Shown here: piece by piece, positions 1-64,000 of the stretch | Position numbering within the stretch: the first letter of the stretch is position 1 | Layout of the letters: every line of letters begins with the position of its first letter | Assembly: GCA_016219275.1 (NCBI GenBank) | Contig: JACRBM010000103.1 | Location: forward strand, 1-64,000 | Direction: 5' to 3' | Length of the DNA stretch: 64,000 bases | From: Chloroflexota bacterium | Lineage (GTDB): Bacteria; Chloroflexota; Anaerolineae; UBA4142 | Notes under the pieces: model-generated | Told to the model about the DNA's origin: nothing | Database searches by the model: none | What the model saw: only the letters and a program-made list of their open reading frames with translations | Translations under genes and position numbers: made by a program

Positions 1-136
1 CATAGGATAAACCAAGCATAACGGAAAATTGTTAAAATGCAAGTAGCACTCCGACGCTTCCAAGCGGAACAAAAACGGTATGTTTCAAGAGTCAGAAACT
101 GGCTGCTTTGAACCTTCGTTCATCAGCCCACCCTAA

Positions 137-167
137 CCCTCCCCCGTTGCTTCGCAACAGGGGAGGG
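137..167. repeat. Intergenic hairpin upstream of the helicase gene
   Basis: Arms CCCTCCCCC-GTTGC and GCAAC-AGGGGAGGG are separated by TTC, with one mismatch. It is a short GC-rich palindrome of the kind scattered through the window's gaps. The rest of bases 1-229 shows nothing else I can name. Confidence 0.7.
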
Positions 168-229
168 AACATGGTGGAACACATTGACACGCTCTCCTCA
201 TCCGACTACAATCTCGGCGTGAGGTCTTG

Positions 230-3200
230 ATGCGTGACATTCTGGAAATCTTTTCATCGGCTACCCGCGAATGGTTTCGCGAAACGTTTGGCGCGCCAAC
301 ACCGCCGCAATCCCAGGGTTGGGATTCCATCCAGCGCGGCGAGCATACCCTCATTCTCGCGCCCACCGGTTCCGGTAAAACACTTGCCGCATTTTTGTGG
401 GGCATTGACGAACTATTCCAGAAACCAGGTTTCTTAAAGAAACCTGGTTTCTCTGGCGTTCATCTCCTTTACGTTTCTCCACTCAAAGCGTTGAACAACG
501 ACATCGAACGTAATTTGCGCCAACCCCTGGACGGCATTCGCGCAACCGCAGAACGTTTGAAAATAGATTTGCCCACCTTACGCGTGGCGGTTCGCACCGG
601 CGACACGCCGCAGACCCAGCGCGCGGCGATGTGGAAACATCCGCCGCACATTCTCATCACAACTCCCGAATCGCTCTACTTGATGCTGACGAGTCCGCGC
701 GCGCGCGAAATGTTTCGCACCACGCGCACCGTGATCGTGGATGAAATCCATACGCTGTGCGGCAACAAGCGCGGCGTCCACCTCGCGCTCAGTCTGGAAC
801 GGCTCGAACATCTCGCGACAGGTCGCGTTCAACGCATCGGATTATCCGCAACGATCAAACCACTCGACGAAGTTGCGCGTTTTCTCGGCGGACAAGAATC
901 GGTGAACAGTGAACAGTCAGCAGTAAACGAACAGTCAACAGTCCAACATCCAACATCCAACCACCAACCTCGACCGGTCACGATTGTTGACGCGGGTTAC
1001 CACAAGCCGCTCGATCTCCAAGTTGTCACCGTCGTCGAAGATTTTCGCGAACTGCCGGGCGAAACCGTTTGGCCCTCGGTCGTGCCGCATGTCTTGAACG
1101 ACATTCGCCAACATCACACGACGCTCGTGTTTGCGAACAATCGCCGTTTGGCGGAACGCACCGCCGACCGATTGAACGCGCAACTCGATGCGGAACAACG
1201 CGAAGAAATTCCGCCGGGTTCGACTGAAGCGCTCGCGCCGGGTGGTCTGCCGCGTGATCGCGGCATCTTTGCGATTGGCGCGGAAGGTCCGATTCGCGCG
1301 CATCACGGTAGCATGTCGAAGGAAACGCGCCGGAAGTTGGAAGAAGATTTGAAAGCCGGACGACTGCCTGCGCTCGTCGGCACGAGTTCGCTCGAACTGG
1401 GCATTGACATTGGCGCGGTTGACCTGGTCGTCCAATTGCAATCGCCGAAGAGCGTGGCGCAAGGTCTGCAGCGCGTTGGTCGTTCGGGGCATCTCGTCGG
1501 ACAGACGAGTGTGGGACGGATCTATGCGACGTTTCGTGAAGACCTGGTTGAAGCGGCGGCGATTGCGCGCGGCATGTTGGACGGCGATGTCGAACAGACA
1601 CACACGCCGGAAAATCCGCTCGACGTGCTCGCGCAACAAATCGTCGCGATGGTCGCGTGCGAAACCTGGGATGTCTCTGCGCTGTACGATCGCGTGCGCG
1701 GCGCGTATCCGTACCGCAATCTGTCGCGCGAATCGTTTTACTCTGTGCTCGAAATGTTGTCGGGAAAATACGAACGCGTGCGGGCGCGCATATCCTGGGA
1801 TCGCGTGAATGGTCGGCTCGCGGCATTGCCGGGTTCGCGTCTGCTGGCGATTACGAACTGCGGCACGATTGCCGACACTGGCGCGTTCGGCGTTTATCTT
1901 CCCGATGGCAAAACCAAGGTCGGCGAACTCGACGAAGAATTTATTTTCGAAACGCGTGTCGGCGACACGTTCCTGCTCGGCAGTCACACCTGGCGCGTCC
2001 GCGAGATCGCCGATGATCGAATCGTCGTCGAAGACGCCGCGGGCGCGACGCCGCGAATGCCGTTTTGGAACGGCGATTATCCCTGGCGACCGTACGAGCT
2101 GGGTGTTCGGATTGGCAAATTCCGGCGCGAGATTGCGGAGAAATTCGTAGGGGCGACGCATGCGTCGCCCCTACAGGAAATCGAAAAATGGCTCCGCGAT
2201 GAATACACGCTCGACGAAAACTCGATTCGTAATCTCATCGCGCACGCGCAACGCCAACTCGATGCCATCGGCGTCATCGCATCTGATACGACGATTGTCG
2301 TCGAAAGTTTTCAAGACACGATTGGCGAACCGCGCCTGGTAATTCACTCGCCGTTCGGCGGGCGCGTGAATGGCGCGTGGGCGCTCGCGCTGATGAGCGC
2401 GTTGCGCGAACGCGCCGGTGTGCAGGTCGAGACGCAAACGAACGACGACGGCATTCTCTTTCGCTTTCCCAGCACGCGCGAACCGCCCGTTGACATCGTA
2501 CAAAAACTCACGGCGGCAGACGCGCGCGAACGGATTTTGCGCGAACTTCCCAACTCGGCAGTCTTCGGCGCGCAATTTCGAATGAATGCCGGGCGCGCGT
2601 TGCTTTTGCCCAAAGCGCGCGGGCACAAGCGCACGCCATTTTGGTTGCAACGTCTCAAAGCCAAAGACCTCCTCGCGCTCGTAAGTCGCTACGAAAATTT
2701 TCCGATCATCGCGGAAACGTACCGCGATTGCCTGCGCGATGTTTTCGATCTACCGCATCTCGAAGAAATCTTGAACCAGATTCAAAATGGCGATATTCGA
2801 ATCGTGCCAATTGAAACTATCGTTCCGTCGCCGGTCGCGTCCGAGTTGTTGTTCAACTTTATCAGCGTCTACATGTACGAATGGGACGCGCCGAAAGCGG
2901 AACGGCAGATGCAATCGCTCGCGCTCCGCCGCGAAACATTGGACGATGTGCTGGGCAGTGACGCGATGCGGAACCTGCTCAAGCCGGAAGCGATTGCGGA
3001 AACGCAGTCGCGCGAACAACATCTTTCACCGGAATTTCGGGCGCGCACCGCAGAAGAGCTCGCGCTGATTCTGCACGAGTTGGGCGATTTGACTGAAGAC
3101 GAAATCATCGCGCGTAGCGCCGGCGATGCCAGCGCGTGGATCAACCAACTAGCCGAGCAGGGACGAATTGCGCGCGTGACGATTCGGAACGAATCGCGTT

Positions 3201-4711
3201 GGACGCCGGTCGAACTCATCCACGAGTATCAATCGCCCGACCATGAAAAAATTCTGCGCCGATTACTGACCAACTCGGCGGCGCTCACGCGGCGCGATAT
3301 TTTGAATCGTTACGCGTTTCCGGAAACCTGGCTCGACGAAACTCTGGCGCGCCTCGTCGCGGCACGCGAGATCGCGCAGATGGGCGACGAATTCTGTGAT
3401 CGTCGCAATCTCGAACAAATTCATCGCCGCACGCTGACGTTACTGCGAAAAGAAATCCAGCCGGTTTCGCTTTACGCCTACGCTGATTTTCTGACGCGGT
3501 GGCAACATTGCGATGCGCGATTGAGCGGCGCGCCAGGTCTGCGCCGAGTGATGGAGCAACTCCGCGGCATTGCGTCGTCGCGCGAGGTCTGGGAGCACGC
3601 GGCGTTGCCCGCGCGGCTCACCGATTTCGATCCCGCTGATCTCGACGCGCTGTGTCGGAGCGGCGACCTGGTGTGGGTCGCGCAAAAAAGCAGTGTCCGA
3701 TTTTTCTTGCGCGGCGAAGGCGGATTGTTCATCAATGCGGCGGACATATCCGCGTTGAGCGAACCGGCGCAAAGGGTGTACGAGTTTCTCAAAGCGGAGG
3801 GCGCATCGTTTACGACAGATTTGGAAAACGCGCTGGGAGTAAAGGATGGTTCACGCGCGTTTGGGGAATTGGTCGCGGCGGGATTGATCACGAATGATTC
3901 GCTCGACGCTCTGCAATTGGCACAGCGAATCAATCCTCCGGGGGTCGCGCGTTCCGCCGACACCTCCGCGCTCGCGGCTGAACTTGCAACGCGTCTCGCA
4001 GATGTGCCGCGCCCGCTCACGCACAGTCGTTATCGCGATGCCAAGCGTCGCGTTGCCAAACGCTTGCGCGAACAATTGCCTATTGTAAACGTGGAAGGAC
4101 GATGGTCTATCGTGCATCGCGCGACCATCCTGGGACAACCGCTGAACGATGAAGCGCGCGCGGCGAAACTCGCGCAGGTTTTGCTGTGGCGCTATGGCAT
4201 TGTGACGCGGGATTGCATCGAGCATGAGGAAATCCAAACCGCGTGGGCGTTGCTCTATCTGCACTTGCAGCGCATGGAATTGCGGGGCGAGGTTCGTCGC
4301 GGCTATTTTGTCGAAGGTCTGGCAGGCGCGCAATTCGCCTTGCCCGACGCGGTCGAGAAATTACGCGGCGCGAGCCAAACTCCGAGCGATGCGCTGATCG
4401 TCCTCAACGCGACCGACCCAGGAAATGTGTTCGGCGCGCCGCGTTTGACGCGTGTGCCGTCAACCGACCTGGTGCTGTGGCGCGGTCAGCCGGTCATCAT
4501 CGCGGAAAATAATGGCGAGGCGATCAACACGACGTCGGAGATTGAACCGTCGGTCATCGCGCGCGCGGTGGGCGTTTATCTCGCGCGGGTGGGCGCGTCG
4601 CGCCGCATGCTCGTCAAACAGTGGAACCAGGCGGATATTCTGACGAGTCCGGGCGAACCGATTCTCAAATCCCTGGGATTTTATCGCACGCCGAACGGAA
4701 TGGAAAAATAG
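230..4711 (+). CDS. lhr: Lhr-type DEAD/DEAH superfamily 2 helicase
   Basis: A large ATP-dependent nucleic-acid helicase of the Lhr family, implicated in DNA repair or RNA processing. Its 1493 residues match full-length Lhr with its C-terminal extension. Visible motifs are Walker A APTGSGKT (about residues 44-51), motif Ia (VSPLKALNND), the DEIH box, motif III (LSATI), and motifs V and VI (GTSSLELGIDIG, QRVGRSGH). The ATG at 230 is chosen because GAGGT lies just upstream; a TTG at 227 is the alternative. Three segments look like intergenic repeats inserted in frame: residues about 64-75, 224-248 and 640-649. The reading frame remains open through all of them. The gene is single and faces a convergent dehydrogenase gene across a shared terminator. 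Confidence 0.93.
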   Translation: MRDILEIFSSATREWFRETFGAPTPPQSQGWDSIQRGEHTLILAPTGSGKTLAAFLWGIDELFQKPGFLKKPGFSGVHLLYVSPLKALNNDIERNLRQPLDGIRATAERLKIDLPTLRVAVRTGDTPQTQRAAMWKHPPHILITTPESLYLMLTSPRAREMFRTTRTVIVDEIHTLCGNKRGVHLALSLERLEHLATGRVQRIGLSATIKPLDEVARFLGGQESVNSEQSAVNEQSTVQHPTSNHQPRPVTIVDAGYHKPLDLQVVTVVEDFRELPGETVWPSVVPHVLNDIRQHHTTLVFANNRRLAERTADRLNAQLDAEQREEIPPGSTEALAPGGLPRDRGIFAIGAEGPIRAHHGSMSKETRRKLEEDLKAGRLPALVGTSSLELGIDIGAVDLVVQLQSPKSVAQGLQRVGRSGHLVGQTSVGRIYATFREDLVEAAAIARGMLDGDVEQTHTPENPLDVLAQQIVAMVACETWDVSALYDRVRGAYPYRNLSRESFYSVLEMLSGKYERVRARISWDRVNGRLAALPGSRLLAITNCGTIADTGAFGVYLPDGKTKVGELDEEFIFETRVGDTFLLGSHTWRVREIADDRIVVEDAAGATPRMPFWNGDYPWRPYELGVRIGKFRREIAEKFVGATHASPLQEIEKWLRDEYTLDENSIRNLIAHAQRQLDAIGVIASDTTIVVESFQDTIGEPRLVIHSPFGGRVNGAWALALMSALRERAGVQVETQTNDDGILFRFPSTREPPVDIVQKLTAADARERILRELPNSAVFGAQFRMNAGRALLLPKARGHKRTPFWLQRLKAKDLLALVSRYENFPIIAETYRDCLRDVFDLPHLEEILNQIQNGDIRIVPIETIVPSPVASELLFNFISVYMYEWDAPKAERQMQSLALRRETLDDVLGSDAMRNLLKPEAIAETQSREQHLSPEFRARTAEELALILHELGDLTEDEIIARSAGDASAWINQLAEQGRIARVTIRNESRWTPVELIHEYQSPDHEKILRRLLTNSAALTRRDILNRYAFPETWLDETLARLVAAREIAQMGDEFCDRRNLEQIHRRTLTLLRKEIQPVSLYAYADFLTRWQHCDARLSGAPGLRRVMEQLRGIASSREVWEHAALPARLTDFDPADLDALCRSGDLVWVAQKSSVRFFLRGEGGLFINAADISALSEPAQRVYEFLKAEGASFTTDLENALGVKDGSRAFGELVAAGLITNDSLDALQLAQRINPPGVARSADTSALAAELATRLADVPRPLTHSRYRDAKRRVAKRLREQLPIVNVEGRWSIVHRATILGQPLNDEARAAKLAQVLLWRYGIVTRDCIEHEEIQTAWALLYLHLQRMELRGEVRRGYFVEGLAGAQFALPDAVEKLRGASQTPSDALIVLNATDPGNVFGAPRLTRVPSTDLVLWRGQPVIIAENNGEAINTTSEIEPSVIARAVGVYLARVGASRRMLVKQWNQADILTSPGEPILKSLGFYRTPNGMEK
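420..452. repeat. In-frame palindrome inside the helicase gene (copy A)
   Basis: Perfect 16-bp arms (AGAAACCAGGTTTCTT and its complement) around a 1-nt loop. It encodes QKPGFLKKPGF between helicase motifs I and Ia, where Lhr proteins usually need no such loop. The core CCAGGTTTCTT is shared with intergenic hairpins at 44603-44635 and 45782-45820. Confidence 0.85.
898..972. repeat. Low-complexity repeat block inside the helicase gene
   Basis: Short direct repeats GAACAGT(G/C)A are followed by tandem CCAACATCCAACATCCAACC, translated as a Ser/Asn/Gln/His/Pro-rich segment (residues about 224-248). The composition is unlike the flanking coding sequence and matches intergenic repeat text rather than helicase sequence. 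Confidence 0.65.
2147..2174. repeat. Perfect 28-bp palindrome inside the helicase gene
   Basis: GTAGGGGCGACGCA is followed directly by its reverse complement with no loop. It encodes VGATHASPL in frame (residues about 640-649). A related GTAGGGGCGAAGCAT start occurs in the gap near 49863. Confidence 0.85.
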
Positions 4712-4718
4712 AGCGCCA

Positions 4719-4754
4719 AAAACCCGAAGGGTCTTGAGAGACTCTTCGGGTTTT
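4719..4754. terminator. Bidirectional intrinsic terminator
   Basis: Stem AAAACCCGAAG / CTTCGGGTTTT lies between two convergent genes. It is flanked by an A-run on one side and a T-run on the other, so it can end transcription from both directions. Confidence 0.85.
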
Positions 4755-4764
4755 CTATTTTGCG

Positions 4765-5760
4765 TTATCCGTTCGGCAATAGCATTACTTTCTTGACGTT
4801 CTCTGCTCCTTGTTCGATCAATTCAATGCCACGCTCGAAATCACGCAGGGGCAAACGATGCGAAATCAAATCGGCGACTCGGATGCGTTCGCTTTGCAAC
4901 AACGCGACGGCTTGGAGGGAATTGCGTACCGAGGTGAAGGACGAAAGAATCGTCAGTCCTTTGCGAAAAATCGTAAACGCGTCGAGCGTGATTTTCGCGC
5001 CCTGGGGTGGAACTCCAAACAACAAAACCTTGCCCCCAGGTCGCGCGAATTCGAGCGCGCGACTCATCACCGGAATCGCGCCAGTCGCATCCACAACCGT
5101 GTCATAGTGGTCGCGTTCGAGTTGATCGAGATCGTCGAGACAAATACTTGCGCCGAGCGCACGCGCAAGTTCCAGTCGCGCGTGATTCTTGTCCACAATT
5201 AACACATGACTCGCACCGCGTAGATGCAACGCTTGAAGCAAAAGGCAACCGATGGGTCCCGCGCCCAGGAGCGCAACGCGATCCGCCATTTGCGGATTCA
5301 AGCGTTCGACGCCGTGAAGCACACACGACAGCGGTTCCATAAACGCGCCCTGCTCGAACGCGAGATCGCCGATGTCGAACGCGGCTTGTTCCGGCGCGAC
5401 GACGTACTGCGCCATTCCCCCCGGCAAGGTCACGCCGACTGCGCGCCAGTTGAGACAAAAGTTTTGGCGATTGTTCAAGCAATTCGCGCAGTTGTCGCAC
5501 GCGATATTCGGCTCGACGGCGACGCGGTCGCCTGGCTTGAAACGCGAAACGCCCGCGCCCACTTTTTCGATGACGCCGGCAAACTCGTGTCCTGGGATGA
5601 CTGGATAAGCGCCGAGATACTCGCCGCGCAAAATGTGAATGTCCGTTCCGCAGATGCCGCTCGCCATCACCTTGACGAGAAGCGCGCGGTCTAACACATC
5701 TGGTATTGGGATGTTGACCAGTTCGGTCTGATTCGGGCGGAGAATTTTCAATGCTTGCAT
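4765..5760 (-). CDS. Zinc-dependent alcohol/polyol dehydrogenase
   Basis: A medium-chain dehydrogenase (331 aa) that oxidises an alcohol or polyol with NAD(P). It has the catalytic zinc ligand C37 in GICGTDIH, the GHE motif (H58), a structural zinc cluster CDNCANCLNNRQNFC (C88, C91, C94, C102) and a Rossmann motif LLGAGPIGCLLLQ. I start it at the ATG of MQALKIL, 7 nt after the stop of the preceding SDR gene; a longer start inside that gene exists but looks unnatural. It is probably cotranscribed with the SDR, suggesting paired polyol or sugar oxidations. The substrate is not determinable; sorbitol or threonine dehydrogenase relatives are possible. Confidence 0.9.
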   Translation of the reverse strand: MQALKILRPNQTELVNIPIPDVLDRALLVKVMASGICGTDIHILRGEYLGAYPVIPGHEFAGVIEKVGAGVSRFKPGDRVAVEPNIACDNCANCLNNRQNFCLNWRAVGVTLPGGMAQYVVAPEQAAFDIGDLAFEQGAFMEPLSCVLHGVERLNPQMADRVALLGAGPIGCLLLQALHLRGASHVLIVDKNHARLELARALGASICLDDLDQLERDHYDTVVDATGAIPVMSRALEFARPGGKVLLFGVPPQGAKITLDAFTIFRKGLTILSSFTSVRNSLQAVALLQSERIRVADLISHRLPLRDFERGIELIEQGAENVKKVMLLPNG

Positions 5761-5767
5761 TTTTAGT

Positions 5768-6538
5768 TCACCACGCGGTATAGCCGCCGTCAATCACCAG
5801 ATCGTGACCGGTCATGTAATCGGACGCCTCGGATGCGAGATAGACAATCGCGCCTTGCAGATCGGTCACTTGCCCAACGCGACCCTGGGGAATCATGCTC
5901 AACCACTCTTTGATCATCGGCGCGCGCTCTGGCGTTCCAATGAGCGGTGTGTAGATATAGCCCGGGCTGATGCAATTGACGTTGATGCCGTACTGCGCCC
6001 ATTCCGCCGCGAGGCTGCGCGTCAAGTGAATGACCGCCGCTTTCGACGCGTTGTACGCGGCTTGCGGTTGCGGACGATTGACGATACTGCCGGACATGGA
6101 AGCCGTGCTGATGATCTTGCCAGACCTGCGCGGAATCATCACCTGGGCTTCTGCCTGCGCGCACAGGAACACGCCTTTCAAGTTGATGTCCATTAACCAG
6201 TCCCATTTTTCTTCCGGCATCTCCTCGCTCTTGACCCACTCGCCGACGCCGGCGTTGTTTACGCCAATGTCGAGCTTGCCCCACTCGCGCACAATCGTCT
6301 GCACCATGCTCGCCACATCCTCGCGCCGAGTCACATCAGCCATAATCGCGAGTGAGCGTCGTCCCAGTTGCCGGATTTCTTCCGCGACTTGATTTGCGGT
6401 TGTCGCGTTAACGTCCACGATTGCAACATTCGCGCCGGCTTCGGCAAGCGCGAGCGCGTACGCGCGACCGATACCTTGTCCGCCGCCAGTGATCAGCGCG
6501 GTCTTGCCATCCAAACGAAAGCGATCCAGGATTGACAT
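5768..6538 (-). CDS. Short-chain dehydrogenase/reductase (SDR)
   Basis: A classical SDR of 256 aa, the usual length. It shows the cofactor motif TGGGQGIG (from residue 17), NNAG, the catalytic YNASK and a C-terminal IDGGYTAW. Family members reduce or oxidise sugars, polyols or keto acids with NAD(P)H in the cytoplasm. It lies directly upstream of the zinc alcohol dehydrogenase with a 7-nt gap, so the two likely act on the same or successive substrates. Exact specificity cannot be read from sequence. Confidence 0.9.
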   Translation of the reverse strand: MSILDRFRLDGKTALITGGGQGIGRAYALALAEAGANVAIVDVNATTANQVAEEIRQLGRRSLAIMADVTRREDVASMVQTIVREWGKLDIGVNNAGVGEWVKSEEMPEEKWDWLMDINLKGVFLCAQAEAQVMIPRRSGKIISTASMSGSIVNRPQPQAAYNASKAAVIHLTRSLAAEWAQYGINVNCISPGYIYTPLIGTPERAPMIKEWLSMIPQGRVGQVTDLQGAIVYLASEASDYMTGHDLVIDGGYTAW

Positions 6539-6556
6539 TTTTCCTCCTCGAATATT

Positions 6557-6625
6557 GGACGCGGATTAACGCGGATAAACGCGGACAAGAAAATAATCTG
6601 CGTTTGTCCGCGTTTATCCGCGTCC
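6557..6625. repeat. Imperfect inverted repeat, GGACGCGG / CCGCGTCC family
   Basis: The left arm holds tandem units of the form ACGCGGATAA and the right arm the complementary CGTTTATCCGCGTCC. A very similar element occurs at 9127-9195, so this is a dispersed intergenic repeat family. Confidence 0.8.
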
Positions 6626-6635
6626 CAAAAATCTT

Positions 6636-6962
6636 CTATTTGATGTTCCAGGGCACAGCCATACCCAGGAGATAGCCCGACAGCGTTTTGCCGTGCGCGT
6701 CAATCGCCAGCGATTTGGTGACGCCGCCGCGCAAGCTGTTGCGCACGAAAACGACGAGCGCGCCGATTTGCGGACAAGGAATGCACGTGATTTGTTCCGC
6801 CGGCATCTTGCCGAAATGATCGCCGACACGTTCGGGTGTGACGCCGGCGACAAGCGATTCGTAATCGCGCGCGTGGTATTGCACGACGACAAACATTCCA
6901 TTGTTGCCCTTGTCGCCGAAACGACAGCGCGCAATCTCGCCAAGCAAAATGGTCTGCATCAT
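6636..6962 (-). CDS. AtuA-related ferredoxin-fold-like protein
   Basis: A 108-aa protein resembling the small C-terminal domain of acyclic terpene utilisation (AtuA) proteins, often a separate gene beside AtuA. Visible family features are RFGDKGNNGMFVVV, the IGALVVFVRNSLRGGVTKSL stretch and IDAHGKTL. Its start ATG overlaps the stop of the upstream remnant as ATGA, so translation is coupled to it. The full-length AtuA partner expected upstream is missing, replaced by a chimeric fragment, so this gene may be an orphan of a decaying locus. Biochemical function of the domain is not established. Confidence 0.7.
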   Translation of the reverse strand: MMQTILLGEIARCRFGDKGNNGMFVVVQYHARDYESLVAGVTPERVGDHFGKMPAEQITCIPCPQIGALVVFVRNSLRGGVTKSLAIDAHGKTLSGYLLGMAVPWNIK

Positions 6963-7405
6963 TCGAGCACCTCGACGTTTGGTTCGATCAGGTCGCGCGG
7001 AACTAGCGTGGACATCAGGACGACCGTGTCGCGCACCGAGGTCTCGATGCCACCGCCGCCGGCGGGACCGTTCGTGTACAGCGATTCGATTTCTTTTTCC
7101 GCGCCGAACACGCGCGTATTCTTTTCGCGCGCCGAGTACGCCGACCACCCAGGATTGCCGGGCGCGGCGAAGCGAAACAACGCGTCGGTCATTTCGCTGG
7201 CGATGCGGCGCGTCCCAGGATCATCTTGCACGTACGGTACTTGAGCCGGGTCGGTCACACCCCAAACGAACGCCTCGTCCAAGCCGTGCGCCGCGCCGAG
7301 GTTCTCGCCGAACACCGGCGACTCGTACGCGAATTGGTACGCGAACGCGCGTCCGCCGCCCGCTTTCATTCCAGCGACCAAGACCTCGCCTTGCTCGATT
7401 GCCAT
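6959..7405 (-). pseudogene. Chimeric remnant: carboxylesterase C-terminus joined to an AtuA tail
   Basis: The first 100 or so residues read like the C-terminal end of a type-B carboxylesterase (para-nitrobenzyl esterase type): AYQFAYESPVFGENLGAAHG with the catalytic-type His, then FVWG, RFAAPGNPGWSAYS and NTRVFG. The last 45 residues (LYTNGPAGGGGIETSVRDTV ... PRDLIEPNVEVLE) look like the end of an AtuA N-terminal domain. The nucleophile Ser and Glu/Asp parts of the esterase are absent. The simplest reading is a deletion that fused two neighbouring genes in frame. A good GGAGGT precedes the ATG, so a product may still be made. Confidence 0.5.
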
Positions 7406-7451
7406 TGACTACCTCCGTGGGAGCATCGCTTGCAACTCATTGTACCAGCAT

Positions 7452-7486
7452 CGGCAACCGCGGACAAGTGGTGTTCGCGGTTGCCG
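7452..7486. repeat. Intergenic hairpin
   Basis: Perfect 11-bp arms CGGCAACCGCG / CGCGGTTGCCG with a 13-nt loop. Confidence 0.75.
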
Positions 7487-7698
7487 GGTGGGAACAATCC
7501 GGATGTCCCCAATGAGCGAATCGGGGATTGCTTCGCCGCGACGCGGCTCGCAATGACAGAACCGGTTTATTTCGGCGGCGTGACGTTCATCAAGATTTGG
7601 TCTTGATTGATGCGCGGCTCATTGCCGATCACACCATTGCGAATTCCATACATCGGCGGACATGCACGCGCTCGCGCGGCTGTCCGACAAAAAGTGAG

Positions 7699-7704
7699 TA
7701 TAAT
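7699..7704 (+). promoter_or_regulatory. Possible -10 box for the rpiB unit
   Basis: A perfect TATAAT stands about 120 bp before rpiB, but I see no convincing -35 at the right distance and a large inverted repeat separates it from the gene. Confidence 0.3.
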
Positions 7705-7727
7705 AGACATTATCGGGAATAAGGCAT

Positions 7728-7799
7728 CTCTCGCCAAGCCGCCAAGAACGCCAAGTTTTTTCAATATGATTTTTTGCGCGCTTTGCGTCTTAGCGAGAG
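7728..7799. repeat. Long imperfect inverted repeat
   Basis: The left arm CTCTCGCCAAGCCGCCAAG pairs with the right arm CTTTGCGTCTTAGCGAGAG. It lies just upstream of rpiB and belongs to the window's dispersed palindrome set. Confidence 0.7.
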
Positions 7800-7827
7800 T
7801 CAAAAGTTGTTTCCGATAAAGTCTAAT

Positions 7828-8295
7828 ATGGCTGATAAAACACAACCGATCGTGATTGGCTCGGACCATTTTGGCTTGGCGCTCAAAAATATCTTGCGCG
7901 ATTATCTGCCCGACCTGGGATATGTCGTGGATGACATGGGCGTCCAAGATACGACGCCGATTGATTATCCCGACATTGGCGCGAGCGTGGCGGAGATGAT
8001 CGCACAAGGCAAGTACGCGCGCGGCGTGTTGATCTGCGGCACGGGCGCAGGTATGGCAATCGTCGCGAACAAGGTGCCAGGCGTGCGCGCCGTCGCGGTC
8101 ACCGATCCCTACCTGGCAGAACGCGCGCGCGCCAGCAACAACGCACAGATTATCGCGTTTGGCAGTCAGGTCACAACGGCTGAGGTTGCGAAAAGGTTGC
8201 TCGACATTTGGCTGGCGAGTGAATTCCAGGGTGGACGGTCCGCGCCCAAGGTCGCCAAGATCGAACAGTTGGATGCCAAGTATCATAAAAGGTGA
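7828..8295 (+). CDS. rpiB: RpiB-family sugar-phosphate isomerase
   Basis: A 155-aa RpiB/LacAB-family isomerase, which interconverts aldose and ketose phosphates (ribose 5-phosphate and ribulose 5-phosphate for true RpiB). It has the N-terminal GSDHFGLALK, the Cys in LICGTGAGMAI and the later ASNNAQIIAFG. I use the ATG before ADKTQP, since that places the family N-terminus correctly. It is followed after a few bases by a HAD phosphatase and then a glycerol-1-phosphate-type dehydrogenase, forming a small sugar-phosphate cluster. A galactose-6-phosphate or allose-6-phosphate role remains possible. Confidence 0.9.
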   Translation: MADKTQPIVIGSDHFGLALKNILRDYLPDLGYVVDDMGVQDTTPIDYPDIGASVAEMIAQGKYARGVLICGTGAGMAIVANKVPGVRAVAVTDPYLAERARASNNAQIIAFGSQVTTAEVAKRLLDIWLASEFQGGRSAPKVAKIEQLDAKYHKR

Positions 8296-8302
8296 AAACA
8301 AC

Positions 8303-9118
8303 ATGATGCGTGTGGATGGATTCGTCTTTGACCTGGACGGCACGGTGTACTTGGGCGACCACGCGTTGCCCGGCGCGGTAGAAGCCATCGCGACCCTGCG
8401 CCAACGCGGCAAGCGCGCGATCTTTGTCAGCAACAAGCCGCTGGAGCCGCGCGACAGTTACGCGAGCAAATTAACGCGCCTGGGTATTCCCACCTCGCCG
8501 GCGGACATTATTACCTCAGCGTTCGTCCTCGGACATCACCTCGCCAAGACCATGCCTCACGTGCATTTGTACGTGATCGGCGAGCCAAGTTTGCGCGCCG
8601 AACTGCGCGGCTATGGATTGATCGTACTTGATGACCAAATGGAGCAAGACCCCAAGCAAGTCATCAACATCGAAGGCATTGACGCGGTCGTCGTCGCGTT
8701 TGATCGCACGTTGGACTATCGCAAACTCAACACTGCGTATCAGGCGCTCAAGCGCGGCGCGCATTTTTTTGCGACGAACGGCGACAAGGCATGTCCGATG
8801 CCGGGCGGCGACATTCCGGATGCCGGGGCAACTATCGCGGCGCTGGAACACATCACGGGACGCAAGATCGAGTTGCTCGCCGGCAAGCCATCGGGTTTGA
8901 TCATGCAAACCGCGCTGGAGCAATTGCAGTTACCGCCTGATCGTTGTATGATGGTCGGCGACCGCTTGGAAACGGATATGCGGATGGGACAGGAAGCGGG
9001 TATGCTGACCGCCGCGACATTGACCGGCGTTTGCACGCGCGCAGACATCGCGCGCTTGGATCGCCAACCCGACCTGGTGATTGAGAACTTGCTCGAACTG
9101 ACCACACTCGTCGAGTGA
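8303..9118 (+). CDS. HAD-IIA family phosphatase (NagD-like)
   Basis: A 271-aa haloacid-dehalogenase phosphatase of subclass IIA. The nucleophile motif is FDLDGTVYLGD, followed by FVSNKP (motif II), a conserved lysine in LLAGKPSG and GDRLETDMRMG (motif IV). The length fits NagD, 4-nitrophenylphosphatase and glycerol-phosphate phosphatases. An AAGGTG-like ribosome site precedes the ATG pair; I start at the first ATG. Lying between rpiB and a glycerol-1-phosphate-type dehydrogenase, it may dephosphorylate a glycerol or sugar phosphate, which is inference only. Confidence 0.9.
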   Translation: MMRVDGFVFDLDGTVYLGDHALPGAVEAIATLRQRGKRAIFVSNKPLEPRDSYASKLTRLGIPTSPADIITSAFVLGHHLAKTMPHVHLYVIGEPSLRAELRGYGLIVLDDQMEQDPKQVINIEGIDAVVVAFDRTLDYRKLNTAYQALKRGAHFFATNGDKACPMPGGDIPDAGATIAALEHITGRKIELLAGKPSGLIMQTALEQLQLPPDRCMMVGDRLETDMRMGQEAGMLTAATLTGVCTRADIARLDRQPDLVIENLLELTTLVE

Positions 9119-9126
9119 AAAGCGAT

Positions 9127-9195
9127 GGGACGCGGACGAACGCGGATGGACGCAGATTTAATTTTTCGCGAAGCGTCCGCGTTTGTCCGCGTCCC
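9127..9195. repeat. Imperfect inverted repeat, GGACGCGG / CCGCGTCC family
   Basis: Second copy of the element at 6557-6625: tandem ACGCGGA units on the left and complementary TCCGCGT units on the right. It ends just before the AGGAG of the next gene. Confidence 0.8.
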
Positions 9196-9211
9196 ATTTT
9201 CAGGAGACCTA

Positions 9212-10456
9212 ATGACAAACGCGATACCCGTATACATTGGACGAAACGCGATTCAGGAACTCGTAAATTATTGTCGCGCGAATGGCTTGGAACGATTTAC
9301 GTTGGTCACCGATCAAAACACGTACGCCGCGCTCGGCGCATCAGTCGAACGCGCGTTGCGCGATACGCATTTCGATGTCGCTACGATTGTCCTCGAAGGC
9401 GCGGAGGTCGTTGCCGACGCGCATTATTTGGTCCAAGTCCTGGTTCACACCGACCAACAGAATCGCACGTTTCTCGCGGTCGGCTCCGGCACCATCACCG
9501 ACATTACGCGGTTCGTCAGTCATCGCACCAAATCGTCGTTTATCTCGCTGCCGACCGCGCCTTCGGTGGATGGATTCACATCCGTCGGCGCGCCGCTCGT
9601 TATCGGCGGATTGAAGCAGACGATTATTTGCCAGCCGCCCATCGCGGTCTTTGGCGATCTGGCGACGCTCTGCGCCGCGCCGCATCGCTTGATCGCGTCT
9701 GGCTTTGGCGACATGATCGGCAAATTGCTTTCGATTGCCGATTGGAAACTGGGTCACGTGTTGTGGGATGAGCGGTACGACGAGCAGATTCTGCAACGGT
9801 CGCGCCAAGCCGCACTCAACGTGGGCAACCACGCCGCCGCGATTGGGCAAGCGGATGAAGCGAGTGTATCGCTTTTGTTAGAGGGTTTGATCGAATCCGG
9901 GTTTTGTATTTTGGAATTTGGAAATTCCAACCCGGCTTCCGGCGCGGAGCATCACCTTTCGCATTTTTGGGAGATGCAATTGTTGTGGCAGAACAAGCCG
10001 GCGATTCTGCACGGCGAAAAAGTGGGCATCGGTTCGATCCTGGCAGCGCAGTGGTATGACGCGATTCGGCAAATGAGTCGTGAGCAAGTGGCGGCGCGAT
10101 TGAGAACGGCGCAACTCCCAGACCGCGAAACGCAAATCCAAAATATCAAAACGATTTTCCCGCCGGTCGCGGATCAAATCATTCACGATCAACGCGCCTT
10201 TTTGGATCTCACCCAGGATACGTTTGAATCGCTGAAACAGCGCATTGTGGATCGGTGGGATGACGTTCAAGCCATCGCCGCGAACGTCCCACCTCCTCAG
10301 CAATTCGCGGATTGGTTGCGCCAAGCCGGCGCGCCTATCACCGGAAATGAACGCGGCTTAAGCGAGCGCGAGGTTGACCTGGCGAAAGAGTACAGCCATT
10401 ACCTCCGCAATCGCTTCACGATCAACAAGCTGCGCCTCATCCTGGGTCTTGCATGA
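9212..10456 (+). CDS. sn-glycerol-1-phosphate dehydrogenase-like protein (AraM/EgsA family)
   Basis: A 414-aa metal-dependent dehydrogenase of the iron-alcohol-dehydrogenase fold. AraM/EgsA members reduce dihydroxyacetone phosphate to sn-glycerol 1-phosphate. Visible are GSGTITDITRF for NAD(P) binding, LPTAPSVDGFTS, the metal-ligand regions GFGDMIGK, EHHLSHFWEM and HGEKVGIGS. AGGAG is 5 nt before the chosen ATG. The neighbouring HAD phosphatase could release glycerol from the product. The stop overlaps the ATG of a truncated dehydrogenase, showing that a fourth gene once continued the operon. Confidence 0.85.
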   Translation: MTNAIPVYIGRNAIQELVNYCRANGLERFTLVTDQNTYAALGASVERALRDTHFDVATIVLEGAEVVADAHYLVQVLVHTDQQNRTFLAVGSGTITDITRFVSHRTKSSFISLPTAPSVDGFTSVGAPLVIGGLKQTIICQPPIAVFGDLATLCAAPHRLIASGFGDMIGKLLSIADWKLGHVLWDERYDEQILQRSRQAALNVGNHAAAIGQADEASVSLLLEGLIESGFCILEFGNSNPASGAEHHLSHFWEMQLLWQNKPAILHGEKVGIGSILAAQWYDAIRQMSREQVAARLRTAQLPDRETQIQNIKTIFPPVADQIIHDQRAFLDLTQDTFESLKQRIVDRWDDVQAIAANVPPPQQFADWLRQAGAPITGNERGLSEREVDLAKEYSHYLRNRFTINKLRLILGLA

Positions 10457-10638
10457 AAGTCTGCCGGTACAGCGCGCCGCAACGCGTGGAGATCGCCGAC
10501 ATGCCAAAGCCGATCATCGGCGCGGGCATGGAGCGCACGCGCATCGGCGAGTGGGGCGTCGCGTGGGTGCGCGGAACGGTGTTTATCGCTAAAGTTGTTT
10601 TGCGCCGGCGTAATCCCGACCCAATGAAATCGGTTTGA
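10453..10638 (+). pseudogene. 5' remnant of a zinc alcohol dehydrogenase gene
   Basis: Translation starts MKVCRYSAPQRVEIADMPKP, typical of a medium-chain zinc dehydrogenase N-terminus, but after about 25 residues the similarity stops and no GHE or Cys motif follows. The ATG overlaps the upstream stop as ATGA, so it was once an operon gene. The frame runs into the 3' end of the convergent kinase gene, suggesting a deletion or rearrangement removed the rest. Confidence 0.45.
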
Positions 10639-12127
10639 GCGCAGGATACAATTTTTCAAAGACGTCGCGATACAACGCCTCGTAGCGCGCGTGATTTTCC
10701 GCATTCACAGCATAGCGCGTCATTGGGCGATATGCGCGCGCGATGGCGGTTGCTTCGTCCGCGTACATGCCAATGCCAATGCCCGCGAGCAATGCCGCAC
10801 CTTGCGCCGTAACGTCGGACACGACGAGCGTTTCAATCGGCGCGCCGATCACATCGGCTTTGAGTTGTTGCCACCACGTATTGCGCGTACCGCCACCCAC
10901 CGCGCGTAATGCGCGCGCCGGAAATTTCCCCGCGCGCTGCATTTTCTCCAAGAGATGACGAATTCCAAACGTCAGACCTTCCATCGCTGCGCGAATCATA
11001 TCGGCGCGCGAGTGATGCAAGCGCAAGCCCAGCCACGCGCCCCAAGCCGCGGGATCGCGCAAATAAGAGCCAGCGCCATCCAGGTACGGCTCGAACCACA
11101 AACCCTCCGCGCCGATGGGCGCGCGCGCGGCGTCGAGCATCAATTGGCTTACTGTCGTTGGCGCGTCATCGCCGGTGAGCACACGCGCGAGCCAATCCAC
11201 CACCGCACCGCTCATCACGCCGCCAATCAGATAATAACGTTCGCGTGCTGTGTGACAGCCGCACGGCATTCCGCCCGTCGCCGCGAGATCGAGAATCGGT
11301 TGGTCGAGTGGGACGAGAATCGCTTCGACGGTGCCGGAGGAATCCAGGATCGTCCCAGGTTCGGTGACTCCGGCGGCAAGCGCCGCGCAGACGTGGTCGT
11401 GTCCACCGATGACGACCGGTGTGCCGGCAAGCAACCCAGTTTCGCGCGCGGCATCTGCCGTAATCGCGCCAACGATCTGCCCGCTCGGCAATGGTGGCGG
11501 GAGTAAATCAGCCGGCAAATTAGCGAGGCGCAACAACTCATCCGACCACGCGCGTCGCGAGACATCGAACAGCATCGTGCGACACGCCAACGCGTAACTC
11601 GTCGCCAGTTGCGCCGTCAAACGAAACGTGATCCAGTCGGCGATGCAAAGCCAGGTGTGCGCGCGCATAAACATTTGGGGCGCGTGCTCGCGATACCACA
11701 ACAACTTGTTGACCGAATAAATGTGGCGGAACGACAGACCGGTGATGCGGTACATTTCCGTTTCTGAAATGCGCGTGCGCCACCAGTCCAGCCAGAGCAT
11801 CGTGCGCGGATCGCGCCACGCGATGATCGGCGCGAGCGGTTGTCTGGCATCGTCGAGGAGAACGCCTGCTTCGCCAAAACTGGCAACGGCAATCCCTACG
11901 ACTCGAAAATCCACGCCCGGTTTTGCGATGAGCGCGCGAATCAATTGCGCGCAAGTTTGCCACAACTCTTCCGCGTCGAATTCTTCACCGGGTTGGAGCG
12001 TGTTTGGTAAAGTAACAGTGTGGACCGGTGTGGGCGCAGAAACACTCGCCACTGGTTGACCATCTTCACCCATGGCGAGTGCTTTGCAATTTGTCGTACC
12101 TAAATCGAGACCCAGAACGACGTCCAT
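10589..12127 (-). CDS. FGGY-family carbohydrate kinase
   Basis: A 512-aa ASKHA-fold sugar kinase. It has the N-terminal phosphate-binding GLDLGTTNCKAL, the central GGHDHVCAALAAGV and the C-terminal nucleotide site VGGGTRNTWWQQLKADV. The family phosphorylates xylulose, gluconate, glycerol, ribulose and similar substrates with ATP. I start at the ATG overlapping the stop of the aldolase gene (ATGA), giving coupled translation. It is the last gene of the long minus-strand operon. Together with the aldolase it fits a kinase-then-aldolase cleavage route. Confidence 0.92.
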   Translation of the reverse strand: MDVVLGLDLGTTNCKALAMGEDGQPVASVSAPTPVHTVTLPNTLQPGEEFDAEELWQTCAQLIRALIAKPGVDFRVVGIAVASFGEAGVLLDDARQPLAPIIAWRDPRTMLWLDWWRTRISETEMYRITGLSFRHIYSVNKLLWYREHAPQMFMRAHTWLCIADWITFRLTAQLATSYALACRTMLFDVSRRAWSDELLRLANLPADLLPPPLPSGQIVGAITADAARETGLLAGTPVVIGGHDHVCAALAAGVTEPGTILDSSGTVEAILVPLDQPILDLAATGGMPCGCHTARERYYLIGGVMSGAVVDWLARVLTGDDAPTTVSQLMLDAARAPIGAEGLWFEPYLDGAGSYLRDPAAWGAWLGLRLHHSRADMIRAAMEGLTFGIRHLLEKMQRAGKFPARALRAVGGGTRNTWWQQLKADVIGAPIETLVVSDVTAQGAALLAGIGIGMYADEATAIARAYRPMTRYAVNAENHARYEALYRDVFEKLYPALKPISLGRDYAGAKQL

Positions 12128-13155
12128 CACTTGATCCAACGCGTGAGCGCGTCCATTCCCTTGCCGGCGTTCGCAGCCATTTGCGCCAACGCTTGTTCCG
12201 GCGTCGCGCCTTGATGCACGACCGCGTTCACCGCGAGCGCGGCGGCAAGCGGATCGCTATCGCCGGGGAACAAAATGTTGCGTCCGATCATCGCGCCGCG
12301 CACACTCGCGCCGGCGCACATTCCTTTTTCGAAATTGTGGAGCGTCGGCGCAATGTCGCCAGCGGATTCGCCGCCCAACATCAAGATGGGGAGTGTGGTC
12401 GCACCGGCGACCTGGTCGTATCGCTCGACGTACGGAATTTTCAGCCATGTGTGTTGCGACGATTCGCCGAGCGCGGCGCTGACATTGACGAGTTTGACGA
12501 GCAGTAGCACGCTGGCATTGCCTTTGTAATTGCCATCTATTTTTTCTTGCGGTAATGGTTCGACGAATGCAAACAAGCCGCGCCGATGCAATTCGGTCAC
12601 CGCACGCGCACAATAATCAATCGTGAGCAACGTTCCCTCATCGTCGGGAATGAAGCGAAACATCATCTTGCCGCCATCGAGTCGCTCCGCCGCGATGGAT
12701 TCCGGCGTGTACGCGCTAAAGCGGTCATTCACTTCGCCAACCACGCCGGCGATACCCCCGCGTTGCATACAACCGAGCATGACACGTTCGTCAAGGAAGG
12801 ATGGACCACCACCGCGTTGAACCAGGTAATCCACGATGAATAAATCTTCGATCAAATCCGGCGGCGCCATCACACCATCGAGCGACGGATCGGTGATGAT
12901 GCGTAACGCGCGTCCCAGGTACTCTTGGCGATTGCCCATGATCAATGGATCGTTGCCAGAGTGCGTGACACCACGTTGCGGATGATCGCACGCGAGAATC
13001 ACGAGCTTGCCATCGCGGGTGAGGCGCGCGCGTTTGCGGCGCGCGGCGGCTTGCTCCGAAATCACCTCAGGATGATTGACGCGGATTTCGGTGATCGCAT
13101 CCAAGATGCGGCGCGGCAGCAAGTCGTTGATGTTGAAACGAAACGAGTTTGACAT
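12127..13155 (-). CDS. Cgl0159-type class I aldolase-like protein
   Basis: A 342-aa TIM-barrel protein resembling the Cgl0159/DhnA group, distantly related to class I fructose-bisphosphate aldolases and found with inositol or sugar catabolic genes. Recognisable stretches are LVILACDHPQRG, DGVMAPPDLIEDL, FAFVEPLP and LPILMLGGESAGD. A Schiff-base lysine is likely (LKIPYVERY is a candidate) but I cannot prove it. The stop overlaps the kinase start, so a phosphorylated sugar from the kinase is a plausible substrate. Confidence 0.7.
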   Translation of the reverse strand: MSNSFRFNINDLLPRRILDAITEIRVNHPEVISEQAAARRKRARLTRDGKLVILACDHPQRGVTHSGNDPLIMGNRQEYLGRALRIITDPSLDGVMAPPDLIEDLFIVDYLVQRGGGPSFLDERVMLGCMQRGGIAGVVGEVNDRFSAYTPESIAAERLDGGKMMFRFIPDDEGTLLTIDYCARAVTELHRRGLFAFVEPLPQEKIDGNYKGNASVLLLVKLVNVSAALGESSQHTWLKIPYVERYDQVAGATTLPILMLGGESAGDIAPTLHNFEKGMCAGASVRGAMIGRNILFPGDSDPLAAALAVNAVVHQGATPEQALAQMAANAGKGMDALTRWIK

Positions 13156-13165
13156 TTGGCTTCCC

Positions 13166-14248
13166 CTAAAATTTGTAGTCGCGTACCAGATCGGCTAACC
13201 GATTCGCGGTAGATTCATCGGGTACGTTTTGCGCTTTGTAGAACACGCCACCAAACAATTGATGCTTTGCCAGCGCGTCGGCGAATCGTTCAAATTCCAC
13301 TTTGACAATGAGCGGTAAATCGCCCGTGCGTGGCTTGATGCTCGGCAAAAGATCGAAGGAGCGTGGATATCCTTCATCGTCGAGTAGCGCCAGCGCCTTG
13401 AGACCTTTGACGGTACAGACTGCATCAATCAAATGCCGACCATTGCCGTGAATGTGAGTTACGCCGCCGTCGAATTGCGCGAGCATGTTTTCGGCGTTCG
13501 CGCGTCCCCATGTTTCAAAGTACTTGACGGACGTGAGATGGAACGGATCAACGCTTTCAGATACAATTCGACCGGGCAGCCATTGCGCGAAATTACTGCA
13601 CGTGCCACCGGCGAGCAACGGAACGCGCGCGAAGAATGCGCGCTGAACGTTGACGTTGATCTCGAACGCGCGCGCGATGGCTTGCGCGATCCAGTCGGGA
13701 CGATCAATCAGCGCGAGATACGTCTGCGTTGCGCCGACAAGCTCGTACACAAAATTGAGTCCGTCAATCAAAATGAAATGGCTGACGCCGAATTTGCCGC
13801 GCGCCGTGTCGGCAAAGATGTCGAGTTGTTTGACGTAGCGATGAAACCAGGAATGGTTCGAATCGAATGCCACCCGCTCCAGTTCTGCCCAATCGTGCAA
13901 GATCGGCGCGACCATCGAGGAGACCCAGCCCTTAGCCGGGTCGAATAAAAAGCGCGGCGCACCGCCGACCAACGCGCCGTACAATCCCTGGTCCATTTCG
14001 CTCAAGTACGCGCTCGGTATCGAATCGTCATGAATCGTCGCGCGTTCACGCAAATACGCATCCCAGAAATGGGCGCGTGCTTGTGGATCGGGATACGCGT
14101 CAAAACCAGACGCGTGTTGCGCGGCGTACTCGACCAGGACGGCGCTTGGTGTTTGGAACGAAGCCAGGACAAGGTCTTGCGCGCGCTGGTCGTACAATCG
14201 GCGTAATCGTTTCAACGTTTCCGTTTCGCGCGGACAGTAACTCAGCAT
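13166..14248 (-). CDS. UROD-fold methyltransferase/decarboxylase-like protein
   Basis: A 360-aa protein of the uroporphyrinogen-decarboxylase (UROD)/MtaA fold by overall pattern: a GLNFVYELVGATQTYLALID segment, and HIHGNGRHLID at the place where methyltransferase members have HxC metal ligands. It is not a haem enzyme in this setting. UROD-like proteins of unknown activity are common in sugar operons of Chloroflexota and Firmicutes. The ATG overlaps the stop of the NagB-like gene upstream. A second UROD-fold protein opens the same operon at 25938, so two related steps or subunits may exist. Confidence 0.6.
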   Translation of the reverse strand: MLSYCPRETETLKRLRRLYDQRAQDLVLASFQTPSAVLVEYAAQHASGFDAYPDPQARAHFWDAYLRERATIHDDSIPSAYLSEMDQGLYGALVGGAPRFLFDPAKGWVSSMVAPILHDWAELERVAFDSNHSWFHRYVKQLDIFADTARGKFGVSHFILIDGLNFVYELVGATQTYLALIDRPDWIAQAIARAFEINVNVQRAFFARVPLLAGGTCSNFAQWLPGRIVSESVDPFHLTSVKYFETWGRANAENMLAQFDGGVTHIHGNGRHLIDAVCTVKGLKALALLDDEGYPRSFDLLPSIKPRTGDLPLIVKVEFERFADALAKHQLFGGVFYKAQNVPDESTANRLADLVRDYKF

Positions 14249-15105
14249 CACGCGGCTGTTCCCGGCGTTGGCGGCGTCGCGGTGTTCTGATCCGTGATGA
14301 TCGCGTAATCGGGATGCCCTTGCAACAACGTCACTGGATAATCCACGTCCTCGTCGCCCATCAACGCGATACGGAGCACGGCGCGTTGCCACGCGCCGCC
14401 CTGGCAGTACAACCGAATCCGACGCGCGGCGAGAATATCGCGCAGCCCCAGGGTCACTGCCATCGGCGGCAGCGCGGCGGGATTGCCGCCGGTCGAACGC
14501 GCGCTGTTCATCACGACGGTTTCCGGCTCGAGTTGAACGAGGCGCGTCAACGAGTTGCGAAATTCAGCCGGCGTCAGTTTGAACCAACGCGAAATCGGCG
14601 GCTCGTTGAATGCAACGTGTCCGTGATAGCCCACGCCGCCATAGCACGTGTCAACGCCACCCACTTGCGCGATGCGTGCGCTGATGTGATCGAGATTCAG
14701 GGGATCGGGGAACAGCGTTTGCTCCGGCGGTATTCGCAATCCTGGGTCGAGTTGATCGAACAGCAACTCTCCCATCGCGCGTTGAAAACTGAGCGGGTGG
14801 TCGCGCGGGATCGCGCGACCTTGCCAGTCGCAGTATTCGTCCATGTTGAACGTAAAAACATTTTTCCAGCTGATGCGTTCTGCATTACACATGCGCGCGA
14901 GTATCGGATACTGATCCACGGGACCGACGGGCAGAATCAAGCGCGTCGGTTTGCCGGCGCGATTGTTCGCGTTGATCTCGTCGGCGACCGAACGCGCAAA
15001 ATGATGAAACAATGCCGGCAAGTCCGGCATAATCTCCAATTTCACTTTGCTCGCGGCAGGTAATTCTCCCGGCGCGAGCGTGAGAAAATGGCGGAGGGTG
15101 TTCAT
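14248..15105 (-). CDS. NagB-like sugar-phosphate isomerase/deaminase, atypical active site (1)
   Basis: A 285-aa protein of the glucosamine-6-phosphate deaminase fold. FNMDEYCDW carries the conserved Asp-Glu. In the catalytic loop GVGYHGHVAFNEP the usual Asp (E. coli D141) is His161, while His163 and Glu168 are kept. The reaction may thus differ from standard deamination. It sits 13 nt after its paralogue in the same operon, and a heteromeric enzyme is possible. Genes for an aminotransferase and a kinase in the operon suggest an amino-sugar or related substrate. Confidence 0.8.
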   Translation of the reverse strand: MNTLRHFLTLAPGELPAASKVKLEIMPDLPALFHHFARSVADEINANNRAGKPTRLILPVGPVDQYPILARMCNAERISWKNVFTFNMDEYCDWQGRAIPRDHPLSFQRAMGELLFDQLDPGLRIPPEQTLFPDPLNLDHISARIAQVGGVDTCYGGVGYHGHVAFNEPPISRWFKLTPAEFRNSLTRLVQLEPETVVMNSARSTGGNPAALPPMAVTLGLRDILAARRIRLYCQGGAWQRAVLRIALMGDEDVDYPVTLLQGHPDYAIITDQNTATPPTPGTAA

Positions 15106-15118
15106 AGTCAGCGCCCTT

Positions 15119-15964
15119 TCATTTTTGAAGTTGTTGCAGAATGCTGAAGGGTGGCAACTGGGCGGCGGTCGCGGTGACTGTCGCGCTAACGTTCGGATGC
15201 AATTGCACGAGCGAACCTGGGAACGTTGGCGTCACCGGACCGAAGAGCGCGCGCCGCAAAACGCCGGCATGCCACGACCGCATAAAGGTCAGGTGGATTT
15301 TTTTCGCGCTCAACAATTCCTTCATCCCAACCGTGCATGCTTTCGGCGGAATAATTTCGAGATTGCCGCCCGTGCCGCCCATCGCCATTTGTGCGATATC
15401 GGCGTCACTCAGTTCGATGACGCGTACCGACATGTTTTTGAATGTTTCGAGATCAACGCTCGGCGGTTGCGGCAAATTGAACGCGAAATGTCCGTTGATG
15501 CCCATGCCGCCGTAAACAATATCTACGCCGCCGCATTTTTGAATCGTGCGCTGCACGAGACCCAGGTCGTCGGGATTCGGCAGGATAAGTTGATCGGGCG
15601 GCAATTGCTTGTCGCGATCCAAACGATCCAGTAAATCGTGTTGATAGAACGCGCGAAAACTTGCGGGATGGTCGAACGGAATTGGTTTGTCGTTCGCGTC
15701 GCAGTACTCATCCATCGAAATGATGACGAGCGATTCGCAACTGACGCCTTCCCGATTGCACAATTCGGCGAACGCGGCATAGTCGAGCGGACCCACCGGC
15801 AGAATTGCCGTGGTCATTTTGCCTTGGGCGCGATTCGCTTTGATCAGATCAACCAACTCGCGCGCGACGACGCGACACAAATCGTCGTGGGTCTCGACAA
15901 ACGCAAAGGGAATTTTACTGTGCTGATTAAACTCGTTCGCTGGAATCGCGTTATAGTCCAACAT
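15119..15964 (-). CDS. NagB-like sugar-phosphate isomerase/deaminase, atypical active site (2)
   Basis: A 281-aa paralogue of the next gene. It keeps ISMDEYCDA, but the loop reads GMGINGHFAFNLP: the catalytic Asp is Asn157 and the Glu of NEP is Leu164; His159 remains. Loss of two acid residues argues against ordinary glucosamine-6-phosphate deamination. I start at the third of three close ATGs because AGGAG is 8 nt before it. The tandem arrangement suggests gene duplication with divergence of the active sites. Confidence 0.8.
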   Translation of the reverse strand: MLDYNAIPANEFNQHSKIPFAFVETHDDLCRVVARELVDLIKANRAQGKMTTAILPVGPLDYAAFAELCNREGVSCESLVIISMDEYCDANDKPIPFDHPASFRAFYQHDLLDRLDRDKQLPPDQLILPNPDDLGLVQRTIQKCGGVDIVYGGMGINGHFAFNLPQPPSVDLETFKNMSVRVIELSDADIAQMAMGGTGGNLEIIPPKACTVGMKELLSAKKIHLTFMRSWHAGVLRRALFGPVTPTFPGSLVQLHPNVSATVTATAAQLPPFSILQQLQK

Positions 15965-15990
15965 CCCATCCATCTCCTTGTCCCATCCGT

Positions 15991-16692
15991 TCACGATTTT
16001 GGTTTGCGCATCTCGGGCGGAATGTGTTCGGCATTCCATTTCTCGTACACTTTCCAGTGATAATCCAAGCCGCGTTCTTTTTCCGCCCACATCTCTTGCA
16101 AGCCGGGAATGTCCCACAAGCGCACACCGTGGCGTGTCATCGCGTCTACATAATCGCGCGCCTCGCGCATCAATTCGACCTGACGGAGGACTTGTTTTTC
16201 ATTACACTGCGGGATGACGACCACACCATCATCATCGCCCATCACAATGTCACCCGGGCGAACGTGGACGCCGCCACACTCGATTGGCGCCTGGGTTTCG
16301 CCAACCAATTTCAATCCACCGTGCGTTGGCACAACATAACGACTGAAAACCGGGAATCCCAGTTTCTTGAGCTTGGGCGTATCCTGGGCACCCCCATCAA
16401 TCACCACACCGACCGCGCCGCGCGCGCGAATGAGTTCGCAAACTTGCAGACCACAGCCGCCCATTCGTTTCGGGTCGCGCCCGCGCACGACGAGCACCTC
16501 GTCTTTGCCAATCTCGTCGAAAATGTTTTTGCAAATCGCATTGATTTCGTTGACCGTGAACGCGCGTCCGACCATTTTTACACCGGGCAACACCGGGCGA
16601 ATTTCCGGTTCCATCGGGCACACCAGTCCCTCAACGTAACCTACATCGAAACAGGAATACTGGCGGAATTTTTCCAGAATCAGGTCGCTCAT
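15991..16692 (-). CDS. RraA-like family protein
   Basis: A 233-aa protein of the RraA-like/4-hydroxy-4-methyl-2-oxoglutarate aldolase family. It carries GRAFTVNE, VLVVRGRDPKRMGGCG, RGAVGVVIDGGAQD (the family's G-x-G-x-R/D region) and PGDIVMGDDDGVVVIP. Family members are metal-dependent aldolases or decarboxylases, or regulators of RNase E. In a sugar operon an aldolase or lyase role is more likely. GGAG lies 7 nt before the chosen ATG. Confidence 0.85.
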   Translation of the reverse strand: MSDLILEKFRQYSCFDVGYVEGLVCPMEPEIRPVLPGVKMVGRAFTVNEINAICKNIFDEIGKDEVLVVRGRDPKRMGGCGLQVCELIRARGAVGVVIDGGAQDTPKLKKLGFPVFSRYVVPTHGGLKLVGETQAPIECGGVHVRPGDIVMGDDDGVVVIPQCNEKQVLRQVELMREARDYVDAMTRHGVRLWDIPGLQEMWAEKERGLDYHWKVYEKWNAEHIPPEMRKPKS

Positions 16693-16724
16693 TCCAGACT
16701 CCATCTGTAATCTACAAATCCATC

Positions 16725-17921
16725 TCATGCCCACGCACGTTTTATTTTGCTCACTGCTTCGGCGATGCTTTCCATATCTTGACGGTCGCCGAGCAAAACG
16801 TACTGGAACAACCACACCGCGCGTTCCGCTGCGTGCTCGGTCACGGGACAATCCGGCAACGTGGTTTCGTTGAACATGTCCGCGCGCGCGCGCTTGATTG
16901 CGTTCGTGCGATAAAGCGGAATGTACCCTGGACTGCACGCGCCGATTCCCTCGGCGCGCAACGCGTCGAGAAACTCGCGGCGCGGATGACCGCCGAACGC
17001 GCTCGCCGCGTACTCGGCGATGAACAGATGCCGCGCGTGCTGCGTGACGCGCGGATCGTCCGGCAACGCGTCGAGTCCACCGACTTGGGCGAGCAACTGC
17101 GCGAGGTAACGCGCGTTCGCCTCGCGCACTGGGACGTGTGCGGGATAGCGTTCGAGTTGCACGAGCAAAAGCGCGCCTTCCCACTCCGCCATGCGATAAT
17201 TCGTACCGACGATTTCGTGTTCGTACCACGCGCCGGTGCGCGTGCGTCCAACCGTGTGATACGACCAGCAAAATTCCGCGAGCGCCGCGTCATTCGTGAC
17301 GACGATGCCGCCCTCGCCGGCGGTGATATTCTTACTCGCCTGAAAACTGAACGCGCCGAGGTCGCCCAGCGCGCCGACGCGTTGCCCGCGCCATTCCGCG
17401 CCCCACGCCTGGCACGCGTCCTCGATCACGCGCACATTGTGGCGACGCGCAATATCCAAAATCACGTCCATGTTCGCCGGACGTCCGGCGAGATGCACCG
17501 GCATGATCGCTTTGGTTTTTGCAGTAATCGCAGATTCAATTTTTGTTGGGTCAAGGTTCCAACTTGTTGGTTCGATGTCCACGTACACCGGTTTCGCGCC
17601 GAGGAGCAAGATGACGTTCGAAGTGGCGATGAACGTGTACGGCGTCGTGATCACTTCGTCGCCCGGCTGGATGCCCAGTGCGCGCAACGCCATCTCAAGC
17701 GCGAGTGTGCCGTTCGGCACACCCACACCGAAACGCGCGTGCTGAAACTCGGCAAACTTTTTTTCGAACGCGGTGACCTGGGTTCCAACGTGCACGCCCC
17801 AGTTGCGCGAATGCAAAACCCGGAGCAACGCTTGTTCTTCGCGTTGATCGAACTGGGGCCATTCGGGAAATGGCTTAGTGCGGACCGGTGTGCCGCCGTC
17901 AATGGCGAGGGGTTGTGTCAT
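16725..17921 (-). CDS. DegT/DnrJ/EryC1/StrS-family PLP aminotransferase
   Basis: A 398-aa sugar aminotransferase of the DegT family. It has IDGGTPVRTKPFPEWP at the start, the cofactor region NGTLALEMAL, the acidic pair in VIEDACQAWGAEW and the PLP lysine in FSFQASKNITAGEGG. Such enzymes transfer an amino group between an amino acid and a keto sugar or inosose. In a catabolic operon with a Gfo/Idh dehydrogenase and two NagB-like proteins, it might work in the deaminating direction, which is inference. Confidence 0.92.
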   Translation of the reverse strand: MTQPLAIDGGTPVRTKPFPEWPQFDQREEQALLRVLHSRNWGVHVGTQVTAFEKKFAEFQHARFGVGVPNGTLALEMALRALGIQPGDEVITTPYTFIATSNVILLLGAKPVYVDIEPTSWNLDPTKIESAITAKTKAIMPVHLAGRPANMDVILDIARRHNVRVIEDACQAWGAEWRGQRVGALGDLGAFSFQASKNITAGEGGIVVTNDAALAEFCWSYHTVGRTRTGAWYEHEIVGTNYRMAEWEGALLLVQLERYPAHVPVREANARYLAQLLAQVGGLDALPDDPRVTQHARHLFIAEYAASAFGGHPRREFLDALRAEGIGACSPGYIPLYRTNAIKRARADMFNETTLPDCPVTEHAAERAVWLFQYVLLGDRQDMESIAEAVSKIKRAWA

Positions 17922-17996
17922 ATCGAATCGTCAAAGGATGAAGATTTTCGCATGAACAAATCATCGCTTTCATCCTTCATCCTTCCATTTTCATCC

Positions 17997-18878
17997 TTAG
18001 AATTTCAGCGCGCCTTCCATCAATCCTTTGGTGAACCACTTTTGCAAACCAAAGTAGATGAGCATCGGCGGAATGAAACTGATGAGCGTCGCGGTGGCGG
18101 CGACCGGGAACGTCCATTCGCCGGTGCCCGCGCCTGGGTTGAGCAAGCGGATGCCAATCGAAATTGGCATCGCGTCAATTTTGCTGGTGAACGTAAAGGC
18201 GAGCAAGTACTCGCCCCACACCGGCACGAAAGTAAAAATCGCGACGGTCACGAGCGAACTTGAGACGAGCGGAAACATGATCTCGCGGAACAATCGAAAC
18301 GTCCCGGCACCATCTATCGTCGCGGCGTCTTCCAAATCTTTGGGGATTGCGGAGAACGCCGAGCGCATCACGAAATTGCCGAGCGCGAGATGCCAACCGG
18401 AATAGGGTAGAATCAACCCGGGCAAGGTGTCAATTAAATCGAAACCGGAGAGCATTTGATACAGCGCGGGCAATGCCGTGCTGAGCGGCATCCACATTCC
18501 GATCGTCACGAGCCAGAAAATCACGTCGCGTCCGGGAAATTTCAATCTCGAAAACGCAAACCCCGAGAGCGTGGTGCACGTGACGACGAAGAACACGGTC
18601 ATGCCGGTAATGACGATGCTGTTGCGATACAACATCACCAAACTCGTCGCGCGCGTGAACCGATCCAGGACAAGTTGCAAATTCTCCAAAGTCAAGTGAC
18701 GCGGGATGAGATTCATCGGCACGACGTACGCTTCCTCGATCGGGCGAAACGCCACGCCCATCAACCAGAGGAAGGGGGCGAGACTAAGGAATGCGCCCAG
18801 GGCGAGGATGGCATAGAAAATAATTTGGCGCGGGAGCACGTTGACGCGGATGCGCGATTTTGTAATGGCACTCATCAT
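17997..18878 (-). CDS. Sugar ABC transporter permease, MalG type
   Basis: A 293-aa inner-membrane permease of the CUT1 class with about six hydrophobic segments. The EAA loop reads EDAATIDGAGTFRLFREIMFP and contacts the ATPase. It pairs with the MalF-type permease ending 6 nt upstream and the binding protein before that. No ATPase gene is present in the operon, so a shared MsmK-type ATPase elsewhere is expected. Confidence 0.92.
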   Translation of the reverse strand: MMSAITKSRIRVNVLPRQIIFYAILALGAFLSLAPFLWLMGVAFRPIEEAYVVPMNLIPRHLTLENLQLVLDRFTRATSLVMLYRNSIVITGMTVFFVVTCTTLSGFAFSRLKFPGRDVIFWLVTIGMWMPLSTALPALYQMLSGFDLIDTLPGLILPYSGWHLALGNFVMRSAFSAIPKDLEDAATIDGAGTFRLFREIMFPLVSSSLVTVAIFTFVPVWGEYLLAFTFTSKIDAMPISIGIRLLNPGAGTGEWTFPVAATATLISFIPPMLIYFGLQKWFTKGLMEGALKF

Positions 18879-18884
18879 CTTCCT

Positions 18885-19832
18885 CTAATCCATGCGATTG
18901 CGAAACCAGCGCCAACCCAGGAAGGCGACCAGCGTCGAAAAAATACTGAGCATGATGAACCAGGTTGCGCCATAACCCATCCGCCAGTTGCCATCGCGGA
19001 ACGTGATATAGTACGCTTGCAAACCGTACGCCATCGTCGAGCGCACCGGTCCGCCCTCGGTCATGAACAACGGCTCGGCGATGAGACCCAGGACTTGAAG
19101 ACGCAACACCATAATCACCAGAAAGATCGGCGCGAGCAGGGGTAGTGTGACGTGGCGCAACAACTGCCATTCGTTCGCGCCGTCAATGCGCGCGGCTTCG
19201 TTCAACTCTTGCGGGATATTGTTCAAGCCGACGAGAAATAGAATCATCGTCGCGCCCATCAAACGCCACACACTCATAATCACGAGCGACAAGAGTGACG
19301 TGTTTGGATCGCCGAGCCATCTAGTCCACGGTATCGGCAAGTGCAAAACGTTGATGAGCAGATGATTGAGCGGTCCCCAGGTCGGATCGAAAATCCACTG
19401 CCACGCGATGTACAACATCCCCGCCGGCAACACGACCGGAAAATAGTAGAGCGTGCGAAAGACCGACGCGACATTCGGTCGCCGCACACGGTCGAGCAGA
19501 ATCGCGACGATGAGCGCGATGAGCGTACTGCCCGGCACGTACATCAAGGTGAACTTGAGCGCGACGCCAAACGTTTCCCACACGCGTGGGTCTTGCGCCC
19601 ACTCGATGATGTTTGCCAGACCGACGAATTGAATGCGGTCGGGACGCAAAAACTCGTAGCGCATAAACATCATCCACACAGTCCGCGCGCTGGGATACAA
19701 GACAAACGTGATGTAAAAAAATAAGAGCGGCGCGAGAAATAGATATCCCACCTTGCCGCGCCAAATCGCGCGGAGTAAACTCGCGCGTTCGGCGCGCGGC
19801 GTAGTGACTAACGTTGCAGTTTGTGTCGCCAT
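18885..19832 (-). CDS. Sugar ABC transporter permease, MalF type
   Basis: A 315-aa CUT1 permease with six hydrophobic segments and EAA-loop sequence NEAARIDGANEWQLLRHVTL. GGAG is 8 nt before the chosen ATG. It lies between the binding protein and the MalG-type permease; a hairpin at 19852-19888 separates it from the binding-protein gene and could keep its transcript level lower. Confidence 0.92.
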   Translation of the reverse strand: MATQTATLVTTPRAERASLLRAIWRGKVGYLFLAPLLFFYITFVLYPSARTVWMMFMRYEFLRPDRIQFVGLANIIEWAQDPRVWETFGVALKFTLMYVPGSTLIALIVAILLDRVRRPNVASVFRTLYYFPVVLPAGMLYIAWQWIFDPTWGPLNHLLINVLHLPIPWTRWLGDPNTSLLSLVIMSVWRLMGATMILFLVGLNNIPQELNEAARIDGANEWQLLRHVTLPLLAPIFLVIMVLRLQVLGLIAEPLFMTEGGPVRSTMAYGLQAYYITFRDGNWRMGYGATWFIMLSIFSTLVAFLGWRWFRNRMD

Positions 19833-19851
19833 GCAACTTTCTCCAGCCCGT

Positions 19852-19888
19852 TCAGACTTCCGAAGTTTCAAAAACTTCGGAAGTCTGA
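19852..19888. repeat. Hairpin between binding-protein and permease genes
   Basis: Perfect 17-bp arms (TCAGACTTCCGAAGTTT and complement) with loop CAA. It has no T-run, so it is better seen as an RNA-stabilising or attenuating hairpin than as a full terminator. Confidence 0.8.
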
Positions 19889-19897
19889 GACACAGAA

Positions 19898-21214
19898 TTA
19901 CTTGACTTCGGCAACGCCCTTGGCGGTGCGCTCTTTCATATTCTTCAACGTCACGTCCACCGATTGATTCTGGAGAATCATCTTCTCGATCTCTTCCTTG
20001 TAGATGGGTTGCTCGACGGTGAGAAAGTATTGATTCGACGGAATCGGTTCGGACGTATCAAGCAGAGCAAGGAGCGGCGGCGCCCACGCCGGTTGTTTGC
20101 CGGAATCTTGTAGTTTCTTTTGCGCGGACTTGAACGGCACGATTTTATAGTTGCCGGGTTGCGACATTTCGACGGCGAGTGGATCCAAAAGCCCTTTGAG
20201 CATAAAGTCAATCGCGGCTTCCTTGTTCTCCGAATATTTGGGAATCATCGCGCCGAGCGTCCAGAAGAGTGTGCTTGAGCGTTTCCCTTTCGGGAAACCG
20301 ACCATCTTGACATCGGCTTCGGGTTGCTTGGCTTGAATCGCGCGCAAGACCTGGGCTTGCCAATAGATTTCCGTCGCGAGCGCGCCGGACTGGAACGCTT
20401 TCGCCGAACCGAGCGCTTCGGCGGACGATGGCGGCAAGTACGGGTACAGCTTCTTCATCAGTTCGAGCGTTTCCTTCGCGGCGGGATCGTCAAAGTTGAC
20501 GACGCCCTCCGCCGTGAACATCTTGTCGGTCTGCGTGCCCATGATCGGCAACATACTGCGATGGAGCCAGTTCCAGTCCATGCCAAAGCCATAGACCTTG
20601 TCGCCGTATTTCGTTTTGATCTTGGCGCTCGTTGCCAACACCTCGTCCCAGGTCGTCGGCGGGTTCTCGGAACCAGTCGCCTCTTTCAACATCGAGGGGC
20701 GATAGATCAAGCCGAACACATCCGACCACCACGGGAAGGTGTAAATTTTTCCATCGCCGGTGAACTTGATTTCTTTGAGCACGCCGCCGTACACATCATC
20801 CCACACACTCTTGGGAATCAGGTTGTCGAGCGGGTCCACGAGACCCAGTTTGGCAAGCGCGCCGGGTTCGATGAAGGGCGTCGGTCCGAGCAATACATCC
20901 CAGGATGCTTTTTTCTGCTGAGCTTCGAGTTGGACCTTTTGCGCGATCACGTTCCACGCTTGCTCTTCGCCGGGGATGGCAATGATTTCGACTTGCACAT
21001 TAGGATTCTGTTTGTTGTACGCGGCGACAATGTCTTTGAACTCGATCTGTTGCAAGTACTGCCCATACACGCCGAGTCGCAGCTTGCCCGACGCCGCCTT
21101 GGGTGCGGCAGGCACGCTGGTCGGCGCGGGAGCCGTTGTCGGCGTCGCGCAGGCAACCAAAATCAGACTGGCAACGATGAACAGAGCCACGATGACGAAC
21201 ATTTGCTTTCGCAT
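19898..21214 (-). CDS. Sugar ABC transporter substrate-binding lipoprotein (1)
   Basis: A 438-aa extracellular solute-binding protein, family 1. The signal peptide ends in lipobox LVAC with lipidated C22, followed by a short Pro/Thr/Ala linker. It captures the operon's sugar at the cell surface for the two following permeases. The gene has a strong AAGGAGGAG ribosome site. The ligand is not readable from the sequence. Confidence 0.93.
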   Translation of the reverse strand: MRKQMFVIVALFIVASLILVACATPTTAPAPTSVPAAPKAASGKLRLGVYGQYLQQIEFKDIVAAYNKQNPNVQVEIIAIPGEEQAWNVIAQKVQLEAQQKKASWDVLLGPTPFIEPGALAKLGLVDPLDNLIPKSVWDDVYGGVLKEIKFTGDGKIYTFPWWSDVFGLIYRPSMLKEATGSENPPTTWDEVLATSAKIKTKYGDKVYGFGMDWNWLHRSMLPIMGTQTDKMFTAEGVVNFDDPAAKETLELMKKLYPYLPPSSAEALGSAKAFQSGALATEIYWQAQVLRAIQAKQPEADVKMVGFPKGKRSSTLFWTLGAMIPKYSENKEAAIDFMLKGLLDPLAVEMSQPGNYKIVPFKSAQKKLQDSGKQPAWAPPLLALLDTSEPIPSNQYFLTVEQPIYKEEIEKMILQNQSVDVTLKNMKERTAKGVAEVK

Positions 21215-21297
21215 TTTTTCTCCTCCTTGAGATTGACTCGCTCCACTGACATTGATCCGATTTCAACCAAATGTGATTTTATTTTCCGCGCCTCCTT

Positions 21298-21960
21298 TCA
21301 CTCAAAAGACCAATAGCCGAAAAACTGGGGACGATGGAACCAAATCGGTGATAACGGATTTGGCGACCAGGCGCTGTATTCTTCAATCGGCGCGCGATCA
21401 ATGCGAAACAAGTTGACGCGCCAGACTTCGCCCGACAAGATCGCTTGCGCACCATCCGCCAGCAACGCGTGGAGAGGAATCGCCCACTCGCTTGCCCACC
21501 CGCGTGGAGTGTTGCGCGTCGCCGTTTGCCAACCTTGGCACGTCCACGCACGATCAAACGTCACCGCATCACCGCGCGCGTTTGGATTCGTCACGCGCAC
21601 ATCGTTCACCGTGTTCAGCGGATTACACTGAAATTCGAAATAGTGAATGAGATCGCCGTACGGCGCGATGAATGCTTCGACCGCTTCTTCCTGCCAGACC
21701 AAACTATCGCGCTGGGTCATCGTCGCGCGAATATCCGTGTCCGCGCAATCGAACGCGAGATAGAGCGTCGCGCCATCCCAGCATCCGCGCACGGTGGTCT
21801 GCTGTTGCGGCTCGCCGTTTCCTTGCGCGTGTTTCAACACGATTGGCAAGGTATCGCGCCACACCGGTTTTGCCAGGTCGCCATCCCTCGCCAGTGGTTG
21901 CTCCACGCGACGGCAACGATAGATGGGCAAATCGGAAAAGGAGAGCATCCGCGATTTCAT
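21298..21960 (-). CDS. Carbohydrate-binding family 9-like protein
   Basis: A 220-aa protein resembling the CBM9/DUF1083 beta-sandwich: KPVWRDTLPI near the start, TTVRGCWDGATLYLAFDCAD, EAVEAFIAPYGD and a C-terminal EYSAWSPNP. No signal peptide is visible, so it may be cytoplasmic. Its ATG overlaps the stop of the DeoR gene by one base. It may bind or hydrolyse a sugar derivative, but no catalytic role is known. Confidence 0.7.
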   Translation of the reverse strand: MKSRMLSFSDLPIYRCRRVEQPLARDGDLAKPVWRDTLPIVLKHAQGNGEPQQQTTVRGCWDGATLYLAFDCADTDIRATMTQRDSLVWQEEAVEAFIAPYGDLIHYFEFQCNPLNTVNDVRVTNPNARGDAVTFDRAWTCQGWQTATRNTPRGWASEWAIPLHALLADGAQAILSGEVWRVNLFRIDRAPIEEYSAWSPNPLSPIWFHRPQFFGYWSFE

Positions 21961-22736
21961 TACTTGTCGTGGCTCGCGCATTTGGCGACAATGCACTTTA
22001 CGCCCACAGATTCAAACTGCTTGACGATTGCGCGCGGCGTGCAATCGCTCGTGACGATGGTCGAGATCTCGGACACGTCGGCGACCTTGGTCAGATTCGA
22101 GCGCGTGAACTTGCTACTGTCGGCGAGCAGAATCGTTTGATCGGAGTGCTGGACGAATTCGCGCGCGACGAGCGCGACCGCTTCGCTGTGATTCGTCATG
22201 CCATGCTCGACCGTGATGCCATCGGTGCCGACGAAATACTTGTGCAGGCGAACGCCATCGAGCACCATCGCCGGCGCTTTGCCGATCAACTCGAAGGAAC
22301 GCGGGTCGAGATTGCCGCCGGTCAGCATGACCTGGATGCCCGGCAACGCGACGAGTTCCGCGGCGACATTGACCGCGTTCGTCACGACCGTGATGCCTTC
22401 GAGCAGACGCATGTGCAGCGCGAGTTCGGTGCAAATGCGTCCGCCGCTCATTCCGACCACGTCGCCGCGTTCGATCAATTGCAACGCCTGGTGCGCGATC
22501 GCGCGCGCTTCTTTGACGAGCACGGGCGGTTTGTGTATCGGCAACGGATTGTAACTGACCACATTGGAGAGTGTCGCGCCGCCGTGCGTGCGTTGGATAA
22601 AACGATGCTCGCTCATTTCGTTCAAATCGCGCCGCACACTCGACGGCGATACGTCGAGCAATTCGCTCAATTGCTGAATCGAAAGATCACCGTGCTCGCA
22701 CAACAGATCAAAGATTTGTTTTTCTCTGCCGTTCAC
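21960..22736 (-). CDS. DeoR/GlpR-family transcriptional regulator
   Basis: A 258-aa sugar-responsive repressor. The N-terminal helix-turn-helix reads LSIQQLSELLDVSPSSVRRD with the DeoR signature RTHGGA, followed by the sugar-phosphate isomerase-like sensor fold (VGMSGGRICTELA, VVTNAVNVAAEL). The start must be GTG at 22736, as no ATG fits; it overlaps the upstream stop as GTGA, with GAGGAG 9 nt before it. DeoR regulators typically sense a phosphorylated intermediate, here probably the product of the FGGY kinase. It is embedded in the operon it likely controls. Confidence 0.9.
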   Translation of the reverse strand: MNGREKQIFDLLCEHGDLSIQQLSELLDVSPSSVRRDLNEMSEHRFIQRTHGGATLSNVVSYNPLPIHKPPVLVKEARAIAHQALQLIERGDVVGMSGGRICTELALHMRLLEGITVVTNAVNVAAELVALPGIQVMLTGGNLDPRSFELIGKAPAMVLDGVRLHKYFVGTDGITVEHGMTNHSEAVALVAREFVQHSDQTILLADSSKFTRSNLTKVADVSEISTIVTSDCTPRAIVKQFESVGVKCIVAKCASHDK

Positions 22737-23758
22737 AAGTGGATGCTCCTCGGCGCTTGTCCCACCATGCGCGCAAAATTTTCCCAGTAGATTTTTTCGA
22801 GCGCCGCGCGCGGTAACGCCATGCCGCGCAAACGCTTGCCCGTGAATGCCATCGTCACCGCGCCAACCCCGGCAGGCAGCGGTATGTCCCAGTCCGTTTC
22901 CAAAAACGCGCGCACGAGCCATGCTTGTCCGGATTCGCGTCCCAGTTCAAACGGGACGGTTGGGTCAACGACCGGACCTGCGCCCACATCGGTGCCGTAA
23001 ATCAAACGGTCTTGATAGCGCAGGAAAAATTCGCGCGCCGCGTCCACGTTTTGACTCAATTCGAAATACCCGGCGATGCCTGGTGCAAGGTCGAACGCAA
23101 CCGAAGGATGCGCGTCTAGAAATCGCGCGGCGCGCGGCACATCGTCCCAGAAAAATAAAAAATGAGCGAAGATTATTTTCAGACGCGGATGCCGGTTCAA
23201 GATGCGTTCGGTCTCGGCGAACATGTCCTCACGCGTTGGATAGTTCGCGCCGACATACGACCAGCGTTCGAGACCGACACGCGCAGGGTCCCAAAACCGG
23301 AGCGGGTCCGCCATGTGCAGTGTGATCGGCATACCGCGTTTTTCCATCCACGCCCAGTACGGCGCGTAGAGTGCGCCTTCCAGGCGATCCGGCAAGTTGA
23401 CGTACATGACCGGCTTGCCTTCCCACATCTTGATGCCGTCGAACCCTTGCGCGTCCAGTTGCTGCGCTTGCGCGACGAGGTCATCGGCGGTGAGGCGCAC
23501 CGGCGAATAATCGAGCGCGCCGAACGCGAACGCGCGTCCTTGGGACAATTGTTTGAATCGCAACGCCTGGGCGTTGAGTGTGCTCGGATTGCCAGCTGGG
23601 GCTTGCGAAAGAGATAGCGCGTTACAACACCGCGCGCCGGTGTGTGTCAGCGTTTGCCAAAGCAAACCTGGGTCGAGGTTTGCCCAAACGTGAGTGTGCC
23701 CATCGAGGATGGGCATATCGGCAAAGGCGGTGAAATCAAAACTGGGTGCATCGGACAT
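22733..23758 (-). CDS. Amidohydrolase-family protein
   Basis: A 341-aa TIM-barrel metal hydrolase of the amidohydrolase-2 group: N-terminal DGHTHVW metal ligands, DGIKMWEG, ITLHMADP, IFAHFLFFWDD and YGTDVGAG. Family members include lactonases and decarboxylases of cyclic sugar acids. It is packed between the Gfo/Idh gene and the DeoR gene, so hydrolysis of a lactone or cyclic intermediate made by the dehydrogenase is plausible. Confidence 0.85.
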   Translation of the reverse strand: MSDAPSFDFTAFADMPILDGHTHVWANLDPGLLWQTLTHTGARCCNALSLSQAPAGNPSTLNAQALRFKQLSQGRAFAFGALDYSPVRLTADDLVAQAQQLDAQGFDGIKMWEGKPVMYVNLPDRLEGALYAPYWAWMEKRGMPITLHMADPLRFWDPARVGLERWSYVGANYPTREDMFAETERILNRHPRLKIIFAHFLFFWDDVPRAARFLDAHPSVAFDLAPGIAGYFELSQNVDAAREFFLRYQDRLIYGTDVGAGPVVDPTVPFELGRESGQAWLVRAFLETDWDIPLPAGVGAVTMAFTGKRLRGMALPRAALEKIYWENFARMVGQAPRSIHL

Positions 23759-23761
23759 TCG

Positions 23762-24781
23762 TCATTCGTCCAATGGCAACGTGACCGGCTTGCCGGTTTC
23801 GGCGGAGCGATCAATCGCGAAAACGACCTCGTGCGTTTTCACCGCATCGGCGAGATCCGGCTGAACCGGTTTATGGTTGATGATCGCGTCAACGAAATCG
23901 TCAATCTCGGCTTGGAATGGATGATGCGACGGATCGCCGCTACTGGGAGTGATCGTTGGAATCGTGATGAAATTGTTTTGTCCCGCAAACTTGTGCGACC
24001 AAATCTGGTTGTCGCGAATCGTGCCTTGATGACCCATCAAAACGATATTGAACGCGTACGGCATTTCACACTCCATAGATGCGGATATTTTGCCGATTGC
24101 GCCGTTCGCATAACGGACAAGCGCGACAACGGTGGGATCGTAATCGAAATGCGGACGCCCTTTGCCTTTCGTCGAGTACGCGCTGACCTCGACGATTTCC
24201 GAATTCACGAGAAAACGCGCGGCATCCACAGCGTGACATCCGCCCATCAAAAACACGCCGCCGGCAATTTTCCGTTGCGACATCCAATGGTCGGGCGTCG
24301 CGCGCGGTGTGCGGTGCCAGTAATCTACTTCCGCCATAAAAATTTCGCCGATCGCGTTATCCTTGACCTGGCGTTCGATAATTTTGAGCAGAGGATTACG
24401 GCGCAGCACAAACGAGACGAGCGTGCGAACTCCGGCGCGTTGCACCGCCGCGTCCATCGCGCGCAGTTCGCCAAGTGTCAGCGCGACCGGTTTTTCGATG
24501 AGGATGTGTTTGCCGGCTTGCGCGGCGGCAATCGTCTGCGACGCGTGCAGATTGTTCGGTGTGCAAATCGAAACGAGGTGGATGCGTTCGTCGCGCAACA
24601 GGGTGTCTACATCGGTGTGCATATCGCACGTGAGGTTGAGCATCGCCGCGCGTTGTTGCGCCGATTCGCGCGAGCGACTACACAGCGCGATGACTTTAGT
24701 ATGCGGATTGCGGAGGTATGCCCTGAGATGTTCCGTCGAAAGATTGCCCGCGCCAATGACGCCCACGCCGATGTGTTCCAT
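23762..24781 (-). CDS. Gfo/Idh/MocA-family NAD(P)-dependent dehydrogenase
   Basis: A 339-aa oxidoreductase with N-terminal Rossmann motif GVIGAGNLSTEHL, the catalytic EKPVAL, and the C-terminal alpha/beta domain. The family oxidises inositols, glucose, amino sugars and related compounds. It is followed within 3 nt by the amidohydrolase, suggesting oxidation then ring hydrolysis. The specific substrate is unknown; an inositol or inosamine derivative is one option given the DegT aminotransferase in the operon. Confidence 0.92.
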   Translation of the reverse strand: MEHIGVGVIGAGNLSTEHLRAYLRNPHTKVIALCSRSRESAQQRAAMLNLTCDMHTDVDTLLRDERIHLVSICTPNNLHASQTIAAAQAGKHILIEKPVALTLGELRAMDAAVQRAGVRTLVSFVLRRNPLLKIIERQVKDNAIGEIFMAEVDYWHRTPRATPDHWMSQRKIAGGVFLMGGCHAVDAARFLVNSEIVEVSAYSTKGKGRPHFDYDPTVVALVRYANGAIGKISASMECEMPYAFNIVLMGHQGTIRDNQIWSHKFAGQNNFITIPTITPSSGDPSHHPFQAEIDDFVDAIINHKPVQPDLADAVKTHEVVFAIDRSAETGKPVTLPLDE

Positions 24782-24792
24782 CCGGTTTTTCC

Positions 24793-25938
24793 TTATTTAA
24801 TAGTTTGCGCGATTACGCGGAGATTCTCAAGCCGAGTCCCATACGGAACCTCGTCGGCTGTAGCAAGGATCACGTGGCGATTATGTGTACGCCGCAGAAC
24901 GTCGCGTGTATGGCTTTGCAATTGGTCCGGTGTGCCGTTCAACAACAGGGTTGCATCAATCCCGCCGCAGAGAATCACCCGCCGACCTAACACGTGGAAG
25001 AATTCTTCAAGCGTTGTATCGCCGATGGGTGGATTGGTAAGCGATTCGATCCCATCAATGTGTGCGTCGCGCAACATGGGTAACAACGCGCGAATATGTC
25101 CGCACATGTGACACAGCAGGATTTTGCCGGCGCGATGTACGATGTCCGCATACTCGACCAGGTACGGTAGTACGTATTTTTCAAAGAGGCGTGGCGAGAT
25201 CAAACGCGTGGTCATAAACGCCGCACCCGTCATTACCGCGTATCCTGGTCCTTGGGCGATCAGGTGGTATGCTTCGCACACCCGCGTATGCACAAGGTCA
25301 AGGAGCGACCGCATCCGATCCGGTTCATCTACGAGGTCGAAAATCAATTCGGCAGGATCGCGTACACGGAACAAAGTGACGAGTGGTTGATCCGGCGCGG
25401 CGACCATACACGCGCCACGCTCACCTAGCCTGGTTTGCTTTTGGGTAAACCGATTGTAACGCGCTTGATAATGGCGCTCTTCGATCACTCTTGCTATGAT
25501 GTCGTACGCGTGCCGTTCCGAAATCAAAAACCGGGTGCGATACACCGTTTCTGCCGAACCATCGCCGGCAACCGTTTCTTGAAGATTGCCCCAGGGAGTG
25601 CGGATGCGAAAACGTGTCTCGGTATTGCTGACGCGATGCGCTTCGGTTTCGACCTGGTCATCTATGGCGTCCACTGTCGCCACGCCGGTAATAATCGCGC
25701 CGCCAACATCTTGGACGATTTCCCAAATGACGGCTTCTTGAAAATCGAGTGCATTAGGTAGCGAGACAAGCGAGGGGTATCGGTAATCGTGCTGAATGGC
25801 AAATTGTTGTTCTGCGGTGAGACGATTCCAGTAATAGGGGAGCGAATGCAAAACACTATCGCCCAACATCGGTGACCACGGCACTTGGTCAGGTTCGAGA
25901 CGGCGCCAGACTGCATCAATTCGCTCCCGCGCACTCAT
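24793..25938 (-). CDS. UROD-fold protein, first gene of the long operon
   Basis: A 381-aa uroporphyrinogen-decarboxylase-superfamily protein. Near the C-terminus LLCHMCGHIRALLPML carries the HxC metal-ligand pattern of MtaA-like methyltransferases, followed by DGIESLTNPPIGD and ILCGGIDATLLL. It therefore more likely handles a methyl, corrinoid or small organic substrate than porphyrins. I start at the ATG at 25938, the family-like beginning MSARERIDAVWRR. A strong promoter lies 67-95 bp upstream. Confidence 0.8.
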   Translation of the reverse strand: MSARERIDAVWRRLEPDQVPWSPMLGDSVLHSLPYYWNRLTAEQQFAIQHDYRYPSLVSLPNALDFQEAVIWEIVQDVGGAIITGVATVDAIDDQVETEAHRVSNTETRFRIRTPWGNLQETVAGDGSAETVYRTRFLISERHAYDIIARVIEERHYQARYNRFTQKQTRLGERGACMVAAPDQPLVTLFRVRDPAELIFDLVDEPDRMRSLLDLVHTRVCEAYHLIAQGPGYAVMTGAAFMTTRLISPRLFEKYVLPYLVEYADIVHRAGKILLCHMCGHIRALLPMLRDAHIDGIESLTNPPIGDTTLEEFFHVLGRRVILCGGIDATLLLNGTPDQLQSHTRDVLRRTHNRHVILATADEVPYGTRLENLRVIAQTIK

Positions 25939-26004
25939 CTGTCCCACAGACCTACTCCAGCGATGCGTCACCGTACACACGACGGCGACTATCGAATTGC
26001 TCAA

Positions 26005-26033
26005 ATTATAATCCAACCATGACAGAAAGTCAA
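26005..26033 (-). promoter_or_regulatory. Sigma70-type promoter for the long minus-strand operon
   Basis: On the minus strand TTGACT, a 17-bp spacer, then TATAAT. Only one base differs from consensus, about 67 bp before the UROD-like start. Confidence 0.85.
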
Positions 26034-26097
26034 TATTATTGTGCTCATTTTCTACGAATATGAGCATTGAAAGTGACAATTTAGCCCGGATATTCTA

Positions 26098-26126
26098 TTG
26101 ACATTGGCAGCCAATCATAGTATATA
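26098..26126 (+). promoter_or_regulatory. Sigma70-type promoter for the GntR/CUT1 unit
   Basis: TTGACA, 17-bp spacer, TATATA. It stands back to back with the minus-strand promoter, 64 bp apart, in an AT-rich region unlike the rest of the window. Confidence 0.85.
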
Positions 26127-26127
26127 A

Positions 26128-26158
26128 ATAATGCAATAATACATTAATGCGTTAAATT
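26128..26158. promoter_or_regulatory. Candidate GntR operator
   Basis: Just downstream of the -10 box, TAATGCAATAA and TTAATGCGTTAA form repeated TAATGC(A/G) units and a near-palindrome (TTAA-TGCG-TTAA at 26144-26155). A repressor bound here would block the promoter, but no family consensus was checked. Confidence 0.4.
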
Positions 26159-26181
26159 GCTTGCTCGAAAGGGGAACCCCC

Positions 26182-26913
26182 ATGCCTCTTGAACGGTTCT
26201 CTCCCCTCTATCGTTGGCTGGTCGAAACGTTGCGCGAAGATATCGCGCAAGGTGTCTACAAACCCGGCGACGCATTGCCCACCGAGTACGAACTCCGCGC
26301 CCAGTACGACCTCAGCAGCACGACCGTCGCGCGTGCGATGAATGATCTCGCGCGCGAGGGCTGGGTTTATCGCAAAGCCGGCAAAGGCACGTTCGTCAAG
26401 CGCGCCAAAGTTGAAGAGCGGCTCGTGCGTCTCAAATCGTTCGTCGAAGAGATGCAGAGCCACAACATCACGCCCGTGTTCAAACCGATTTCCGCACAAC
26501 CGGTGGCGCCTCCCCCCGAAATCGCCCGCGCGTTCAATCTCGCGCCCGATCAAAAACTGTACCTGATCAAGCGGACTTATCTTGCCGAAGGCGAGCCAAT
26601 CGCGACCGCGCAAGGATACTGGGCGCTCGACATCGGCGAGAAACTCGTGCAACACGATTTGCGAAACGCCGCGCTCTACGAAATCGTCGAACGCGAGTTG
26701 CATATCTCTTTGCTCGAAGCCGAAGAATCCATCAGCGCGACCTGCGCCGACGCCGCGCTCGCGCGTGAATTGCAAGTGACGCGACACACTCCACTGCTGA
26801 TTCGCCGCCGCTTGACCTACGCTGCCGAGATGCGCCCCGTCGAACATGCGACGACTTACTACCGCGCCGACCGCTACGAATACACCATTCGACTTGCGCG
26901 GCGCGACATTTGA
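26182..26913 (+). CDS. GntR-family regulator (HutC/UTRA subfamily)
   Basis: A 243-aa regulator. The winged-helix domain has LREDIAQGVYKPGDALPTEY, YDLSSTTVARAMNDLAREGW and KAGKGTFV; the UTRA effector domain follows, with YLIKRTYLAEGEPIA and HTPLLIRRRLTYA. I start at the ATG with AAAGGGG 8 nt upstream. It heads the second sugar-transport unit and probably represses it, perhaps also the divergent operon. Ligands of such regulators are usually phosphorylated sugars. Confidence 0.92.
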   Translation: MPLERFSPLYRWLVETLREDIAQGVYKPGDALPTEYELRAQYDLSSTTVARAMNDLAREGWVYRKAGKGTFVKRAKVEERLVRLKSFVEEMQSHNITPVFKPISAQPVAPPPEIARAFNLAPDQKLYLIKRTYLAEGEPIATAQGYWALDIGEKLVQHDLRNAALYEIVERELHISLLEAEESISATCADAALARELQVTRHTPLLIRRRLTYAAEMRPVEHATTYYRADRYEYTIRLARRDI

Positions 26914-26995
26914 ACGCAAAGGAGGTGAGCGAGCAAGCAGTGATCCGCGCCTTTTCGATTTTCCCGACCCCAGCCCAGTTTCAAAGGAGAAGCAA

Positions 26996-28447
26996 ATGAG
27001 ACGACTCGTTCTGTTTGTCATGTTGATTGCCGCGATGATGCTCGTCGCGTGCAGCGCGCCCGAGCCGACCAAAGCCCCCGCGCCGACCGCCGCGCCCGCG
27101 CAACCCACCAAAGCGCCGGAGCCGACCAAAGCGCCAGCGGCGACGACCGCTCCCGCGGCAACCGCCGCGCCCGCGCAACCCACCAAAGCGCCAGAACCCA
27201 CCAAAGCCGCCGCCGCCACGTTCGATTGGAAACAACGCGCCGGCGATACGCTGGTGTTGTATCTGCCCCAGCATCCGTGGACCAACGCCATTCAACCTTT
27301 CTTCCCGGATTTTGAAAAGCAAACCGGCATCAAACTCGAAGTGCAGACCTTTGCCGAAGCGCAATTGCGCGACAAGGTGCTCATCGCGTTGCAAGCCAAG
27401 AGTTCCGAGTTTGATTTCTGGATGTCCCTCAAATCGCGCGAAGGTCTGAAATACTATCGCGCCAATTATTACGAACTGCTCGACAAATATCTCGCCGATC
27501 CAAAACTGACCCCGCCTGATTACAACGTCAAAGATTTCGCGGGCGGTCCGTTCGGCGGTGAAAAGTTCGAGAACAAACTGACCGGCATTCCGATCATCAT
27601 CGAAGGTCCCGTCGTCTTTTACCGCAAAGATTTATTCGACGCGGCAAAAATTCCGGCGATGAAGAAAATCGAAGATATCGAGACCGCCGCCGCCGCGTGC
27701 ATGAAAGCGAATCCTGGGATAACCGGTGTCACTCTGCGCGGCGACCCGAACGCGATCGCGTACACCTTCGGTCCATTCATGCGCGCATTCGGCGTGAACT
27801 ATCGCGATGCCAATGGCAAGTCGCAACTGTCCAGCCCCAACGGTCTCAAAGCCGTCGAGTACTATACCAAGTTGGCGCGCGAGTACGGACCGCCCGGCGT
27901 CGTGACATACTCGTTCGCGCAATCGTCCGCGCTGTTTGGCGGCGGCAACGCGTGTATGGAAATCGAATCGTCGAACGAACTCTCGACGATCATTGATCCC
28001 AAGAGTTCCAAGGTTATCGGCAAAGTGGGTGTGATGCCCTACCCGCCCGGACCGGGCGGCGACGTGCCGACCGTTCTGCAATGGGGCGTGAGCATCAACG
28101 CGAATTCGAAGAAGAAAGAAGCCGCGTGGTTGTTCACCATGTGGGCGACGAGCCAGGAAATGCAAACCAAGTTGCAACTCAAAGGCATCGCCAGCCCGCG
28201 CTCCTCGTCGTGGGACTCGGCTGACTGGAAAGCCCAACTCGCGGGTGATGCGCTCCGCGCCGAGTGGGCGGCGGCGGTCAAGTACGTCGCGGAAAAAGGG
28301 TCCGGCGAAGTTGGACCACCCGCCATCGAACAACCCGCCGCGCGCAAGATCATGGGCGACGCGCTGGACGCCGTGATCCTGGGAACCAAATCCGCCGCCG
28401 ACGCGATGAAAGCCGCGGACGCGGAACTGGATAAAGTCGAACGGTAG
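26996..28447 (+). CDS. Sugar ABC transporter substrate-binding lipoprotein (2)
   Basis: A 483-aa extracellular binding protein with a signal peptide, lipobox LVAC (C19) and a long Pro/Thr/Lys/Ala linker (about residues 20-66) built from two near-identical copies of APAQPTKAPEPTKA. The linker likely holds the domain away from the membrane. The start has AAAGGAGA just upstream. Two permease genes follow in the same orientation, so it feeds them. The ligand is unknown. Confidence 0.93.
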   Translation: MRRLVLFVMLIAAMMLVACSAPEPTKAPAPTAAPAQPTKAPEPTKAPAATTAPAATAAPAQPTKAPEPTKAAAATFDWKQRAGDTLVLYLPQHPWTNAIQPFFPDFEKQTGIKLEVQTFAEAQLRDKVLIALQAKSSEFDFWMSLKSREGLKYYRANYYELLDKYLADPKLTPPDYNVKDFAGGPFGGEKFENKLTGIPIIIEGPVVFYRKDLFDAAKIPAMKKIEDIETAAAACMKANPGITGVTLRGDPNAIAYTFGPFMRAFGVNYRDANGKSQLSSPNGLKAVEYYTKLAREYGPPGVVTYSFAQSSALFGGGNACMEIESSNELSTIIDPKSSKVIGKVGVMPYPPGPGGDVPTVLQWGVSINANSKKKEAAWLFTMWATSQEMQTKLQLKGIASPRSSSWDSADWKAQLAGDALRAEWAAAVKYVAEKGSGEVGPPAIEQPAARKIMGDALDAVILGTKSAADAMKAADAELDKVER

Positions 28448-28464
28448 AATTGGAAGTTAGAAGT

Positions 28465-28524
28465 TGGATGTTGGAAGCCGGAGCATATTCGCAGTGTGGA
28501 TGTTATGCCGGCTTCCAACATCCA
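28465..28524. repeat. Intergenic hairpin
   Basis: Perfect 17-bp arms TGGATGTTGGAAGCCGG / CCGGCTTCCAACATCCA with a 26-nt loop. It is preceded by a GGAAGTTAGAAG unit that recurs near 41455. Confidence 0.8.
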
Positions 28525-28564
28525 GATTGAAAAATCCATTTCACTTCTCGTTGAGGAGAAGCGT

Positions 28565-29464
28565 ATGTCAGGAGCAAAACCACGCGAGAGTTGGCTCTCG
28601 ACGACCGACCGGCTTGCGCCGCTGTTGATGCTCGCGCCGGCGACGATCTTCACGTTGTTGATGATCGGCTTTCCATTTGTGTATGCCGGTTATCTTTCAT
28701 TGCACAAACTGACACTCGGCTCGCCAACGCCGCCCGTGTTTATCGGCTTGGACAATTTCATCAAAGCGCTTGACGACCCGGTTTTTTGGACTGCCCTGCG
28801 CGTCAATCTTTTTCTCTATGCTGTCGGTCTGATTCTCGAACTGGTTCTCGGCACGTACATTGGTATCCTGCTCGGACAACAACTACGCGGCGTCGCGATT
28901 GCGCGCGTGCTCGCCGTTTTTCCCGCCGTCATTCCCTCCGTCGCAATCGGGTTGGTGTTCGTGCAAATGTTCGATCCCGCGCAAGGGTTGTTCAATTTTG
29001 CATTGCGCGCGTTTGGACAGCGACCGCTGGCGTGGCTCGCCGCGCCGAACACGGTTTTGCAAAGCATCCTGCTCGTCGAGGTGTGGCAGTGGACGCCGTT
29101 TATCGCGTTGATCGTGATGGGCGCGATGCAAACGCTGCCGACCGAACCGTACGAAGCCGCCGTGATTGACGGCGCGTCCGGTTTTCAGATTCTGCGTTAT
29201 CTCACGCTGCCCATGTTGCGTCCGGCGATTGTCGTCGCCGCGATGCTCCGCACCGTAGACTTGATGCGGATTTTCGATAGCGTGTACATTATGACCCAGG
29301 GTGGACCGATCAACTCGTCCATGACGCTCAACGTGTACGCGTTCACGCAAGGATTTCTGTTTTCCCAGTTCGGCTATGCCAGCGCGATTATGCTCGTCTT
29401 GCTGGGTTTGACTGTTATCGCCAGCGCGAGTTTGGGCGCGTTGCGCCGGAGGTCAGGCGTATGA
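28565..29464 (+). CDS. Sugar ABC transporter permease, MalF type (2)
   Basis: A 299-aa CUT1 permease with six hydrophobic segments and the EAA-loop sequence YEAAVIDGASGFQILRYLTLP. GAGGAG is 5-6 nt before the chosen ATG; a longer start inside the repeat hairpin is less likely. The stop overlaps the next permease as ATGA. Confidence 0.92.
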   Translation: MSGAKPRESWLSTTDRLAPLLMLAPATIFTLLMIGFPFVYAGYLSLHKLTLGSPTPPVFIGLDNFIKALDDPVFWTALRVNLFLYAVGLILELVLGTYIGILLGQQLRGVAIARVLAVFPAVIPSVAIGLVFVQMFDPAQGLFNFALRAFGQRPLAWLAAPNTVLQSILLVEVWQWTPFIALIVMGAMQTLPTEPYEAAVIDGASGFQILRYLTLPMLRPAIVVAAMLRTVDLMRIFDSVYIMTQGGPINSSMTLNVYAFTQGFLFSQFGYASAIMLVLLGLTVIASASLGALRRRSGV

Positions 29465-30288
29465 AACGACTGAATTGGCGCGGTGCGCTCGGCAAAATGT
29501 TTGTCTATCTGCAAATCATTTTGATGTTGTTTCTGATTTTGTTTCCGATTCTTTGGATGGTGCTATCGTCGTTTCGCTACAACGTGGACATCACCGCGTA
29601 CCCGCCCAAGTTGATTGCGCCGGTCACCGGCGAAAACTATGTGAACCTCGTGCAGACGAACAACTTTGGACGCATCGCGGTCAACAGTGTGATCATCGTC
29701 ACCGGCTCGACCCTGCTGGGAATGTTCCTGGGTGTGCCAGCGGCGTACGCGGCGGCGCGGTTCAAAAAACAAAACTGGGCGTTTCTGATTTTGCTCGCGC
29801 GAATGTCGCCTGGGATTTTGTTTCTGATTCCCTGGTACATGGTCGCGCTCGCCGTGCAGATGACGGACAATTACATCACGTTGATCTTGACGCACACGGT
29901 CATCACGATGCCGGTGATCGTCTGGCTGATGATTTCGTTCTTTGAGGAATTACCGCCGGAGATGGAAGAGTCCGCGATGATGGACGGCTGTTCGCGCTTT
30001 CAGGTTTTGCGCTTGATCGCGATTCCGCTTGCGGTGCCGGGCATCGCCGTCTCTGCGATTCTCTCATTCATTTTTTCGTGGAACTATTTTCTGTTCGCGC
30101 TCGTGCTTGCCGGTTTCAAAACGATGCCGCTTACAGTTGCCGCGTTTCAATTCATCGGCACTTCGGCGGTCAACTGGGGCGGCTTGATGGCGGCGGCAAC
30201 CGTGATCAGTGTTCCGCCGATGATCTTGACGATGTTCTTGCAACGCTGGCTCGTGCGCGGTCTCACCGCCGGCGCGGTCAAGGGCTAG
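29461..30288 (+). CDS. Sugar ABC transporter permease, MalG type (2)
   Basis: A 275-aa CUT1 permease partner with six hydrophobic segments and EAA-loop EESAMMDGCSRFQVLRLIAIP. Its ATG overlaps the preceding stop. As in the other locus no ATPase gene is nearby. Confidence 0.92.
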   Translation: MKRLNWRGALGKMFVYLQIILMLFLILFPILWMVLSSFRYNVDITAYPPKLIAPVTGENYVNLVQTNNFGRIAVNSVIIVTGSTLLGMFLGVPAAYAAARFKKQNWAFLILLARMSPGILFLIPWYMVALAVQMTDNYITLILTHTVITMPVIVWLMISFFEELPPEMEESAMMDGCSRFQVLRLIAIPLAVPGIAVSAILSFIFSWNYFLFALVLAGFKTMPLTVAAFQFIGTSAVNWGGLMAAATVISVPPMILTMFLQRWLVRGLTAGAVKG

Positions 30289-30374
30289 TGGCGAATGGCA
30301 AATGGCGAATAACGAATAGCGGATAGAAAATTCCATTTGCCATTTGCCATTTGCCATCTGCCATCTGCCATTCG
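30289..30374. repeat. Inverted repeat with heptamer tandem array
   Basis: The right half (30333-30374) is six consecutive 7-nt units of CCATTTG, CCATCTG or CCATTCG. The left half holds the complementary GGCAAATGGCGAAT. The whole can fold as a hairpin between the permease and dehydrogenase genes. Confidence 0.8.
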
Positions 30375-30392
30375 CTAGCACAGGAGATTTCA

Positions 30393-31388
30393 ATGAAGAG
30401 TGCAAAATTTTTGGGGCAAGATAAAATTATCATCGAGGACACGCCGATGCCGAAACCCGGTGTCGGCGAGGTCCTGCTCAAAACAAGTTATTGCGGCATC
30501 TGCGGCTCGGACAAGCGACTGTTTCACAACGGCGCGAAGGTAACGCCGGGTCACGAACTTACCGGCGTCGTCATCGAAAACGGCGCTGACGCCAATGTGC
30601 CGATCGGTACACGCGCCGCGATCTATATTCACAAGTACTGCGGCAACTGCAAGTTCTGTCGCGTCGGCGAAACGAATCGCTGTCTGAATGGCGATGGCTT
30701 GGTCGGTTGGCAAACGGCTGGCGGGTACGCCGAAGACTTGCTCGCGCCCGCCGCGTCCATCATTCCCCTGCCCGACGACATTAACGACGGCGAAGGCGTA
30801 TTGTTGCTCGATACGATTGGCACGGCGGCGTATGGTATTCGCAAGTGCGTAGAAGCGGCGAGCTCGCGCGCGCGTTCGGATGACGCGGCGGTGATCGGAT
30901 GCGGTCCGCTCGGACTTGGCAGTTTGCTCGTTCTGCTCGGCATGGGCTGGCAGAATGTGTACGTGTTCGATCCGGCAGAATCGCGTTTGCAAACAGCAAT
31001 CGCATTTGGCGGCAAGCGCCTGGATCCCGCCTTGCCGGAAAATGATAGCCGGTTCAGCATCGTCGTCGAAGCGAGCGGCAGTCAGCCCGGACGATTGACG
31101 TGCATCAACCTGGTCGAAGCGGGCGGCGCGGTCTTGTTCCTCGGCGAAAGCGATTTGCCGACGACGGTGCAAGAGACGCCCAAACTGCGGCGCAAGGATT
31201 GCAATTATCTACGCACGTTTTACTTTCCGATCAATCAAGCGCAGGACAATATGGAATTACTGCGCGCGTGTCGTCCGCAGTATCGGCAAATGATCGCCGA
31301 TGTCGTTTCGCTCGAAGGGCTGGAGCAAGCGTTCGTGGATTTCATCGCCGGCAAAACGCTCAAGCCGTTGGTGAAACCCAGTGTGTGA
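30393..31388 (+). CDS. Zinc-dependent alcohol dehydrogenase (2)
   Basis: A 331-aa medium-chain dehydrogenase with CGICGSDK (catalytic Cys), PGHELTG, the four-Cys cluster CGNCKFCRVGETNRC and a Rossmann region VIGCGPLGLGSL. CAGGAG precedes the ATG. It lies after the second sugar transporter and before a transaldolase-family gene, so it probably oxidises a polyol or sugar brought in by it. Confidence 0.9.
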   Translation: MKSAKFLGQDKIIIEDTPMPKPGVGEVLLKTSYCGICGSDKRLFHNGAKVTPGHELTGVVIENGADANVPIGTRAAIYIHKYCGNCKFCRVGETNRCLNGDGLVGWQTAGGYAEDLLAPAASIIPLPDDINDGEGVLLLDTIGTAAYGIRKCVEAASSRARSDDAAVIGCGPLGLGSLLVLLGMGWQNVYVFDPAESRLQTAIAFGGKRLDPALPENDSRFSIVVEASGSQPGRLTCINLVEAGGAVLFLGESDLPTTVQETPKLRRKDCNYLRTFYFPINQAQDNMELLRACRPQYRQMIADVVSLEGLEQAFVDFIAGKTLKPLVKPSV

Positions 31389-31416
31389 GTGAGATCAAAA
31401 CGAAGGAGGATAAAAA

Positions 31417-32079
31417 ATGAAATTCTATCTTGACAGCGCCAAGATTGACGAGGTGCGTTATGCCAATCAAATGTGGAACATTGATGGCGTGACGAGCAAT
31501 CCGCGTCACGTTCGCAACAGCGGCAAGCCGTTTCTCGCCGTCATTCGGGAACTCGCCAAAGAGTTCGAGGGTACGGACAAACACATCTCGGTCGAAGTGA
31601 ATCCGCATCACACCACCGCCGAAGCGATGGTCGAGGAAGGCGCGAAACTCGCGGCAATGTCGAAAAATTTTGCGATAAAAATTCCGGCGACCGAAGCTGG
31701 GTTCAAGGCGTGCCAGCTGTTGAGTCAGCGCGGTATTCGCGTGAACCTCACGCTCGCCTTTTCCGCGGCGCAAGCATTGCAAGCCGCACGCATGGGCGCA
31801 GCGTATGTTTCGCCATTCATCGGGTGGAAAGAATCGAACGGCGAAGAAGTGTCGCACTTTATCGGCGAGATCGTGCGCATCTATCGCAATTACGATTACA
31901 AGACCGAGATCATCGTCGCGGCGGTCCGCAATGCGCGGCAGATCGTCGAAGCGGCAGTTGCCGGCGCGGACATCGTAACGGCTGGGTTCGATGTGTACAA
32001 AGATGCCTTCGATCACCCGTACACCGCCAAGGGCTTGAAGATTTTCAGCGATAACTGGGACGCAACTCCGTACGAGTGA
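31417..32079 (+). CDS. Transaldolase-family protein (fructose-6-phosphate aldolase-like)
   Basis: A 220-aa short transaldolase. The N-terminus MKFYLDSAKIDEVRYA and GVTSNP motif are typical, and the Schiff-base lysine is in FAIKIPATEAG. Short members include fructose-6-phosphate aldolases and true transaldolases. AAGGAGGA precedes the ATG. It probably cleaves the product of the upstream dehydrogenase. Confidence 0.9.
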   Translation: MKFYLDSAKIDEVRYANQMWNIDGVTSNPRHVRNSGKPFLAVIRELAKEFEGTDKHISVEVNPHHTTAEAMVEEGAKLAAMSKNFAIKIPATEAGFKACQLLSQRGIRVNLTLAFSAAQALQAARMGAAYVSPFIGWKESNGEEVSHFIGEIVRIYRNYDYKTEIIVAAVRNARQIVEAAVAGADIVTAGFDVYKDAFDHPYTAKGLKIFSDNWDATPYE

Positions 32080-32270
32080 GCCGACTTGGAACGTTGAGTA
32101 CGGACAAGCGCGAATATTTTTATCCGCGAATCACGCGAATTTTCGAGACTGTAGCATGCCCGCCGGTAAAATGGCAATTGAAATTGCCCCGCGTGAGCCG
32201 TTGGCTGGTCGCCCGCCTACGCGGGCGAATTTCGCGTCCACGTAGGCAATTGTCCCGAATGCAATGAGGG
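32080..32270. repeat. Repeat-rich junction upstream of truncated livF
   Basis: Contains GGCAATTGAAATTGCC (32173-32188) and the following CCGCGT, an exact 22-nt match to 49837-49858, then CGCCTACGCGGGCG and CGTAGG elements. A related GCGATTTCAATCGCCCC lies inside the start of the next gene, so the repeat text runs into coding sequence. Confidence 0.7.
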
Positions 32271-32957
32271 ATGGACGCCCGGCGGAACGCCCACCAAAGG
32301 CGATTTCAATCGCCCCGGTCGGTCGCCATCATCATCGGACCCAACGGCGCGGGCAAGTCAACCTTGCTCAAGACCATCTACGGGTTTCTCCGACCGCGGA
32401 GCGGGACGATACGATTTGGCGAACGCGCGATAGCGAACTTGCAACCGCACGAGATTAAACATCTGGGCATCAGCTACATTCCCCAAGAATTCAACATCTT
32501 TCCGCATTTGACCGTCGAGCAGAATCTCCGGATGGGCGCGTGGATTTTTCGCAATGACAAGGCGCGGCTCAAGCAACAATTGGAATACCCGCACGAAATT
32601 TTTCCGGCGCTCCAACAATTTAGCAAGATCAAGGCAAATACCCTGAGCGGCGGACAGTTGCGGATGCTCTCGATTGCCAAAGAGGTGATGACGAGTCCCA
32701 AATTGATGCTGGTGGACGAGCCGACGGCAGGGTTATCGCCCAAGGTGGCGCAGGAGGCGTACGAGTTCTTGATCCGCACGCAACGCGCGCTGAAAGCCGC
32801 GATGCTGTTGGTGGACCACAATATGGAAGAAGCGATTCAACTCTCGGACTATGTGTACGTCGTGGATATGGGACGTGTGCGCGTGCACGGGGCGCGGTCG
32901 GAATTCGACGCGGCGCGCATTCGCCAGATCATCCAAGCTTGTTTGCTCGGCGTGTGA
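32271..32957 (+). CDS. livF: LivF-type ABC ATPase, N-terminus replaced
   Basis: A 228-aa branched-chain amino acid (HAAT) ATPase with Walker A GPNGAGKST, Q-loop YIPQ, signature LSGGQ, Walker B LMLVDEPTAG and H-loop VDHN. The normal first 30 residues, with the A-loop aromatic and first beta strands, are missing; instead MDARRNAHQRRFQSPRS is encoded by repeat-like sequence. ATP binding may be impaired, or the gene may be dead. livM follows with a short gap. livG, livH and livJ are not in the window. Confidence 0.75.
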   Translation: MDARRNAHQRRFQSPRSVAIIIGPNGAGKSTLLKTIYGFLRPRSGTIRFGERAIANLQPHEIKHLGISYIPQEFNIFPHLTVEQNLRMGAWIFRNDKARLKQQLEYPHEIFPALQQFSKIKANTLSGGQLRMLSIAKEVMTSPKLMLVDEPTAGLSPKVAQEAYEFLIRTQRALKAAMLLVDHNMEEAIQLSDYVYVVDMGRVRVHGARSEFDAARIRQIIQACLLGV

Positions 32958-32965
32958 GGACATAC

Positions 32966-33931
32966 ATGATGAAGCAATGGGCGCGATCCAACAGAGCCGC
33001 TTGGCTGCTCCCCACCTTGATTGTTTTCGTATTGGCAATCGCGCCGGGATGGTTGGGCGATTACGCCAAGCACATCGTTATCGTCAGTTTATATTACATC
33101 ATCATGGCGGCGAGTTGGAATTTATTGGCGGGATACACCGGACAGTTTTCCCTCTCTCACCAAACCTTTGCCGCGCTGGGCGGGTATGCTTCGGGATTGT
33201 TGATCTATTATTTCAAAGTTCCTCTGGCAGTTGGATTTGTTGCGGCGGTGCTGACCACACTGCTCACCGGTTATTTTCTGGGGCGACTGGTCTTGAAAAT
33301 GCGCGGCATCTATCTCGCCGTCGCCACGTGGGCGTTTTCCGAATCGTTCCGGCTGATCATTTCCGCGCTGTACACGTACACACGCGGGGATCAGGGATTG
33401 CCGGTGCCGCCGCTATTTGAAACGCTCAACCCGATCAACTATTATTACCTTTTCCTCGGGCTGACTGTCGTTTTACTTTTCGCGATGTACGTCGTACTCA
33501 AGTCACCGATTGGTTCGTTCCTGCGCGCGATCAAGGACGACGAACTTGCCGCGGCGGCGATGGGTGTGGACACGGTCAAGTGGAAACTTTTTGTGATGAC
33601 GTTCGCCAGTACCATCGCGGGAATCGCCGGTTTCTTTTACGCGCATTACATCGTGATTCTTTCGCCCGTCATGCTCTCGTTCAACGAAATCGGCAAGATC
33701 GTTATTATGGTCGTGTTCGGCGGCTTGGGTACCTTCATCGGTCCGTTGATCGGCGCGCCGGTGATCGTCATTCTCTCCGAACTGATGCGCGACTTTGCCG
33801 AGTGGAATATGGTTTTTTACTCGTTGTGCGTCATCGTCATCATGCGAACGTATCGCGAAGGACTCACGAGTTTGTTACGCCGGCTGGTCAGCCGATGGAT
33901 CAACCGGCGGCGCGTCGCCTCCGATACGTAA
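32966..33931 (+). CDS. livM: Branched-chain amino acid-type ABC permease LivM
   Basis: A 321-aa permease with about eight hydrophobic segments and the LivM signature GYTGQFSLSHQTFAALGGYA, also FLRAIKDDELAAAAMGVD and MVVFGGLGTFIGPLIGA. AGGA is 6 nt before the first of two ATGs. It looks intact, but with only a damaged livF nearby it cannot form a transporter without parts encoded elsewhere. Confidence 0.92.
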   Translation: MMKQWARSNRAAWLLPTLIVFVLAIAPGWLGDYAKHIVIVSLYYIIMAASWNLLAGYTGQFSLSHQTFAALGGYASGLLIYYFKVPLAVGFVAAVLTTLLTGYFLGRLVLKMRGIYLAVATWAFSESFRLIISALYTYTRGDQGLPVPPLFETLNPINYYYLFLGLTVVLLFAMYVVLKSPIGSFLRAIKDDELAAAAMGVDTVKWKLFVMTFASTIAGIAGFFYAHYIVILSPVMLSFNEIGKIVIMVVFGGLGTFIGPLIGAPVIVILSELMRDFAEWNMVFYSLCVIVIMRTYREGLTSLLRRLVSRWINRRRVASDT

Positions 33932-33962
33932 CGGGGAAATCAATCCCGCGAAAGGATGTCGA

Positions 33963-35129
33963 ATGGAATTTGCGGAACGCGTCACCCATCTCGCTCCTGA
34001 AGGCGCGTATCACATGTTGGCGCGCGCCCAGGCGTTAGAAGCCGCTGGACGCGAGATCATTCACTTGGAAATTGGACAGCCCGACGTTCCCACGTTCGAT
34101 AACATCGCGCAAGCCGGCATTCGCGCGATCAACGATGGATACACGCGCTATACTCCAACCGCCGGGATGAAATCGTTGCGCGAAGCGATCGCGCGCGATG
34201 CGGGCAAACGCCGCGGCATCGCAGTGCGCGCATCCCAGGTAGTGATCGGACCCGGCGCAAAGCCGGCGCTCTTTTTTCCAACGCTCGCGCTCGTGCGTCC
34301 CGGCGACGAGGTGATTTATCCCGATCCTGGTTTTCCCACCTACGAAGCCATGATTCGTGCGGCAGGCGGAATTCCCATCGCGGTGCCGTTGAATGAGGAA
34401 CAAGATTTTTCTTTCGACTTGGCTGCCTTTGACCGGCTAGTGAACGACCGCACTCGAATGATCATCCTCAACTCACCCAGCAATCCTACTGGCGGTGTGA
34501 TGCCGCTCGATGCGCTGGAACACATCGCCGCGGTGGCGCAGCGCCGGAATATCTGGGTGCTTTCCGATGAAATTTACGCGCGCACGACCTATGACGGATT
34601 GTGCGCGCCCAGCATGGCGACGCTGCCCGGCATGATCGAGCGCACGATCATTTGCGACGGGTTTTCCAAAACGTACGCGATGACCGGCTGGCGCTTGGGT
34701 TTTGGCATCATGCCTGTGCCGCTCGCGGAACGCGTCGAGTTGTTGCTGACTCACTCGGTTGGCTGCACGGCGAGTTTCACCCAGATTGCAGGATTAGAAG
34801 CGATCAATGGTCCGCAGGATCAGGTGGACATTGTCGTCACCGAGTATCAACGCCGGCGCGATACGCTTGTCGCGGGGTTGAATGCGATCCCAGGTATTCG
34901 CTGTCGCAAACCGCAAGGCGCGTTCTACGTTTTCCCCAATGTATCTTCCTTTGGGCGTTCATCCCACTGGCTGGCGAATTATTTGCTCGAGGAAGCCGGG
35001 GTCGCGTTGTTGTCCGGTGTGGCATTCGGCGCGCAGGGCGAAGGATACCTGCGCTTGTGCTACGCCAATTCGATGCAAAACATTCAATCGGCGATCCAGC
35101 GACTTGGCAGTGCGCTTGCAAAACTATAA
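33963..35129 (+). CDS. Class I/II PLP aminotransferase
   Basis: A 388-aa fold-type I aminotransferase of the AspC family. Motifs: LEIGQPDVPT, NSPSNPTGGV, SDEIYA and the PLP lysine in GFSKTYAMTGWRLGFG. AAAGGA precedes the ATG. Placed after the Liv genes it could serve amino acid degradation; the amino donor is not determinable. Confidence 0.92.
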   Translation: MEFAERVTHLAPEGAYHMLARAQALEAAGREIIHLEIGQPDVPTFDNIAQAGIRAINDGYTRYTPTAGMKSLREAIARDAGKRRGIAVRASQVVIGPGAKPALFFPTLALVRPGDEVIYPDPGFPTYEAMIRAAGGIPIAVPLNEEQDFSFDLAAFDRLVNDRTRMIILNSPSNPTGGVMPLDALEHIAAVAQRRNIWVLSDEIYARTTYDGLCAPSMATLPGMIERTIICDGFSKTYAMTGWRLGFGIMPVPLAERVELLLTHSVGCTASFTQIAGLEAINGPQDQVDIVVTEYQRRRDTLVAGLNAIPGIRCRKPQGAFYVFPNVSSFGRSSHWLANYLLEEAGVALLSGVAFGAQGEGYLRLCYANSMQNIQSAIQRLGSALAKL

Positions 35130-35136
35130 TCGTTCA

Positions 35137-35169
35137 AGACCTTCCAGGTCTTCAAGACCTGGAAGGTCT
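35137..35169. repeat. Intergenic hairpin with 16-bp arms
   Basis: AGACCTTCCAGGTCTT and its complement with a 1-nt loop: the same geometry as the element inside the helicase gene at 420-452. A relative occurs at 39763-39799. Confidence 0.85.
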
Positions 35170-35327
35170 GTGCATCCAAGTCCGTGTGAACCGGCAAGGT
35201 CATCTGCGACCTTGCCGGTTTGCGTTGCGGCGCAACGGAGCGAAGGTCGAACGCGTCAATCGCCGGTTGCATTCCACCGCGCGCTGTGATACAGTAGGCG
35301 CGCGGTTAGGTAGGTCAGGAGTCGAAC

Positions 35328-37163
35328 GTGCTTTTAGGCAAAGGAATCTTCGCGAGCACCGGCATTCGACTGCGCGCCAGTCTCATTTTTTCTGCCGGCT
35401 TGTTTTTGCTGATCGGCGCGACCGTCTTCGTCACATACCAAATCAGCGATTCGGTCGCCCGGGATGATGCGCTGCTCACCGCGCTCACCCGGCTGCGCGC
35501 GGAGTGGCTGGTCTATCCCGCGCCCGCCGATTTGGCGAATTCCGCACGCGCGCTATTGAATAGCCGCGTGGACGACCTGACGGTTGCCGAGTCGCTCGAA
35601 CGGTTGGCGAACGCCGCCCAGGTTGCCAGTCCGCCGCGTGGCGATGCTGAAATCACGCGCGCGTTCGACGATGTGACACGCGCGATTCAATTGCGCCGCG
35701 AAAACAGCGAAGGCATGGTGCGCGGCATGTTCGCCGCACTCTTTCTCAGCACGCTGGCGTTTCTGATGATCGGCTTGTGGTTCACGCAACAGACGATTGT
35801 CGCGCCGGTCGAATCGCTGGACCGCATTGCGCGGCGCATTGCCCAGGGCGATTTCGATACGGCGGTAGCGCTGGATGGACAAGGCGAGTTCCGCGAACTG
35901 GCGCGCAGTTTCGAGACGATGCGCGTCAATCTCCATCACTCGCGCGAACAGACGAACCGGTTTACGCGCGAGCTCGAAGCGCATGTGACCCAACGCACCC
36001 AGCAACTCGCCGCGTTGTCCCAGGTCATCGCCGCCGCCAGCCGGTCGCTCGAACTCGAAACCGCTGCGCGCACCGCGCTAGAGCAATCGCTCCAGGTTAT
36101 CGGCGTGGAGATGGGCGGCTTGTGGTTGATGGATGAAGCGACCGGCGATTTGCATCTCACCGTGTCGCGCGGCATGTCCGAGCGCATGCAACGCGAAGTG
36201 CACATCCTGCGCGGCGAGGATAGCGTGACCGGTCGCGCGGCAATGACCGGGCAAATCATCGCGCTGGAGGACATTAACCTGGTGCCGCACATGGTTCACT
36301 CGGTGGCGATTCACGACGGGGTCCGCAGTGTCGTGGCGGTGCCGATCAAGGTGCGCGAGCGCGTGCTGGGTGTCCTGGATATGCTGACCCGGACAACACG
36401 GACATTTACACCGGAGGAAATCGCGTTGCTCACGTCCATCGGTCAACAGATCGGCATCGCGGTGGACAGTTTGCGTTTGATGTATCAAGTGCGCGAGCAA
36501 ACCCAGCGCGTCGCGTCATTGCAAGAACGCGAGAGGATCGGCGTCGAACTGCACGATGGGTTGCTGCAAACCCTGGGCTATCTCTACTTGAAGATGGATG
36601 TGCTCGAAGCGCAATCGAGTTCGCGCGGTATGCCGGAGATCGCCGAGCAACTCGCCGCCCAACGCACCGTGCTCGACCGCGCCGCGCAGGATTTGCGACA
36701 GTCCATCGCGAATTTGCATGATCTTCCCGCGCCGCCGCTGGCTTTGCAAACCGCGTTGAGTGAAATGGCGGACGAGTTCATGCGCGAATCCGCAATGAGC
36801 GTCACCCTTCAAACCGGCGCGGAACCGTTTTGGCTTGCCGCCGACAAAACCGTTCACCTCGTCCGCATCGCGCGCGAAGCCCTGTCGAACGCGGAGCGGC
36901 ACGGGCGCGCGCGTCACGCGACGATTACGTTCCAAACGCGCGATGGTCGCGGCGAGTTGTGGATCGCGGATGATGGCGCGGGATTCGATCCGGGTATTGC
37001 GCCAACGGACGGGCGCAAGCATTTCGGTTTGAGTGTGATGAAAGCGCGCGCGGCGAGTCTCGGTGGAAATCTGCGCGTCGAATCCGCGCCGACGCGCGGC
37101 GCGCGCGTTTGCGTCGAGTGGCAGTTGCAAGAGGAGAACTCTCATGCGAGTGATGGTCGTTGA
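35328..37163 (+). CDS. NarL-type sensor histidine kinase with HAMP and GAF domains
   Basis: A 611-aa membrane sensor. It has a transmembrane segment at about residues 16-38, an extracytoplasmic stretch, a second segment at about 132-155, a HAMP domain, a GAF domain, a HisKA_3 dimerisation helix with the phosphorylated His in ERIGVELHDGLLQTLG, and an HATPase domain (EALSNAERHG, IADDGAGFD, FGLSVMKARAASLGG). GTG start at 35328 with AGGAG 6 nt before it. The response regulator gene begins inside its 3' end, so the two form a coupled pair. The signal is unknown. Confidence 0.93.
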   Translation: MLLGKGIFASTGIRLRASLIFSAGLFLLIGATVFVTYQISDSVARDDALLTALTRLRAEWLVYPAPADLANSARALLNSRVDDLTVAESLERLANAAQVASPPRGDAEITRAFDDVTRAIQLRRENSEGMVRGMFAALFLSTLAFLMIGLWFTQQTIVAPVESLDRIARRIAQGDFDTAVALDGQGEFRELARSFETMRVNLHHSREQTNRFTRELEAHVTQRTQQLAALSQVIAAASRSLELETAARTALEQSLQVIGVEMGGLWLMDEATGDLHLTVSRGMSERMQREVHILRGEDSVTGRAAMTGQIIALEDINLVPHMVHSVAIHDGVRSVVAVPIKVRERVLGVLDMLTRTTRTFTPEEIALLTSIGQQIGIAVDSLRLMYQVREQTQRVASLQERERIGVELHDGLLQTLGYLYLKMDVLEAQSSSRGMPEIAEQLAAQRTVLDRAAQDLRQSIANLHDLPAPPLALQTALSEMADEFMRESAMSVTLQTGAEPFWLAADKTVHLVRIAREALSNAERHGRARHATITFQTRDGRGELWIADDGAGFDPGIAPTDGRKHFGLSVMKARAASLGGNLRVESAPTRGARVCVEWQLQEENSHASDGR

Positions 37164-37803
37164 CGATCACGCGCTCTTTCGCGAAGGCATCGTCGGACTG
37201 CTCAAACAACAACCGGATATGGAAGTCGTCGGCGAGGCGAGCGACGGACTCGAGGCGCTCGTGCTGGCGCGCAATCTCAAACCGGACGTGATTCTGATGG
37301 ATGTCACGATGCCGGGCACGAACGGGATTCAAGCGACGCGTCTCATCAAGCAAGAATTGCCCGCGACGAACATCATCATGTTGACCGTGCGCGACGAGGA
37401 CGAGAATCTATTCGAGGCGATCAAGAGCGGCGCGCAAGGATACTTGCTCAAGACCATTCGCGCGCAACAGTTGATCGAAATGCTTCGCACGGCGCAGAGC
37501 GGCGAGCCAGCCATCAGTCCCTCGCTCGCTGCGCGCATGATCGAAGAATTCCGTCGCCTCGCGTCATCATCCCTCCCGCTTTCGCCCGAGGAAGAGAAGG
37601 CGACCGAACTGCTCACCCCGCGCGAGCGCGAGGTGTTGGCATTGATCGCGCGCGGCGCGAGCGATCGCGAAATCGCGCAGGCGTTGACGCTCAGTTTGTA
37701 TACCGTCAAGGCGCATGTGCGCGCGGTGCTCCAAAAACTCCAAGTCGCCAGCCGGCACGACGCCGCGCGAATGGCGCGACAGAGCAATGCTCCCAAGAAC
37801 TAG
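37144..37803 (+). CDS. NarL/FixJ-family response regulator
   Basis: A 219-aa regulator: N-terminal receiver with VVDDHALFREG, phospho-acceptor Asp in VILMDVTMPG, and lysine in YLLKT; C-terminal LuxR helix-turn-helix with LTPREREVLALIARGASDRE and LYTVKAHV. GAGGAG precedes the ATG, which overlaps the kinase gene by about 20 bases. A strong terminator follows. Confidence 0.93.
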   Translation: MRVMVVDDHALFREGIVGLLKQQPDMEVVGEASDGLEALVLARNLKPDVILMDVTMPGTNGIQATRLIKQELPATNIIMLTVRDEDENLFEAIKSGAQGYLLKTIRAQQLIEMLRTAQSGEPAISPSLAARMIEEFRRLASSSLPLSPEEEKATELLTPREREVLALIARGASDREIAQALTLSLYTVKAHVRAVLQKLQVASRHDAARMARQSNAPKN

Positions 37804-37841
37804 TTCTTTTCTCGCGGAATCTAGTTCCAAATATCCTTCTA

Positions 37842-37878
37842 ATCTCAAGCCAAGAGTGATGGGCTTGAGATTTTTTTT
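37842..37878 (+). terminator. Intrinsic terminator after the two-component pair
   Basis: Stem ATCTCAAGCC / GGCTTGAGAT with a 10-nt loop, then eight T residues. Confidence 0.9.
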
Positions 37879-37879
37879 G

Positions 37880-38195
37880 TGTTACGATGCGCGCGAGTAC
37901 ATTTGCAAGGAAGCAATGTAAGCCGGCATCGTAGCCGCATTCGTCTTTTGACTCTCCGTTGTTTCCCCCGGCTGAATGCTCTCCTTTGCAAATTGCGTAT
38001 CACGAAAGGAGGGACTATCGAGCAATCCACATTCATGCGCTAGTCGCATTTCGATTCGGTTCTGCGCGTCACTAGAGCGAATTCCTGATTGTTTACGGTC
38101 GAGACCGGTCAGATTTGCTTCGCGGAGAACCGGACAAGTTTCGACCGTCGCATTCCGTAAATCAAATCGGAAACTGCACAAAGGAGAGTTGGATT
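37880..38195 (+). other. Long gene-free leader before the Nramp-like genes
   Basis: About 315 bp with no recognised gene. It holds a GAGACCGGTC palindromic piece near 38100 and a polypyrimidine stretch near 37960-37990. I tested it by eye for the manganese yybP-ykoY pattern and found no convincing match. It could hold an unrecognised regulatory RNA. Confidence 0.4.
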
Positions 38196-39743
38196 ATGGC
38201 AACGGAATCGTTAAGAGCCGGCGCGGTCGCGCCGACTGTTCCGGTGGATAGTATTCAGATTGGCGTCAGCCGACCGGCGTTAAAAGTGGATGACTTGCCG
38301 ACGCCGGAAGAAGTATTCAAAGTTTCCAAGATCGGCATCAAAGAACTTGTCACCTTGGTGCTGGGTCCCAGTATGATCGCGCTCGGCGTCTCGATCGGCA
38401 GCGGCGAGTGGTTGCTGGGTCCGTTGGGGTTTGGCAAGTTTGGTTTTATCGGTCTCGGCTTTCTCGTTACGATCTCGGCGATTCTCCAAACATTCTACAA
38501 CGTCGAAAACGCGCGCTACACGATGGCAACCGGCGAAGTGCCGGTCGTCGGCTTTACGCGCACGCCGCCCGGGACGAAGCTGTGGGTGCCGCTGACCTTG
38601 TTCCTGATCTACCTGGCGTGGGTGTGGGGCGGTTGGGCGGCGGCGGCGGGTCAAAGCATCTTTGCGATTTTTGCCGGGCGCACGTTCGCCGCGAGCAACC
38701 CCGCGGAATTGCAAACGGTGCGGATCATCGCCATCGCGTTATTGTTCCTCTCGCTCGGCGTGTACCTGTTCGGCAAGAAAATTTCGCGCACGCTCGAACT
38801 TTTGGAAACAGTTGCGGTGTTCGTCATCCTCGTCGTGCTAATCCTCCTCGCCATCGCGTTCACGCCGGCGAGTCTGTGGATGACGATGCTTGCGAGCATC
38901 GTGACCCCCGCGGCGCTCCCCAAAGGGATTGATGCGACGACCCTGGGTTCGATCATCGGCTATACCGGCTTTGCTTCCGGCATGAACTTTATGCTGATCA
39001 ACTATTATCGCGATCACGGTTACGGCATGGGACACAAGGTCGGCTTTTTCTCCGGTTTGTTCGGCGGTCAAAAGCAAGAGGTGTTGCCCTCGGGCATCAC
39101 CTTCCGCGAAACCGAGAAAAACGCCAAGACCTGGAAACGCTGGTTCCGTTTTCTCGTGATTGACCAGTGGGTCGTCTTCTTCACCGGCGCGATGATCGGG
39201 ATGTTCATTCCCAGCGTCATGGTGGTCGCGATGGCGATCACGCCCGGCGCGGCGGAACCCACCTCGGCGAATATGCCGGTGTATGCCGCGATGGAGTTGG
39301 GCAAGCGCGCCGCGTGGCTCTTCCCGTTCGTCTTGGTGCTCGGCGCGTTGATTCTGTGGAAGACGCAAACGACGCTCCTGGAAATGTTGGTCCGCAACAC
39401 GACCGACACCGCGATTGCCGTCAGTCCGCGCCTGCGCGCATGGATCGGCGGCGACCCGCGCAAGTTCTACTATCTGGTCGCCGTCGCGCTCATCGTCTTT
39501 ATCAGTTGGGTCATCCACCAAGCATTGCCGACCCAGTTGTTGCAGTACTCGGCGAACATGGCGAACCTGGCATCCATCATCTATCCGCTCGTGCTGATCT
39601 ACTTGAACAGCAAACTGCCCAAGCCAGCGCGCGCGGGTTGGTGGTCGTACGTCATGCTCATCGCGAACGTCCTGTTCTTCGGTTTCTTCTTCGCCAACTT
39701 TGTGGCGTTGCAGCTCACCGGACAACCGCTGGTCAAGTTCTAG
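38196..39743 (+). CDS. Nramp-superfamily transporter lacking the metal motif (1)
   Basis: A 515-aa integral membrane protein of the Nramp fold by length and pattern, with about eleven hydrophobic segments. Where metal transporters have DPGN in helix 1 this protein has IGSGEWLLGP (residues 67-76), and helix 6 has ASGMNFMLINYYRDHGYGMG in place of the MPH motif. It is thus unlikely to carry Mn or Fe and belongs to a diverged group of unknown substrate. A second such gene and lutABC follow. AAAGGAGAG precedes the ATG. Confidence 0.85.
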   Translation: MATESLRAGAVAPTVPVDSIQIGVSRPALKVDDLPTPEEVFKVSKIGIKELVTLVLGPSMIALGVSIGSGEWLLGPLGFGKFGFIGLGFLVTISAILQTFYNVENARYTMATGEVPVVGFTRTPPGTKLWVPLTLFLIYLAWVWGGWAAAAGQSIFAIFAGRTFAASNPAELQTVRIIAIALLFLSLGVYLFGKKISRTLELLETVAVFVILVVLILLAIAFTPASLWMTMLASIVTPAALPKGIDATTLGSIIGYTGFASGMNFMLINYYRDHGYGMGHKVGFFSGLFGGQKQEVLPSGITFRETEKNAKTWKRWFRFLVIDQWVVFFTGAMIGMFIPSVMVVAMAITPGAAEPTSANMPVYAAMELGKRAAWLFPFVLVLGALILWKTQTTLLEMLVRNTTDTAIAVSPRLRAWIGGDPRKFYYLVAVALIVFISWVIHQALPTQLLQYSANMANLASIIYPLVLIYLNSKLPKPARAGWWSYVMLIANVLFFGFFFANFVALQLTGQPLVKF

Positions 39744-39762
39744 TCAGACGCCCAGGTTGTCA

Positions 39763-39799
39763 AGACCTTCCAGGCGCGTACGCGAAACCTGGAAGGTCT
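39763..39799. repeat. Intergenic hairpin between the two Nramp-like genes
   Basis: 12-bp arms AGACCTTCCAGG / CCTGGAAGGTCT with a 13-nt loop. Related to the element at 35137-35169. Confidence 0.8.
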
Positions 39800-39930
39800 G
39801 GTGTCGCCATCGGCGTGGACTGCATCCCCGCGTGCGCGAGGGTGCAGTCCATTCGCGTCCAATCGCGACTTGCCAAGCGCGCGGCAAAGTGTTAAATTCT
39901 AAACACTCTGGCGGGCGAGGCAGAAAGGTG

Positions 39931-41451
39931 ATGGAACCCACGCGCGCAACCGCGAACGTATCCAAATCCCAACTTGAAGCATGGACGATTGCGCCGCTGA
40001 TCGAGCCGCCGTTGGCAAACGGTTTTCGGCTTCTCGGCGTGATCGGTCCAGGCGCGATTCTGCTTGGCTTGTCCATCGGCAGCGGCGAATGGCTGCTCGG
40101 ACCCGCGGCGTTCGTGCAACACGGACCGACGCTGTTGTGGGTCACGACCGTGGCGGTCGTCCTGCAAACCGTGTTGAACACGGAACTCATTCGTTACACG
40201 ATGTACACCGGCGAACCGATCTTTGCCGGGTTTATGCGCACCAAGCCCGCGTCTTCTTTCTGGGCGATCTTTTATTCGCTGTTGTGTTTCTTCCAGGTCG
40301 GTTGGCCCGGCTGGGCTGGCACGGCGGCGGGCGCGATTTTCTATCTCTTTATCGGACGACTCGCCGGCGCGGGCGACGCGGACGCGGTGTACCAGATCGG
40401 CGTCGCGACGTTTCTGACGTGTGTGTGCATTTTGTTGTTCGGCGGTCGCATCGAACGCACGCTCGAAATTCTCAATTGGATTCTCGTCGTTTTTATTTTT
40501 GCCGGACTAATTGGCTTGTGCATCATCTTTGTCGCGCCCGCCGGTTGGTTCGCCGGACTTGCCGGCTTGATCGGGTATGATCTCGACGCGCGCGCGTTCA
40601 ACTTTTTGCCCATCGGCGCGGATTGGTCGTTGATTGGCGCGTTCGCGGCGTACTCGGGCGCGGGCGGCGTCGTCAATTTGATGTTGTCGGGCTGGGCGCG
40701 CGACAAGGGCTTTGGCATGGGCGCGGTCGTCGGTTACATTCCGGCGGCGGTGGGCAGTCAGCGTGTTCACCTCGCGCATCCGGGGAGCGTGTTTCCGATC
40801 ACGCCGGCGAATCTCAAAAATTGGCGCGCGTGGTGGCGCATCGCGCTGATTGATCAGTGGGGCGTGTTCGGCATCGGCGCGCTGTTGTGCATGTTGTTGA
40901 CCGCGTGTCTCTACATCGCGTTCATTCCGCCGGGCAAGGATATTCGCGGGCTGGGCATCGCGGCGGAACTGGCGAATGCCGTGGCGGCGCGCGGCGGTGT
41001 GATGATGACGTATCTCGTCGCGCTGCTCGGCGCGTGGATTTTGTTCAAGACGCAACTCGACATTCTCGACGGCATGGTGCGCGCGGTCACGGACATTTTG
41101 TGGACGGGCAGTCGCCGGGTGCGTGCGTGGCGCGGCGGTGATGTCCGCGTGGTGTACTATGCGGTCCTCGCCGTCGTCGTTGCGTGGGGCTTGATCGCGC
41201 TGCGCTGGACGCAGCCGATCATTTTGCTTGAACTCGGCGCGAACATTTCGGGCGTCGTCTTTGTGATCTCAGGCGCGCATGTTTTGTATCTCAATACGAC
41301 GGTGTTGCCAGTCGAGTTGCGCCCGCCGGTGTGGCGACGTGTGGGTCTGATCGCGCTTTCGGTGTTCTATGGCATCTTCGTTTGGTTGTGGTTGATGGGC
41401 GGCTTTGTGCCCGATCCGACTAAAGGATTTGTGTTTCAGCTTTTCAAGTGA
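39931..41451 (+). CDS. Nramp-superfamily transporter lacking the metal motif (2)
   Basis: A 506-aa diverged paralogue of the previous protein with the same helix-1 signature SIGSGEWLLGP (residues 48-58) and a helix-6 region GAGGVVNLMLSGWARDKGFG. Both lack DPGN and MPH. It lies directly before lutA, so the pair may import the substrate oxidised by LutABC or form a heteromeric carrier; this is inferred from position only. The ATG at 39931 is preceded by GAGG and AAAGG; a GTG start 3 nt upstream is possible. Confidence 0.85.
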   Translation: MEPTRATANVSKSQLEAWTIAPLIEPPLANGFRLLGVIGPGAILLGLSIGSGEWLLGPAAFVQHGPTLLWVTTVAVVLQTVLNTELIRYTMYTGEPIFAGFMRTKPASSFWAIFYSLLCFFQVGWPGWAGTAAGAIFYLFIGRLAGAGDADAVYQIGVATFLTCVCILLFGGRIERTLEILNWILVVFIFAGLIGLCIIFVAPAGWFAGLAGLIGYDLDARAFNFLPIGADWSLIGAFAAYSGAGGVVNLMLSGWARDKGFGMGAVVGYIPAAVGSQRVHLAHPGSVFPITPANLKNWRAWWRIALIDQWGVFGIGALLCMLLTACLYIAFIPPGKDIRGLGIAAELANAVAARGGVMMTYLVALLGAWILFKTQLDILDGMVRAVTDILWTGSRRVRAWRGGDVRVVYYAVLAVVVAWGLIALRWTQPIILLELGANISGVVFVISGAHVLYLNTTVLPVELRPPVWRRVGLIALSVFYGIFVWLWLMGGFVPDPTKGFVFQLFK

Positions 41452-41476
41452 TGGTTGGAAGTTAGAAGTTGGAAAT

Positions 41477-41518
41477 TAGGTTGGAGGTTAGAACCTGTCC
41501 AACCTCCAACATCTACTC
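41477..41518. repeat. Intergenic inverted repeat before lutA
   Basis: AGGTTGGAGGTT and the complementary AACCTCCAAC arm; the unit GGAAGTTAGAAG upstream also occurs at about 28450. Confidence 0.65.
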
Positions 41519-41529
41519 TACAGGAGAGC

Positions 41530-42255
41530 ATGATGCGCGTACAATTATTCCTCACCTGTCTCGGCGAAAATTTTTTCTCGCCGGTGCTCAAAGATATGGT
41601 GAGCGTCCTGGAGCGGTTGGGCATGGACGTAGCGATGCCCGAAGGTCAAACGTGTTGCGGTCAGCCGTTTTACAACAGCGGCGCGCAGAGCCAAGCCGTC
41701 GCGCCGGCGCGGAATTTTTTGCGCGTGTTTGGTCCGACCGACGGTTACATTGTCGCGCCCTCCGGCTCGTGCGTGGATTTTGTGCGGCATCACTTGCCGG
41801 AATTGTTTCCCGCCGAGACGCGGGAACACCGTCTCGCGCAAGAGGTCGCCGCGCGCACGTACGAGTTCAGCGAATTTCTCGTGCGCGTGGCGAACGTGCG
41901 CGATGTCGGCGCGACGTTTCCGCACAAGGTCACGTACCACGCTTCGTGTCACGCGTTGCGCGGACTGGGTTTGCGCGAGGAGTCGAAACAACTCTTGCGC
42001 GCGGTCAAGGGCGTGGAACTTGTTCCGCTCAACGAAGAAGAAACGTGTTGCGGTTTCGGCGGCGTGTTCAGCGTCGTGTATCCCGAAGTGTCGTCGAGCA
42101 TGATGCAAGCCAAGATCAAGAACATTCAGGAGAGCGGCGCGGAGTTTGTTGTGATGGGTGATCCTGGGTGCATGATGAACATTGCCGGCGGCTTGAAAAA
42201 AATCGGTTCGCCGATTCGCGCCCTGCACCTGATCTCGGTGTTGGCGGCGCAGTAA
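41530..42255 (+). CDS. lutA: LutA/YkgE-family (Fe-S)-binding subunit of L-lactate oxidation
   Basis: A 241-aa protein with duplicated CCG domains: GQTCCGQP, PSGSC, YHASCHALR, ETCCGFGG and GDPGC. In LutABC it acts with LutB and LutC in oxidising L-lactate to pyruvate, probably passing electrons from the cysteine-bound cluster. Two adjacent ATGs exist; AGGAG is 3 and 6 nt before them, so the second (41533) may be the true start. It is followed by lutB and lutC in order. Confidence 0.93.
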   Translation: MMRVQLFLTCLGENFFSPVLKDMVSVLERLGMDVAMPEGQTCCGQPFYNSGAQSQAVAPARNFLRVFGPTDGYIVAPSGSCVDFVRHHLPELFPAETREHRLAQEVAARTYEFSEFLVRVANVRDVGATFPHKVTYHASCHALRGLGLREESKQLLRAVKGVELVPLNEEETCCGFGGVFSVVYPEVSSSMMQAKIKNIQESGAEFVVMGDPGCMMNIAGGLKKIGSPIRALHLISVLAAQ

Positions 42256-42342
42256 AGGATGAAGGATGAAGAACCCGATTTCCCTCATTTCCCTCAGTTC
42301 CCTTCTTTATCCTTCATCACTTTCTCCAGTGAGGTAACACTG

Positions 42343-43866
42343 ATGAGTGAACTTGACCATATAGATTTTCGCGCGAACGTCCAACACGTACCAGCGCACG
42401 TACCCCAGTCGGTTCGCAAAGCGACGAGCAAATTTCTCGGCACGCGCGCGAACGTCGTCGGCATCGTCGGCGATGAACGCTGGCAGCAATTGCGCCAAGC
42501 CGGGCACGATATTCGCTTGCACACGCTCGATCACCTGGACTATTATTTGACGCGGCTCGAAGAAAATGTCGCGCGCGCGGGGGGCATCGTGCATTGGGCG
42601 CGCGACGCGGACGAAGCGCGGCGCATCGTGCTCGACATCGCGCACGAGCATAAGGTGAAACGCGCGGTCAAAGCGAAAAGCATGGCGACCGAAGAGATCG
42701 GTTTGAATCACGCGTTGATTGACGCGGGCGTTCAAACGCTCGAAACCGATCTCGGCGAATTCATCATTCAACTCGCCGGCGTCGGACCCTCGCACATTAT
42801 CGTGCCGGCTGTGCATCTCACCAAAGAAGGCATCGCCGATTTGTTCACCGAAAAACTCGGCGTGAATGCGCCGCCCGATCCGCTCGAACTGTGCGCGATT
42901 GCGCGAACGAAACTGCGCGAGGAATTTCTCGCGGCGGATATGGGAATTTCCGGCGCGAACTTTATGGTCGCCGAATCCGGCACGCTCGTCATCGTGACGA
43001 ATGAAGGCAACGGGCGCATGTGTACGACGTTGCCGCCGCTGCACGTCGCGGTCGTCGGCATTGACAAAGTCGTGCCCGATTTTGAAAGCGTGAATGTTCT
43101 GCTGAAACTTTTGCCGCGCAGCGCGACCGGGCAAAAAATGTCCACCTACACGTCGTTCATCACCGGACCGCGCCGCGCAACCGACGAAGGAGGACCGCAA
43201 GAGTTTCACCTGGTCTTGCTCGACAACGGGCGCACGCGCGTACTGCGCGATCATGTAACGCGCGAAACCTTGTTGTGCATTCGTTGCGGCGTCTGCTTGA
43301 ATGTCTGTCCAGTGTACAATCACGTCGGCGGACACGCCTACGGCGCGGTCTATTCGGGACCGATTGGCGCGATCCTCGCACCGCAACTGCTCGGCGTCGC
43401 GCGCGCCGGCGATTTGCCGTTCGCGTCATCGCTCTGCGGTGCGTGCGCGGATTATTGCCCGGTGAAAATTCCGATTCCGCAAATCTTACTGCGCTTGCGC
43501 CATCGCGTCGTCGAAGGCGATCAGATCGAAGCGGCGACCGCGTCATCGGCGATTCGCGTCGGCACGCGCGTGGGTGCGTTCGCGTTGAGCCATTCATTGC
43601 TGTACGAGTTCGGCGCGCGCATGATGAAATTCGTTCAAGCGCCATTGCGTCGTGATGGTTGGTTGCCCAATTTGCCGCCGCCCGCGAATCGTTGGACGAT
43701 GGCGCGCCCCTTGCCGGCATTCGGCGCGGATTTTCGCGATTGGTTTCGCAAGCGCACGCCCGCCGGTCGCCAGCGCGTTCAGAAACGCAAACTTGGAATC
43801 GGCTTGCTCTTTGCCGGCATTGCCGCGGTCGGCGCGTTCTTGTTGGCGCGGCGAAAGAAAGATTGA
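42343..43866 (+). CDS. lutB: LutB, ferredoxin-type subunit with a C-terminal membrane anchor
   Basis: A 507-aa LutB with an N-terminal LUD domain and two 4Fe-4S clusters, CIRCGVCLNVCPVY and CGACADYCPVKIP. The C-terminus carries a hydrophobic segment LGIGLLFAGIAAVGAFLLA followed by RRKKD, a predicted single membrane anchor not found in the usual soluble LutB. This would attach the complex to the inner face of the membrane near the quinone pool or its transporter. Confidence 0.92.
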   Translation: MSELDHIDFRANVQHVPAHVPQSVRKATSKFLGTRANVVGIVGDERWQQLRQAGHDIRLHTLDHLDYYLTRLEENVARAGGIVHWARDADEARRIVLDIAHEHKVKRAVKAKSMATEEIGLNHALIDAGVQTLETDLGEFIIQLAGVGPSHIIVPAVHLTKEGIADLFTEKLGVNAPPDPLELCAIARTKLREEFLAADMGISGANFMVAESGTLVIVTNEGNGRMCTTLPPLHVAVVGIDKVVPDFESVNVLLKLLPRSATGQKMSTYTSFITGPRRATDEGGPQEFHLVLLDNGRTRVLRDHVTRETLLCIRCGVCLNVCPVYNHVGGHAYGAVYSGPIGAILAPQLLGVARAGDLPFASSLCGACADYCPVKIPIPQILLRLRHRVVEGDQIEAATASSAIRVGTRVGAFALSHSLLYEFGARMMKFVQAPLRRDGWLPNLPPPANRWTMARPLPAFGADFRDWFRKRTPAGRQRVQKRKLGIGLLFAGIAAVGAFLLARRKKD

Positions 43867-43878
43867 GTTTGGGATGTA

Positions 43879-43922
43879 TGGCAAATTTCCAATTTGCCAT
43901 TGGGCAATTTAGAAAATTGCCC
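43879..43922. repeat. Paired small hairpins between lutB and lutC
   Basis: TGGCAAATT / AATTTGCCA followed by GGGCAATTT / AAATTGCCC: two adjacent palindromes of the same family seen in other gaps. Confidence 0.8.
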
Positions 43923-43943
43923 TACAATATCGGAGGAGAATGG

Positions 43944-44585
43944 ATGAACGCACGCGAACAAATTCTAGCGGATGTCCGCCTCGCGCTCCAACGCGATAAT
44001 AATTCACCCGTCGCGCCGATTCCGCCCACCGCGCGCATCGCGCCGCGCGTGCCCGGCACGACGAATGAAGAACTCGCCATGCTTCTCGATGAAATCGGCA
44101 AACTCGGCGGCGTGACGCGACGCATTGCGCGCGCGGAAATTCGCGCGGCGCTCGCAGAAATCGTACGCGACGAGTCGGTGAAAAAAGCAACGGCTTGGGA
44201 AACGCCGGAAATGCGGGAGATGGGAATTGCGGAGACGTTGCGCGATCTCGGCGTCGAATTGATTTCGCCGCACGCGGACAAACGCGCGCTTGCGGAATGT
44301 GATCTCGGCATTACCAGCGCGGACGCCGCGTTTCCGGAAACGGGCACGTTGCTGTTACGCTCGTCGCCGGAGAAACCGCGGAGCGTGTCGCTGTTGCCGC
44401 GTGTCCACCTTGCCATCATCACGCCGACGATTCTGCGCGCCGACCTGATGCCGGCGTTCGCGGAAGTGAAAGGCGAAGGATACTGGGTCTTCGTCACGGG
44501 ACCCAGTCGCACCGCCGACATCGAGTTGACCGTGACGATTGGTGTGCACGGTCCGAAAGCATTGCGCGTGTGGGTGGTCGAGTAG
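43944..44585 (+). CDS. lutC: LutC, LUD-domain subunit
   Basis: A 213-aa LUD-domain protein: GITSADAAFPETGTLLL and SLLPRVHLAII are family motifs, and VFVTGPSRTADIE near the end. It is the third part of the lactate-utilisation complex. GGAGGAG is 5-6 nt before the ATG. Confidence 0.93.
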   Translation: MNAREQILADVRLALQRDNNSPVAPIPPTARIAPRVPGTTNEELAMLLDEIGKLGGVTRRIARAEIRAALAEIVRDESVKKATAWETPEMREMGIAETLRDLGVELISPHADKRALAECDLGITSADAAFPETGTLLLRSSPEKPRSVSLLPRVHLAIITPTILRADLMPAFAEVKGEGYWVFVTGPSRTADIELTVTIGVHGPKALRVWVVE

Positions 44586-44602
44586 GCAGTTGGAGAATCG
44601 CC

Positions 44603-44635
44603 AGAATCCAGGTTTCTTGGAGAAACCTGGATTCT
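44603..44635. repeat. Intergenic hairpin after lutC
   Basis: AGAATCCAGGTTTCT, loop TGG, and complement. Core CCAGGTTTCT matches the element inside the helicase gene and the copy at 45782-45820. Confidence 0.85.
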
Positions 44636-44685
44636 TTCTCTGCTTACCGATTGCATTTGGCGAAGACATGTGAGGAGGACTGCCC

Positions 44686-45762
44686 ATGCTCAGTATCGCG
44701 GTTCGGCGGCTTTACAACCAGCAGATCGCGCGCACCAAGTTCAAAACGCCAAGCGAGATCGTCGCCTGGCTCGGCGCGCTCCAAGCCCAGGATTACGCCG
44801 GTGCAAAATGGTCGGTCGGTCTGCGTTTGCCAGGGAGTGCCGAGGCGGACATCGAACAAGCCATCGCCAACAAAACCATTATCCGAACCTGGGTCATGCG
44901 CGGCACGTTGCATTTCGTCGCGGCGGCGGACGTGCGCTGGATGCTCGCGCTTGTCGCGCCGCGGCTGATCGCCGGCAATGCGCGGCGCTACAAAGAACTC
45001 GAACTCGACGCGCGCACGCTCGCGCGCAGTAACGCGGTGCTCGCCAAGGCAGTGCAGGGCGGCAAGCCACTCACGCGCTCTGCCCTGTTTGCGATTCTCG
45101 AACAACACGGCATCTCGACCCAGGGACAGCGCGGCGTGTTCATGTTGCAGCGCGCGTCGCTCGATGGATTAATTTGCCAGGGCGTGATGCGGAGCAACGA
45201 TCCCACTTTCATGTCGCTCGACGATGTGCTGCCGAAAACTAAAACGATAGAGCGTGACGACGCGTTGGCGGAACTGGCAAAGCGGTACTGGACGAGCCGT
45301 GGTCCGGCGACCTTGCAAGATTTTGTGTGGTGGTCGGGGCTTTGGGTGGCGGATGCGCGAGCCGGCTTGGAGCAAGTGAAATTGCAGTTTATCCAGGAAA
45401 CAGTGGACGATAAAACCTATTGGCGGTTACGTTCCAAGCCAATATCAAAAACCCATTCGCCGACCGCGTATCTGTTGCCAGGGTTTGACGAGTATTTGCT
45501 TGGCTATAAAGATCGCCGCGCATCGCTCGACGAGCCGTGCTACAAAAGGTTGACTCCGCCGAATGGCATGTTGCCCTCGACCATCGTGATTGATGGTCGA
45601 GTTGTCGGGACCTGGAAGCGCACATTCGAAAAAGGCGCGGTGATCATCGCCTCAAATCCTTTTCGTCCATTGACCGCCGCTGAACGTCGCGCTCTTGTCG
45701 TCGCGGCAAAGCGTTACGGTGAATTCCTGGGTCTGCCATTTACCTTGGACGGCGAAACCTAA
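44686..45762 (+). CDS. AlkZ-family (HTH_42) winged-helix DNA glycosylase-like protein
   Basis: A 358-aa protein of the AlkZ/YcaQ (winged-helix, HTH_42) family of DNA glycosylases that remove alkylated bases or interstrand crosslinks. LGALQAQDYAGAKW holds the catalytic QxQ motif of AlkZ; later WWSGL and the PTAYLLPGFDEYLLGYKDR region are conserved. Function is predicted from these motifs. It is flanked by two hairpins of the same family and has no obvious operon partner. Confidence 0.85.
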   Translation: MLSIAVRRLYNQQIARTKFKTPSEIVAWLGALQAQDYAGAKWSVGLRLPGSAEADIEQAIANKTIIRTWVMRGTLHFVAAADVRWMLALVAPRLIAGNARRYKELELDARTLARSNAVLAKAVQGGKPLTRSALFAILEQHGISTQGQRGVFMLQRASLDGLICQGVMRSNDPTFMSLDDVLPKTKTIERDDALAELAKRYWTSRGPATLQDFVWWSGLWVADARAGLEQVKLQFIQETVDDKTYWRLRSKPISKTHSPTAYLLPGFDEYLLGYKDRRASLDEPCYKRLTPPNGMLPSTIVIDGRVVGTWKRTFEKGAVIIASNPFRPLTAAERRALVVAAKRYGEFLGLPFTLDGET

Positions 45763-45781
45763 TACAGCGATCCATATCTTT

Positions 45782-45820
45782 GACAGAATCCAGGTTTCTT
45801 GGAGAAACCTGGATTCTGTC
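45782..45820. repeat. Intergenic hairpin
   Basis: 18-bp arms (GACAGAATCCAGGTTTCT and complement) with loop TGG. Same family as 44603-44635. Confidence 0.85.
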
Positions 45821-45907
45821 GCGTTCACCGAACGGATTTGACGAAGGCATTGAGCTAAGAATAAAATAGATCTGCGTTCATCCGCGTCCTGGTATTTTGG
45901 ATGCGCG

Positions 45908-47146
45908 TCATGGTTCAGGCGCGATCAACGCGCCATGCGCGTCAAAGCTCAACGGTCGCGCCGCGCCAATTTGTTCGAGCGTGGGCGCCATCGCCACCGA
46001 TGGCAAGAGCGACTCGGAAACCCAAAGCAGATCGAGCGCAAGCGTGTTGCGAATCAACACCGCGCGCGCGCGTTCCGACGCGATGCCGGCAAGACCTGCT
46101 TCGATCACCTCGCGATCGGTCGGTAACGTGATCGGAATTTTTGCCCCAGCCAGGTTGTGCGCGGTCAGGCAATTGGTGTAGGTTGCCGCGATATCCATCT
46201 TGTCGCGCAAGCGTTGCGAAATCAAATCGCTATGACCGACGCCAATCGCGTTGCCGTGACTGTTCGGCGTCAAGTCGAGTACGGCGATCACGTTGATTAG
46301 CGGAGAGACCGGTCCGCCGGTGCGCCGCCACATTCCGATCACATTCAAGTCCATCCCAGTTCCGCTAATGTCCTTGCCCATCTCTTGCACGATGAGCAAA
46401 TCAATCGGTTCGAATTCGGATGGAATCCTGGGTGTCAAGCGGCGCGCTAGGTCGAGCAATGCCGGCTCATCCGACTCGATGCGTTCCGCCGGGATCACTT
46501 CAATGCGCGCGGCTTGGTGCTGACCATTTTCGACGATGCCAATGCCCGCGAGCACCGGCAAGCGCGCCAGGACGACGCGCGCCGCGGCGGGCATCGCGTC
46601 CGCTACTCCCCAGTTGTGAATCTCTGCCGCGCCGCGCGGTTTGCCCAATCCGACCGCCAAAATTTTTAGCAAGCCACTCTCCCAGCGCGCCTTGAAAGCT
46701 GTGTGCTCTTTGATGCGATTGATCGCGATAATGCCGTCGGCGGTTGCGGCGTGTTTGTCGGCAAACACCGGCATTCCATTTTGTGTCTCGCCGATGTGCA
46801 CCGTCTCGAGCGAACTGACGATTGGCACACCGGTCGCATCTTCGCCTAGCCCATAACCTTCGAGTACCTCGCGCTGACCTTCGGCGGTCCCGCCGCCGTG
46901 ACTCCCCATTGCCGGCACGAGGAACGGTTGCGCGTTCAGCGCGCGTAATTCTTCGATCACCACGCGCACGATTTGAGGCATGCATGGAATCCCGCGGCTC
47001 GGCAGCGCGATGGCGACGCGCATCCCAGGTCGCACGCGCGCGTCCAGCGGAAGCGCGCGCAATCCGGCGCGCGTGGTGGCGTCAACATCGTCCACGCGCT
47101 CAAGCGAAACTTGTTGGCGAACCGGCGCAAACCGCAAATGGATCAT
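45908..47146 (-). CDS. LarA-family (DUF2088) protein, possible lactate racemase relative
   Basis: A 412-aa protein with the LarA-type N-terminal domain: MGSHGGGTAEGQREVL, INRIKEHTAFKARWESGLLK, GLGKPRGAAEIHNWG. True LarA binds a nickel-pincer cofactor on a lysine and racemises lactate; this diverged family has conserved His and Lys in the same region, but activity is unproven. It lies downstream of galK across a 39-bp gap, and only about 1.3 kb from lutC on the opposite strand. Confidence 0.75.
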   Translation of the reverse strand: MIHLRFAPVRQQVSLERVDDVDATTRAGLRALPLDARVRPGMRVAIALPSRGIPCMPQIVRVVIEELRALNAQPFLVPAMGSHGGGTAEGQREVLEGYGLGEDATGVPIVSSLETVHIGETQNGMPVFADKHAATADGIIAINRIKEHTAFKARWESGLLKILAVGLGKPRGAAEIHNWGVADAMPAAARVVLARLPVLAGIGIVENGQHQAARIEVIPAERIESDEPALLDLARRLTPRIPSEFEPIDLLIVQEMGKDISGTGMDLNVIGMWRRTGGPVSPLINVIAVLDLTPNSHGNAIGVGHSDLISQRLRDKMDIAATYTNCLTAHNLAGAKIPITLPTDREVIEAGLAGIASERARAVLIRNTLALDLLWVSESLLPSVAMAPTLEQIGAARPLSFDAHGALIAPEP

Positions 47147-47185
47147 TCGGTCTTATCCTCAGGTGTCTATATCCCACGCAAGACG

Positions 47186-48343
47186 TTAGCAAATTTGAAA
47201 ATCGCGATTCATCAGCGGTCCCGCGCCTTCCGCCGCGCGGCACGCGTAGATCGGCGGTGTGACGCCGACGCGCGCGGCGTACTCGCGCGCAACATTCGCG
47301 CTGAATGCTTCTAGTGCATTCTCCGCGACGAGGTTGACCGTGCACCCGCCGAACCCCGCGCCGGTCAAGCGCGCGCCCCAGCATCCCGGTTGTCGCCGCG
47401 CAATCTCGACGAGGGTGTCGAGTTCCGCGCAACTCACCGCGAAATCGTCGCGTAGACTGGTATGCGATTCGTCCATCAATCGTCCAAACGTTTCTAGATC
47501 GTTTTGCCGCGCGGCATCCACCGCCGCGAGCACACGCGCGTTCTCGCGAATGATGTGCCGCGCGCGCCGCGCGACCTGGGACGGCAGTTCGTGTTCGCGG
47601 CGCGCGAATTCATCGGGAGTCACATCGCGTAACGCGGGCACGCCGAATAAACGCGCCGCTTGTTCGCACTCGGCGCGGCGCGTGTTGTACTCGGACGCGA
47701 CCAAGCCGCGGCGCTTGAGCGTATCGCACACGACGATGCGCGCGCCGCGCGGGAGCGGCACGAATTGATACGTCAAATCGCGGCAGTCTATCAAGAGCGC
47801 GTGGTCGGCGCGCGCGAGCGCCGAGATGAACTGATCCATAATCCCGCTCTGCACGCCGAGGAATTCATTTTCGACGTGTTGGCACAGTTGCGCGATTTCA
47901 ACGCGATTCAGCGTGAAGCCGGCAATCGTTTGAAACGCGAGCGCGGCGCACACTTCGAGCGCCGCGGACGATGACAAGCCGGAAGCAATCGGCACGTCGC
48001 TGTGAATCACAAGGTCCGCGCCAGTCAGCGCGATGCCGCGCGCCTGCAACGCCCACGCGACGCCGCGCACATAATTGCTCCACCGTTGCTCGTCATCGCG
48101 CGCGATCGCGTCGAGCGAAAACTCGGACAGTGCGCCGTCGAAATCAAGCGCGCACATTCGCACGACGCGATCGGAGCGACGGCGAATCGCAATATGCGCG
48201 GCGCGGTCAATCGCCATCGGCAAAACGAAACCGTCGTTGTAATCGGTGTGCTCGCCGATCAAGTTCACGCGCCCTGGCGCGCGGAGGAGGCGTTCAGACG
48301 CGGAATGAAAAACGCGCGTGAATTCGTTTTGAAGAGGCATCAT
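47186..48343 (-). CDS. galK: Galactokinase
   Basis: A 385-aa GHMP kinase. Signature [15 protein letters not shown] (about residues 24-38), ATP loop [10 protein letters not shown] and C-terminal [11 protein letters not shown]. It phosphorylates galactose at C1 in the Leloir pathway. Its ATG overlaps the galT stop, so the two are coupled. Neither galE nor galM is in the window. Confidence 0.95.
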
Positions 48344-49386
48344 TGCATCAACACCCGGAGATGGACGGCGGCAGATTCGGCGATCATATCGCGCTGCGGC
48401 TCGCCGAGCATTTCATAGCCGACCATAAATTTGCGGACGGTCGCGCTCCGCAAGAGCGGTGGATAAAAATGCGCGTGCAGATGCGCGGCGCTCGACGCAT
48501 CGTTCACCGGCGCGACGTGCCAGCCCATCGAGTACGGAAACGACACGTCGAACACGCGGTCGTACGCGGCGGTAAGCCGGCGCAGAATGTCCGCGAGCGC
48601 GTCGCGTTCGTCGTCGTTCAAATTGGGCAACGCGCCGCGGTGCCGCCGCGCGAGGACCATCGTTTCAAAGGGCCACACTGCCCAGAACGGCACGAGCGCG
48701 ACGAAATGCGCGTTCTCGACGACGATGCGTTCGCGTTGCGCGAGTTCGTGCACGAGGTAATCGCACAACAAACACGCGTGCTTCTCATCGCGATACGCGG
48801 CGAGCGACGCGAGTTCTTTAGCCGGTTCGGTTGGGATGTGCTCGGTCGCCCAGACCTGGCAATGCGGATGCGGATTGCTCGCACCCATCTGCGCGCCCTT
48901 GTTCTCGAACACCTGGACGTACCGAATAAATTCGCGCGCGCCCAGGTCGAGCGTTTGCGCGATCCACACATCCACAACGCGGCGAATGTCCGGTTGCGTC
49001 ATTTGTGCGAGCGTGAGGTCGTGGCGCGGCGAAAAACAAATCACGCGGCAGATGCCGCGCTCGCTCGTCGCGCGCAGAATGCCGTGTGGGTCCAGTTCGT
49101 TCGCGGACGCGTCCGGCGTGAGCGCGGCGAAATCGTTATCGAAAACGAACGTGCTGTCGTACGCGGGATTCGGGTTGCCGCCGGCGCGCGTGTTGCCGGG
49201 ACAGAGGTAACAGTCGGGATCGTACGCCGGGCGCGTGTCGGCGGGTGGCGCATCCACGTGACCCAGCCAGGGACGTTGCGTGCGATGCGGCGAGACGAGA
49301 ATCCACTCGCGCGTGAGTGGATTGTAGCGACGATGCGGACTCGCAAATAGTTCCGCTGTGTTAGTTTCCGACCCAGGTTCGCTCAT
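48340..49386 (-). CDS. galT: Galactose-1-phosphate uridylyltransferase
   Basis: A 348-aa HIT-superfamily enzyme with zinc cysteines in CYLCPGN (C59, C62) and the active-site HPH in [12 protein letters not shown]. It exchanges UMP between UDP-glucose and galactose 1-phosphate. The start is the ATG at 49386. It is upstream of galK with a 4-base overlap. Confidence 0.95.
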
Positions 49387-49405
49387 ACGTGTGTTCCTTG
49401 TTATT

Positions 49406-49477
49406 GTTTTCCCACGAAGAACACAAAGGGCACGAAATTTTTCTTCGTGATCTTGGTGTCCTTCGTGGGAAAAATTC
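49406..49477. repeat. Long inverted repeat upstream of galT
   Basis: TTTTCCCACGAAG and the complementary CTTCGTGGGAAAA flank a TTTTTCTTCGTGA middle. Another intergenic palindrome, not a terminator. Confidence 0.75.
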
Positions 49478-49484
49478 CGGATTG

Positions 49485-49805
49485 TTATTGGATAGGATTC
49501 ACCGGCTCGACGAACACCTCGATCATCCCGCCGCACGACAAGCCCACATCCCACGCGGTTTCGTCCGCGATGCCGTACTTGAGCAGTTGCGGTTTGCCGC
49601 TTTTGATAACGCGCAACGCCGCTTCGATGACCGCGCCTTCGACGCAGCCGCCGCTCACCGAGCCGGCAAACTCGCCGCGCGAGTTGATCACCATTTTTGC
49701 GCCGAGTGGACGCGGCGTCGAGCCGCCGGTTTTGACGACGGTCGCGATGGCGACGGCATCGCCGCGTGTGCGCCACGCGTCTATCGTTGTGATTAAATCA
49801 CGCAT
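49485..49805 (-). CDS. XdhC/CoxI N-terminal domain protein
   Basis: A 106-aa protein equal to the N-terminal domain of XdhC/Cox[34 protein letters not shown] and [14 protein letters not shown]. Full XdhC has a C-terminal Rossmann domain that is absent here. XdhC proteins insert or mature the sulfurated molybdenum cofactor, but no molybdenum hydroxylase is nearby. GAGGT precedes the ATG. Confidence 0.85.
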
Positions 49806-49836
49806 CGTTACCTCACCGAGATTGAAAAATAGCTGT

Positions 49837-49958
49837 GGCAATTGAAATTGCCCCGCGTACTTGTAGGGGCGAAGCATTCGCAGAATCTTGATGCTTAGAT
49901 AATCGCGCCTCGAATGCGAGGTGCCTTGTCGCCGAATCGCAGTTTTGCGAATGCGTTG
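49837..49958. repeat. Composite palindrome between xdhC-like and lgt genes
   Basis: GGCAATTGAAATTGCC with a following CCGCGT matches 32173-32194 exactly; then GTAGGGGC...GAAGCATTCGC pairs with GCGAATGCGTTGCCCCTA. It combines two repeat families seen elsewhere. Confidence 0.8.
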
Positions 49959-49961
49959 CCC

Positions 49962-50675
49962 CTATTTCTGTTCGCGTAATACGAGCCACAACGCGCCGAG
50001 CAACACGAGCAACGCGATAACCTGGGACGCGCGATAGCCGCCCGGCAAGAACGCGGCGTCCGCGCGAAAACCATCCACGAACACGCGCATCGCGCTGTAC
50101 CATGCCAGGGCGATTAGCGCGCGCGTGCCCCCGCGCGCGGGTTGCCATCGCGCAAAAATGTAAAAGCCGATGCCGATGCCGATCAATTCGTACACTTGGA
50201 CCGGATGACGCGCGACGCCCCACATCGGCACTGCCCAGGGCAGATCGGTCGGCATGCCGAATCCATCGCCGGCAAGAAATTGTCCCAGCGCGAGAATCGC
50301 GAGCGCGACGAGCGCGCCCAAGACGAATCCATCCGCGACGGAGGCAAGCGCCAAACGACGACGTTGGAGATACGCGATGACCGCGATGCCGCCAGCCAAC
50401 ACCCCAATCGGTACATCGAGCGTGCCGGGCGTCAGCGAAAAAACCTGAAGCCAGTCCTCCGCGTACGCGGAAAAATTTTGCGCGATGTATGCGAGCCGCG
50501 CGACCAGGATCGTCACGGCGACGCCCAGCGCGACGATGCTCCACGCGTCGTCGCCGCGCAAACCGCGCCGATGGAATTCGCGTTCGGCGAGATACGCTCC
50601 GAGCCACAGCGCGACGATCAACGCGAGCGTGGACGTTTGCAGCGCGGCGGGACCGATGTGGACGACCGGCAACAT
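49962..50675 (-). CDS. lgt: Prolipoprotein diacylglyceryl transferase-family protein
   Basis: A 237-aa integral membrane protein with several hydrophobic segments, matching Lgt by VARLAYIAQ, LGQFLAGDGFGMPT and RHPVQVYE. The first two motifs diverge from the usual forms. Lgt adds diacylglycerol to the lipobox Cys, as needed for binding proteins like those in this window. The start overlaps the TlpA-like stop as ATGA. Confidence 0.82.
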   Translation of the reverse strand: MLPVVHIGPAALQTSTLALIVALWLGAYLAEREFHRRGLRGDDAWSIVALGVAVTILVARLAYIAQNFSAYAEDWLQVFSLTPGTLDVPIGVLAGGIAVIAYLQRRRLALASVADGFVLGALVALAILALGQFLAGDGFGMPTDLPWAVPMWGVARHPVQVYELIGIGIGFYIFARWQPARGGTRALIALAWYSAMRVFVDGFRADAAFLPGGYRASQVIALLVLLGALWLVLREQK

Positions 50676-51214
50676 CAGCGTCGCTCCAGCAATTGCGTCA
50701 GTTGCGCTTCGATGTACGCGCGATTCATCGCGCCGAGGTACGCCGCGCGAATGATGCCGGCGCGGTCTATGAAAAACGAAGTGGGCAACGCGCCAACTTG
50801 GAAACTCGCCGCGACGCCGAGTTTGTCGTCGAGCAGAACGGGCAACGTCAGACCCAGCTCCTTGGCGTACGCCTCGACCGTCGCGCGGTCTTCGCCCACA
50901 TCAATCGCAAGAACGACCACATCATGTTCGCGATGTTCGGTGGAAATGGCTTGCAACAGCGGCATCTCCGCGCGGCATGGCGGACACCACGTTGCCCAGA
51001 AATTGAGAATCACGATTTTGCCGCGCAGGTCGTCGGAGGCAAAGGTTGTGCCATCGAGCGCGGTTAGCGAAAACGCGGGCATCGCGAAATTCACGCGCGG
51101 TGCGATGCTGGGGGAGGCGGGATCGCTCGCCAAACGTGTGACGTGAATCCACGCGCCGCCGACGAGCGCGACAAAAATGAGGAGCGCGTCCATTTGCAAT
51201 CGAGTGCGTAACAT
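50675..51214 (-). CDS. TlpA-like membrane-anchored thioredoxin
   Basis: A 179-aa protein with an N-terminal membrane segment (MDALLIFVALVGGAWIHVT) and a thioredoxin fold with FWATWCPPCRAEMPL (CPPC), then VGALPTSFFIDRAG. It is a predicted extracytoplasmic thiol-disulfide oxidoreductase. The ATG at 51214 lies only 8 nt after a TATAAT box, so the mRNA may be leaderless. It is cotranscribed with lgt. Confidence 0.9.
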   Translation of the reverse strand: MLRTRLQMDALLIFVALVGGAWIHVTRLASDPASPSIAPRVNFAMPAFSLTALDGTTFASDDLRGKIVILNFWATWCPPCRAEMPLLQAISTEHREHDVVVLAIDVGEDRATVEAYAKELGLTLPVLLDDKLGVAASFQVGALPTSFFIDRAGIIRAAYLGAMNRAYIEAQLTQLLERR

Positions 51215-51222
51215 CGCGGACA

Positions 51223-51251
51223 ATTATACGCGCATTGTTGCGCCCGCGCAA
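51223..51251 (-). promoter_or_regulatory. Promoter just before the TlpA-like gene
   Basis: Minus strand: TTGCGC, 17-bp spacer, perfect TATAAT ending 8 nt before the ATG. The expected start of transcription falls at about the start codon. Confidence 0.6.
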
Positions 51252-51267
51252 TTAGTCGCGCGCGCGC

Positions 51268-51313
51268 CGTACACGACGAGGCGCGGCAGTTCTGCCGCGC
51301 CTCGTCGTGTACG
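51268..51313. repeat. Perfect 22-bp-arm hairpin between signalling cluster and TlpA-like gene
   Basis: CGTACACGACGAGGCGCGGC with its full complement and a 2-nt loop. It has no T-run but could fold strongly in the RNA and separate the two minus-strand units. Confidence 0.9.
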
Positions 51314-51319
51314 CATGCG

Positions 51320-51709
51320 TCACCACGCTTTTTTGATTTCCTGGATCGCGAGCGTTGTCAGACGCCGATATGTTCGTTGCGGCGGCAGAATCACCGCCAA
51401 CACAAACGGTCGTTCGTTGAGTGTAAGGTATCGGCAGACCAAGCGCGAACGGTCGCTGATGACGATGGATACTTCGTCCACTTCCGATAGTCCCAGGCGC
51501 GCTTGTGTTTGCACGACGAAATCTTTGACGAGCGTGACCATCGCCGCGACCGTCGCGGCATCGTACGGCGCCGGCGATGGCGCGACCGCGACGGGCAAGC
51601 CATCTTCGCTTGCCAAGACCGACACGGCAAAGTGTCCTGCTTGATTCATCTGCGCGAGAATTTCTTCGAAGGATGCTGGTTCAGCCGCGTAGGTGGGTGG
51701 TTTCGTCAT
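51320..51709 (-). CDS. Roadblock/LC7-like protein, last gene of the GTPase cluster
   Basis: A 129-aa protein with the Roadblock pattern VSVLASEDGLPVAVA. Such proteins are small regulators of MglA-type GTPases. GGAG is 6 nt before the chosen ATG. The C-terminal half (ISDRSRLVCRYLTLNERPFV) differs from the neighbours. Its exact role is unknown. Confidence 0.7.
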   Translation of the reverse strand: MTKPPTYAAEPASFEEILAQMNQAGHFAVSVLASEDGLPVAVAPSPAPYDAATVAAMVTLVKDFVVQTQARLGLSEVDEVSIVISDRSRLVCRYLTLNERPFVLAVILPPQRTYRRLTTLAIQEIKKAW

Positions 51710-51749
51710 GGCACGCTCCAATAAAGTTTGAGATCAGTCCGCATCTAGA

Positions 51750-52127
51750 TTATGCCATCGCTTTGCGAACGCCATCCGCCGCGCGTTCCATTTGCAAAAA
51801 GACGAGACCCAGTTTGGAGTCTTTGCGCGCGACCACGCTGAGCACGGCTTCCGGTCCGGCGTTCATAATGATCGTGTACCCGTCGCCGCCTTCGACGAAG
51901 ACGCGCGCGAGATGACCGTGCTCAAATTCCGCCGTCGTCTGTTCGCCGAGCGCGAGCATGGCTGCCGCCATCGCCGCGACGCGCCGTTCTTCGACGCTCT
52001 GCGGTAACTCGGATGCAATTGCAAACCCGTCTACGCTGATGATGCCCGCGCCCATCACGCCCGGCGTGGTGGATTGCAAAGTGCGAAGTAGTTCGGTTAA
52101 CTGCGTTGTTAGATCTTTCTCAGCCAT
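51750..52127 (-). CDS. Roadblock/LC7 protein (MglB-like)
   Basis: A 125-aa Roadblock/LC7 domain with GAGIISVDGFAIASELP and the later LSVVARKDSKLGLVF. MglB-like proteins act as GTPase-activating partners of MglA. AGGAGG precedes its ATG, inside the last codons of the upstream gene whose stop it abuts. It is 0.6 kb from the MglA-type gene. Confidence 0.88.
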   Translation of the reverse strand: MAEKDLTTQLTELLRTLQSTTPGVMGAGIISVDGFAIASELPQSVEERRVAAMAAAMLALGEQTTAEFEHGHLARVFVEGGDGYTIIMNAGPEAVLSVVARKDSKLGLVFLQMERAADGVRKAMA

Positions 52128-52688
52128 CTATGCCTCCTGGTTGCTTTGAATACTCGGATTTGACGCGTTGGCGCGAATGCAGTACAAGCACGCGCGTCCG
52201 GCGATCATCTCTACTGCTTCTTGATGTTCCAAACCGACCAAGCGCATATTCGCTTCGGAAATGGCGATTGTGTCGGTCCCCGTACTGCGGCACGCGATAT
52301 TGACGACCGGATCCGGCATGTCTTCACGGACCCCGTGATGCACGATGCACAAGGGGTGCAGCGCGCTGCCGCCACCTTTGGTCAGGTGGCGATTATAATT
52401 CGCGACGAGTTTTTTCGCTTCGGGACTCCATTCGGAAATCTCGGCGGTGAACTCTTTGAACGGACATTGTTTCAAGATCACGAACTGATCGCCGGCAAGT
52501 TTGCCCGGCGCGAGTTCCATATTCTCCCTCCCCAGTTCAAACCCTGCCAATCTTGCGAGCGTAGTTGTTCCATTAAGCGATTGGGCGATGGCTTTGCCGG
52601 TCTGTACTAGTCCCAGGAATCGCGTGGTGGTGATGATGCTGTGGATGGCTGCCCACAGAGTCCAATAAATTCGATTACTTGTCAGCAT
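52128..52688 (-). CDS. Unrecognised Cys-rich protein in the GTPase cluster
   Basis: A 186-aa protein I cannot assign. Five cysteines (C75, C114, C133, C167, C170) sit in short motifs KQCPFKEF, HPLCIVHHGV, NIACRS and ACLYC, suggesting metal or iron-sulfur binding or a redox sensor. It lies between the MglA-type GTPase gene and a Roadblock gene, with no gap before the latter, so it is likely a component of the same system. Confidence 0.6.
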   Translation of the reverse strand: MLTSNRIYWTLWAAIHSIITTTRFLGLVQTGKAIAQSLNGTTTLARLAGFELGRENMELAPGKLAGDQFVILKQCPFKEFTAEISEWSPEAKKLVANYNRHLTKGGGSALHPLCIVHHGVREDMPDPVVNIACRSTGTDTIAISEANMRLVGLEHQEAVEMIAGRACLYCIRANASNPSIQSNQEA

Positions 52689-52719
52689 AGTTCATTTCAC
52701 GGCTTTCCGTATGCGTATG

Positions 52720-53304
52720 TCAGATGCGCGTTTGGACTTGGAGCGCTACGGCGTTGATCGCGGCTTTGAGCGTTTCGAAGACGCCCAGTCCTTGCGCGGC
52801 GGCGGCGGGAAAACACGGCGCGCCGTTCAGACCCAGGTTGAGCCGCAACGCGTCGAGCGTCAGCGTATTCGGCAGATCGCGTTTATTGAACTGGTAGATG
52901 ATCGGCACGTGCGCCGACGCCAATCCCAAGTCGCGCAAGTTGGTGTGTAAATTCTCCAGGGTTTCGCAATTCTCGCTCATGCGCTCCGTTTGTGAATCGG
53001 CGACGAACACGACGCCGTCACATCCTTGCAAGACGACCTTGCGCGTCGCGAGGTAATACGTTTGCCCGGGCACGGTGTAGAGTTGAAACTTGGGCTTGAG
53101 TCCTTTGATGGGACTCAATTCGATCTGCAGAAAATCGAAAAAAATGGTGCGATCCTCGCGCGTTTTCAACGAGACCAAATCGCTGCGTAAGGTCGGGTTG
53201 GTCTTGGCGTGAACGTACTGCAGGTTCGTCGTCTTGCCGCTCATCGCCGGACCATAGTAGACGATTTTGAGATTGAGTTCGCGCGCTTTCCAATTGATGA
53301 ACAT
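52720..53304 (-). CDS. MglA-type small GTPase
   Basis: A 194-aa Ras-like GTPase of the MglA family. P-loop GPAMSGKT (residues 18-25), G3 TVPGQ (77-81) and G4 NKRD (140-143). MglA-GTP marks a cell pole or controls motility and polarity in other bacteria; in Chloroflexota the output is unknown. It is surrounded by Roadblock proteins that could act as GAP or exchange factors. Confidence 0.93.
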   Translation of the reverse strand: MFINWKARELNLKIVYYGPAMSGKTTNLQYVHAKTNPTLRSDLVSLKTREDRTIFFDFLQIELSPIKGLKPKFQLYTVPGQTYYLATRKVVLQGCDGVVFVADSQTERMSENCETLENLHTNLRDLGLASAHVPIIYQFNKRDLPNTLTLDALRLNLGLNGAPCFPAAAAQGLGVFETLKAAINAVALQVQTRI

Positions 53305-53329
53305 CGTTGAGCGAATTCCCGGGATGGAG

Positions 53330-53827
53330 TCAGTTCGATTTCCAGAGACTGTCCAACTCGCTCGCGAGCGATGCCGCGAAATCGTTTGGCATCTCCGCGA
53401 GGGGCGCGCCGGGGACCATCAATTGCATTTCCCATTCGGGCGCCATCTTGGCGAGCGCCTCGACGGCTTTGCCGCTGAACAAGCGCACGAGACCGATTTG
53501 GACGTTGACACTGAACACGACGGCGAGCAGAAAACTCGTGCCAATCGTGTTGAGGTGCAAGTTCTGTTCGTCGCCTTGGTGGAATAACACTTGAAAGTGC
53601 CGACGCTCGCCGAGCAAGCGCGCCATCTCGGCGGTGGCGGCGACGTTGCTGGCGACGAGCGCGGCGAGCACCGTCGCATCGAGTCCTTTGGTGCGTCCGT
53701 GCGCGGCGAGGAGTTGCCCGCTGATATCCGCCAGCAGCGCGCACCGCGCGTTCGTTTTGCTGATCAGTTCGGAGAGCACTTTCTCGACGCGTTCAGAGTG
53801 TTCTTCGGATAGGGCAAGTCTTGACAT
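53330..53827 (-). CDS. Roadblock/LC7-like protein
   Basis: A 165-aa protein with a Roadblock domain, longer than the single-domain types: ARCALLADISGQLLAAHG and the SFLLAVVFSVNVQIGLVRLF strand region. It precedes the MglA gene by 25 nt, the common MglB-MglA order. An AAGGAT-like site precedes its ATG. Confidence 0.85.
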   Translation of the reverse strand: MSRLALSEEHSERVEKVLSELISKTNARCALLADISGQLLAAHGRTKGLDATVLAALVASNVAATAEMARLLGERRHFQVLFHQGDEQNLHLNTIGTSFLLAVVFSVNVQIGLVRLFSGKAVEALAKMAPEWEMQLMVPGAPLAEMPNDFAASLASELDSLWKSN

Positions 53828-53847
53828 TCAGATGATCCTTAGTTGCC

Positions 53848-55107
53848 CTAACCCGCGCGGCGCGCGCGCAAGCGTTCGATCGCGGCTTGGAGACTGGCTT
53901 GCATACGCGCGAGGGCTTCCGCCAATTCGCCAATTTCGTCATGACTGGTCACTTCGATCTTGGCGTCCAGCTCGCCGAGACTGATGCGGTCGGCGACGCT
54001 GCTCAAGCGGGTGAGGGGCACGGTGATCGCGCGTGACAAGGCGAGCGCGACGATGATCGCGACGATCAAGGCGATGCCGGAAATACCGATGGCAAGATAC
54101 CCGGTGTTGTCTGCCACTGCGGTATAGGTCGAAAGCGGCGCAGCAACGACATAGCGCCACGGTTTGTTGGTGAGGGTAGCCATCGCCGCGCGGTGCCGCG
54201 CATCGCTCAGGTCTACCGCCGTTTCTAGCGTAGTCGTGCCCTTGCTTTGCGTTGCGGCGGCGATTTCAGGCAAGGGTTGCACCTCCACCTGGGTTGCCGC
54301 GTTTTTGCCAAAGCGTTTCTCGCTCACGAGTTTTTTCTCGATCTCCGCTGGCACCGGCGCTACGGCGCGATACCGGAGCATGGTGAGCAATGTAGGATTG
54401 ATCTTGCTGCGACTATCGCCGAGACGAATTCCATTCTCATCCAGGAGCATGCCAAAGCTGCCGGTACCCGCCGCGCCCAAATCGTCCTCGATAAAGTCTT
54501 CTAACGCGTGGAGCGACAAGCGACTACGCACGACGCCGACGATGGCGCCGTTTTCATCTCTGACGGGTGCGCTAAAGAAGATGGCGGGTCGGTCGGTGAT
54601 GAGTGAGATGGAGGGATCGGAAATGTACGACGCGCCTTTGAGCGCTTCGGAAACGTACAACCGTGAACTCACATCGGTACCCACATCGGCATCGGCGGAG
54701 GACAGCTCGATCACGCCAAAGCGGTTTACCACGGCGACAGTTTCATACTCGGGCGCCTTGGACGCGGCGGCTTTGAGCGCGGCGAGCGCATACGCTTTGT
54801 TCGCGGAATCATTCGGCGATTTCATAAACCGCGCAATTTCCGGTAATTGCGCCATGACGTTGACAAATTGGACGCCTTCCGTCAACGCCTCATCAATGCG
54901 TTCGGCGGTCGTTTGGCTAACGGCGATCAGACGCGCATCCGCTTCGCCGAGCAAACTGTTGCGTCCGATCACGACGACAAAGATACCGGTGATAATGACC
55001 GGCACAATCGCGAGCAAGCTGAAAAACAAAGTCAGTTTGGGACGAATTTTCCACGTAGACACGTCCCACAGAGACACGTTCGATTTGGCAGGGGCTTCGG
55101 CGATCAT
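53848..55107 (-). CDS. dCache-HAMP receptor without an output domain
   Basis: A 419-aa membrane sensor. Transmembrane segment at about residues 25-49, extracytoplasmic dCache domain, a second segment at about 335-360 and a HAMP domain (SSVADRISLGELDAKIEVTS). It ends after a short coiled coil with no methyl-accepting, kinase, cyclase or phosphodiesterase domain. The position between Roadblock genes suggests it passes its signal to the GTPase system. AGGAGGT precedes the ATG. Confidence 0.9.
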   Translation of the reverse strand: MIAEAPAKSNVSLWDVSTWKIRPKLTLFFSLLAIVPVIITGIFVVVIGRNSLLGEADARLIAVSQTTAERIDEALTEGVQFVNVMAQLPEIARFMKSPNDSANKAYALAALKAAASKAPEYETVAVVNRFGVIELSSADADVGTDVSSRLYVSEALKGASYISDPSISLITDRPAIFFSAPVRDENGAIVGVVRSRLSLHALEDFIEDDLGAAGTGSFGMLLDENGIRLGDSRSKINPTLLTMLRYRAVAPVPAEIEKKLVSEKRFGKNAATQVEVQPLPEIAAATQSKGTTTLETAVDLSDARHRAAMATLTNKPWRYVVAAPLSTYTAVADNTGYLAIGISGIALIVAIIVALALSRAITVPLTRLSSVADRISLGELDAKIEVTSHDEIGELAEALARMQASLQAAIERLRARRAG

Positions 55108-55147
55108 TCGACCTCCTTGATCTGGATGATAGATGTGATCAGATTAG

Positions 55148-55621
55148 TTACAACTTGCGAATAGCATCGAGCATGATTTGTTGAAAGCGCAATCGTTTGG
55201 CGTCGTCGCGCACTTCGGCGCTGATATCTTCCACGAGTTCGGCGATGCGGTCGCGCGGAAACTGCTCACGCGTTTCGCCGAGCGCGGCAATTTCGTCTTC
55301 GATGATGATGCTCGCCATCGGTCCGATCACGCGGGCGAATTCACGCGCCACCCAGTCGAAGAACTGGGCGTCAACGGTCAATTGCGGCGCGGCAAGGTTT
55401 CCGGTCGCGGGTTCAAGCAAGCCGGCTTGGCGCAATTGCTCGACGGATCGCGCGGCGAGCGCCGCGTCTATTCCCAGGTTCTGGGCGATTTCGGTAACGG
55501 TGCGCGCGCCGTTCACTTGCGCCAGCATCCGCCACGCCTCGGGTTTCAGATTCACTTCACTGTTTAGTTCGCGGCTGGACAGTTTGAAAACGACGTCAGT
55601 CATAGCATTGGGGTCAACCAT
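55148..55621 (-). CDS. Winged-helix plus DUF8082-like protein
   Basis: A 157-aa protein: an N-terminal winged-helix-like region (TVTEIAQNLGIDAALAARSV) of the kind seen with DUF4388, then a region resembling DUF8082 (FARVIGPMASIIIEDEIAAL, ending LRFQQIMLDAIRKL). Such modules accompany Roadblock and PATAN proteins. AGGAG is about 9 nt before the ATG. Confidence 0.65.
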   Translation of the reverse strand: MVDPNAMTDVVFKLSSRELNSEVNLKPEAWRMLAQVNGARTVTEIAQNLGIDAALAARSVEQLRQAGLLEPATGNLAAPQLTVDAQFFDWVAREFARVIGPMASIIIEDEIAALGETREQFPRDRIAELVEDISAEVRDDAKRLRFQQIMLDAIRKL

Positions 55622-55708
55622 CGCGGGTCGCTCCTACAAATTGGTTGGGAATCTGGCAAAGGTGGCTTGGGCTTGCCTCGCCAGGTTCCGGACGTTGGCA
55701 TCGAGAGT

Positions 55709-56215
55709 TTATGGGAACCGCGCCCATGCGCCTGACGCGGGTGTGTTGTTTTCGTCCGTCGCGTCTACTTGCGTGTGGCGTTGGGCGGCGCGCTGCAACG
55801 CGCTTTGCACCGCAGCGTTCGCTTCGTACGTCGGCGCGGCGACGTTCACAGACATTCGCAACAACGCCCAATCTACCGGCGGCGCGCAGAGGACGAACGC
55901 AAACGCGTTGCCGAGGTCGCGCATAAAAATGCCGCCGCGTTCGCCGCGCAGTTCCAGTTCGAGCGATTTCTTGTCGCGCGCGTGAAACGCCGCCAACAGT
56001 TGCGCGAGGTGCGCGCCCAACTCGGCGGCTTGGATTTTATTCCACTCGTCGGCGACATACGCGCCCAAAATTTCGCCGCTTTCATCGCAGATGAATCCTT
56101 CGGACGCGCCGGGCACATCGCGCAGCGCGTTCAAGAAAACGCCATTCGCGATGTTGAGTTCTTGCAGGGCGAATCCAGCCCACTTGTCCGAGCGTAGTTT
56201 TTCGATCAGTGGCAT
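55709..56215 (-). CDS. Roadblock-like paralogue (1)
   Basis: A 168-aa protein that starts MPLIEKLRSDKWAGFALQEL and carries a Roadblock-like core GFICDESGEILGAYV. It is a clear paralogue of the next gene upstream in the cluster, with matching RGGIF and GNAFAFVLC stretches. The C-terminal tail from about residue 135 is unique and Gln/Asn-rich. Tandem duplication is likely. Confidence 0.75.
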   Translation of the reverse strand: MPLIEKLRSDKWAGFALQELNIANGVFLNALRDVPGASEGFICDESGEILGAYVADEWNKIQAAELGAHLAQLLAAFHARDKKSLELELRGERGGIFMRDLGNAFAFVLCAPPVDWALLRMSVNVAAPTYEANAAVQSALQRAAQRHTQVDATDENNTPASGAWARFP

Positions 56216-56252
56216 AACGAATCCCCGAAAAATTTTTCGCGTAACGCGTGCG

Positions 56253-56699
56253 CTAGTCCAACCGCCCGCCGGCGGTGATAATATGCGCGGCGCGTAAACT
56301 CGCCGCTTCGTACGCGGCGGCGGCAACGTTCATGGACATTCGCAATATCGCCCAGTCCAGGTTTGGCTCGCAAAGAACGAATGCAAACGCGTTGCCGAGG
56401 GCGCGCACGAAAATACCTCCGCGTTCGCAACGCAATTCTATCTCGCGCGGTTGGTTGCCCTGGGTTTGAAATGTCGCCAGCAATTGCGCGAGTTGTGCGC
56501 TCAACTCGGCGGCTTGGGTTTTGTTCCACTCACCGGCGACATACGCGTCCTGAATTGCGCCGTCTTCCGCGCAGATAAATCCTTGGGTCACGCCCACCAG
56601 ATTGCGTAGCGCGTTCAGGAAAGCGTCTTTGGCAATATTGAGTTCTTGCGAGGCAAGACCAGCCCACACATCCGAATGATCTTTTTCGAACAGCGGCAT
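56253..56699 (-). CDS. Roadblock-like paralogue (2)
   Basis: A 148-aa tandem paralogue of the preceding entry, starting MPLFEKDHSDVWAGLASQEL, with GFICAEDGAIQDAYV and CERGGIFVRALGNAFAFVL. The two share the order of motifs and differ in the C-terminus. Likely GTPase regulators that could pair as a heterodimer. Confidence 0.75.
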   Translation of the reverse strand: MPLFEKDHSDVWAGLASQELNIAKDAFLNALRNLVGVTQGFICAEDGAIQDAYVAGEWNKTQAAELSAQLAQLLATFQTQGNQPREIELRCERGGIFVRALGNAFAFVLCEPNLDWAILRMSMNVAAAAYEAASLRAAHIITAGGRLD

Positions 56700-56717
56700 A
56701 ACGACTCTCCGAATTCT

Positions 56718-57734
56718 TTACGCGCTAAATAGTTCTGGCGCGGCGGACAGTAAACCGATTTCCTCGAGGCGCTGATTCGATTGCGTCTTGAGGTCTGCGA
56801 ACGCGGCGGATAACCCGGGTATCCAGTTCGCGTCCCCAGCCGTCATCAATTTGCGGACCGCCGACGCGAATCCGGCGCACAAGCCCTGATTGAATTCATT
56901 GACGGACACCGCGCCCGTGAACGTGATTTGCCCGGCGCGATAATCGAACTCGCCGGCGAACGGATCGAGGAATGGATACGCGGTGGCTTGCTCGATGCAC
57001 GCGCGTTTGAATGCCGTCCGAAAATGCTCGGTTGCGCCATCGGCATCCACTACGCGCTCTATCGTTTGAAAGACGTGTTGCCACAAGGCGAATGTCGCCT
57101 GGCGCGCGAAACTTGACGCGAGGTCGGCGTGATGGCTGTAGATGCTCGCCAGATCGGAGCGGTAGACGGTGAAGAGCGCCGGTCGTTGTGTTGCCATTTC
57201 AGTAATCTGCGCGAGCTGGTCGGCGCCGGAAACAATCGCGCCACCGTTCATCAGGACGCACTCGACTAGGACACCTTCTTGCAGATAGACTGTCGCCGTG
57301 TCGGGACTGCCGGTAAAGCGGATTTCAATATAGCCACTGTGCGCTTCGTCTTGCAATTTCGCGACAAGTTTGTCGAGATGCGTAAAGTCGCTCGCCAAAT
57401 CTTTGTACAGCGGTTCGCCTTGCGCCAAGCCGCCCAACAACGCGACCAAATCGGAATCCAGCCCCGCGACGTGAATCGCGCCGTCCTTTTCTTTGGCTTT
57501 AAGCGCAATCGCTTCGGCGGCGGCGATGCCGACGCGTTTTGCGCCGGGCGTTTCTTCGATGGCGCTGACGCTGTTGCCCTGATCCATCAAGACCAGACCT
57601 TCGTACTCCCACGCCGCTACGCGCACATAGCCGGTAAACTGGGATGTTTTCAATTCGCTCAACAACGCGTCGAACTGTGTAAACGAGGTATTGAGGTTTT
57701 CGTAAACAGATTTACCTTTGGGTAGCAAAATCAT
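56718..57734 (-). CDS. Two-repeat PATAN-like protein
   Basis: A 338-aa protein with two similar repeats: FDALLSELKTSQFTGYVRV followed by EGLVLMDQGN, and LDKLVAKLQDEAHSGYIEI followed by TATVYLQEGVLVE. These resemble DUF4388 (PATAN) units. The C-terminal half, residues about 200-338, is not recognised. I start at the ATG at 57734; a longer frame into the upstream gene is out of place. Confidence 0.65.
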   Translation of the reverse strand: MILLPKGKSVYENLNTSFTQFDALLSELKTSQFTGYVRVAAWEYEGLVLMDQGNSVSAIEETPGAKRVGIAAAEAIALKAKEKDGAIHVAGLDSDLVALLGGLAQGEPLYKDLASDFTHLDKLVAKLQDEAHSGYIEIRFTGSPDTATVYLQEGVLVECVLMNGGAIVSGADQLAQITEMATQRPALFTVYRSDLASIYSHHADLASSFARQATFALWQHVFQTIERVVDADGATEHFRTAFKRACIEQATAYPFLDPFAGEFDYRAGQITFTGAVSVNEFNQGLCAGFASAVRKLMTAGDANWIPGLSAAFADLKTQSNQRLEEIGLLSAAPELFSA

Positions 57735-57744
57735 CCGATGTTCC

Positions 57745-58404
57745 TCAGTGAGATTCGGGAGTGAGTATGGCGAGCAACTGGCGACGGATCGGTTCGACCC
57801 CGACGCGTCCTTCCAACCAACATCCGAGGTAGTCGTCCCCTTTTTTGACGAGTATAATTTTTTCCGTGGGCGAGGTGGCGAGCAGGTATTCCCAATTGCC
57901 GCGTTCCCACAGCGCGCTGACGGCTTGCGCGATTTTGCCGGCTTGCGCGAGCAGGGCGGCATCGGTCGGGACGATTGTATCGGACGAGGTAGCGCGCGGC
58001 GCGCCCTCGGAGGTGACGAGCATGGTCGTCCGCACGCCGCGTTGTTTGCCTAGCGCGCGCAACGCGGTTTCGATTTCGATCAGGCGCGCGGCTTGCGCTT
58101 CGTCCAGTCGGCGCAGTCCTTCGAGGACGAGCGCATTCCAGGGCGTGTTAATCGTGCGCTGTTCCCACGCCGGTGGATCGAGTTCGACGTGAAATTCGGC
58201 GTCCTGCCAGCGGAGCATTTCGTACACCGCGTCTTCGCCGCGTAACCCGCGCGCGTCGGCGTCCACGATTTCGCCGGCGGCGATGAACAAGGCGCCGCGG
58301 TGCGTCGCGCCGGACAGCGCGATGCGCGCCGGGCGTCCTTCGGTGCAGTGCAGTTGAATGAGATTGGGTAAACTCAGGTCGCGAACATTACCGGTGAGTG
58401 GCAT
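57745..58404 (-). CDS. DUF4388 (PATAN) protein
   Basis: A 219-aa protein whose N-terminus GNVRDLSLPNLIQLHCTEGR, GALFIAAGEIVDADA and EDAVYEMLRWQDAEFHVEL is a classic DUF4388. The C-terminal part is a Roadblock-like or unassigned sensor (VSALWERGNWEYLLATS). PATAN proteins are output or adaptor modules in bacterial GTPase and response-regulator systems. Confidence 0.85.
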   Translation of the reverse strand: MPLTGNVRDLSLPNLIQLHCTEGRPARIALSGATHRGALFIAAGEIVDADARGLRGEDAVYEMLRWQDAEFHVELDPPAWEQRTINTPWNALVLEGLRRLDEAQAARLIEIETALRALGKQRGVRTTMLVTSEGAPRATSSDTIVPTDAALLAQAGKIAQAVSALWERGNWEYLLATSPTEKIILVKKGDDYLGCWLEGRVGVEPIRRQLLAILTPESH

Positions 58405-58416
58405 GCGTATGCTCCA

Positions 58417-59340
58417 TTAACGCGAGGCATGTTTGTGTGCGGCGTCTGCCATCGCGTTGAAAAATTCGGACACGCCGTCGCCGGTGAGACAACTGGTCTC
58501 GAAAAACGGCGCGCCCCATGCTGCGGCGAGCGCGCGCCCTTCATCCATCGGCACGTCGCGCGCCAAATCCGTTTTGTTTGCGGCGATGACGAGCGGCACG
58601 CGCGGCAGAATCGCGCGGACTTCGTCGTGCCACTTGAGCAGCTGCGCGAAGGACGCGCGGTCGTTCGTCGCGTACACCAATCCGACGGCGCGACTGCCGC
58701 GATAAAACGCGCGGCGCGTAAACGCGAATTGATCCTGCCCGCTCACATCCCACACCACCAAACGCCGCGTGCGATTGTGGTGCGCGATGTCGTACAGATG
58801 AAAATCCACGCCGAGCGTCATCACGCGCGCGGCTTGGAATTTGCCGGTGCAGAGCCGGCGAATCAAGGTGGTCTTGCCCACGCTGCCGTTGCCGCCGAGC
58901 GTAATCTTGAGCGGCAAAGCGGGTTCGGGTTCTGGCGCGGGCGGCGGCTCGTCGCCGGCGCACGCCTGCTTGAGCGTGAACGCGTCTTGAATCACGCGGC
59001 GCAGTTCGATCAGCGGAAAGGGCTTGGTCAAATAGTTGTACACGTTGAGGCGTTGCGCGGCTTGTTGCACTTGTTCCGAACCGTACGCGGTCATCAGCAC
59101 GGTGCGCGTGTCGGGTGATTTGTCTTTGAGTTGGCGGATCAATTCCAAGCCCGTGATGCCCGGCATCCGCAGATCGGTCACGACTACATCCCATCTGCCG
59201 GTTTCGATTTTGGCGAGCGCCTCTTCGCCGGACGCCGCCGTTTCGATGTGATAATCCAACCCCAGGTCGGTCAAACTTTCTTTCATCAAGAACGCGACGG
59301 TTGCTTCGTCTTCGACCAACAGGACACGTTTCGGGGACAT
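58417..59340 (-). CDS. Receiver domain fused to a Ras/Rab-like small GTPase
   Basis: A 307-aa fusion. The receiver domain (residues about 5-125) has VEDEATV, phospho-acceptor D56 in VVVTDLRMPG, T84 and K106. A Pro-rich linker (about 131-143) joins it to a complete small GTPase: P-loop GGNGSVGKT (149-157), G3 WDVSGQ with D198 and Q202, G4 NKTD (255-258) and G5 ETSC. Receiver phosphorylation could thus switch a GTPase directly. It heads the twelve-gene cluster, which has its own promoter-like box. Confidence 0.93.
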   Translation of the reverse strand: MSPKRVLLVEDEATVAFLMKESLTDLGLDYHIETAASGEEALAKIETGRWDVVVTDLRMPGITGLELIRQLKDKSPDTRTVLMTAYGSEQVQQAAQRLNVYNYLTKPFPLIELRRVIQDAFTLKQACAGDEPPPAPEPEPALPLKITLGGNGSVGKTTLIRRLCTGKFQAARVMTLGVDFHLYDIAHHNRTRRLVVWDVSGQDQFAFTRRAFYRGSRAVGLVYATNDRASFAQLLKWHDEVRAILPRVPLVIAANKTDLARDVPMDEGRALAAAWGAPFFETSCLTGDGVSEFFNAMADAAHKHASR

Positions 59341-59396
59341 GCTTACCTTTTGCGGTGGTGAATGTTCGGACGGTGAATCAATCCGTGACAGTCCGC

Positions 59397-59402
59397 ATTA
59401 TA
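59397..59402 (-). promoter_or_regulatory. Possible -10 of the GTPase cluster
   Basis: Perfect TATAAT on the minus strand, 57 nt before the fusion gene's ATG. No good -35 is seen; two TTACGTA elements (59425-59431, 59452-59458) upstream could be activator sites. Confidence 0.5.
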
Positions 59403-59467
59403 TTCGATTGAGTGCGCGTGTGCGTTACGTAGAATTACGATTGGCTACCGGTTACGTAAAAAATAAT

Positions 59468-59491
59468 CGGGGCGTTCGACTGAACGCCCCG
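59468..59491 (-). terminator. Intrinsic terminator after the OmpR-type regulator
   Basis: CGGGGCGTTC / GAACGCCCCG with a 4-nt loop, followed on the minus strand by ATTATTTTTTA. It ends the regulator's transcript before the GTPase cluster. Confidence 0.8.
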
Positions 59492-59553
59492 ACCGGGCAA
59501 GAAGCAGAAAAACTTTATGCGGTTTCGGTTTGAACGCGTTGGCGCGCGCGGGT

Positions 59554-60366
59554 TTATCCGACGAAGCGGTACCCTTTCCCGCGTACATTCAAAATGATTT
59601 TCGGGTGCTGGGGATTGTCGCCCAGTTTCTGGCGTAAGCGTTGCAAGTGGACGCGCACGATCGGGCGCGCATCCACCTCGGCGAGGTCGTACCCTTGCGC
59701 GGCATGCACCAGTTCGCGCGCGGTGACAACGCGCTCGGCGTGCGTGGCGAGATAATCGAGCAAGTCGAATTCGGTCGGCGTCAAATCTACCGGCAGATCG
59801 CCCAACGCGACCAAACGCTTTTGGCGGTCGAGCGTCAGATGCTGGGTTTGTGCGAACCGCTTGCCGTTCGGCGTATCCAGGGCGGCGGCGGTTTGATCTT
59901 CGTGTTTCAACGCGCGTAACGTGTTTTCGAGATTGTTGATCAACTGTTGCCGGCGGAGGGCATCCTGCCGTTTTGCCAAGCCGCGTTCGACGCTCGCGAC
60001 AATCTGGGTCATACTTGCCGGTTTGGTCAAATAATCGAACGCGCCTTGCCGCAACGCGGTGATAACGGAATCGAGCGCGGCGTAGCCGGTCATCATGATC
60101 ACGACGGTTTGCGGCGCGTGCGCGTGAATGCGCGTGAGCAGACCGATGCCGTCTATGGGTCCCGGCATTTTGATGTCGAGCAACGCCAGATCGAACTCGG
60201 TTTCTTGGCACGCGTGCCATGCCTGCGCGGAATCGGCGGCGCAGTAGACGCTCAGTCCGTGACTTTCGAGCGTGTCTTTGATAACAGTGCGAATCGTCGC
60301 TTCATCATCCGCGAGAAGAATTTTTTCCGGGCGGGTAGTTTTTTTTGTAAGAGGGACAGATTTCAT
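59554..60366 (-). CDS. OmpR/PhoB-family response regulator
   Basis: A 270-aa regulator: receiver with LADDEAT, phospho-acceptor in LALLDIKMPG and YLTKP; a helical linker (about residues 125-160); a winged-helix DNA-binding domain with LTPTEFDLLDYLA, RPIVRVHLQRLRQKLGD and VRGKGYRFVG. No cognate kinase is adjacent. A promoter with tandem 11-bp direct repeats lies upstream, suggesting self-regulation. Confidence 0.93.
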   Translation of the reverse strand: MKSVPLTKKTTRPEKILLADDEATIRTVIKDTLESHGLSVYCAADSAQAWHACQETEFDLALLDIKMPGPIDGIGLLTRIHAHAPQTVVIMMTGYAALDSVITALRQGAFDYLTKPASMTQIVASVERGLAKRQDALRRQQLINNLENTLRALKHEDQTAAALDTPNGKRFAQTQHLTLDRQKRLVALGDLPVDLTPTEFDLLDYLATHAERVVTARELVHAAQGYDLAEVDARPIVRVHLQRLRQKLGDNPQHPKIILNVRGKGYRFVG

Positions 60367-60449
60367 ACGAGCCAAATCGTCAAGGCGCTTTCTTTACCCA
60401 ACGCGCGGGAGACCGGTTAGCGTCCGTTGCGGTGGGTGAGATAAGGTTG

Positions 60450-60478
60450 ATTCTACTACACCCCACACGGATTGTCTA
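60450..60478 (-). promoter_or_regulatory. Promoter of the OmpR-type regulator gene
   Basis: Minus strand TAGACA, 17-bp spacer, TAGAAT: five of six bases of each consensus box. Confidence 0.75.
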
Positions 60479-60479
60479 C

Positions 60480-60500
60480 TTTTGACCGCATTTTGACCGC
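60480..60500. promoter_or_regulatory. Tandem direct repeats abutting the -35 box
   Basis: Two copies of TTTTGACCGC with an 11-bp period, adjacent to the -35. Such spacing is typical of sites bound by OmpR/PhoB-type regulators. Confidence 0.6.
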
Positions 60501-60574
60501 GAGCAAACACGGTTTGGACTTGAAAAAAATATAACTAGTCGAAAGTTCCATCTGTTTGGAGCGAAGGGTCCGAA

Positions 60575-61015
60575 ATGGCAATGCGAAGGTATCTCGTCCG
60601 GGATTGGATGACGCCGGATCCGGTGACGATTGATCCCCATACAACTTTACCCGAAGCGCACCGCTTGATGAAAGAGTGTTGCATTCGGCGTTTGCCGGTC
60701 GTCGAGCACGGGCAACTCGTCGGCATTGTCACGCTGGGCGATGTGCGCGAGGCGTCTCCATCGAGTGCAAGTTCGTTGAGCATCTACGAACTGACGTACC
60801 TCATTGGGCGGTTGACGGTGGGGCAAATCATGACGCGCGATCCGATCACCGTCGCGCCCGATTTTTCCGTTGAAGCCACGGCGCGCTTGATGCTCGAACA
60901 CAAAATCGGCGGCTTGCCGGTCGTGGACGGCGAACGCGTCGTCGGGATTATTACCGAGTCGGATATTTTTCGTTTGTTGGTCAACGAAGGCGAACTCCGG
61001 CGAGTGTTCGCTTAA
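60575..61015 (+). CDS. CBS-domain pair protein
   Basis: A 146-aa protein made only of two CBS domains: VRDWMTPDPVTIDPHTTLPE / RRLPVVEHGQLVGIVTLGDV and IMTRDPITVAPDFSV / GGLPVVDGERVVGIITESDI. It likely binds adenine nucleotides as a small sensor. It faces the signalling cluster across a divergent gap and lies upstream of the gltD-like gene. Confidence 0.92.
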   Translation: MAMRRYLVRDWMTPDPVTIDPHTTLPEAHRLMKECCIRRLPVVEHGQLVGIVTLGDVREASPSSASSLSIYELTYLIGRLTVGQIMTRDPITVAPDFSVEATARLMLEHKIGGLPVVDGERVVGIITESDIFRLLVNEGELRRVFA

Positions 61016-61074
61016 GCAAGGCTTCTCGGCGAGCGAAGACGCTCGCCTTTCTTGATGAAGCGGGGGAGAGAGAG

Positions 61075-62544
61075 ATGGCAAAGAAACTCGATCGCACGGG
61101 CGATGTAGACATCAATCGCAAAGAACGTTTGAAAATTCCGCGCCAATCCGTGCCAAAGCAAAAGCCGGATGTGCGCGTCCATAATTTTGACGAAGTATAC
61201 CTGGGTTTTAACGAAGAGACCGCCCAGACCGAAGCGTCGCGCTGTTTGCAATGTCCGGAGGAATCCGGTTGCAAGCTCGGCTGTCCGTTGCACAACGATA
61301 TTCCGCGCGCCATGTGGCACATCTCGCGCGGCGAATTTTTGCAAGCCGCCGAGGTCTATCGCGAAACGAGCAACCTGCCGGAAATTTGCGGTCGCGTGTG
61401 CCCACAAGAAAAATTGTGCCAGGGTTCGTGCGTCGTCGGCAAACGCGATTATCCGGTCTTTCTCGGCAAGCTCGAATACTTTGTCTCGGATTATCAACGC
61501 CGCACGACCGGCATCCCCAAGCCCAAACTCGCGCCGCCGACCGGCAAACGTGTCGCCGTCGTCGGCTCCGGTCCCGCGGGTCTCGCGGTCGCGGAAGAAT
61601 TGATCAAGCGCGGTCACGCGGTCACGATCTTTGAGATTCTGCCGTTCCCCGGCGGCGTGATGGTGTACGGCATTCCCAGTTTCAAACTCGCCAAGCAAGT
61701 CATCGCCGATAAATGCAAATTCCTCGAAGAACTCGGCATCGAGTTCAAGTGCAACACGACCATCGGCAAAGACAAGACGGTGGACGATTTATTCAAGGAA
61801 GGTTACGGCGCAGTGTTCCTCGGCACCGGCGCGTGGACGCCGACGAAACTCAATTTGCCCGGCGAAGACCTCCAGGGCATTTACATGGCGACCGAGTATC
61901 TCGTGCGCGGCAACTTGCCGCCGGACTATTTGCCGGATGGAATGCAGGAACGCCCCGAATCTGGCAAGCACATCGCGATCATCGGCGGCGGTGACACCGC
62001 GATGGACTGTGTGCGGACGGCGCGCCGTCTGCAAATCCAGTCGGGTATCACCGATGGCACGGTCGTGGACTATTATCGCCGCACCGAAAAAGAAATGCCA
62101 GGCAAGGCGGAAGAACGCACGAACGCGAATGAAGAAGGCATCCAGTTCGAATTCCTGGTCGCGCCGGTGCGCTTCATCGGCGACGAGTTGGGGCACGTGC
62201 GCCAGATGGAATTGATTCGCATGACGCTCGGAGAACCGGACGCGTCCGGTCGCCGCCGCCCCATCGAAGTCAAGGATTCGAATTTTATTGTGGATGCGGA
62301 CAATGTGATTTGCGCGCTCGGCTACAACCAGGATCGCTTGATCGAAAAAACGACGCCGGGTCTCAAGGTGGACAAGTGGGGTTGCTTCATCGCGGATAAG
62401 CAAACGGGCGCGACGAGCAAGCCAGGCGTTTACGCCGGCGGTGATGCGGTGACCGGCGCAGACTTGGTCGTCACCGCGATGGTTGCCGGGCGTCGCGCGG
62501 CGCTCGCGATAGATCAGTACTTGCGCGACCTTGGAAAGAATTAG
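61075..62544 (+). CDS. gltD: GltD-like NAD(P)H-dependent oxidoreductase
   Basis: A 489-aa glutamate-synthase small-subunit-type flavoprotein. N-terminal Fe-S cysteines in RCLQCPEESGCKLGCP and CGRVCPQEKLCQGSC, FAD motif VVGSGPAGLAVAEEL, NAD(P) motif IIGGGDTAMDC and C-terminal GVYAGGDAVTGADLVV. No large subunit is adjacent, so it may be GltD or a related homotetrameric or NfnB/SudA-type enzyme. Confidence 0.9.
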   Translation: MAKKLDRTGDVDINRKERLKIPRQSVPKQKPDVRVHNFDEVYLGFNEETAQTEASRCLQCPEESGCKLGCPLHNDIPRAMWHISRGEFLQAAEVYRETSNLPEICGRVCPQEKLCQGSCVVGKRDYPVFLGKLEYFVSDYQRRTTGIPKPKLAPPTGKRVAVVGSGPAGLAVAEELIKRGHAVTIFEILPFPGGVMVYGIPSFKLAKQVIADKCKFLEELGIEFKCNTTIGKDKTVDDLFKEGYGAVFLGTGAWTPTKLNLPGEDLQGIYMATEYLVRGNLPPDYLPDGMQERPESGKHIAIIGGGDTAMDCVRTARRLQIQSGITDGTVVDYYRRTEKEMPGKAEERTNANEEGIQFEFLVAPVRFIGDELGHVRQMELIRMTLGEPDASGRRRPIEVKDSNFIVDADNVICALGYNQDRLIEKTTPGLKVDKWGCFIADKQTGATSKPGVYAGGDAVTGADLVVTAMVAGRRAALAIDQYLRDLGKN

Positions 62545-62564
62545 TTTCCGGTTTGATTGGCGCG

Positions 62565-62592
62565 GTAGGGAACGCTCGCCAGAGCGTTCTAC
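62565..62592. repeat. Intergenic hairpin
   Basis: GTAGGGAACGCTC and the near-complement AGAGCGTTCTAC. Confidence 0.75.
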
Positions 62593-62626
62593 AATTTGGC
62601 AAAACGACAACCGTGTGGAGAAATGC

Positions 62627-62655
62627 ACGAGGGATTGGATAATCCCTCGTTTTTT
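62627..62655 (+). terminator. Intrinsic terminator after the gltD-like gene
   Basis: ACGAGGGATT / AATCCCTCGT with a 4-nt loop and a six-T tail. Confidence 0.9.
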
Positions 62656-62707
62656 ATGCTCGCAAAACTGTGCTATACTCATCACAGGTGGATCTGATTA
62701 GCACTCT

Positions 62708-62797
62708 GTCATTTCGAGCGGCGAATTGTGCCGCGAGAAATCTCTCTATGTGCTATCGCGCGGATTTCTCCTCGCGAAAATCGCTCGTCGAAATGAC
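62708..62797. repeat. Large inverted repeat before ald
   Basis: GTCATTTCGAGCG pairs with CGCTCGTCGAAATGAC, with GCGAGAAATC / GATTTCTCCTCGC inside. It lies in the leader of ald. Confidence 0.8.
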
Positions 62798-62848
62798 ACT
62801 CTGCAGTTGCTCACAGACTGGATTCTTGACGCAAAGGCGAGGCGAAAC

Positions 62849-63955
62849 ATGAACTTTGGTATTCCAAAAGAAGTACGCGAACTGGAAAATCGGGTCGGTT
62901 TGACGCCGGCGGGTGTGCACGCGTTGATCGAAGAAGGACACACCGTGTTTGTCGAACGCGGCGCGGGCGCGAGCGCGGGATTTACCGAAGAAAATTATCG
63001 CAACGTGGGCGCGACCGTGGTCTATTCGGCAGAAGAGGCGTATGGTCGCGCGGAGGTGGTTGCCAAAGTCACGCGGCTCGCCTCGAACGAATACAAATAT
63101 CTACGACCAGGGCAAACGATTCTGTCGTTCACCCATCTCGCGGTTGCTTCGCGCGATTTGCTCGATGCCCTGCGCGACAATGCGATGACGGCGATTGCGT
63201 ACGAGATGATCCAAAACGCGGACGGCTCATTGCCGGTGCTGTTGCCATCGAGCGAAATTGCCGGTCGTCTCGCGCCGATGGTTGCGAGTGAGGCGCTTTC
63301 CAGTACGCGCGGCGGTCGCGGCATTTTGTTGAGCGGCGTGCCGGGCGTGCCGCCGGCGGCGGTCGTCATCCTGGGTGCGGGCGTCATCGGGATGAATGCG
63401 GCGCGCGCGTTCCTGGGTCTGGGCGCACAAGTCACGTTGCTCGATCGCGACTTTGCAAAACTGCAACGGCTCGACGAAATGTTTGACGGGCGCGTGACGA
63501 CGCTTGTTGCCACCGCGTACAACTTGAATCGCGTGATCGAATTTGCCGACGTGCTCGTCGGCGCGGTGCTCGTACCAGGGCAACGCGCGCCGATGCTCGT
63601 GACGCGCGAGATGGTCAAACGCATGCGCGCGCGCGCGGTCATCATTGATTTTTCGATTGACCAGGGCGGTTGCGTCGAGACGAGTCGCCCGACGACACAT
63701 CGCGATCCAACTTTTGTCGCGGAAGGCGTGATTCACTATTGCGTGCCGAACGTGCTCGCGCGCGTCGCACGCTCGGCGAGCCACGCGATTGTCAACGTGT
63801 CCGTGCCGTTCCTGCGCGAGATTGGCGCGCTCGGCGTGGAGGGCGCGATTCGCGCGAATGATGCGTTGGCGCGCGGCGTCAACGTGTGGCAAGGCAAACT
63901 CGTCAATGCCCAGGTCGCGCAGGCGCTCGGCGTCGAAGCCGAAGGCACGATTTAA
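62849..63955 (+). CDS. ald: Alanine dehydrogenase
   Basis: A 368-aa NAD-dependent alanine dehydrogenase: IPKEVRELENRVGLTPAGVH, the GAGASAGF loop, substrate region SFTHLA, NAD motif VVILGAGVIGMNAARAF and DFSIDQGGCVETSRPTTH. It interconverts alanine and pyruvate plus ammonia. The start is the ATG before NFGIPKE. A further gene begins 9 nt after its stop. Confidence 0.95.
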   Translation: MNFGIPKEVRELENRVGLTPAGVHALIEEGHTVFVERGAGASAGFTEENYRNVGATVVYSAEEAYGRAEVVAKVTRLASNEYKYLRPGQTILSFTHLAVASRDLLDALRDNAMTAIAYEMIQNADGSLPVLLPSSEIAGRLAPMVASEALSSTRGGRGILLSGVPGVPPAAVVILGAGVIGMNAARAFLGLGAQVTLLDRDFAKLQRLDEMFDGRVTTLVATAYNLNRVIEFADVLVGAVLVPGQRAPMLVTREMVKRMRARAVIIDFSIDQGGCVETSRPTTHRDPTFVAEGVIHYCVPNVLARVARSASHAIVNVSVPFLREIGALGVEGAIRANDALARGVNVWQGKLVNAQVAQALGVEAEGTI

Positions 63956-63964
63956 GGAGGCACG

Positions 63965-64000
63965 ATGGCGCAGACTCCGACCGTCGAACAAATAATGACG
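63965..64000 (+). CDS. Start of a gene cut by the window edge
   Basis: ATG with GGAGG 5 nt upstream, reading MAQTPTVEQIMT before the end. Too short to identify; it is probably cotranscribed with ald. Confidence 0.6.
   Translation, partial: MAQTPTVEQIMT

Follow-up and report, generated by a model that had tools for sequence, protein, structure and literature searches.

Little is known, to our knowledge, about how signals from outside the cell are fed to bacterial small GTPases. The window, a stretch of 64,000 nucleotides, contains a block of genes in which a membrane receptor is encoded together with Roadblock and PATAN (DUF4388) proteins and Ras-like GTPases. The block raises the question of what such a receptor signals to, and through which part of the protein.

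Organization of the twelve-gene block

The block consists of twelve open reading frames (g01 to g12) at positions 51320 to 59340, all on the minus strand, which confirms the same-strand cluster described in a sequence-only reading of this DNA. From g01 to g12 the intergenic gaps measure 12, 10, 18, 37, 87, 40, 20, 25, 31, 0 and 40 bp. That reading had also placed the receptor, the Roadblock and PATAN proteins and the GTPases in one cluster, and gene content and Pfam matches support this grouping. The genes and flanking features, in the order of transcription, are as follows.

59554 to 60375, minus strand: OmpR-type response regulator upstream of g01; its partner in relatives is a GAF-PAS histidine kinase
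59465 to 59494, minus strand: terminator-like hairpin and T run between the upstream response regulator and g01
58417 to 59340, minus strand: g01, fusion of a response-regulator receiver (REC) with a Ras/Rab-like GTPase (Pfam Response_reg 91 bits, Ras 121 bits)
57745 to 58404, minus strand: g02, PATAN domain (DUF4388 61.5 bits) and C-terminal Roadblock-like domain (Robl_LC7 20 bits, slightly below the cut-off of 23)
56718 to 57734, minus strand: g03, the signature protein, with two PATAN-like repeats in tandem and a helical region at the C-terminus (weak DUF4388 match, structure model)
56253 to 56699, minus strand: g04, Roadblock-like protein and paralogue of g05 (66% identity; weak Robl_LC7 match of 13 bits)
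55709 to 56215, minus strand: g05, Roadblock-like protein kept in the cassette (linked to Roadblock by its 66% identity to g04)
55148 to 55621, minus strand: g06, winged-helix N-terminus and conserved C-terminal region (weak wHTH matches, alignment)
53848 to 55107, minus strand: g07, receptor with two transmembrane segments, an extracytoplasmic dCache_1 domain and HAMP (dCache_1 61.5 bits, HAMP 53.6, transmembrane peaks)
53330 to 53827, minus strand: g08 (P0008), MglB-type Roadblock protein, predicted GAP (86 bits to Myxococcus xanthus MglB, PDB set)
52720 to 53304, minus strand: g09 (P0009), MglA GTPase of Group 1 type (214 bits to M. xanthus MglA, PDB set)
52128 to 52688, minus strand: g10, protein with four cysteines that occupies a variable slot (fold weakly similar to V4R/Bet3)
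51750 to 52127, minus strand: g11, Roadblock/LC7 protein (Robl_LC7 64 bits, above cut-off)
51320 to 51709, minus strand: g12, Roadblock-like protein that usually adjoins MglA (weak Robl_LC7 match of 14 bits)
51267 to 51313, minus strand: strong hairpin 3' of g12, 20-bp and perfect (z -7.1), the probable operon end

Since the gaps are small, a terminator-like site lies upstream and a hairpin follows g12, the block looks like a single predicted operon. The upstream response regulator was considered as a further member and rejected for the window genome, as it is separated from g01 by 213 bp and the terminator-like hairpin falls inside this gap.

The receiver of g01 has D56, T84 and K106 all in place, and its GTPase domain has all five G motifs intact. 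Group 1 Rup GTPases are defined, in PMC4316618, by a G3 motif without glutamine; g01 keeps this residue (WDVSGQ) and lies outside that class. For g03, a predicted structure (pLDDT 86.8) revealed the two tandem PATAN-like repeats, which align with one another (2e-7), followed by the helical part. A structure search with g03 returned just unspecific sliding-clamp-like matches (TM about 0.12), and searching solved structures by profile, with g03 or g10 as query, yielded nothing useful. The set of Roadblock-type proteins put forward in the sequence-only reading stood firmly for g08 and g11, whose Robl_LC7 matches clear the Pfam cut-off; g04 and g12 are weak members, and g05 enters only through its paralogy with g04. 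Pfam and NCBIfam scans returned no DUF8082 match for g06, and the DUF8082-like label of the sequence-only reading is a putative one.

The gene for g08 sits 25 bp upstream of that for g09. Since g08 scores 86 bits against the MglB equivalog NF052242, below the NCBIfam cut-off of 200, it is filed only as an MglB-type Roadblock protein. Judged from its sequence, g09 is a genuine MglA: it has the motif TVPGQ, and R52 and Q81 align with R53 and Q82 of the M. xanthus protein. No Pfam family, V4R and TRAPP models included, matched g10 up to E 1. The top structural matches of its model were Bet3, TPC6 and DmpR, and because this likeness of fold is weak (Z at most 5.5), assignment of g10 as V4R/Bet3-like is tentative.

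Conservation of gene order within the family

Conserved synteny in relatives, which the sequence-only reading had named as its own check, was found in five other genomes of the family (G002, G006, G010, G012 and G013) that represent three other genera, G006, G012 and G013 belonging to one genus. The order kept is REC-Ras, PATAN-Roadblock, g03, Roadblock, g06, receptor, MglB, MglA, variable slot, g11 and g12; one of the five contigs ends after the receptor gene. Syntenic proteins are about 45-80% identical to those of the window, orthologues of g01 are 60-71% identical in the five genomes, and g11 is 80-83% identical across the family. The REC-Ras fusion occurs only in this family, and in other lineages REC stands alone; homologues of g06 outside the family are usually fused behind a PATAN domain.

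In four of the five relatives the OmpR-type regulator is paired with a GAF-PAS histidine kinase, both encoded directly upstream of REC-Ras. The window genome has retained the regulator, and its kinase orthologue is found on another contig (C53, positions 16348 to 17961), followed by a paralogue of g12. The slot after MglA holds V4R proteins in two relatives; a third has an SCP2-like protein, placed after g11, and in the fourth the slot is filled by a relative of g10 together with DctP and corrinoid/UroD genes. A phmmer search for V4R in the cassette beyond the family gave no further matches. SBP_bac_3-type binding proteins are encoded downstream of the receptor in two relatives.

The receptor ends in a conserved tail

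A Pfam scan of g07 revealed no kinase, MCP or GGDEF domain, in agreement with the earlier description of a receptor without the usual output domain. The output is not simply missing, however, as a conserved, cassette-specific tail is linked to HAMP at the end of the protein.

53851 to 53913, minus strand: C-terminal tail of g07, residues 399-419, LARMQASLQAAIERLRARRAG, the proposed docking element

The HAMP-linked consensus of the tail is RMQxSLxxAIERLRxR, and a tail-bearing receptor is present in 58 of the 61 loci that encode g03. These receptors terminate 0-5 residues past the motif match, and g07 fits the class of HAMP-tail receptors as defined here, ending within about 5 residues of the motif after HAMP. 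Among 56 receptors, mean pairwise identity was 21% for the sensor, 46% for HAMP and 64% for the 19-residue tail. Their sensors include dCache_1, dCache_2, Cache_3-Cache_2, sCache types, 4HB_MCP, TarH, CHASE3 and others, and no Pfam family for a kinase, MCP, GGDEF or other output domain was found in any of the 56. We considered g07 as a truncated or decayed chemoreceptor or kinase and rejected this, as the receptors examined all end at the same place. Its identity as a methyl-accepting chemotaxis protein was likewise rejected, the MCP signalling domain being absent from g07 and from the 56 relatives. Amino-acid sensing by g07 was considered too; the tryptophan and aspartate of the dCache amino-acid motif were not evident in g07 by eye, although two relatives encode the SBP_bac_3-type binding proteins noted above.

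The specificity of the tail was assessed with a profile of the 80 C-terminal residues, run on the HAMP proteins of eight cassette genomes and four relatives without the cassette. In each of the eight cassette genomes exactly one protein, the cassette receptor, scored 102-113 bits, some of these scores being inflated by sequences that had also built the profile; G006, G012 and G013, which were left out of profile building, still reached 102-109 bits. The next-best HAMP protein in the eight genomes scored at most 67 bits, and no HAMP protein of the four relatives without the cassette exceeded 61 bits. Extending the comparison to 19 genomes of other lineages gave the same one-receptor pattern in 17; G692 and G679 have divergent receptors on this profile, and a few other-lineage genomes contain a second, weaker-scoring tail protein. 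When 16,380 ORFs were searched with a regular expression for the C-terminal tail, all matches fell in cassette loci. Sequence comparison establishes which genes are present, how they are linked and conserved, and that the receptor bears a tail specific to the cassette.

The tail and g03 form a core that extends across phyla

Searching GTDB genomes with g03 recovered 61 loci, which belong to Chloroflexota (Anaerolineae, Dehalococcoidia, Tepidiforma), Desulfobacterota, Acidobacteriota, KSB1/Caldithrix and Coatesbacteria, that is, at least five phyla, taken from record titles of which some are loose. A g05 homologue was found in 38 of the 61. In eleven core genomes of Dehalococcoidia type, the complete genome of Tepidiforma flava included, there was no match to MglA at E 1e-10; genome-wide tests were run as family searches, many loci come from MAGs, and genome-level absences hinge on completeness. 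The T. flava operon encodes the receptor, a small Roadblock-like protein, g03, a Roadblock-like protein and a PATAN-wHTH fusion. We also examined 35 MglA loci of the class, in which the tail accompanied all five with g06 and none of the 30 without it (Fisher 3e-6). This test ignores phylogeny, and since four of the five positives come from one family, the p-value overstates their independence.

Since the core occurs without MglA in eleven genomes and the tail occurs only with g06 among the MglA loci, the constant unit is the receptor tail plus g03, usually with Roadblock and the wHTH protein g06. By the same comparison MglA, MglB and g12 are a second unit that many lineages, from several phyla, have joined to this core, with varying gene order but nearly always with the strand shared. 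The earlier proposal of a receptor-to-GTPase pathway thus held in that the parts are co-encoded; the GTPase, however, is not a constant member, as MglA is lacking from the eleven core genomes and 30 of the 35 MglA loci lack the receptor. Those eleven genomes also mean that the tail cannot serve everywhere to signal to MglA.

A proposed relay and its alternatives

Our working model, in which we place about even confidence, takes the region as a single operon that encodes a kinase-free relay from receptor to GTPase. The dCache domain would bind an extracytoplasmic ligand and thereby move the HAMP stalk, and the way in which the conserved tail touches a cytoplasmic scaffold would then change, this scaffold consisting of the tandem PATAN protein g03, the Roadblock-like proteins and g06. 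The scaffold would in turn alter the nucleotide state of MglA (g09) by way of the MglB-type GAP g08 and the additional Roadblock proteins. A second input may reach the same complex through phosphorylation of the REC-Ras protein g01 by a histidine kinase. The proteins of the variable slot, g10 as well as V4R and SCP2, probably signal the presence of a small molecule inside the cell. MglA-GTP would then position or activate an effector. In short, we infer that the tail docks on a PATAN/Roadblock/wHTH core, which here would gate MglA through MglB. Two known arrangements support the model by analogy: in conservons (PMC4316618, PMC13343842) sensor input reaches the GTPase via a Roadblock GAP and another regulator, and in cyanobacteria PATAN proteins are the adaptors that link photoreceptors to PilB1 (PMC9090330).

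The twelve genes might instead share a transcript and signal separately, MglA, MglB and g12 forming a switch, and the receptor, g03, g05 and g06 forming a membrane-to-DNA pathway in which g06 is a wHTH regulator released or gated by the receptor. This would fit the occurrence of each module without the other and the wHTH-like segment of g06, which is PATAN-fused in other lineages. However, the two modules have been rejoined in different orders in several phyla with their strand nearly always shared, and the wHTH match of g06 is weak and of a kind that can be a protein-protein module; we regard this alternative as rather doubtful. The tail could also be a coiled-coil extension of HAMP that serves receptor dimerization only, which would leave the receptor without any direct partner in the operon and make it a decoy or a sink for ligand. 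HAMP domains dimerize, and the tail follows HAMP and has a helix-like composition. Since other HAMP proteins of the same genomes do without the tail, which is more conserved than HAMP itself and whose presence tracks g06, we consider a purely dimerizing role highly improbable.

It also seems improbable, to a slightly lesser degree, that the locus encodes an ordinary MglA polarity system like those of Myxococcus and Bdellovibrio, which would control pili or movement on surfaces and receive Frz-like input from the receptor. The matches of g09 and g08 to Myxococcus MglA and MglB would agree with this, as would the binding of PilB1 by cyanobacterial PATAN proteins (PMC9090330), the presence of PilT in 28 of 49 cassette genomes, and a PilB/PilC-like pair and CpaF-like ATPases in the window genome. 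Yet searches of the window genome and of the five cassette-bearing genomes of its family found neither PilT nor FlhA, no pilus gene lies inside the cluster, and Tepidiforma has the core without MglA or PilT. The earlier statement that the cluster contains no motility genes was borne out for 51320 to 59340. T. flava is described as flagellated (PMC10284905). Type IVa pilus retraction and a flagellum are unlikely outputs in the window genome; as PilT is present in 28 of the 49 cassette genomes, a link to pili is possible in those outside the family.

Within the relay model, a wider proposal that we hold to be evenly balanced is that the receptors form a cross-phylum class with the HAMP-linked docking tail as their only output. 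Such receptors would connect interchangeable sensors to a PATAN/Roadblock scaffold that often drives a Ras-like GTPase, with no kinase or chemotaxis array involved. That unrelated sensors from at least five phyla share one tail suggests a modular sensing platform, with a logic like that of chemoreceptors and two-component sensors. Receptor, scaffold, GAP and GTPase are co-encoded, and the tail of about 20 residues offers a concrete and testable interface. T. flava, which has been isolated in culture, has a complete genome sequence and carries the minimal core, could serve as a model.

Comparison with known systems

That genes for MglA or MglB lie close to those for PATAN proteins was noted before by Wuichet and Sogaard-Andersen (PMC4316618), who cite Makarova 2006; the receptor, its conserved tail, g03 and the cross-phylum cassette are not described in the accessible part of that account. 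Neither HAMP-tail receptors nor this cassette turned up in a search of the open-access literature, and the cross-phylum core arrangement appears to be previously undescribed. PATAN-REC regulators such as cyanobacterial PixE are alike in using PATAN as a protein-protein adaptor downstream of a sensor, but they bind the pilus motor PilB1 and have no GTPase operon (PMC9090330). The MglA/MglB/RomR system of M. xanthus with its Frz input shares with our operon the sequence matches of MglA and MglB and a partner with a REC domain. In Myxococcus, however, the partner genes are scattered and the input comes from a chemosensory system. Our operon, by contrast, encodes the receptor together with the GTPase and has REC in a fusion with a second GTPase, and no PilT was found in the genome.

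Actinobacterial conservons (AGPS, CvnA-D) are likewise operons with a membrane sensor, an MglB-type Roadblock GAP, small regulators and a Ras-like GTPase, and sensor input is thought to reach the GTPase via its regulators (PMC4316618, PMC13343842). In the same accounts CvnA is a histidine-kinase-like sensor and CvnC a separate protein family. Pfam and NCBIfam scans of the cluster proteins found no family of CvnC type, and identity with a conservon was rejected, as there is neither a histidine-kinase-like sensor nor CvnC. In contrast to the conservon, the present operon combines a kinase-free receptor (g07, dCache_1 and HAMP only) with central PATAN proteins and a GTPase of the Myxococcus type.

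Genes flanking the cluster and related loci

In relatives (loci L070, L091 and L065), the genes on either side of the cluster resemble those for a three-subunit 2-oxoacid:ferredoxin oxidoreductase, a glutamate-synthase-like protein (GltD) and a CBS-domain protein. GltD-like and CBS genes flank the cluster here too, at 60575-62544 of the window. The histidine kinase that relatives carry upstream of the cluster has its orthologue on another contig of the window's genome, G000 (G000:C53, L203:8325-10471), where it is directly followed by a paralogue of g12, the Roadblock-like protein. On a further contig (G000:C11, L204:1556-4134), a histidine kinase precedes a receiver-Roadblock (MglB-like) fusion protein, and a similar set precedes MglA in the same-family genome G013 (L072). 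The same genome as the cluster also holds a second REC-Ras operon, composed as follows.

L094:7763-11037 (G000:C67): PATAN-Roadblock protein; 421-aa protein with a Roadblock-like segment; ~95-aa protein; REC-Ras protein

Its REC-Ras protein matches that of the cluster (g01) at 42%, the operon is without MglA, and its gene set recurs in genomes G012 (L093) and G001 (L135).

Variants of cluster components

Alignment of 56 tail receptors revealed an MJ0042-like zinc-ribbon at the N-terminus, before the first membrane helix, in 12, as in the following example.

L193:8390-9799: receptor with N-terminal zinc-ribbon (MJ0042-like)

At L059 the tail receptor is present in two tandem, DNA-identical copies (2732-3514 and 3608-4390); the gene was duplicated recently, or the second copy is an artefact of the assembly. 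Relatives of g10, the four-cysteine protein, occur in G010 outside any GTPase cluster, as a tandem pair and singly (L127:5649-6813 and L128:9093-9626), and all of these retain the four conserved cysteines.

An operon beside a PilB/GspE-like ATPase

On contig C43 of G000 (L129:4477-12295), an operon encodes ThiF/E1-like, JAB-like, 84-aa and 144-aa proteins, of which the 84-aa protein is possibly ubiquitin-like. It is adjoined by genes for a PilB/GspE-like ATPase and a T2SSF protein.
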